A stretch of DNA of 28,326 nucleotides. It comes from Chloroflexota bacterium. Lineage in GTDB: Bacteria > Chloroflexota > UBA6077. The number at the start of each line of letters is the position of its first letter. Positions within the stretch are counted from its first letter, which is position 1. The translations under genes were made by a program, and so were the position numbers. The notes under the pieces are model-generated. The model was not told where the DNA came from, did not search any database, and was given only the letters and a program-made list of their open reading frames with translations. Where the stretch lies: the NCBI GenBank assembly GCA_021845945.1, contig JAJZRD010000027.1, positions 1 through 28,326 of the forward strand, read 5' to 3'. This document shows positions 1 to 28,326 of this stretch, piece by piece.

Positions 1-21
1 CCCAGACCAGAGCCATCCACC

Positions 22-36
22 GGGCTTGCGCAGCGG
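22..36 (+). repeat. Left terminal inverted repeat
   Basis: GGGCTTGCGCAGCGG is the exact reverse complement of 3011-3025. Its inner 10 bases (27-36) also recur, reverse complemented, at 2860-2869 and 2882-2891. This is probably a transposase binding site at the left end of the element. Confidence 0.65.
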
Positions 37-92
37 ATGAAAGGGGAAAGCAGCAACCCCAGGAAGTGAAGAAGGCCAACCCCGGATAGAGG

Positions 93-118
93 AGGCTGCT
101 GCCGAAGGGTGGCAGCCT
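93..118 (+). other. 11-bp hairpin with a GAAG loop in the element leader
   Basis: 93-103 pairs with 108-118 over 11 bp, including two G-U pairs, and closes a four-base loop GAAG. It lies between the left repeat and the second hairpin that precedes the sigma-like gene. The 22-198 leader therefore looks like a structured RNA or a binding-site region rather than random spacer. No RNA family is recognised. Confidence 0.5.
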
Positions 119-141
119 GTTGGTGAGTCAGGCACGGAAAA

Positions 142-196
142 CGATGCCTCCTTGATGAGGGAAGGAATAGCAGTCCTTCCCTGAGAGGAGGCATCG
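142..196 (+). promoter_or_regulatory. Hairpin sequestering the ribosome binding site
   Basis: An outer stem of 11 perfect pairs (142-152 with 186-196) and an inner stem of 8 pairs (159-166 with 174-181) form one long hairpin ending three bases before the start codon at 199. The 3' arm contains the Shine-Dalgarno AGGAGG (186-191), paired to CCTCCT (147-152). Translation of the sigma-like gene, and of the coupled transposase, should be low when the RNA is folded. Comparable fold-back inhibition is known for IS10 and IS50, where it blocks expression from transcripts reading in from outside. That role here is inferred. Confidence 0.6.
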
Positions 197-198
197 CG

Positions 199-861
199 AT
201 GTGGGAAGCTACCGCATCGGAGTGTACCACGATTGCCCCCCTGCAGGGGGCTACGATCTCGCCGGAGTTGCTGGCTCACCACGAGGGGATGGTGCGCTGG
301 GTAGTCCGGCGGCAATGGCTGGGCAACCTCTCCTTCGCTGACGCCCTGGCCGAGGGGCGGATCGGTCTGTGGCGTGCCCTTGCCGGCTACGACCCTTCCC
401 GAGGCACGGCCTTCAGCAGCTACGCCGTGCCGGCCATCACCCACGCCGTCTGGTCTGCCGTGGACAGGAGCCGAGCCCTGGCCCAGCCCCAGTCTCCTGC
501 CCAGTTCTGGGCTGAGCCCGCCGACCCGGACGAGTCGCTGCACATGGCCGAGCTGCAGGCGGGACTGAGCGCCCTGGTCGCCCAATTGCCGCCCCGCCTC
601 GAGTTGGTGATCGTCGCCCACTATGGGCTCGCCGACGCCGAGCCCCAGAGCTTCGCCGCCATCGGCCGCACCTTGCAGGTCAGCCGCCAGCGGGCCCAGC
701 AGTTGCATGTGGAAGCCCTGCTGTGGCTGGCCCATCCGGCCCACTCCCTGCCGTTGCGTCGCCTCCTGGGGCTGGCTAGCCGGGCCCATTATCGGCTAGC
801 CCTGAGCCATCACTACCAGAGGGGGCGGTCTCGGCGCCGCGGCGGGAGGGCCAGCCGATGA
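199..861 (+). CDS. Sigma-70 family protein encoded with a transposase
   Basis: A 220-residue protein. Residues about 27-95 match sigma region 2: a helix around HEGMVRWVVRRQW, then the GRIGLWRALAGYDPSRG stretch and FSSYA, the region that binds core polymerase and the -10 element. Residues about 118-175 match sigma region 4, including LPPR, an HYGL segment and the helix-turn-helix AAIGRTLQVSRQRAQQL. Region 1 and a full region 3 are missing, and the tail is arginine-rich. The stop codon overlaps the start of the transposase gene (ATGA at 858-861), so the two are probably translationally coupled. It may be a real sigma factor driving the element's own promoter, or a sigma-derived DNA-binding accessory of the transposase. 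The sequence does not decide between these. The start is fixed by AGGAGG at 186-191. Confidence 0.8.
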   Translation: MWEATASECTTIAPLQGATISPELLAHHEGMVRWVVRRQWLGNLSFADALAEGRIGLWRALAGYDPSRGTAFSSYAVPAITHAVWSAVDRSRALAQPQSPAQFWAEPADPDESLHMAELQAGLSALVAQLPPRLELVIVAHYGLADAEPQSFAAIGRTLQVSRQRAQQLHVEALLWLAHPAHSLPLRRLLGLASRAHYRLALSHHYQRGRSRRRGGRASR

Positions 862-2684
862 AGAGCGCACCTCTCCTCCTGCCCGATCCCGCCCTGGCTC
901 CAGCGAGCCCGCCACTCCTCCTCGCCTCTTCGCTGGCTGAGGAGGAAAGAGCCCTCAGCGCCAGCGCCAAGCGGGCAGCCAACCCTCTCTTTCCCCTGAT
1001 CTGGTCCCTCGGCGCCCTGGCGCCCTACCTCCCCTTCCCGTTCCCTGTCGACCCCACCTTGCCCCCTTCCCCAAAGACGAGCTACCGCTCCCACTACTGT
1101 CCCCTGGACCCGGGTCCCCTCTTCGACCAAACCAGGAGAGGGGTCATGTCCGACTTCGAGCTCGCCGTCCGCCTGACCGACTTCTCCGCCTTGGAGCGGC
1201 CCCTGGCCCAGTTCTACCGCCCCAGCGCCAGGGGCCAGGTCCCCTTCCACCCGGTCTCCATGTTCCTGGCCGTCTCCTTGAGGATCGAGACGGGCCAGAG
1301 CTGGCGCAGGGTGGCCGCCCTGCTGGCCGGGGAGAACGGCTCCGGCTGGCGGAGGCTCTTTGGCTTCGCGGAGGGGGACACCCCTTCCGCTTCGGGCTTG
1401 CGCTACTTCTATCAAACGGTCGGCCCCGAGCCGTTCGCCCAGTTGGGGCCAGCCTGGGCTCGAATGCTGCAAGCGGCGGGGCTGTTCCCAGAGCACAGCA
1501 GCTACCCGGGAGACCCGCCGGAGCAGGGGGTCACCATGACCCAGGATGGGATGCTCCACGAGGCCCGCGGCCGCCCGGCTTGCGAGCTCGCCACCGACGA
1601 ATGCTACCAGAATCTGACCGAGCCCCAGGCGGAGCCCGCGCCGCCGCCACCGGAGGGAGTAGACGCTCCCGCCTTGAAGGTGGCTTCCCCGGCCCCGCGA
1701 CGCCCCTGTCGAGCGGGGCGAGCCGGGCGTGAGGGCTGCCTGTGCGACACCCCCGCCTGCCAGCAACAGTGCTGTCGTGCCAGCACTCTGGACCCCGAAG
1801 CCCGCTTCATTCACTACGAAGGTCGCAACAACAGGGCTCTCGGGTCCGAGGGTCCGCAGGAGAAGAGCAAGGAGGAGAAGAAGGGCAACGGCAGGAACGT
1901 CTTCGGCTACCGCAGCGTGGCCAACCGGGTGCTGGACGACCGCTGGTCGGTCGCCTGGACGGTGGCCAGCGACCTGTTCCCAGCCAACCTCGACGAGGCC
2001 AGCCTCTTCCTGCAGGGGCTGGCTTGGCTCGCCCTCCACCTGGCGTGGCTGAAGATCGGGGAGTGGCTGGACGACGCGGCGATCGGCTTCGAGGCGTGCT
2101 TGAAGGCGATCTGGGCCCTGGGGGCGTTGCGGATGGTGGACATTCGGGCCGACAAGGGGGACGGCGACTTCGAAGTCTGCCTGAACCGCGGCTACGACGG
2201 CCGAGGATATCCCCTGTGCGCCCACGGCCACGTGATGCATCCCAACGGCTACGACCGAGGGCGCCGTCGGAACACCTGGGTGTGTGGCCAGGCCTGTCGG
2301 CGGGAGCCTCGCCGCGAGGGAGAGCCGGTCTCGCCGCCATCCGGCTGCCCCTACCTGGATGCATCGCACCCCCTGGACGAGGAGCCCTCGCGAGGCGAGG
2401 GTCGCCGGCTGGGCCAGGTGCGCCATGTCGGGCTGGCCTTCCCCAACGGCTCGGTGCGGCTGGCCCGGGAGATCCCCTTCGGCAGCCAGGCATGGAAGGC
2501 CCGCTACGGCCGGCGCAATCTCTCGGAGAGCCGCAACGGCCAGATGGAAGGGCTGCATCTGAAAAGGATGCGCTCCTTCGGCCTGGAGCGAAGTCGCAAG
2601 GACATCCGGCTGGCGGATTTCCTGATCAACCTGCGCACACTGGGTCGATTGGTCAGGGAGGCTAGCGCCCTGGGCAGCAACTGA
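858..2684 (+). CDS. DDE transposase (IS1182/IS4-like)
   Basis: A 608-residue protein. The first 90 or so residues are proline/alanine-rich and low complexity. A recognisable transposase domain begins near SDFELAVRLTDFSALERPLAQFY. Candidate catalytic acids are the Asp in TMTQDGMLHEAR, the Asp in DIRADKGDGD and a C-terminal Glu in NLSESRNGQMEGL, the usual DDE order. Two cysteine clusters (GCLCDTPACQQQCC, and a later CAHGH...CGQAC...GCPY group) look like zinc-binding inserts. It starts inside the preceding sigma-like gene (ATGA overlap). The strict family is uncertain: the layout resembles IS1182/IS4-type enzymes. The frame is open to the normal C-terminal RNGQxE...R...L region, so it may be functional. 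Confidence 0.75.
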   Translation: MKSAPLLLPDPALAPASPPLLLASSLAEEERALSASAKRAANPLFPLIWSLGALAPYLPFPFPVDPTLPPSPKTSYRSHYCPLDPGPLFDQTRRGVMSDFELAVRLTDFSALERPLAQFYRPSARGQVPFHPVSMFLAVSLRIETGQSWRRVAALLAGENGSGWRRLFGFAEGDTPSASGLRYFYQTVGPEPFAQLGPAWARMLQAAGLFPEHSSYPGDPPEQGVTMTQDGMLHEARGRPACELATDECYQNLTEPQAEPAPPPPEGVDAPALKVASPAPRRPCRAGRAGREGCLCDTPACQQQCCRASTLDPEARFIHYEGRNNRALGSEGPQEKSKEEKKGNGRNVFGYRSVANRVLDDRWSVAWTVASDLFPANLDEASLFLQGLAWLALHLAWLKIGEWLDDAAIGFEACLKAIWALGALRMVDIRADKGDGDFEVCLNRGYDGRGYPLCAHGHVMHPNGYDRGRRRNTWVCGQACRREPRREGEPVSPPSGCPYLDASHPLDEEPSRGEGRRLGQVRHVGLAFPNGSVRLAREIPFGSQAWKARYGRRNLSESRNGQMEGLHLKRMRSFGLERSRKDIRLADFLINLRTLGRLVREASALGSN

Positions 2685-3010
2685 ACAGCGCCAGCTCCAC
2701 GGAGCCGCGACTCCCGGCTGAAGCCGACGGTCGGGAGATAGGCGACGCTTGTGCCCTGAACCGCCAAGAGGGCAACCCTCGCCGCACGGAGGCGCCCTTT
2801 CCCCCCTTCCCAACAGCCTCCCCGCCCACAACGCACCCCCATCGGCTCCCAACATCCGCCCGCTGCGCATCTCCAGCCCATCCGCTGCGCAGATCTGGCA
2901 CCCGGAGAGCCCAATTGCCTCCAAGAAACTCGTGCCAACCCCGGCCTCCAGCCTCCCCCCTACTACTCCAGCCAACTCCTCTTCTCTCCCCCCTCAATCC
3001 TCATCTCCAC
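2685..3010 (+). other. Non-coding, C-rich right end of the element
   Basis: I see no credible gene here. The strand is strongly C-biased and holds two direct copies of CCGCTGCGCA (2860-2869, 2882-2891) ahead of the terminal copy at 3011-3020. A CATCTCCA stretch is also repeated at 2868-2875 and 3002-3009. These look like subterminal protein-binding sites. Confidence 0.5.
2860..2891 (+). repeat. Two subterminal copies of the terminal repeat core
   Basis: CCGCTGCGCA occurs at 2860-2869 and 2882-2891, in the same orientation as in the right terminal repeat and 22 bp apart, or two helical turns. This spacing puts them on the same face of the helix and suggests cooperative binding by the transposase or the sigma-like protein. 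Confidence 0.5.
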
Positions 3011-3025
3011 CCGCTGCGCAAGCCC
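3011..3025 (+). repeat. Right terminal inverted repeat
   Basis: CCGCTGCGCAAGCCC is the exact reverse complement of 22-36. The -35 box of the ech promoter begins 15 bases further on, so the element ends just outside that promoter. Confidence 0.65.
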
Positions 3026-3039
3026 AGGAGCGCTGCGGC

Positions 3040-3067
3040 TTGACAAGGACTTCACAAAGTGTATACT
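3040..3067 (+). promoter_or_regulatory. Strong sigma-70 promoter of the ech operon
   Basis: The -35 box TTGACA (3040-3045) is consensus. A 16-base spacer separates it from TATACT (3062-3067), which differs from the -10 consensus at one position. Transcription should begin near 3074. It is the best promoter match in the window and the only clear one ahead of the hydrogenase genes. Confidence 0.8.
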
Positions 3068-3072
3068 AGCTT

Positions 3073-3095
3073 CCGGATGCTGATGTTGGCATCCG
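3073..3095 (+). other. Hairpin at the transcript start
   Basis: CGGATGC and GCATCCG form a 7-bp stem with an 8- to 9-base loop at the very 5' end of the predicted ech transcript, about 20 bases ahead of the terminator stem. It could stabilise the 5' end or take part in an attenuation switch. Confidence 0.45.
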
Positions 3096-3113
3096 TATCG
3101 TGAAAGGTGTTGA

Positions 3114-3155
3114 GCGCCTTCGCGGGTGAAAGGCCCTGCGGAGGTGCTTTTTTTT
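3114..3155 (+). terminator. Intrinsic terminator or attenuator in the ech leader
   Basis: A GC-rich stem of 12 pairs (3114-3125 with 3136-3147, three of them G-U), possibly extended by 3126-3135, is followed directly by eight T residues (3148-3155). This is a textbook Rho-independent terminator about 80 nt after the predicted start and 455 bases before echA. Transcripts should stop here unless something opens the hairpin. Either a short RNA is made or the operon is controlled by attenuation. The ligand or factor is unknown. Confidence 0.75.
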
Positions 3156-3610
3156 CTGGTGATGCTGCGTGGAGTAAAGGGGCTCCCGTGCTGCCAAGAC
3201 GACGTGGCAAGGGTAAGGCCAGTGTGGGCCGGAGGTCAGGGGCACGCCCTCGGGCTGCGCTCCGGATCAGCCGATGTGTCGCGAAGGATACTGACGGTGC
3301 CCAGTACTGGAGGCTGGCCTGCCCAGGCCAGCCTTCTTTGCTGATCCGATCCTCCTATGCGTTCTCTGACTGCCATCGCCACGGGAGGAATCGCGGCTTT
3401 CCCGTCTGTGGCCCCCGTGTACTCCACATCCGCGGGGTGGGTCCGGCGGCGGATCTGCCCGTCTTTCCGGAGAGAGCTGCTACTCAGAACCGGGCACCCG
3501 GGAGGGTGGCTGGACAATTTGGAGGTAAGAAACTTGCCGTGCGGGCCTGGCAAGGCCGGTAGCCGGAACACCCCGATTCGGATTCGTCAGTGAAGTAGGA
3601 GGGGCGAATC
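3156..3610 (+). other. Long structured leader of the ech operon, no gene seen
   Basis: About 450 bases between the early terminator and echA. Reading frames here have no recognisable protein. Local hairpins include 3311-3320 with 3325-3334 (10 perfect pairs) and an ACGGGA/TCCCGT stem near 3380-3405. I compared it by eye with cobalamin, TPP, c-di-GMP, ZTP, fluoride and T-box consensus features and found no convincing match. It may hold an unrecognised regulatory RNA. Confidence 0.4.
3311..3339 (+). terminator. Second terminator-like hairpin in the ech leader
   Basis: A perfect 10-bp stem (3311-3320 with 3325-3334) with a GCCC loop is followed by TCTTT. The T-run is short and broken, so termination would be weaker than at 3155. 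Ahead of it is a 10-bp palindrome, CCAGTACTGG (3301-3310). Confidence 0.4.
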
Positions 3611-5542
3611 ATGGAACCAAGTGCACAGTTGGTGGCGGTGGCAACGTTGCTGCCGTTGCTGGCCGGCCTGATCTGCTACTTCCTCAGGAGCAGCGCGATC
3701 CGGAGCCTCACGGTGATCGTGACGACCGTCGCACTGATCGCGGTCTCCCTGCTGTTGCTGCAGAACGGGCCTTTCGAGTACTCACCCCCGCCGGTCGCGG
3801 GACTGGAATGGAACACCCTGATCACCGTAGCCGACATGGCTCTGCTGGTGGTATTCCTGGCCCTCGGCCTCTACCTGCGCAACACCCTGATCACGGTCCT
3901 GGCGCTGGCGCAGGCGGCCATCATGGGCTACTTCGAGTTCGTCATGGGAGCTCACGTGGAGGTCAAGCCCGCCCTCTTCGTGGACGAGCTCTCCATCATC
4001 ATGGCTCTGGTAATCTCCATCGTAGGTTCTCTCATCTGCGTCTACGCCCTTCAGTACATGAAGGACCACGAGCACCACATCCAGCTGGAGGGGGGGACTC
4101 GCCAGCCCCGCTTCTTCTTCTGGCTGGTGGTCTTCCTGGGCGCCATGAACGCCCTGGTGTTCGCCAACAACCTGCTGTGGGTCTACTTCTTCTGGGAGAT
4201 CACCACCCTCTGCTCCTTCATGCTGATCCGGCACGACCTGACGAAGGAGTCGATAGCCAACGCCACCAGGGCCCTATGGATGAACTCCCTGGGCGGGGTG
4301 GCCTTCGCCGCCGGCATCGTGCTGATGTACGAGCGGGCACACACCCTCTCCCTGAAGGAGCTGATCTTGGCCGGGGCTCAGCCGGAGATGGTCCTCCTGC
4401 CGCTGTCCCTGCTGGTGTTCGCCGGCTTCACCAAGGCGGCCCAGATGCCCTTCCAGAGCTGGCTGCTTGGGGCCATGGTGGCACCGACGCCGGTGTCCGC
4501 CCTGCTCCACTCCAGCACCATGGTCAAGGCGGGCGTCTACCTGGTCGTTCGACTGGCCCCCGCCTACGTGGGCACCAACCTGAGCACCATTGTGGCGCTG
4601 GCCGGCGCCTTCACCTTCCTGCTGACGGCGGTGCTGGCCATCAGCCAGAGCAACGCCAAGCGGGTGCTGGCCTACTCCACCATCTCCAACCTGGGGCTGA
4701 TCATCGCCTGCGCCGGTCTCAACACCCCGCTGGCCATCAGTGCGGCGATCATGCTGATCGTCTTCCATGCCATCTCCAAGGCGCTCCTCTTCCTCTGCAC
4801 CGGCGTCATCGAGCACAAGATCGGGAGCCGGGATATCGAGGACATGGAGGGCCTTATCTCCCGACAGCCCGCCCTGGCCCTCATCACGGTTGTGGGCATC
4901 CTCACTATGCTGCTGCCGCCCTTCGCGGTGCTGATCAGCAAGTGGGCCGCCATCGAGGCCTCGGTGCGCATGCCGGCGATCACCCTATTCTTCATCGTCG
5001 GCAGCGCCGCCACGGTGGTCTTCTGGGTGAAGTGGGTTGGCAAGCTGCTGGGCGCCCCCTCGGGCGTTGGGAGACGTGGTGGCACTTCCCTGGAAAGCCT
5101 CTACGCCACACCGCTGGTGCTGCTGGTGGGTATGGCCGTGGTGCTGAGCGCGGTGGTCGCCCCGGTGGTGAACGCCATCGTGGAGCACGCAGTGATGCCC
5201 TATTACAAGACGGCCGGCATCACCGCCGTGGGGGTGGACCTGAGCACCGGTGTCGGCTTCATCACCGTGTGGCCACTCTTCCTGGTGCTGATGCTGGTGG
5301 TGACCCCGGCCTACTTCTTCGTCCGGGTGAAGGCCGAGCAGGTGCGACCCGCCTACATGTGCGGCGAGAACACCGCCGCGGGCCCCACGGTGCAGTTCCG
5401 CACCCTGCAGGATAGGACCGAGGCCATCGTGACCAGCGGTTACTACTTCGAGAAGGCGCTGGGAGAGAAGCGCCTGAACGTCTGGGCGAACCCGGTGGCG
5501 ATCGCGCTGCTGGTGGCCCTGGTAGGGGTGGTGCTGCGATGA
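3611..5542 (+). CDS. echA: Ech-type hydrogenase NuoL-like membrane subunit
   Basis: A 643-residue polytopic membrane protein of the NuoL/M/N and Mrp-antiporter family, the ion-translocating subunit of a group 4 [NiFe] hydrogenase. Conserved features include the Glu in FFWEITTL, the Lys in AGFTKAAQMPFQSWL, the SALLHSSTMVKAG helix and FHAISKALLFL, which form the proton pathway in this family. Hydrophobic helices run almost end to end. AGGAGGGG at 3597-3604 sets the start. It is the first gene of six in the order known from echABCDEF, and its end overlaps echB by four bases. An isolated Mrp or complex I subunit is unlikely because the downstream large subunit keeps its nickel ligands. Confidence 0.85.
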   Translation: MEPSAQLVAVATLLPLLAGLICYFLRSSAIRSLTVIVTTVALIAVSLLLLQNGPFEYSPPPVAGLEWNTLITVADMALLVVFLALGLYLRNTLITVLALAQAAIMGYFEFVMGAHVEVKPALFVDELSIIMALVISIVGSLICVYALQYMKDHEHHIQLEGGTRQPRFFFWLVVFLGAMNALVFANNLLWVYFFWEITTLCSFMLIRHDLTKESIANATRALWMNSLGGVAFAAGIVLMYERAHTLSLKELILAGAQPEMVLLPLSLLVFAGFTKAAQMPFQSWLLGAMVAPTPVSALLHSSTMVKAGVYLVVRLAPAYVGTNLSTIVALAGAFTFLLTAVLAISQSNAKRVLAYSTISNLGLIIACAGLNTPLAISAAIMLIVFHAISKALLFLCTGVIEHKIGSRDIEDMEGLISRQPALALITVVGILTMLLPPFAVLISKWAAIEASVRMPAITLFFIVGSAATVVFWVKWVGKLLGAPSGVGRRGGTSLESLYATPLVLLVGMAVVLSAVVAPVVNAIVEHAVMPYYKTAGITAVGVDLSTGVGFITVWPLFLVLMLVVTPAYFFVRVKAEQVRPAYMCGENTAAGPTVQFRTLQDRTEAIVTSGYYFEKALGEKRLNVWANPVAIALLVALVGVVLR

Positions 5543-6399
5543 CGACGAACGATCTCTTGACCGTAATCGTGACTATCGTCCTCGGCCCCCTGGTCGGCGG
5601 TTTCCTGTTCGGTGTCGATCGAAGGCTGACGGCGAGGCTGCAGGGCCGCTACGGGCCGCCCCTCGCGCAGCCCTTCTACGACTTCCTGAAGCTGTGGTCC
5701 AAGAGCCGCATCGTGGTCAATCAGTCCCAGATGATGTACGTGTACGGCTACCTGGCGTTCACCATCACGGCCCTCTGCCTGATGGCGCTGCGGCAGGACC
5801 TGCTGATCATCATCTTCGTCCTGGCCTTCGGCGGGATCTCCCTGATCATGGGGGCCTTCTCGGTGAAGTCCCCCTACTCCAACTTCGGAGCCCAGCGAGA
5901 GATCCTGCAGATGGTGGCCTACGAGCCGATCCTGATGCTGGCGGCGGTCGCCATCTATCTGAAGACCGGCAGCTTCATGGTGTCGGACATCTTCAGCAAG
6001 CTGCAGCAGCCACTGCTGTTCTCCCTGCCTCTGATCTTCGTGGCCCTGCTGATCATCCTCACCATCAAGATGAGGAAGTCTCCCTTCGACATCTCCGCCT
6101 CGACCCACGCGCACCAGGAGATCGTGCGCGGGATCTACACCGAGTACTCCGGCCCCTACCTGGCGCTGATCGAGCTAACTCACTGGTACGAGCTGCTGTT
6201 GGTGCTGGGGATTATCGGCCTCTTCTGGGCAACCAGCATTTGGGCGGCCGCCGCCATAGCTCTGGCCGCTTTTCTGCTGGAGATCGTGGTGGACAACATC
6301 GAGGCGCGGATGACCTGGTCGTGGATGATCAAGTTCGTGTGGAGCACCGGTATCACTCTGAGCGTCGTGAACATCGCGGTGCTCTACCTGCTCAGGTAG
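5539..6399 (+). CDS. echB: Ech-type hydrogenase NuoH-like membrane subunit
   Basis: A 286-residue membrane protein of the NuoH/HycD/EchB family, which anchors the hydrophilic arm and links electron transfer to ion movement. Typical segments are the N-terminal GPLVGGFLFGVDRRLTARLQGRYGPP stretch (quoted here in part as DRRLTARLQGR), the acidic loop AYEPILML and KSPFDISASTHAHQEIVRG. It starts inside echA (ATGA, 5539-5542). Its stop codon lies within a 28-bp palindrome separating it from echC. Confidence 0.85.
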   Translation: MTTNDLLTVIVTIVLGPLVGGFLFGVDRRLTARLQGRYGPPLAQPFYDFLKLWSKSRIVVNQSQMMYVYGYLAFTITALCLMALRQDLLIIIFVLAFGGISLIMGAFSVKSPYSNFGAQREILQMVAYEPILMLAAVAIYLKTGSFMVSDIFSKLQQPLLFSLPLIFVALLIILTIKMRKSPFDISASTHAHQEIVRGIYTEYSGPYLALIELTHWYELLLVLGIIGLFWATSIWAAAAIALAAFLLEIVVDNIEARMTWSWMIKFVWSTGITLSVVNIAVLYLLR

Positions 6400-6423
6400 A
6401 GACGCGATATATCGCGTCTCTAC
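6396..6423 (+). repeat. Perfect 28-bp palindrome between echB and echC
   Basis: The sequence reads GTAGAGACGCGATA and then its exact reverse complement. It contains the echB stop codon (6397-6399) and lies about 25 bases before echC. It is A/T-containing and unlike the flanking codons, so it looks like a dispersed REP- or MITE-like palindrome that landed at the gene end. As RNA it would form a stable hairpin, possibly adjusting expression of the membrane part relative to the hydrophilic part. Confidence 0.7.
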
Positions 6424-6447
6424 GGGATAGGACGGGAGGAGGGAGCG

Positions 6448-6891
6448 ATGGGACTGATAAATACAGCCCGCATGAAGTCGCCCTGGATCCTGCACTACGA
6501 CTGCGGTAGCTGCAACGGGTGCGACATCGAGATACTGGCCTGCCTCACCCCGCTGTACGACGTCGAGCGCTTCGGCATCGTCAACGTGGGTAACCCCAAG
6601 CACGCCGACGTGCTGGTGGTGACCGGGCCGGCCAACCGGCGAAACCAGCGGGTGCTGCGCAACCTGTACGACCAGATGCCGGAACCCAAGGCGGTGATAG
6701 CGGTGGGCACCTGCGCCTGCTCCGGCGGGGTGTTCCATAACTGCTACAACGTCATGGGCGGCGTCGACAAGGTGGTACCGGTGAACGTGTACGTGCCGGG
6801 CTGCGCGGCCAGGCCGGAGGCGATCATCGACGGGGTAGTGAAGGCGCTGGCCCTGTTCGCGCCAGCCAACGGCAAGGAGGCTGCAAAGTGA
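6448..6891 (+). CDS. echC: Ech-type hydrogenase small subunit (NuoB-like)
   Basis: A 147-residue small subunit carrying the proximal [4Fe-4S] cluster that passes electrons to the NiFe site. The expected ligands are visible: CNGC (Cys22 and Cys25) in YDCGSCNGCDIEIL, Cys89 in VGTCACSGG and Cys119 in VPGCAARPEAI. GGAGGAGGGAG ahead of ATG 6448 is the ribosome binding site. The end overlaps echD (GTGA, 6888-6891). No Tat signal is present, as expected for group 4 enzymes facing the cytoplasm. Confidence 0.87.
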   Translation: MGLINTARMKSPWILHYDCGSCNGCDIEILACLTPLYDVERFGIVNVGNPKHADVLVVTGPANRRNQRVLRNLYDQMPEPKAVIAVGTCACSGGVFHNCYNVMGGVDKVVPVNVYVPGCAARPEAIIDGVVKALALFAPANGKEAAK

Positions 6892-7277
6892 TCGACAACG
6901 AGAGAGCAGTCACCCCCCAGGAGCTGGTGGACGAGGTGAAGAAGCTGTGCGACGGCGGCTACCGCTTCTGCACCGCCACCTGCCTGGACCAGGGGGACGA
7001 CTTCGAAATCATATACCACCTCGACAAGGATCTGACGATGCAGAACCTCAGGATGGTCTTCCCCAAGGAGGCCGAGGTTCCCAGCATCACCGGCGTCTAC
7101 CTGGCGGCTTTCCTGATCGAGAACGAGATGAAGGAGATGTTCGGGGCGAATATCGCCGGCATCGCCGTGGACTACGGAGGAAGGCTGCTGGTGACCGAGG
7201 AGACCCTGCAGACCCCGATGCTGAAGTCGGTCCAGGTGACCTCGCTGGCCGTCAGCCCCAACGGAGGTGCCCAATGA
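6888..7277 (+). CDS. echD: Ech-type hydrogenase NuoC-like subunit
   Basis: A 129-residue NuoC-like protein that helps join the catalytic subunits. It contains the family-type segment FEIIYHLDKDLTMQNLRMVF and ITGVYLAAFLIENEMKEMFG, where complex I proteins have the ERE...DLFG region. The GTG start overlaps the stop of echC, and the stop overlaps the ATG of echE (ATGA, 7274-7277). It is separate from the large subunit, as in Ech, and not fused as in HycE. Confidence 0.82.
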   Translation: MIDNERAVTPQELVDEVKKLCDGGYRFCTATCLDQGDDFEIIYHLDKDLTMQNLRMVFPKEAEVPSITGVYLAAFLIENEMKEMFGANIAGIAVDYGGRLLVTEETLQTPMLKSVQVTSLAVSPNGGAQ

Positions 7278-8353
7278 GCCGCCAGACCGTAGTCCCCTTC
7301 GGTCCGCAGCACCCGGTCCTGCCGGAGCCGATCCAGCTGAAGCTGACCCTGGAGGACGAGAGGATCGTCGGCGCCCTGCCGGCCTTCGGCTACTGCCATC
7401 GCGGCGTCGAGAAGGCGGGCGAGATCAACGAGTATGCCCAGAACGTCTTCCTGGTGGAGCGGATCTGCGGCATCTGCAGCTTCATCCACGCCCTCTGCTA
7501 CTGCCAGGGGATCGAGCAGATCATGGGCGTGGAAGTGCCCTCCCGCGCCAAGTACCTGCGGGTCATCTGGAGCGAGCTGCATAGGATCCACAGCCACCTG
7601 CTCTGGATCGGCCTCCTGGCCGACGCCTTCGGCTTCGAGAGCCTCTTCATGCAGACCTGGCGCTACCGCGAGAAGGTGATGGACGTCCTGGAGAAGACCT
7701 GCGGCAGCAGGGTTATCATCTCCACCTGCACCATCGGCGGCGTGCGACGGGACATCAGCGAGGAGAATCTGTCGGAGATCCTGAGCACCCTGAAGGAGGT
7801 TCAGGGCCACCTGGATCAGATAGCCCATGTCATCGAGAAGGACTACACCGTCCGGAAGCGGTGCATCGGGGTGGGGATGCTCCCCAGGGAGCAGGCGTTG
7901 GCCTTCGGTGCCGTGGGCCCCACCATGAGGGGCAGCGGCATCGCCCAGGACCTGCGCATGACCGGCTACGCCGCCTACGGGGACCTGAACTTCGAGCCGG
8001 TGGTGGAGACCGGATGCGACAGCTACGCCAGGGCCCTGGTTCGGGTGCGGGAGTGCTACCAGTCCATCGACCTGGTTCGGCAGGCCATCGACAGGATGCC
8101 TGCCGGCGACCTGGCGGTGAAGGTGAGGGGCAATCCCAACGGCGAGGTGGTCTTCCGGGTGGAGCAGCCGCGGGGCGAGCTGATCTACTACATCAAGGGG
8201 AACGGCACCAAGAACCTGGAGCGATTGCGGGTGCGGACCCCGACCTACGCCAACGCCGCGACCCTGCTGACGATGTTGCCGGGGATGACGCTGGCCGACG
8301 TGCCGGTGATCGCCCTGTCCATCGACCCCTGCTTCAGCTGCACCGAGAGATAG
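7274..8353 (+). CDS. echE: Group 4 [NiFe]-hydrogenase large subunit
   Basis: A 359-residue catalytic subunit. Motif L1 is ERICGICSFIH, with Cys65 and Cys68. Motif L2 is DPCFSCTER, with Cys353 and Cys356. These four cysteines bind the NiFe(CN)2CO site and are absent from complex I NuoD, so this is a hydrogenase and not a respiratory NADH dehydrogenase. The protein stops right after the Arg of L2, so there is no C-terminal peptide for a HycI/HyaD-type protease to remove. The same is reported for CooH of Rhodospirillum rubrum. It forms H2 from protons with electrons from the Fe-S subunits. No hyp maturation genes are in the window. Confidence 0.9.
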   Translation: MSRQTVVPFGPQHPVLPEPIQLKLTLEDERIVGALPAFGYCHRGVEKAGEINEYAQNVFLVERICGICSFIHALCYCQGIEQIMGVEVPSRAKYLRVIWSELHRIHSHLLWIGLLADAFGFESLFMQTWRYREKVMDVLEKTCGSRVIISTCTIGGVRRDISEENLSEILSTLKEVQGHLDQIAHVIEKDYTVRKRCIGVGMLPREQALAFGAVGPTMRGSGIAQDLRMTGYAAYGDLNFEPVVETGCDSYARALVRVRECYQSIDLVRQAIDRMPAGDLAVKVRGNPNGEVVFRVEQPRGELIYYIKGNGTKNLERLRVRTPTYANAATLLTMLPGMTLADVPVIALSIDPCFSCTER

Positions 8354-8373
8354 GGAAGGAAAGGAGCACGCAG

Positions 8374-8742
8374 ATGCCTTGGTTCTTGCCGGGGGTTCTT
8401 GGCAACCTCTTTGGAGGCCCTGCCACGCGGCTCTACCCCTTCCAGAAACGAGAGCCGTTCGAGAACGCGCGGGGGCAGATAGAGCTGGACCGGGACAACT
8501 GCAACTACTGCGGGGCCTGCTCGAAGCGCTGCCCGACTTCGGCCATCAACGTTGACCGGACCAACAAGGTGTTCTACTTCGAGCCGTTTCGCTGCATCAT
8601 CTGCGAGGCCTGCATCGAGATCTGTCCGAGGAACGGGATCAAGCTGCTGAGCAACCACCGGTCGCCGGAGTACACCAAGGAGACCCTGATATTCAGGGCC
8701 GAGGACGGTGAGAAGGCGGCCGAGTCCTCCGACTGCCAGTAG
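8374..8742 (+). CDS. echF: Ech-type hydrogenase polyferredoxin subunit (NuoI-like)
   Basis: A 122-residue protein with two [4Fe-4S] motifs: CNYCGACSKRCP (Cys43, 46, 49, 53) and CIICEACIEICP (Cys74, 77, 80, 84). It takes electrons from soluble ferredoxin and relays them to EchC. AAGGAG lies just upstream of ATG 8374. It is the last gene of the operon and ends three bases from the stop of the convergent alkyltransferase gene. Confidence 0.88.
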   Translation: MPWFLPGVLGNLFGGPATRLYPFQKREPFENARGQIELDRDNCNYCGACSKRCPTSAINVDRTNKVFYFEPFRCIICEACIEICPRNGIKLLSNHRSPEYTKETLIFRAEDGEKAAESSDCQ

Positions 8743-8745
8743 CCC

Positions 8746-9330
8746 TTAAGACGGGGCGACCTGGAGATGGGGAGACGGGGAGGAGGTTACTTCCTCTCTC
8801 CCCGTCTCCGTTTCTCCCAGTCTCCCCGTCGCTGCCGCTTCCATCTCCAGCAGCCGCCTCTTCTGCTCCAGCCCCCCACCGAACCCCGTGAGGCTCCCTC
8901 CGCTGCCCACCACCCGATGGCAGGGGACGACGATGGGGACCGGATTCGCCGCCATGGCGCCTCCCACGGCCCGGAAGGCGTGGGGCGAGCCCGCCTCACG
9001 GGCCAATTCGGCGTAGCTCCGGGTCTCGCCGTAGGGGATGCGGGCACACAGATCCCACACTCGCCGCCAGAAGGGCGGCCCCTCGGGGAGATCCACGGGG
9101 ATGCCAGAGAAATCCACGGGTTTGCCATCCAGGTAGCCCTGCAACCTCTGCTGCAGCTCGGGCCAGGCGCTGCCCTCCTGCGGGAAACCCTGCGGCCAGG
9201 CCGAGCATAGCCGGTTCCAGGCGCCGTTTTCGGTGGACTGGGGAAGGGTCAGCCCGGCGAGCCCCCGACGGGAGACGGCCATGCCCAGCCAGCCCCAATC
9301 TGAGGGGAAGACGGAGAGGAGGATAGCCAT
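8746..9330 (-). CDS. ogt: Methylated-DNA--protein-cysteine methyltransferase
   Basis: A 194-residue O6-alkylguanine-DNA alkyltransferase, which repairs O6-alkylguanine by moving the alkyl group irreversibly to its own cysteine. The active site is VPCHRV with Cys137. It is followed by the GSGGSLTGFGGG segment and preceded by the winged-helix part IPYGETRSYAELAREAGSPHAFRAVGGAMAANP (here in parts: IPYGETRSYAELA, FRAVGGAMAANP). I chose ATG 9330 because GGGAGGT lies six bases upstream (9337-9343). A longer frame to 9516 has no such site and no family similarity. The last 25 or so residues are encoded by repeat-like DNA and extend past the usual family end. Either ogt or ada C-terminal type fits. 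Confidence 0.88.
   Translation of the reverse strand: MAILLSVFPSDWGWLGMAVSRRGLAGLTLPQSTENGAWNRLCSAWPQGFPQEGSAWPELQQRLQGYLDGKPVDFSGIPVDLPEGPPFWRRVWDLCARIPYGETRSYAELAREAGSPHAFRAVGGAMAANPVPIVVPCHRVVGSGGSLTGFGGGLEQKRRLLEMEAAATGRLGETETGREEVTSSPSPHLQVAPS
8771..8815. terminator. Hairpin between convergent ech and alkyltransferase genes
   Basis: An 11-bp perfect stem (8771-8781 with 8799-8809) with inner pairing is followed by GTTTCT on the plus strand. It sits inside the 3' end of the minus-strand alkyltransferase gene. The region is built of repeated GGAGACGGGG-type units, so it may be a dispersed low-complexity repeat serving as the ech terminator. Confidence 0.5.
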
Positions 9331-9381
9331 GAGAGTACCTCCCGATGTTTGCCTCAGGCGACGGCAACCGATTTGTTGCAC

Positions 9382-9410
9382 AATATACGGGAGCGGGCCC
9401 TCGCAGGCAA
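9382..9410 (-). promoter_or_regulatory. Promoter of the alkyltransferase gene
   Basis: On the minus strand, TTGCCT (9405-9410) and TATATT (9382-9387) are separated by 17 bases. They match the sigma-70 boxes at four and five of six positions. Transcription would start near 9375, about 45 bases before the ATG. Confidence 0.6.
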
Positions 9411-9473
9411 GGGCGGGGAGCCGGAGGTGGAGCCGGGTGCGTTGCAAGATTCCGGCTGAGCCATGTTGTAGTA

Positions 9474-10784
9474 CTATGCTGCCCATTGGACTCGGCCGAT
9501 GGCCATGCGCCTCCAAGGGTGGTCTGGTGCTGGTCGTCGTGGGCTGCTGGCAGGTTTGTCCATAGGTTGAGTAGGCTCCTGCTCTCGCTCCGCCGTCATC
9601 AGTACTACTACCCGGTCTTCTTCCGGTTCGATGGCAGCCGCTTCCGGGACGGCCGCTTGCACCAGCGCGGCTTTCTCCCTCTGGCGCTCGGCTCGCCGCG
9701 TCTCCGCCCGCTCCCTTGGCTGTACCCGCAACCGCTCGGCTATCAGAGCCCAGGCTTCCTCCCAGCGATCACTACAGACCACGTTGCGCAGCGCCACCAT
9801 GGGGTTCACATGCTCCCTGGCCCAGTGCATCCCAGCCCCCTTAAGTCGCGCTTCCACCACCAACTTGTTGGCGCTCTCCACGATCCCGCTGCCGATGGGC
9901 AGCCCAGCGGCGATGAACTCGGCATATCTGATCTGGTCTCGCCGCTTCTCCAGGTATTCCAGGTTCTCCGTAACCACCTTGAAGTCCTGCTCTCTGCCAG
10001 CTACCACCTTGGGGGCTTCCACGCCCCCTTCCCCCTCGGGGTGGACCAGAAGCCTCTCCTTGAGCTCGCCCAGAGCCTTGAGCACCGCCTCGGAGTCCCC
10101 ATGCTTCAGTTCGTGGAGCTGGACTCCCAGCCATTCGGAGGCCTCAGCTGTCCCTGCCCCCAGCACCGCCTGAGCCGCCGCCGATAGATGCTCCGTCGCA
10201 TGGCCCCAGTCCAGAATCCGCACCGCATCCGGCCGGTGAAGGTCGACGAAGCCCTGCTCCCAGTCCGGCCCGTCGTTCACGGCACACACCCTCCCCGCCT
10301 TCTCGGTCCCCCTCCGATAGGTCTCCACCGTCGCCAATCTCCCGAAGCTCTCATGGTCGGCAAGACGGGAGAAGTAGGAGAGTTCTTCGGCCTGCACCAC
10401 CACCTCCCCTTTCACCACCTCTGCCTTCACGGTGCCAACGGCCAACGTCTTCACCTCCGCCCACGCCCCCCCTACCAGTGGCACCATCGCCCCGTCCACA
10501 CTCAACTGCTGCACCGCGGGGCCTTCGGGCGACTCGGGCAACTCCTCCTCCAGCCTCTCCACCTCGGCCGCCTGGGTCTCCACGTAGGCCTCCCCCGCTC
10601 GCTCCGCGGTTCGCACCGCCGTCGCCTTGCTGACTTGCACCTTGGTAAAGTGCTCCAGCATCTTCGCCGCGGGCTCGAAAGTCGCCCAGGCTCCCAGCCG
10701 TGTCAGACCCTCCACCAGGGTGGGCGTCAGGCTCCCAGGCAACAGCTCCAGTTCATCGTCCAGGGGGGGAAACCCTCGTGCCAC
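9474..10784 (-). CDS. ISKra4-like transposase, catalytic part
   Basis: 436 residues from a GTG at 10784. The DDE residues are visible: Asp97 in QLSVDGAMVPL, Asp192 in RILDWGHATEHL and Glu303 in IGSGIVESANKLV, followed by the ISKra4-typical KGAGMHWA. This frame lies one base downstream of the upstream frame's reading. In vivo it is probably made as a fusion through a frameshift in the 32-base overlap. It reaches within a few bases of the likely left end of the element. Confidence 0.75.
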   Translation of the reverse strand: MARGFPPLDDELELLPGSLTPTLVEGLTRLGAWATFEPAAKMLEHFTKVQVSKATAVRTAERAGEAYVETQAAEVERLEEELPESPEGPAVQQLSVDGAMVPLVGGAWAEVKTLAVGTVKAEVVKGEVVVQAEELSYFSRLADHESFGRLATVETYRRGTEKAGRVCAVNDGPDWEQGFVDLHRPDAVRILDWGHATEHLSAAAQAVLGAGTAEASEWLGVQLHELKHGDSEAVLKALGELKERLLVHPEGEGGVEAPKVVAGREQDFKVVTENLEYLEKRRDQIRYAEFIAAGLPIGSGIVESANKLVVEARLKGAGMHWAREHVNPMVALRNVVCSDRWEEAWALIAERLRVQPRERAETRRAERQREKAALVQAAVPEAAAIEPEEDRVVVLMTAEREQEPTQPMDKPASSPRRPAPDHPWRRMAIGRVQWAA

Positions 10785-11118
10785 AAGCGGGACAGAGGGT
10801 GTAAGAGCGGGTCAACTCGATGGTGTGATTGTAGTTGGTGGTTAGCCTCCTGGTGTCCATCTCCTGGTGCTCCAGGGGCTGGCCGCATTTCGGGCATGGT
10901 GGCCGCTCTCTCGCCTCGGCCCCCTGGAGGTCCGTTGCCGCGCTGGCTAGCGCCGCATCCTGGAGCATCCGAGCCCGAACCTTGGCCAGCTTCTCGTCCA
11001 GGGCCGCCTCGATCTCCCGAAAGGTCGCCTTCGGGTGGGCAAGGCGCCACTCCTTCATGCCTGTTATCACCTCTTCCGTCAGCTCTCGCCAGCGAGCCTC
11101 CAACTGATCGGACCACAT
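10753..11118 (-). CDS. ISKra4-like transposase, N-terminal zinc-finger part
   Basis: 121 residues with a four-cysteine zinc-finger pattern, CPKCG at about 94-98 and CPACG near 113-117, typical of the N-terminal region of ISKra4 transposases. It ends at a stop shortly after a GGGTTT-C7 run (minus strand) where the catalytic frame overlaps. Moving from this frame to the next needs a +1 shift or a change in the length of the C-run. This could be programmed frameshifting or a disabling indel. Confidence 0.7.
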   Translation of the reverse strand: MWSDQLEARWRELTEEVITGMKEWRLAHPKATFREIEAALDEKLAKVRARMLQDAALASAATDLQGAEARERPPCPKCGQPLEHQEMDTRRLTTNYNHTIELTRSYTLCPACGTRVSPPGR

Positions 11119-11340
11119 CGTTGCTTGCCCCCGTTCACCAGGATATTCTCAATTCTACCCCATCCTGGCCAACGTGCATGCCCCGACCGACCCCTCTCCC
11201 CATTGCAATCCAAGCATCGGCACCACAGTCCCTTGGCCATTACCACATAGCCACCGCCACCCCACCCAGCGCATCCACCCTGTTGCTCATGCTTCCCGAA
11301 ATCTTGAGACGCACCCGGTGGAGCGGTGGAGCAGAGGGGC

Positions 11341-11388
11341 TTGACAGCTGGGCGTAATATGGTAGCGCTACCATGAAAGCGCTACCAT
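11341..11388 (+). promoter_or_regulatory. Promoter and LacI-type operator at the regulator start
   Basis: TTGACA at 11341-11346 is a consensus -35 box. A TAATAT (11355-11360) is close but wrongly spaced for it. A perfect 16-bp palindrome, ATGGTAGCGCTACCAT, lies at 11359-11374. Its right half AGCGCTACCAT is repeated at 11378-11388. The palindrome has the central CG-type symmetry of LacI-family operators and overlaps the start codon (11373), so it should give autorepression. There is no Shine-Dalgarno before the ATG, which suggests a leaderless or nearly leaderless message. Confidence 0.65.
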
Positions 11389-12437
11389 CGATCACCATCG
11401 TCGACGTCGCGAAGAGGGCCGCAGTGGCTCCCATCACCGTCTCCCGTGTGGTCAACAGGAGCGGGCCCGTCAGCGAGGCCACCCGACGCCGCGTCGAGGC
11501 CGCCATCGCGGAGCTCGGCTACGTGCCCAACGGCGTCGCCCGAAGCCTAGCCCGCGCCAGCACGAGAACGATCGCCTTCGTGCAGTCCGACATCGTGAAC
11601 CCCTTCTGGGCGACCGTCCTTCGCGGCATCGAGCAGACCGCCTCCAAGGCAGGGTACAACACGATGCTCTACGACACCCCGGCCGAAGACGAGGACGGCC
11701 GCCACTTCACCGCCCAATACGACCGGGAGCACGCCCGCCGTTTCCGCGACTTGGTGGGCCGCCGCGTCGACGGCGTGATCATCTCCAGCGTCAGGGTGGA
11801 GAGCCACCTTCCCATGCTGGACCGAGCCGGCATTCCCTACGTCTTCGCCGTCCACGAGCCCGACCTTCCGCACCACACCAGCGTGATCGGCGACAACATC
11901 GACGGCGCCCGCCAGGTCACACTCCACCTGGCCCGCGTCGGCCGTAAGAGGATCGCCTTCATCAACGGCCCCACCTGGATCTCCACGGCCGCCGACCGCC
12001 TGCGCGGCTACCGGCGCGGCATCGAGGAGGCGGGCTTGCCTCACGATCCGGCGCTGGTGAGCGAGGGCGACTACACCCCCGACAGCGGCTACCAGCAGAC
12101 GGTATCCCTCGCGAATCGTGGCGTGGAGATCGATGGGATCTTCGCCGCCAACAACTTCCTCGCCTTGGGCGCGCTGGCGGCGCTCCGCGACCGTGGTCTG
12201 CGAGTGCCCGAGGACGTCGGCCTGGCGTGCTTCGACGACATCGAGCTGGCCGCCATGATCGACCCATTTCTCACTGTGGTGGTGGAGCCCGCCCACGAGA
12301 TCGGGGCCGCGGCGGCGCGTCTCCTGCTCGAGACGGTCAAAGGGAAGGGGCAGGCGGACCGGCGCGTCGTTCTTCCCGTCCAGATGGTCGTGCGCCGTTC
12401 GTGCGGATATCGCGGTTCCCGGCCGGAAGGAGCTTGA
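11373..12437 (+). CDS. LacI-family transcriptional regulator
   Basis: 354 residues. The N-terminal helix-turn-helix reads ITIVDVAKRAAVAPITVSRV, followed by the hinge region ELGYVPNGVARSLA. The rest is a periplasmic-binding-protein-like sugar sensor (TIAFVQSDIVNPFWATVLRG; DGVIISS; GDNIDGARQVTLHLARVGRKRIAFINGP in parts). It sits at the head of the sugar cluster in the same direction and most likely represses it until a sugar or its derivative binds. The only matching palindrome I see is at its own start. A different small palindrome, GACCATGGTC (12534-12543), lies before the binding-protein gene. Confidence 0.85.
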   Translation: MKALPSITIVDVAKRAAVAPITVSRVVNRSGPVSEATRRRVEAAIAELGYVPNGVARSLARASTRTIAFVQSDIVNPFWATVLRGIEQTASKAGYNTMLYDTPAEDEDGRHFTAQYDREHARRFRDLVGRRVDGVIISSVRVESHLPMLDRAGIPYVFAVHEPDLPHHTSVIGDNIDGARQVTLHLARVGRKRIAFINGPTWISTAADRLRGYRRGIEEAGLPHDPALVSEGDYTPDSGYQQTVSLANRGVEIDGIFAANNFLALGALAALRDRGLRVPEDVGLACFDDIELAAMIDPFLTVVVEPAHEIGAAAARLLLETVKGKGQADRRVVLPVQMVVRRSCGYRGSRPEGA

Positions 12438-12579
12438 GCGCGTCGAGTGCTGAGCACGGTATTTCAGAGCTCCTCGCCAGTTGATCTCGATGACGGAAAG
12501 AAAGGAGGTGCATCAGCGAGCTGCCCGCTTCCTGACCATGGTCGCATCGTTATTCGCCGTGAAGAGGAGGACGACAGGC

Positions 12580-14010
12580 ATGGATGGCAAGCTGTACGAG
12601 AACCGCATCTCTCGCCGGAGGATGATCAAGGTCTTCGGTACGCTCGGCGCAGGTCTCGCCGCACTCTCGCTCGCCTCCTGCGCCCCGGCCGCCGCACCGA
12701 GCAAGGCGCCCGAGGCGAAAGCTCCGGAGAAGGCCGCCCCGACCACGGCGGCGGAGAGCAAGGCGCCTGCCGCGGGCAAAGCGGCGACGAAGGCCGAAGG
12801 CAAAGTCAACGTCATCTGCTTCGCGGGTGAGGTGGCCACCGCGATCCGAAAGCTCTCCGAGGACTTCATGAAGGAGAACTCGCAGATCCAAGTCAACCTC
12901 GAGGAGGTCGACTTCGCCACCGCCGAGAAGAAGATGTGGCTCGACTTCGCCTCGAAGGGAGGCGCCTACGACACCATCGTCATGCTGAACTTCTGGTTCG
13001 GCCGGGCGATGAAGGAGAGCGACCTCGCCCCGATCGACGGTTACATCAAGAACGACCCGAAGGACCTCAAACTCGACGACTACGCGCCGCCCGTGATCAG
13101 CACCACGCAGCGCGACGGCAAGAACTACGGCTTCCCGGCGCAGGCGGGCGACAAGCTGATCTACTACCGGGCCGACAAGTTCAAGGAGGCAGGGGTTCAG
13201 CCTCCGGCGATCTCCAAGGACACCTGGAACGTCAGCGACTTCCTCGACCTCGCCAAGAAGTTCAACGACCCCAAGAACGAGTTCTACGGCGCCGCGCCGG
13301 GCGGCAAGAGCACCACGGGCCTGACCTGGAAGTGGGCGGAGCACCTCCACTCCGAGGGCCTCGACATGTTCGACAAGGATTTCCGGCCGAAGATCGACGT
13401 GCCGGAATCGGTTCAATACCTCAAGTGGAGCAAGGACCTCTTCAACAACTACTCCAACCCGGGCGCGGCCGCCCAGGCGGACGACGAGGGCACGAACATG
13501 TTCCTGCAGGGCAAGACCGCCCTGCTCGAGCAGTGGGGCGACGTGGGCCCGCGCGTTTTCGATCCCAAGCAGACTTCGCTGAAGCCGGAGCAGGTCGGCT
13601 ACGCGCCCATCCCAAAGGGCATCGGCCCGAAGGCGACCATCGCGCCGTTCTTCGCGATGTGGTCGACCGTGCTCTCCCAGTTCTCGAAGAACCCCGCCGC
13701 GGCGTACGAGTTCATGAGCTGGCTCTCCCTGAAGGACAAGGAGTTCTTCCTGCTGGGCGGCATCCCGTGCCGGAACTCCACCTACAGCGACCCGGAGCTG
13801 CTGAAGAAGTATCCGCACCTCGAGGTGATCGGCAAGACCATGCCCTTCGCGCGGAGCCTGCCGAGCTTCCCGGAGTGGACCGAGGTCTCCAAGTACGTGG
13901 GCGAGGCGAACCAGAAGGTGATCATCGGCGAAATGGAGCCCGAGGCGGCGGCCAAGAAGGCGCAGGAGGACGTCGACAAGCTGATGAAGCAGGCGGGCTA
14001 CTACTCCTAG
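12580..14010 (+). CDS. Sugar ABC transporter substrate-binding lipoprotein
   Basis: 476 residues, extracellular solute-binding protein family 1. The signal sequence carries a twin-arginine motif (SRRRMIKVFG, residues 11-20) and a lipobox LASC with Cys34, so it is probably a Tat-exported, membrane-anchored lipoprotein. An Ala/Lys/Pro linker follows at residues 35-70, then the binding domain. ATG 12580 is chosen because GAGGAGG lies nine bases upstream (12564-12570). An open frame to 12481 adds residues unlike a signal peptide. It begins the transport part of the cluster. The substrate is inferred from neighbours to be a fucosylated oligosaccharide. Confidence 0.87.
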   Translation: MDGKLYENRISRRRMIKVFGTLGAGLAALSLASCAPAAAPSKAPEAKAPEKAAPTTAAESKAPAAGKAATKAEGKVNVICFAGEVATAIRKLSEDFMKENSQIQVNLEEVDFATAEKKMWLDFASKGGAYDTIVMLNFWFGRAMKESDLAPIDGYIKNDPKDLKLDDYAPPVISTTQRDGKNYGFPAQAGDKLIYYRADKFKEAGVQPPAISKDTWNVSDFLDLAKKFNDPKNEFYGAAPGGKSTTGLTWKWAEHLHSEGLDMFDKDFRPKIDVPESVQYLKWSKDLFNNYSNPGAAAQADDEGTNMFLQGKTALLEQWGDVGPRVFDPKQTSLKPEQVGYAPIPKGIGPKATIAPFFAMWSTVLSQFSKNPAAAYEFMSWLSLKDKEFFLLGGIPCRNSTYSDPELLKKYPHLEVIGKTMPFARSLPSFPEWTEVSKYVGEANQKVIIGEMEPEAAAKKAQEDVDKLMKQAGYYS

Positions 14011-14040
14011 GCCGAGGGGCCATTCGGGAGGTCGACGCAG

Positions 14041-14964
14041 ATGAGTACCAGCAGAGTGGCCGGCGGGTTGGCGCGCGAAAGCGCGCCGGCCCGCCGCCGG
14101 CGGGAGCTGCTCCCCTATGTCTTCCTTGCGCCCGCGGTGGTGACGCTTCTGGTCATCACCGTCTACCCGATCTCCTTCGGCCTGGTGATCAGCCTCTTCC
14201 ACTGGGAGCTGACGGCACGGGCGCCGGAGTTCGTGGGTCTCGCCAATTTCGGGCGGGCGTTTACCGAGCCGGAGCTCGTGCACTCCATCAAGCTCACCGT
14301 GGCCTTCACGCTGATCAGCGTGACCTTCTCGTTCCTTCTGGGACTGCTCATCGCGTTGCTGCTCAACCGTCCGTTTCTAGGCAACCGGCAGGCGCGGTCC
14401 CTCATCCTCCTGCCCATGATGATGAGCCCCATCGTGGTCGGCTTCATCTTCCAAATCATGTTTCACGCCGACTACGGGGTCATCAACTACCTCCTCAAGG
14501 ACGTGTTTCATCTCATCGACCGGAAGGTGGTCTGGCTGGCCGAGCCGTATTCGGCGCTCGGCACGCTGATCGTCACCGACGTCTGGTTGGGCATCCCCTT
14601 CGTGGCGCTCGTGCTGCTTGCTGGGCTGCAGTCGCTGGACCAGGAGCCGCTGGACGCCGCCAAGGTCGACGGCGCCTCACGCTGGGGAACGTTCCGCTAC
14701 GTGGTGTGGCCTCTCCTGAAGAACCCGATCATGATCGCGATCACCATCCGCACGATTGTCGCGGCGCGGGTGTTCGACATCATCTACACGCTCACCGAGG
14801 GCGGTCCGGCCGGATTCACCGAGGTGCTCAGCGTGAAGGCGTTTCAGCAGGGCTTGCAGTTCTTCAACGTCGGCTATGGGAGCGCCATGGCGATCCTGCT
14901 GGTCGCCGTCACGTTGGCGCTGGTCGCCTTCTTCTTCAAACTGTTCGACTGGATGACCGGGTGA
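14041..14964 (+). CDS. Sugar ABC transporter permease (UgpA/MalF-like)
   Basis: 307 residues with about six membrane helices. The EAA loop that contacts the ATPase is visible as EPLDAAKVDGASRWGTFRYV (residues about 200-220). It lies 30 bases after the binding protein and is followed by the second permease, the normal CUT1 arrangement. No ATPase gene is present in this window, so a shared MsiK/UgpC-type ATPase elsewhere probably serves it. Confidence 0.87.
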   Translation: MSTSRVAGGLARESAPARRRRELLPYVFLAPAVVTLLVITVYPISFGLVISLFHWELTARAPEFVGLANFGRAFTEPELVHSIKLTVAFTLISVTFSFLLGLLIALLLNRPFLGNRQARSLILLPMMMSPIVVGFIFQIMFHADYGVINYLLKDVFHLIDRKVVWLAEPYSALGTLIVTDVWLGIPFVALVLLAGLQSLDQEPLDAAKVDGASRWGTFRYVVWPLLKNPIMIAITIRTIVAARVFDIIYTLTEGGPAGFTEVLSVKAFQQGLQFFNVGYGSAMAILLVAVTLALVAFFFKLFDWMTG

Positions 14965-14990
14965 GTCCGGACGTCTGGAGGTGCTGAGTC

Positions 14991-15827
14991 ATGTATGGAC
15001 CGAGGTGGCAGCGGGTCATCGAGCGGATCCTCGTTTACCTCGCTGCCTTGCTTACCCTCGTGGTCATGCTCTTTCCGATTTACTGGATCCTGGTGACGTC
15101 CCTCAAGACGCCCGTCGAGACCTTCGCCAGTCCGCCCAAGTGGTTCTCTTCGCCGGTGCTCGATAACTACCAGCAGGCGTTCACCCAGATGCCCCTCTTC
15201 AAGTACCTGGTCAACAGCGCGATCATCTCCCTGATCGAGGCGTCCCTGGTGCTGGTGGTGGCCGCCTTCGCGGCCTACGCGCTGGCCCGCTTCGACTTCT
15301 TCGGGAAGCGGCCGCTGACACTCTGGATACTGGGCAACCAGTTCGTGCCTCCGGTGGTGGTGGTGATCCCGCTGTTCTTCATGTTCTTCCAACTGCATCT
15401 GGTGGGCACCTACCAGGCGATTATCGTGGCGCACGCCGCCTTCCTGCTGCCCTTCTCGATCTGGCTCCTGCGCGGGTTCTTCATGGACGTGCCGAAGGAC
15501 CTGGAGGAGAGCGCGATGGTGGACGGGGCGACCCGGCTGGTGGCCCTCTTCCGCATCGTCGTTCCGCTGGCGGCGCCGGGGATGGCCGCGGTCTGGATCC
15601 TCGCTCTCATCTTCGCCTGGAACGACTTCATGATTCCGCTGGCCCTCGCCAACGAGTTCACCAAGACCCTGCCGCTGGCAGTGGCGGGCTTCCGCACCGA
15701 CCGCGGCATCGAATGGGGGGCGGCCGCCGCCGCCGGGTCCGTGACCGTCTTGCCGGTGCTGCTCTTCGCGGTTGTGGCGCAGCGCCGGATCGTGGCCGGC
15801 CTGACCAGGGGAGCCGTACGCGGCTAA
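14991..15827 (+). CDS. Sugar ABC transporter permease (UgpE/MalG-like)
   Basis: 278 residues with about six membrane helices, and the EAA loop DLEESAMVDGATRLVALFRI in the C-terminal half. It pairs with the permease just upstream to form the heterodimeric channel. GGAGGTGCTGAGTC precedes ATG 14991. It is the last transport gene before the hydrolase genes. Confidence 0.87.
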   Translation: MYGPRWQRVIERILVYLAALLTLVVMLFPIYWILVTSLKTPVETFASPPKWFSSPVLDNYQQAFTQMPLFKYLVNSAIISLIEASLVLVVAAFAAYALARFDFFGKRPLTLWILGNQFVPPVVVVIPLFFMFFQLHLVGTYQAIIVAHAAFLLPFSIWLLRGFFMDVPKDLEESAMVDGATRLVALFRIVVPLAAPGMAAVWILALIFAWNDFMIPLALANEFTKTLPLAVAGFRTDRGIEWGAAAAAGSVTVLPVLLFAVVAQRRIVAGLTRGAVRG

Positions 15828-15876
15828 CCCCCTACACCGACGTTCGAACCCTAATAGGAAGACGGAGCGTGACGAG

Positions 15877-17976
15877 ATGAGCGAGCACACAACGCGTGGG
15901 GCCTGGTTCGGGAAGAGCTTTCGCAAGGTGCACATCCTCTACGTGTCGCCGGCATGGGCGAGGGACCGAGGAGTCAAGTTCGATGCCGAGGAGACGGCCG
16001 CCAACCTAGCCGGTGCCGGTGTGGATTGCGTCGAGCTCTACTGCAAGGACCATCACGGGGTCTGCTACTACCCCTCTTCCGACGGTCTCCAGTACCCGCG
16101 GGACGTCGTGGGGGAGCTGTGCGAGGCCGTCCGCCAGCGCGGAATGCGCTTCATCGCCTACTTCTCCGTGTGCTTCGACGCCTACGCGCTGGGCGTGCAC
16201 CCAGAGTGGCGCGCCACCGGACAGGATGGCAGCGCGCGATGGCAGGCCCCCTTCTTCTGGTCCTGTCTGCGCTCGCCCTACCGCGACTACGCGCTGCGAC
16301 AGATCCGGGAGCTCGTCGGCCGCTATCGTATCGACGGCCTGTGGCTCGACATCGTGCCCTTCGCCTGGGACGAGCCGCAGGAGGTGTGGATGCAGACCAC
16401 GCTGCCGGCCGCCTGCTACTGCCCGTCCTGTCAGGCGGGCCTTCCGGCGTGGACGGGACGCCCGCTGCCCCGGCCGGACGAGGAGTGGACACCCGAGCTG
16501 CGGCGGGCGGCCTACGAGTACTCGCTGGGCGGTGTGCGGGAGTTCCTCGAGGACGCGCGCGACATCTTGGATGCGAAGCGGCCCGACGCGCTCATGACGT
16601 ACAACGGCGCGAACGGGCCCGCCGACCCGCTTCGCCTCGGCGACCTCGTCTCCATCGAGGGGCACCCCCCGCACTTCCTTCGGGAGAGCTTCATCGGGAG
16701 CTGGGCGAGAGGGACCGGCAAGCCCTTCGAGATCCTCACCGCGGGCGGTCTCCCCGCATCGCTGTCCGGCTGGAACGGCTTCGACCAGAAGCCGCCGCAG
16801 CTGCTCCGGGTGGAGGCGGCGATCGGCGCCGCCAACGGCGGCAGCGCGGTCGTCGGCCAGGCGCCCTACCCCAACGGAGAGACCCCACCCGGCCACTACA
16901 CGGGGTTCGCCCGAGCGTTCGAGCCGCTCAAATCGGTCGAGGCGACCGGGCTGCTTCACCCGCGGAGCGTTGGTGAGGTGGGCATCGTGCTGGCCACCAA
17001 GCCCGACCGAGCCCCGCGGGGATGGACGGCTATGCTCGGCGGAGCGGAGACCGCCTACCGGGCGCTCCGCAATGCGCACCTCCAGTGCGAGGTGCTTCCT
17101 CGCGCCGAGGATCTGGAGCGGTACAGGCTCGTGGTCCTCTCGGACCAGATGGCGCTCGACGATGCGGAGATAGAGACGATCCGCGGCTACGTGGCCGGAG
17201 GTGGTGCAGTGCTGGCAGCTGGCCTGACCGGCGTGCTCGATGGTGACGGCCAGCCGCGCGCCGAGGGCCCGCTCGACGGCGTCCTGGGCATCGAAACCCT
17301 CGGCCCGACGGGCTGGCCGCATACCTACCTGCTGCTGGACGACAGTCCGCTGCGCGACGGGATCACCGACATCCCGATCCTGAGCAACCGGCCCTCGCTC
17401 GGCGCCCGGGCCGGCCGCGCCGAGCAGCTCGGCCGGATCCTCCCACCGGAAACCGGACGGACGGATAGCACCACCATCCTCTGGGGCAGTCCCCCGCCGA
17501 ACTTCGACGCCCCCCTCGCGGGCGCGACGCTCAACCGGTTCGAGGACGGGACGGCGCTCTTCCTCGCGGCCTCGATGGCCTCTCAGGTCTCTGCCCGAGC
17601 CTGGGATACCCGGGGACTCGAGGCGGCCTGGCTGCAACGCATCATGCAGAACGCGGCCGGCCTTCTCCTCTCCGACCCGGTGCTCTCGTCGGACGCACCG
17701 CCGGGCGTGTATCTCACGCTCAACCGCCACGATGGCTGCCTGGCGTTGCACGTCATCGACGTCCGGCTGGTGGAGCCGGATCACATTGCCTTCTCGACGC
17801 AGGCCGCGCCGCCCGGGTGGAGGGTCCGCCTGAACGAGGGACGGACCGGCTGCCTCAAGGGAGTTCGAACGCTCGACGGACGCCGAGTGCCACTGGAGAA
17901 GTCCGAGGGCCACTACGAGGTCCGGCTGCCCACGCACGACTTCCACACGGTGCTGATCTTCGACACTGACGCTTGA
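15877..17976 (+). CDS. Putative GHL6-like glycoside hydrolase, copy 1
   Basis: 699 residues without a signal peptide, so it acts in the cytoplasm. The N-terminal part (about 18-350) is a TIM-barrel of the GHL6/alpha-L-fucosidase-like type: HILYVSP, GVDCVELYCKDHHG, then RIDGLWLDIVPF, where Asp158 is the best nucleophile candidate, and SIEGHPPHF with a possible acid/base Glu. A Cys-x-Cys-x-x-Cys motif (Cys180, 182, 185) follows the nucleophile strand. The middle part (about 390-480) resembles the flavodoxin-like trimerisation domain of GH42 enzymes (YRLVVLSDQMALDDAEI). Its neighbour is a paralogue. Alpha-L-fucosidase activity (GH151-like) is inferred from fold features and context. Confidence 0.65.
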   Translation: MSEHTTRGAWFGKSFRKVHILYVSPAWARDRGVKFDAEETAANLAGAGVDCVELYCKDHHGVCYYPSSDGLQYPRDVVGELCEAVRQRGMRFIAYFSVCFDAYALGVHPEWRATGQDGSARWQAPFFWSCLRSPYRDYALRQIRELVGRYRIDGLWLDIVPFAWDEPQEVWMQTTLPAACYCPSCQAGLPAWTGRPLPRPDEEWTPELRRAAYEYSLGGVREFLEDARDILDAKRPDALMTYNGANGPADPLRLGDLVSIEGHPPHFLRESFIGSWARGTGKPFEILTAGGLPASLSGWNGFDQKPPQLLRVEAAIGAANGGSAVVGQAPYPNGETPPGHYTGFARAFEPLKSVEATGLLHPRSVGEVGIVLATKPDRAPRGWTAMLGGAETAYRALRNAHLQCEVLPRAEDLERYRLVVLSDQMALDDAEIETIRGYVAGGGAVLAAGLTGVLDGDGQPRAEGPLDGVLGIETLGPTGWPHTYLLLDDSPLRDGITDIPILSNRPSLGARAGRAEQLGRILPPETGRTDSTTILWGSPPPNFDAPLAGATLNRFEDGTALFLAASMASQVSARAWDTRGLEAAWLQRIMQNAAGLLLSDPVLSSDAPPGVYLTLNRHDGCLALHVIDVRLVEPDHIAFSTQAAPPGWRVRLNEGRTGCLKGVRTLDGRRVPLEKSEGHYEVRLPTHDFHTVLIFDTDA

Positions 17977-18005
17977 TATTCGTCTAACCGCGGAGGGAGG
18001 GGACA

Positions 18006-20039
18006 TTGCACTGGTACGACCAAACGCTCCGGAAGGTGCACATCCTGTACGTGTCGCCGGAGTGGTCCAAGCGACAAGGCGATCGGTTCTCCGCCAAGGA
18101 GTACGTCGAGGGCCTGAAGACGGCCGGAGTAGACTGCGTTCAGGTCTACGGCAAGGATCACCACGGCTACTGCTACTACAAGGCGCGCCAGGGCCGGCCC
18201 TACCCGAGAGACGTGTTCGCCGAGCTGGTGCCCGCAGTTCATGAAGCTGACATGCGCTTCGTCGGGTACTTCAGCGTCGGGCTCGACGCCTGGGCGTTGG
18301 GCATGTACCCAGAGTGGGCCGCGATGGACCGCGACGGGCAGCCCTTCGTGCGGCGGCACTTCTTCCGCGCCTGCCTGAACTCGGGATATCGGAAATTCGC
18401 ACTCGAACAGTTCGAGGACCTGGCCTCGGGATACGAGCTCGACGGCGCCTGGCTTGACATCATCCCCCTCGCCTACCCCGCACCGGAGGTCGGCTACGCC
18501 GTCCAGCGACCCGTGCCCTGCCACTGCCCCGCCTGCTGCAGGCTCTACCGCGACCGGTTCGGCCGCGACCTGCCTCTCGAACCAACCGCCGAGGAGAAGC
18601 GTCAGATCTACTTCTTCATGATCGACGGCGTCCGGAGCCTGCTCGAGGAGTTCAAGGCCGTCCTTCTGAAGCACCGGCCGGAGGCCATGCTCAGCTACAA
18701 CTTCGCGGGCGCCTGGGCCGACCCGGTGGACACCGCCACCGTCGTCTCCATCGAGGGGCACGCTCCCGAGTACCGGCGGCAGAGCCTGGTGAGCCGCTGG
18801 GGCAGGACGAGCGGCAAGCCCTTCGAGATCCTCACCCCCGGAGCGCTCCCCAACGGCTTCGGCGGCTGGGACGGCTGGGACGGAAAGCCGGCCGAGGTCC
18901 TGCGCATCGAGTGCGGCATCGCCGCCGCCCACGGGGGCAACGCGGTCTTCGGGGTCGCGCCCTACACCGACGGCAGCGTCGACAAGGGACAGTGGCAGCT
19001 CATCGGCCGCGCGTTCGACGATCTGGCGAAGGTAGAGGAGCACTGCATCAACCCGAAGAGCGGGGCCGAGATCGGCCTGGTGCTGGCCGCCAAGCCGCGC
19101 ACCGTGCCCGAGCCCTGGGTTGAACAGGTGGCCGAGGTCGAGGTGTACCACGAAGCCCTGCTAGACATGCAGGCGCAGTTCGATGTCCTGCACTCGGCGG
19201 AGGGGCTGGACCGGTACCGGCTGGTGATCGTCCCGGACCAGCCGAGCCTCACCGCGGCGGAGGGTTCCGCCCTCCGTGAATACGTCCGGAAGGGAGGGCG
19301 GCTCATCGCCGCCGGCCGGACCTCCCTGTGGGACGAGGAGGGCAAGCCGCGGGCGGACTTCGCCCTCGCCGACGTGCTGGGCGTCCGCTACCGGGAGACC
19401 CTGCAGTACCCGTTCAACTTCCTGCGGGTCGATGACGCCGAGGGTTCCGGGAGGGACATCCCGGACATCCCCATCTTGTCGCTGCATCAAGGCATTCGGG
19501 TGGAGCTGAACGGAGCCGAGCAGCTCGGACGGCTGTTCCCGCCCGAGACGGCCCGAAACTGGTCGACCACCGTGCTGTGGGGTACGCCCGCGCCGGATAT
19601 GGATCGCGTGGCGCCCGGCATCACCCGGAACCGGTTCGGGGATGGGGTCGCGATTTACGTCGCGCTGCCGCTGGCGGCGAAGAACCTCGAATCGGTCTGG
19701 GCGAAGTTGCTGATCCAGAACCTCACCCGGTCGCTGCTCCCCGACCCGATCGTCGACGCGCGGGTGCCGGGCGGGGTGGAGGTCGTGCTCAACCGCCAGG
19801 AGGGGCGTTGGGTGCTTCATCTGGTGGATACCAGGTGGGGCGATCCGATTCATCCGGCGGCCGCCCACCCGTCCACCGTCCTCCACAACGTCGAGATCTC
19901 GTTGGATGTGGGGCGCCTCGGCGACATCAGTAAGGCGCGGATCGCGGGAGGCGGCGCGCTCGATCTCCGCACCAACGGCTGCCGGTTCGAGCTGACGGTG
20001 CCGGAGCTTGGCATCCATACCGTTTTAGTGCTCGAATAG
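18006..20039 (+). CDS. Putative GHL6-like glycoside hydrolase, copy 2
   Basis: 677 residues, a tandem paralogue of the preceding gene with the same order of motifs: HILYVSPEW, GVDCVQVYGKDHHG, YELDGAWLDIIPL with candidate nucleophile Asp151, Cys172/174/177 as Cys-x-Cys-x-x-Cys, SIEGHAPEY, GKPFEILT and the GH42M-like middle domain. The start is a TTG at 18006 with GGAGGGAGGGG just upstream. The gap to copy 1 is 29 bases. Differences in the barrel loops after the nucleophile suggest a different linkage or aglycone preference. It is cytoplasmic, as no signal peptide is seen. Confidence 0.65.
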   Translation: MHWYDQTLRKVHILYVSPEWSKRQGDRFSAKEYVEGLKTAGVDCVQVYGKDHHGYCYYKARQGRPYPRDVFAELVPAVHEADMRFVGYFSVGLDAWALGMYPEWAAMDRDGQPFVRRHFFRACLNSGYRKFALEQFEDLASGYELDGAWLDIIPLAYPAPEVGYAVQRPVPCHCPACCRLYRDRFGRDLPLEPTAEEKRQIYFFMIDGVRSLLEEFKAVLLKHRPEAMLSYNFAGAWADPVDTATVVSIEGHAPEYRRQSLVSRWGRTSGKPFEILTPGALPNGFGGWDGWDGKPAEVLRIECGIAAAHGGNAVFGVAPYTDGSVDKGQWQLIGRAFDDLAKVEEHCINPKSGAEIGLVLAAKPRTVPEPWVEQVAEVEVYHEALLDMQAQFDVLHSAEGLDRYRLVIVPDQPSLTAAEGSALREYVRKGGRLIAAGRTSLWDEEGKPRADFALADVLGVRYRETLQYPFNFLRVDDAEGSGRDIPDIPILSLHQGIRVELNGAEQLGRLFPPETARNWSTTVLWGTPAPDMDRVAPGITRNRFGDGVAIYVALPLAAKNLESVWAKLLIQNLTRSLLPDPIVDARVPGGVEVVLNRQEGRWVLHLVDTRWGDPIHPAAAHPSTVLHNVEISLDVGRLGDISKARIAGGGALDLRTNGCRFELTVPELGIHTVLVLE

Positions 20040-20084
20040 CACTCGGGCGCGGAGCATCAGATCAGACGAATGGAGCGTGTAGGG

Positions 20085-20936
20085 ATGGAGCACCGCTTTG
20101 GATTTCGGCTCGTCGACGCGCATCACCACCTCTGGGAGGTGGGCCGGTCCGATCTCCCCTGGATCACACCCGCGATTCAGTCGCTGGCACGGACCTTCAG
20201 CACCACGGACCTGGCCGGCGTCTTCGACGGCTCCGGGGTCGAGCGAGGGGTGCTGGTGCAGTCCGGCATGAGCGACGCGGACAACGCGCTGATCGACGAA
20301 TGGTCACGCGAGACCGATCACATCGCCGGCGTGGTCGCGTGGGCCGACATCGCGGGCAACCGGCTCGACGGCCAGCTCGACGCGCTTTGCCGGAACCCGA
20401 AGGTGGTGGGCATTCGCCTGCAGGCAGAAGATAGCCCCGACGATGGGCTGTTCGACCACCCGGAGGTCGTGCGGGGACTGCGGCGGCTGGCCGATCGCGG
20501 GCTCACCTACGACTTCCTGGTGCGGGTCCCCCAACTGCGCTCCGTGCCCAAGGTCTACGGGCAGGTGCCGAACCTCAAGGGCGTCATCGACCACATGGCC
20601 AAACCCGACATCGCCAATGGACAGGGCCTCAAGGAGTGGGAGGACGCCCTCCGCGCCGCGGCGGCCGTCCCTGGCCTCCACTGCAAGCTCTCGGGGCAGT
20701 TGGCGCTCGCGGGGCCCAATCCCACGGCCGAGAAGCTGAAGCCCTACGTCCAGCTCGCCATCGAGATCTTCGGCGTCGACCGCGTCATGTGGGGCAGCGA
20801 CTGGCCGGTGGCGACGCTGGCCGCCGACTATGCCACGACGCTGACGACGATGCGCGAGGCCATGGGAGACCTGTCGTCGGCGGACGAGGAGAAGATCTTC
20901 CGGACGAACGCCATGAGGTTCTACGGTCTCTCCTAA
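20085..20936 (+). CDS. Amidohydrolase, probable L-fuconolactonase
   Basis: 283 residues of the amidohydrolase-2 family (COG3618-like), which hydrolyses sugar lactones. Metal-binding features are visible: VDAHHHLWE near the N-terminus, VIDHMAKPDI in the middle and MWGSDWPVATL with its Asp near the C-terminus. I prefer ATG 20085, nine bases after a GGAG. ATG 20070 is an alternative adding five residues. In the cluster it would open L-fucono-1,5-lactone formed by a dehydrogenase. A lactonase for another deoxy sugar cannot be excluded. Confidence 0.72.
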   Translation: MEHRFGFRLVDAHHHLWEVGRSDLPWITPAIQSLARTFSTTDLAGVFDGSGVERGVLVQSGMSDADNALIDEWSRETDHIAGVVAWADIAGNRLDGQLDALCRNPKVVGIRLQAEDSPDDGLFDHPEVVRGLRRLADRGLTYDFLVRVPQLRSVPKVYGQVPNLKGVIDHMAKPDIANGQGLKEWEDALRAAAAVPGLHCKLSGQLALAGPNPTAEKLKPYVQLAIEIFGVDRVMWGSDWPVATLAADYATTLTTMREAMGDLSSADEEKIFRTNAMRFYGLS

Positions 20937-20978
20937 CCCCCACTTGGCGATCATCCACGATCGAGGAGGTGGCGCACC

Positions 20979-22880
20979 GTGCCGTATGGGTACACCGGAC
21001 GGGTGGCCAGGGTCGACCTCACCACTGGACGAGTCTGGGAGGAGCGTCCCGACGATCTCACCTATCGCTACACGATGGGTGGGGCCTGCCTCGCGGCCGG
21101 CTACCTGCTTCGAGAGCTGGCTCCCGAGGTCGACGCCCTCGCTCCGGGGAATCTGCTGATCTTCGCCACCGGGATTCCCACCGGGGCGCCCGCCCCCGGC
21201 TTTGACCGGCACACCGTGATGGCCAAATCCCCACTCAGCGGGGGGATAGCGGAGTCCCAGTCGGGCGGGTTCTGGGGAGCCGAGCTCAAGTTCGCCGGCT
21301 TCGACGCGCTCATCGTCCAAGGCCGGGCCGAACGCCCGATGTACCTCTGGGTGACCGACGGCAAGATTGAGGTGCGAGACGCGTCGGGGGCGTGGGGCCG
21401 GGAGGTCGCCGAAGCGCAGCGATGGCTGCTGGCGGATGCCGGCGACGAGCAGGCGCGTGTCGCCGCCATCGGGCCGGCGGGCGAGCGGCTCGTGCGCTAC
21501 GCCTGCATCGTGAATGACGGGCTGTGGGTGAACGGACGCACCGGCGTCGGCGCCGTGATGGGCTCGAAGCGGCTCAAGGCCGTTCTGGTGCGGGGAAGCG
21601 GATCCGTCGAGGTCGCCGATGCGGAGACGGTGTCCCGCATCAGCGCCTACGTCGATGAGCACATCCTCGAGAACCCCGTGAACCGGGTGACCTACGAGCA
21701 GGGGATGGCCGGCGCGGTCCACAACCTCTCCTCGCTCATCGCGGCGAAGAACCTGCGGATCACCGGGTGGGAGGGCACGGCGGCCATTGACGGCCAGCGT
21801 CTCATGGAGCGTTGGGGCGGGGAACGCGTCCCCGGCCACGCCAGTCCCGTGGCGGGCAAGAAGCGCTTGCGCGGGACGGAGGCCATTGGGGCTAACCCCT
21901 TCTACGGCGAGCCGGAGATGGAGTCGCTCACCGGCCTGGGCTGCCAGCCGCTCGTGGCCGACCCGGACGTCATGGTGCGCGCCCACGCCTACTGCAACGC
22001 GCAGGGCATGGACGTGACCTCGGCCGGCTTCGTCGTCGCCTTCGCCATGGAGTGCTTCGAATGCGGCATGCTGACGCGCGAGCAGGCCGGCGACCTCGAC
22101 CTTCGCTGGGGCAACGGCGAGGCCCTCATGCGCATGCTCGAGCTCATCGCGCGGCGGGAGGGGATCGGTGATCTCCTCGCCGAGGGGGTGAAGCGGGCCT
22201 CGGAAAAGCTCGGCGCCGGGGCCGAGGCCGTGGCCATGCACAGCAAGGGCGTCGAGATGATCCCGCACGACCCCCGCGTGAAGGCCATGTTGGGGGTGGC
22301 CTGCGCGGTCAGCCCCATCGGACCCGACATCCTCGCGGTCGAGCACGACACGGACTTCGACTTCGCGGCCCCGCAGCTCTACCTCGACCAGGTCACCGCG
22401 CTCGGCATTCACGAGCGGCTCGACCCCCGCAGCCTGAGCCCCGCGAAGATGCGCATGCTCGCCCGCCTGCAGCCGGTCTTCAGTTTCATGGACGCTCTCT
22501 GCGTGGACGCCTTCGCCTTCGCGCCGGTCCGCTTCCTGCCCTTTGGGAGAATGGTGGAGCTGATCTCCGCCATCGCCGGCTGGGAGACCAGCCTCTACGA
22601 GCTGGAGCAGCTCGGCAAGCGGCGCCTCGCCATGCTCCGGATCTTCAATCTGCGCCACGGACTCAGCGCCGCGGACGACCGGCTTCCAGACCGGGTCTTC
22701 GGGCCGCTCGCGACTCCCGCCGGCCCCGTTCCGGGCCTCGACCGCGATGAATTCGAGCGCGCGGTGAAGACGTATTACGCGCTCATGGGATGGGACGAGC
22801 GGGGCATCCCCACGGATGCCACCCTTACCGACCTGAACCTCGAGTGGCTCATCGAGGTCGTGCAGGAGGCCCGACGCTGA
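20979..22880 (+). CDS. Aldehyde:ferredoxin oxidoreductase homologue lacking the Fe-S cluster ligands
   Basis: 633 residues, full length for the tungsten/molybdopterin AOR family. N-terminal pterin-binding segments are typical: SGGFWGAELKFAGFDALIVQ (about 95-114), GRTGVGAVMGSKRLKAVLV (186-204), GMDVTSAGFVVAFAMECFE and GDLLAEGVKRA. At the place of the CxxCxxxC motif that holds the [4Fe-4S] cluster, it reads GHASPVAG (286-293), so the three cysteines are Gly286, Ser289 and Gly293. The fourth ligand position, five residues after the conserved Asp505, is Asp510. A cysteine at 508 is out of register. The pterin part looks intact. It probably binds the W/Mo cofactor but cannot pass electrons to ferredoxin in the known way. 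GTG start with AGGAGGT eight bases upstream. Confidence 0.82.
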   Translation: MPYGYTGRVARVDLTTGRVWEERPDDLTYRYTMGGACLAAGYLLRELAPEVDALAPGNLLIFATGIPTGAPAPGFDRHTVMAKSPLSGGIAESQSGGFWGAELKFAGFDALIVQGRAERPMYLWVTDGKIEVRDASGAWGREVAEAQRWLLADAGDEQARVAAIGPAGERLVRYACIVNDGLWVNGRTGVGAVMGSKRLKAVLVRGSGSVEVADAETVSRISAYVDEHILENPVNRVTYEQGMAGAVHNLSSLIAAKNLRITGWEGTAAIDGQRLMERWGGERVPGHASPVAGKKRLRGTEAIGANPFYGEPEMESLTGLGCQPLVADPDVMVRAHAYCNAQGMDVTSAGFVVAFAMECFECGMLTREQAGDLDLRWGNGEALMRMLELIARREGIGDLLAEGVKRASEKLGAGAEAVAMHSKGVEMIPHDPRVKAMLGVACAVSPIGPDILAVEHDTDFDFAAPQLYLDQVTALGIHERLDPRSLSPAKMRMLARLQPVFSFMDALCVDAFAFAPVRFLPFGRMVELISAIAGWETSLYELEQLGKRRLAMLRIFNLRHGLSAADDRLPDRVFGPLATPAGPVPGLDRDEFERAVKTYYALMGWDERGIPTDATLTDLNLEWLIEVVQEARR

Positions 22881-22925
22881 CTTTCACGCGTGATCGACGC
22901 GATCAACATCAACGAGGAGGACACC

Positions 22926-23861
22926 GTGCTCGCTCGCAGGAAGCTAGGCCGAACGGGACATGAGAGCTCGGTCGTCGCCTTGGGAACGGCGGCGTTCTGG
23001 GACGTGAGCCAGGAGACGGCCGACCGCGCCATTCAGCAGGCGCTCGATGCCGGAGTCAACCACTTCGACGTGGCGCCCGCATACGGACAGGCGGAGCAGC
23101 GCATCGCTCCCTGGATGCCCAAGATTCGAGACCGGATCTTCTTGGGCTGCAAGACGACCATGCGCACGCGGGACGAGGCGAAGGCGGAGCTGCACCGTTC
23201 GCTGGAGCGTCTCGGCGTGGAACGCCTCGACCTGTACCAGCTCCACGGCGTGAACAACCTCGAGGTGCTCGACCAGTGCACGCGGCCGGGCGGCGCGCTG
23301 GAGGCGTTCGTCGAGGCGAGGAACGAGGGCCTCATCCGGTTCATCGGCATCACCGGACACACCCATCGGGCGCCGGCCGCTCACCTCGAGGGCCTGCGCC
23401 GGTTCGACTTCGACACGGTGATGTTCCCCCTCAACTTCGTGCTCCACAGCATCCCCGAGTACCGGCGTGACGCGGAGGTGCTGCTCGACGCCTGCGCCGA
23501 GCGCGACGTCGGCGTCCACGTCATCAAGTCCATCGCCAAGAACCCGCGGCCGGACGAGAACCACTCCCACACCACCTGGTATCAGCCCTTCGACACCCCC
23601 GAGGAGATCGAACGGGCGGTGTCTTTCGTACTGTCGCAGCGAGTCACCACCCTCTGCAGCGTGGGTGACGTGACGCTGCTGCCCCTCGTTCTGGAGGCGG
23701 CGCAGCGGGCGAGCGCGCTCAGCGACAGGGACCAAGAGGAGTTGGTGGCCGGAGCCGAGGGCAGGTATCACTCCCCGTTCGTGGGCGCTGGGCGTGATTC
23801 CCCTGCGCCACTGAGCCCTGCGGCAGCTCCGCCCCCGACCAAGGAAAGGAGATCACCATGA
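22926..23861 (+). CDS. Aldo/keto reductase
   Basis: 311 residues. The catalytic tetrad is present: Asp48 and Tyr53 in FDVAPAYG, Lys76 in GCKTTM and His107 in LYQLHGVN. The (beta/alpha)8 pattern runs to about 270. A proline-rich tail (about 285-311) is beyond the usual end. I chose GTG 22926 because GAGGAGG lies five bases upstream. A frame to 22890 adds residues not seen in the family. The end overlaps the fucosidase start (ATGA, 23858-23861). It may oxidise L-fucose or reduce lactaldehyde to propanediol. The sequence alone does not tell which. Confidence 0.82.
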   Translation: MLARRKLGRTGHESSVVALGTAAFWDVSQETADRAIQQALDAGVNHFDVAPAYGQAEQRIAPWMPKIRDRIFLGCKTTMRTRDEAKAELHRSLERLGVERLDLYQLHGVNNLEVLDQCTRPGGALEAFVEARNEGLIRFIGITGHTHRAPAAHLEGLRRFDFDTVMFPLNFVLHSIPEYRRDAEVLLDACAERDVGVHVIKSIAKNPRPDENHSHTTWYQPFDTPEEIERAVSFVLSQRVTTLCSVGDVTLLPLVLEAAQRASALSDRDQEELVAGAEGRYHSPFVGAGRDSPAPLSPAAAPPPTKERRSP

Positions 23862-25150
23862 CCCTGCAGCCAGCCCCCACCCCGGGCGACACGACCTGGT
23901 TCGTCCACGATCGCTTCGGGCTTTTCATCCACTGGGGGATCTACTCCGTGGCCGCCCGTCACGAGTGGGTGAAGAGCCGCGAACTGATCTCGGACGAGGA
24001 TTACCAGAGGTACTTCGATCACTTCGACCCGGACCTCTACGACCCAGCCGAGTGGGCGCACGCGGCGAAGCGGGCCGGCATGAAGTACGCCGTCATCACC
24101 TCGAAGCACCACGACGGCTTCTGCCTCTGGGACAGCAAGCTCACCGACTACAAAGCCACCAACACCCCCGCGGGGCGGGACCTCATCGCGGCATGGGTTG
24201 AGGCGTTCCGAGCCGAGGGACTGAGAATCGGCTTCTACCACTCGCTGATCGACTGGCATCATCCCGAGTTCCCGCTGGACGGCCTGCACCCGCAGCGGGA
24301 GGACCTCGCGTTCCGCGAGCGCGCCAAGAACCGCGACATCCGGCAGTACGTGGAGTATCTGCACGGCCAGGTGCGCGAGCTTCTTACCGGCTACGGGAAG
24401 ATCGACGTCATGTGGTTCGACTTCTCGTACTCGGATCGCGACTGGGGGTGGGCGCGGGGAAAGGGAAAGGAGGACTGGCAGTCGGAGCGGCTCATCGAGA
24501 TGGTGAGAGAGCTCCAGCCGGGCATCCTCATCAACAATCGCACAGAGTTCCCGCAGGACTTCGTGACCCCGGAGCAGTATCAGCCCGCGGGCTGGTTCCA
24601 GGTGGACGGCAAGCCGGTCATCTGGGAGGCCTGCCAGACGCTCAACGGGAGTTGGGGCTACGACCGCGACAACCTGGACTGGAAGCCGCCCGTCATGCTG
24701 ATCCGCATGCTGATCGACTCGGTCTCCAAGGGCGGCAACCTCCTGCTCAACGTCGGTCCCACCGCGCGCGGCGAGTTCGATTCCCGTGCGCTGGACGCGC
24801 AGGACACCATCGGCGAATGGATGCGCCTCCACGAACGCTCCATCCGCGGCGCGACGCAGAGCGACTTCACCGCGCCTCCCGACTGCCGGCTGACGCAGCG
24901 CGGCGACCGTCTCTACCTGCACCTCTTCGCTTGGCCCTTCAAGCACGTTCACCTTGAGGGTCTGGCGGGCAAGGTGGAGTACGCGCAGTTCCTACACGAC
25001 GCCTCGGAGGTGAGGATGGTGGCCGGAGGAGGCGCGGGCTTCGGCAACACGGTGCCGAAGGGTGTTAGTCCCGATGCGTTGACCCTCAACCTGCCCGTAC
25101 ACAAGCCGGACATCGCGGTGCCGGTGATCGAGCTTTTCCTGTGCAAATGA
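23858..25150 (+). CDS. Alpha-L-fucosidase, GH29
   Basis: 430 residues, retaining GH29 enzyme that removes alpha-L-fucose from glycans. Substrate-pocket motifs are FGLFIHWGIYS (His25), TSKHHDGFCLWDS (His84 and His85), FYHSLIDWHHPEF and KIDVMWFDFSYS, with Asp188 as the nucleophile. GGNLLLNVGPTARGEF closes the barrel, and a short beta domain follows. No signal peptide is present, so it acts on imported oligosaccharides. It is coupled to the aldo/keto reductase by overlapping stop and start, with AAGGAG nearby. This is the gene that points most firmly to fucose. Confidence 0.87.
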   Translation: MTLQPAPTPGDTTWFVHDRFGLFIHWGIYSVAARHEWVKSRELISDEDYQRYFDHFDPDLYDPAEWAHAAKRAGMKYAVITSKHHDGFCLWDSKLTDYKATNTPAGRDLIAAWVEAFRAEGLRIGFYHSLIDWHHPEFPLDGLHPQREDLAFRERAKNRDIRQYVEYLHGQVRELLTGYGKIDVMWFDFSYSDRDWGWARGKGKEDWQSERLIEMVRELQPGILINNRTEFPQDFVTPEQYQPAGWFQVDGKPVIWEACQTLNGSWGYDRDNLDWKPPVMLIRMLIDSVSKGGNLLLNVGPTARGEFDSRALDAQDTIGEWMRLHERSIRGATQSDFTAPPDCRLTQRGDRLYLHLFAWPFKHVHLEGLAGKVEYAQFLHDASEVRMVAGGGAGFGNTVPKGVSPDALTLNLPVHKPDIAVPVIELFLCK

Positions 25151-25199
25151 GGCGCCTGACAAGACGCATTCCCCTAAACACACAGAAGGAGATCGAGCA

Positions 25200-25985
25200 G
25201 TGGCGGATCGCTTCAAAGATGGGGTCGTCATCGTCACCGGCGGCAGCAAGGGCATCGGCGATGGGTGCGCCCGGGTGTTCACCGCGGAGGGCGGACACGT
25301 GGTCATCTGCGCGCGCGGCGCCGAGGACGGCGAGCGCGTGGCGAAAGAGCTGAACGACAAGGGACCCGGGACCTGCGCCTTCATGCAGGCCGACGTGAGC
25401 AAGCCGGCCGACATCAAGCGCGTCGTCGACGACACGGTCGCGCGGTACGGCCGCCTCGACTGCATGATCAACAACGCGGGCTGGCATCCGCCGGCCATCG
25501 ACATCGAGGAGATGCCCATCGAGGACTTCGAGGCGCTGCTGCGGCTCAATCTCACCAGCACCTACGCCGGCTGCAAGTTTGCCTTGCCCCATCTGCTCAA
25601 GACGAAGGGCAGCATCGTGAATATGTCGTCCATGGTGGGCATCCTGGGGCAGGCGAAGGCGACCGCCTACTGCGCCACCAAGGCGGGACAGATCGGCATC
25701 ACCAAGGCGCTCGCCGTCGACTATGCCCCCAAGGGCGTGAGGGTGAACGCCGTGCTGCCGGCGGGCGTCGACACGCCATTGATGCGCGACTGGGCGTCGA
25801 CGTTGGACGACCCCGAGGCGGCGCTGCGCTGGCAGGGCAACATGCATCTGCTTGGCCGGCTCGCCACCATCGAGGAGATCGGCCGCGTCTGCCTCTTCCT
25901 GGCCAGCGAGGATGCCTCCTTCGTCACCGGCCAGGCGATTCAGGTGGAGGGCGGCGCCAGCCTCGACTACTCGCCTGCCTGCTGA
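25200..25985 (+). CDS. Short-chain dehydrogenase, probable L-fucose pathway enzyme
   Basis: 261 residues of the classical SDR family. Cofactor motif VTGGSKGIG (residues 12-20), NNAG (91-94), Ser143/144 in NMSSMVG and the Tyr157-x3-Lys161 pair in AYCATKAG are all present. The GTG start follows AAGGAG. Its place after the fucosidase suggests L-fucose 1-dehydrogenase, feeding the lactonase, or 2-keto-3-deoxy-fuconate dehydrogenase later in the same route. No fuconate dehydratase is in the window. It is the last gene of the cluster. A 6-bp hairpin (25994-25999 with 26005-26010) without a T-run lies just behind it. Confidence 0.8.
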   Translation: MADRFKDGVVIVTGGSKGIGDGCARVFTAEGGHVVICARGAEDGERVAKELNDKGPGTCAFMQADVSKPADIKRVVDDTVARYGRLDCMINNAGWHPPAIDIEEMPIEDFEALLRLNLTSTYAGCKFALPHLLKTKGSIVNMSSMVGILGQAKATAYCATKAGQIGITKALAVDYAPKGVRVNAVLPAGVDTPLMRDWASTLDDPEAALRWQGNMHLLGRLATIEEIGRVCLFLASEDASFVTGQAIQVEGGASLDYSPAC

Positions 25986-26075
25986 CGATCGGGCGGCGAT
26001 CCTCTCGCCGACGAGCACCTAGACCGTGGAAAGCCAGAGCGAGGGCGGTCTCGTCTGAATGTGAATGCAGTATCG

Positions 26076-26081
26076 TATAAT
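26076..26081 (+). promoter_or_regulatory. Consensus -10 box ahead of the truncated mod
   Basis: TATAAT is perfect. The nearest -35 match, TCTGAA at 26054-26059, is weak with a 16-base spacer. It could transcribe the mod remnant and hicBA. The rest of 25986-26240 shows no gene that I can support. Confidence 0.4.
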
Positions 26082-26266
26082 GCCCCTACGCGGCCCATGG
26101 TGGAGAGCGCGTCGCCAGGACGAGCAGGCACAGTGGACGAAGAACCGAGGGCTGAGGTGGCGAGCGAATGGTGGAGTGAGCCGAAACTGAGACGAGGCGG
26201 GGTCCACACGGCGAGCCGGGGTCAAGGGAGACGGGCGACCTGCTGAGCGAGAGGGCGGAGCAGCTG

Positions 26267-27322
26267 ATGCAGGTGGTGCCAGAGGCTTTTGCCGAGGGCG
26301 AGAGAAAGGGCGGACGCTATCCCATCAAAGGGCCGACGGGCCGCTCTTTTGAACCCGCTCCGAACAAGCATTGGCGCGACCGCAGAGAGGATCTGCTTGG
26401 ACTGATCCAGGACGGTCGGGTTTACTTTGGTGAAGATGGAGCTTCGCAACCCAACCTCAAGCGATTCCTCAGTGAAGTTCAGCAGGGCGTGAAAACGAGG
26501 ACTATCTGGGACCACACTGATGTCGGAAGCAACGACTCGGCCAAACGAGAACTGAGGGTTCTGTTCCCTGACCAAGAAGAAGTGCCCTTCAGCTATCCGA
26601 AACCGAGCACCCTGTTGGCCCAAATGCTCAAGCTTTCTACGCAAGCAAACGAGGGGGATGTGATCCTCGATTTCTTTGCAGGCTCCTGCGCCTCAGCTCA
26701 GGCGGTGTTGAGTCTGAATCGGGAAGACGGTGGCAGTCGACGCTTCATTATGGTGCAGTTGCCCGCCTTGCCGGTGGCGGTAGACTCAGCTGCCGGCAAG
26801 GCGGGCTACCGAACCATAGCCGACGTCGGCAAGGAGCGAATCCGACGGGTGATCGCCCGGTTGGAGGAGGAGCGCCGGGGTCAGCTGGATCTGGCGGTCC
26901 GGGAGAGTCCCGAGGACCTGGGTTTCAAAGTCTTCAAGCTGGCCCCCTCCAACTACAGGCCCTGGACGGACCTGCCGGTGGAGAGCACGAAGAGCTACCT
27001 GGAGCAGTTGGCGATGTTCTCGGACCCGTTGGTCGAGGGTTGGGTGGCCGGGAACGTGATCTACGAGGTCGCTCTCAAAGAGGGTTTCGGACTGAACTGC
27101 CGCATCGAGAAGGTGGAGGGTGTCGACAGCAACGTCTTCGTCAGAGTCCTCGATCCGGATAGGGATCAGTCCTTTTACGTTTGCCTGGACGAAGTCGTGC
27201 GGCTGGAGGGGCTGAGGTCGCTCGGTCTGGCCGAGGAGGACCTGTTCGTGTGTCGCGACTCCGCCCTGGACGACGAGACGGCTGCCAACCTGGCTCTCCA
27301 ATGCCGATTGAAGACGATATGA
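26267..27322 (+). pseudogene. mod: Type III methyltransferase (mod), 5'-truncated
   Basis: 351 residues equal to the C-terminal half of type III Mod proteins: RYPIKGPTGRSF, DGRVYFGEDG, the RFLSEVQQGV and WDHTDVGSNDSAKREL region, YPKPSTLLAQML, and the AdoMet-binding motif DVILDFFAGSCAS (131-143; usually FAGSGT). Beta-class enzymes carry the catalytic DPPY box well before this part, and it is missing. The same frame has a stop near 26175 and the DNA upstream does not encode it, so the gene has lost roughly its first half. Without DPPY it cannot methylate alone. It is followed closely by hicB. Confidence 0.72.
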
Positions 27323-27360
27323 GGGGGAAACGGGCCGAGAGGAAGGCTTAGGAGCAGGTC

Positions 27361-27564
27361 ATGAAGATCAGAGTTGTGGTCCACGAAGCGGAAGAGGGCG
27401 GGTACTGGGCGGAGGTCCCGGCCATCCCCGGCTGCGCCACGGAAGGCGAGACCCTCGAGGAGTTGCTGAAGAACCTTCACGAAGCGATCGAGGGATGCCT
27501 GTCGGCGGAGGTCGAGCCGCCCAAGACTACGGGGAAAGACAGGGTGATGGATATCGCCGTATGA
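27361..27564 (+). CDS. hicB: HicB-family antitoxin
   Basis: 67 residues. The segment KIRVVVHEAEEGGYWAEVPA followed by IPGCATEGETLEELLKNLHE is the typical HicB partial RNase H-like fold. AGGAG lies before ATG 27361. The stop overlaps the start of hicA (ATGA, 27561-27564), so antitoxin and toxin are made together, antitoxin first. It probably neutralises HicA. No clear C-terminal DNA-binding domain is present in this short form. Confidence 0.85.
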   Translation: MKIRVVVHEAEEGGYWAEVPAIPGCATEGETLEELLKNLHEAIEGCLSAEVEPPKTTGKDRVMDIAV

Positions 27565-27767
27565 AGTCGATGTCCGGCCGTCAACTGGCCAAGCTCGTAG
27601 AACGTCATGGATGGGTTCTACTGAGGATCCAGGGTAGTCACCACGTTTACGGGAAGCCAGGTAGCATCGTCCGGCTCTCCATCCCGATTCACGGCGACAA
27701 ACCCCTCAAGATCGGCCTGCTCACGCACCTGCTGAGCATGGCCGATCTGCCGGAAGACGCGCGGTGA
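27561..27767 (+). CDS. hicA: HicA-family toxin (mRNA interferase)
   Basis: 68 residues with the dsRBD-like HicA fold. The conserved catalytic histidine is in RIQGSHHVY (His27/28), and the family motif GHxPLKxGLLxxIL appears as IHGDKPLKIGLLTHLL. HicA enzymes cleave mRNA. I chose ATG 27561, which overlaps hicB. An open frame to 27495 lies inside hicB. The frame is intact although both flanking restriction-modification genes are broken. Confidence 0.85.
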   Translation: MKSMSGRQLAKLVERHGWVLLRIQGSHHVYGKPGSIVRLSIPIHGDKPLKIGLLTHLLSMADLPEDAR

Positions 27768-28326
27768 TGCAGTTCAAGTTCGACGGTAATCAGGAGTACC
27801 AGCTCAGGGCAATCGAATCGGTGGCGAGGCTGCTGGACGGGCAGCCCCGCGTGGCGCCGAGTTGGAGTTTGCCCTGGGCGCGGGCTTTGCCGCCGTAGCC
27901 AACCGGCTGGACCTCGGCGCCGATGTGCTGCTCAAGAACCTCCAGGCGGTGCAGGCCGAGAACAGCCTGCCGCCGGACGGAGCGTTGGAGACCATCGAAT
28001 CTGAGATAGAGTCGGTGGACGGACGCAAGGCGGTTCGGTTCCCCAACTTCTCCGTAGAGATGGAGACCGGCACCGGCAAGACCTACGTATACCTGCGCAC
28101 GGCCCTGGAGCTGTCTCGGCGGTACGGCCTGCGGAAGTTCGTCGTGGTCGTCCCCTCGGTGGCCGTTCGGGAGGGGGTGCTCAAGACGCTCCAGGTCACG
28201 GCGACCCAACCACCGACCGGCTGCAGGGCGAGATGCCGGTCCACCTGGTGCAGGCGGCGCGCCCCATACTGATCCTGGACGAGCCTCAGAACATGGAAAT
28301 CGAGCTGCGGGTCAGAGCCCTGGCAA
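27767..28326 (+). pseudogene. res: Type III restriction subunit (res), broken, runs off the window
   Basis: The start ATG overlaps the hicA stop (TGATG). It begins as Res proteins do (MQFKFDGNQEYQLRAIES), then changes frame near 27845-27860, as if one base were lost. The second frame continues with ELEFALGAGFAAVANRLDL and Walker A METGTGKTYVYL. After VLKTLQVT (near 28199) the frame changes again, and DPTTDRLQGEMPVHLVQ, then Walker B LILDEPQNME follow directly. About 90 residues usually lying between these parts are missing. Two lesions of this kind suggest a decayed ATP-dependent helicase/nuclease gene rather than a single read error. Confidence 0.75.

Follow-up and report, generated by a model that had tools for sequence, protein, structure and literature searches.

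The sections of a 2025 review considered here state that in all tungstoenzymes at least one Fe4S4 cluster lies close to the tungsten cofactor, and they name Thr243, Glu313, Tyr427 and His448 as residues proposed to act in aldehyde oxidation (PMC12096430). A 2026 classification, in the part cited here, reports that cluster ligands vary very little in a family of over 4,000, of whose 92 clades only 5 have a defined role (PMC13328260). According to the same review sections, WOR4 of P. furiosus has lost one cluster ligand (Cys to Gly) and has no known aldehyde activity, yet retains an Fe3S4 cluster, and WOR5/ASOR (6x1o) has an Asp among its ligand positions, yet keeps three Cys and a bound Fe4S4 cluster; YdhV and BamB are described there with an altered second shell (PMC12096430). 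The cluster cysteines of YdhV are kept. In the open-licence literature searched, we found no aldehyde:ferredoxin oxidoreductase (AOR) without a cluster, no loss of all four ligands, and no AOR in fucose or lactaldehyde use.

Here we describe a gene, intact and located in a sugar operon of fucose type, whose product has a confidently predicted AOR fold but none of the four [4Fe-4S] ligands. Such a natural member makes the metal uptake of the AOR fold, and its use of the metal without an Fe-S relay, directly testable. The gene lies in a stretch of 28,326 nucleotides (the window; Table 1), and its 633 codons contain no internal stop.

Table 1. Features of the window that bear on the AOR-like gene and its surroundings
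Feature	Position	Strand	Basis or remark
LacI-family regulator	11373..12437	+	Pfam
Sugar-type solute-binding protein	12481..14010	+	Pfam SBP_bac_1
ABC permease 1	14041..14964	+	Pfam
ABC permease 2	14991..15827	+	Pfam, NCBIfam
GHL6-type glycosidase, weak alpha-L-fucosidase match	15877..17976	+	Pfam
Second GHL6-type glycosidase	18006..20039	+	Pfam
Amidohydrolase, fuconolactonase-like (below curated cut-off)	20070..20936	+	Pfam, NCBIfam
Shine-Dalgarno-like AGGAGG of AOR-like gene	20964..20969	+	Read from DNA; ends 9 nt before GTG start
AOR-like protein, 633 aa, all four [4Fe-4S] ligands replaced	20979..22880	+	
Codon 243, Met at Thr243 position	21705..21707	+	Alignment
Codons 286-293, GHASPVAG; ligand positions 1-3 are Gly, Ser, Gly	21834..21857	+	Alignment
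Codon 451, Ile at P. furiosus AOR His448 position	22329..22331	+	Alignment
Codon 510, Asp at fourth ligand position	22506..22508	+	Alignment
Aldo/keto reductase	22890..23861	+	Pfam
Alpha-L-fucosidase family protein	23858..25150	+	Pfam Alpha_L_fucos, 290 bits
SDR oxidoreductase, fucose-dehydrogenase-like (below curated cut-off)	25200..25985	+	Pfam, NCBIfam

Alignment places Gly286, Ser289, Gly293 and Asp510 at C288, C291, C295 and C494 of P. furiosus AOR, such that the [4Fe-4S] ligand set, CxxCxxxC plus a fourth Cys, reads G, S, G and D. Translation and alignment agree with the original prediction on the coordinates, the frame and all four residues. Its view that the loss occurred by substitution, and not by deletion or frameshift, also stands. 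The motif aligns at the same place in several alignments. With all four cysteines replaced, electron export by the known, ferredoxin-linked route is impossible, as had been proposed.

We compared the protein with the best 120 of 7,329 matches, themselves drawn from the 8,000 best candidates. Ligand positions 1-3 are Cys in 118 of these homologues, a gap in one (P0032) and G/S/G in one (P0002); the fourth is Cys in all 119 homologues besides P0002, where it is Asp. The query deviates at 11 of 100 near-invariant columns, defined by conservation in 95% or more of 119 homologues: the four ligand positions, the start codon and six more. The probability that 10 random departures over the 99 non-start columns include all four ligands is ∼6×10−5. 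Repeating the count with each of the 119 homologues left out in turn gives a median of 1 departure (mean 2.1, maximum 14); at least 11 are reached by three homologues, and the sister protein P0004 has 7.

P0002 (from another source, ‘lgn’, on a 14,751-base contig) is 99% identical to the query and carries the same four ligand-site residues, and in a 51-row tree the ligand loss has one origin. A sequencing or assembly artefact, or a misaligned motif, might be suspected from the occurrence of the pattern in one lineage only. This is very improbable, since P0002 repeats the four residues while differing from the query at four others and at the start, and since the placement of the motif is stable across alignments.

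Four cysteines elsewhere near the pterin site, which would have undone the predicted ligand loss, were sought and rejected: none of the query's eight Cys falls within the 276-306 loop. C37, C176, C339, C359 and C508 are frequent among cluster-bearing homologues, both sisters share C442, and C322 is found in 3 of 119 homologues. The query's extra CxxC (C359, C362) is broken in P0002, where residue 362 is Arg. An extra Cys ligand to the metal, as in the YdhV/BamB group, finds no support in the comparison with YdhV alone, where the metal-binding Cys336 of that protein aligns to Leu325 of the query in a gapped stretch, and Cys322 is three residues off.

A wider subfamily with the G/S/G ligand pattern was likewise rejected. 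GxxSxxxG had been put forward as a subfamily signature, and within the searches made it is found only in the query and P0002. A search scored on residues 262-312 alone, which is limited by word choice, gave P0002 as the sole match among 3 candidates. A profile built from the query, P0003 and P0004 added 14 previously unseen proteins (best 120 of 6,015), all 14 with four Cys. Among 107 AOR-like ORFs in 103 loci, a count in which L027-L034 duplicate genes of L001-L003 and L005-L009 and are not independent, none lacks all four Cys and 98 have four. The others comprise four with CxxCxxxH or similar, one with Ser at the third position and four gapped at one or more positions. More distant cluster-free AORs may lie beyond the best 120 of 7,329 and the best 120 of 6,015. 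A lack of homologues with the pattern had been named as a sign of a one-off error or a dead gene; the pattern is indeed narrowly distributed, but P0002 and the conservation described below oppose both sequencing error and a long-dead gene.

In some distant AOR-family ORFs, single ligand positions differ. His replaces the third cluster Cys in the alignment of L017, L018, L019 and L044 (CxxCxxxH), with a Cys directly after this His in L044, and L045 has Ser at the third position. These five are possible cases of altered Fe-S sites, judging from their alignments.

The original prediction also held that the reading frame is maintained, and the gene bears this out: it has no internal stop, a ribosome-binding site, neighbor-like codon use (GC3 of 0.89, against 0.86-0.92 in neighboring genes) and substitutions that avoid conserved columns. 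At positions where P0003 and P0004 agree, the query changes at 8 of 89 columns with at least 95% conservation, 23 of 94 at 80-95%, 40 of 131 at 50-80% and 32 of 78 below 50%, and at 4 of 4 ligand columns. The low rate at the most conserved columns relative to the least conserved argues that, over the branch as a whole, selection was kept outside the ligand set. With the start and the four ligands set aside, 89 of 95 near-invariant residues are retained. Nonetheless, the branch of the query is long (0.66, versus 0.27 and 0.44 for the sisters), and at 213 columns with at least 80% conservation, defined from rows that included the sisters and excluded the query, it has 29 private changes, compared with 4 in P0003 and 15 in P0004. 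Such a branch would fit either a functional shift or a partly relaxed constraint.

These observations bear on the reading that the protein is a pseudoenzyme in which the metal cofactor is unbound, serving a structural, binding or regulatory role, or that the gene is redundant and in a first stage of loss. The long branch, the many private changes at conserved columns and the restriction of the pattern to one lineage in the searches made favor it. Its strongest point is by analogy: in NarG, according to the portion of the report cited, neither cofactor is inserted once the cysteines of the cluster near the pterin are changed (PMC10609526). This reading is nonetheless rather unlikely, because the 633-codon frame is open in two assemblies, the substitutions still avoid conserved columns, the near-invariant residues outside the start and the ligands are largely intact, and the ribosome-binding site and codon use resemble those of the neighbors.

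The protein is a member of the AOR/WOR family by descent, domains and fold. Both domains are present (AFOR_N at 232 bits and AFOR_C at 280 bits, with cut-offs of 29.8 and 27), and the AOR fold is confidently predicted. In models without cofactor, the block pLDDT of residues 281-300 is 93 and 94 for the query and 97 and 96 for P0003 as a control. Residues of the W/Mo bispterin-binding motifs are largely retained in the alignment, and binding itself is predicted. The first motif reads NAQGMD and the second DALCVD, each ending in Asp, and the ends align to Asp343 and Cys494 of 1aor, which presumably have a role in pterin binding. That both motifs end in Asp is perhaps a small hint against a pseudoenzyme.

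In the second shell, Thr243, Glu313, Tyr427 and His448 correspond to Met, Glu, His and Ile, and thus the query does not carry the set of aldehyde-oxidizing AORs sensu stricto. His in place of Tyr427 is the norm of the subfamily (117 of 119 homologues). Relative to AOR/WOR structures (1aor, 9mqx, 9g7j), the query differs by replacement of the four cluster Cys and two of the four second-shell residues, with Tyr427 additionally changed to His. It resembles WOR4 in ligand loss but lacks all four ligands rather than one, and it shares an Asp with WOR5/ASOR, where this residue stands at the first position (WADYGCPVNC) and not at the fourth. It is like YdhV and BamB in its altered second shell, unlike YdhV in its cysteines, and scores 201 bits against a curated 868 for the YdhV-type equivalog NF007354 (PRK09849). 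The sisters P0003 and P0004, at 55-57% identity, have the same kind of altered second shell (IEHI and IDHT, respectively) and, unlike the query, keep four Cys. Because both the cluster ligands and the second shell depart from those of the characterized enzymes, the protein should not be named an aldehyde:ferredoxin oxidoreductase.

Across P0001-P0121, His448 is present in 92 proteins and absent from 29. A 41-row tree that includes 18 of these 29 and seven loci unites all 25 rows without His448 in one group (support 100/99), inside which the query joins P0003 and P0004 (100/98); the remaining 23 rows of the group retain four Cys. L109 has a long branch (1.3) and an unsure position. As the tree omits AORs that lack both His448 and the EHD loop (L017, L018, L019, L021, L044), a single loss is claimed for the sampled subfamily only. 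There, the 23 other rows keep four Cys, so the loss of His448 preceded that of the cluster, which took place in a single lineage. Thus, as judged from alignments and trees, the query descends from cluster-bearing enzymes of a group already without the catalytic His448.

Sugar-transport or fucose genes were matched by blast probes within 10 kb of the AOR at 7 of 8 His448-less loci and at 2 of 29 His448 loci, a count in which 4 of the 11 probes came from L003 and L006, themselves counted loci, four loci (L003, L006, L007, L014) represent one lineage, several loci are short, and the 29 His448 loci were chosen by hand among those with better scores instead of being sampled at random. Restricting the probes to the seven derived from the window gives 2 of 8 and 2 of 29. 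L015, whose AOR has His448 but no EHD loop and which shows permease and fucose-isomerase-like matches, was excluded. At the only miss, L109, a mandelate-racemase-family gene adjoins the AOR, and a GH99-like gene is present. The cluster of L105, drawn from the phylum of L002 (titled Chloroflexi), contains a binding protein, two permeases, the AOR, a lactonase-like gene, two homologues of the window glycosidases and an SDR with 59% identity to that of the window; its AOR (also seen as L084) has four Cys and Asn in place of Glu313. In L003, L006, L007 and L014, of Actinomycetota type, the AOR is accompanied by URO-D genes and by L-fucose isomerase, which in L003 and L014 is a fragment at the locus end, and a ribose-type transporter is also present in L003, L006 and L007. 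L108, taken from the phylum of L005 (titled Clostridiales), places the AOR alongside a ribose-type transporter, an FGGY kinase and a DeoC/LacD aldolase.

The specialized subfamily that had been suggested therefore exists in a broader form, as a His448-less group mostly in sugar operons, whereas its other sampled members keep the cluster cysteines. This group is a tangible starting point in the search for a new WOR function.

The window operon reads LacI regulator, binding protein, two permeases, two GHL6-type glycosidases, lactonase-like amidohydrolase, AOR-like gene, aldo/keto reductase, alpha-L-fucosidase family protein and SDR. The first glycosidase belongs to what we take to be family GH151. 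For the aldo/keto reductase, a start at 22926, 3′ of GAGGAGG, is likelier than the listed one. The predicted sugar setting between lactonase and aldo/keto reductase holds, but the fucose identity of the lactonase (178 bits against a curated NCBIfam fuconolactonase cut-off of 400) and of the SDR (207 bits against 300 for fucose dehydrogenase) falls below these thresholds, so that the label ‘fucose’ derives mainly from the fucosidase-type hydrolases. The scanned genes of window positions 11373-25985 and of L105 yielded neither a recognized fuconate dehydratase, of enolase or IlvD type, nor a matching aldolase, and the scanned operon genes include no recognized Fe-S or flavin partner, partner subunit or dedicated acceptor.

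Our best explanation, to which we assign a probability of about 0.38 as a whole, is that the protein binds a W/Mo-bispterin and has an intermediate of fucose breakdown as its substrate, with no net export of electrons. The tungsto- (or molybdo-) bispterin would still be bound, and the substrate might be an aldose, an aldonate or L-lactaldehyde from L-fucose breakdown. The metal would take up and return electrons or hydride within one turnover, as in an epimerase, dismutase or dehydratase type of reaction. A cycle of this kind would make the Fe-S relay dispensable and permit its loss, and Asp510 may bond to the pterin, taking over from the lost cluster ligand. This explanation is favored by the joint change of the four ligands against 8 of 89 other columns with at least 95% conservation, by the altered second shell, by the lack of a recognized Fe-S or flavin partner among the scanned genes, by the presence of related AORs in fucose or other sugar operons, and by the alignment of the motif ends to Asp343 and Cys494 of 1aor. 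Against it, the long branch and the private changes would also fit relaxed constraint, and the failed cofactor insertion in NarG weighs on the same side. Altered second-shell chemistry would not in itself be enough to dispense with the cluster, because sisters with the same shell keep it. The more specific proposal, a cluster-free tungsto-bispterin enzyme of redox-neutral sugar chemistry that would epimerize, dismutate or dehydrate an L-fucose intermediate and perhaps fill the fuconate dehydratase step, for which the scanned genes of the window and of L105 contain no recognized candidate, is doubtful. If true, the protein would be the first in the AOR family to do without electron export, and would have arisen within a sugar-operon clade with a rebuilt active site.

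The cofactor-free pseudoenzyme is a close rival of this best guess, as is direct hand-off, in which a fucose-pathway aldehyde or aldose oxidoreductase would pass electrons from its reduced metal-pterin to an external carrier docked over the vacated cluster site. A parallel is the direct electron hand-off proposed for DMSO-reductase-type enzymes without a pterin-near cluster. The AOR fold and Glu313 are retained, the cluster in the sisters points to an ancestor that was redox-active in the usual way, the hydrogenase-like cluster of the window with its Fer4 protein makes ferredoxin-type carriers likely to be present, and the small residues Gly, Ser and Gly could keep the site open. Ferredoxin docking near the cluster is a published prediction, in the part of the source cited (PMC12727526). 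Direct hand-off is still only a tentative possibility, given that Thr243 and His448, both proposed aldehyde-oxidation residues, are Met and Ile, that the scanned operon genes contain no recognized dedicated acceptor, and that the path to a docked ferredoxin would be longer without a cluster.

The membrane hydrogenase-like cluster of the window (3611-8742, +) comprises an antiporter-type subunit, NuoH-, NuoB- and NuoD-like proteins and the Fer4 protein. Its large-subunit ORF has CGIC and a C-terminal CFSC, presumably as in group 4 [NiFe] hydrogenases. On the 3′ side of the sugar operon (26267-28272, +) are DNA methylase-like, HicA-toxin-like and helicase/ResIII-like ORFs. The His448-less loci L003, L006, L007, L008, L014, L105, L108 and L109 encode AORs with four cluster Cys, mostly in sugar operons, and the gene types found there include fucose isomerase, fuconolactonase-like, FGGY kinase with aldolase and, at L109, an enolase-superfamily gene. 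URO-D/MtaA-like genes, of corrinoid methyltransferase type, recur beside or near the AORs of L003, L006, L007, L014 and L105.
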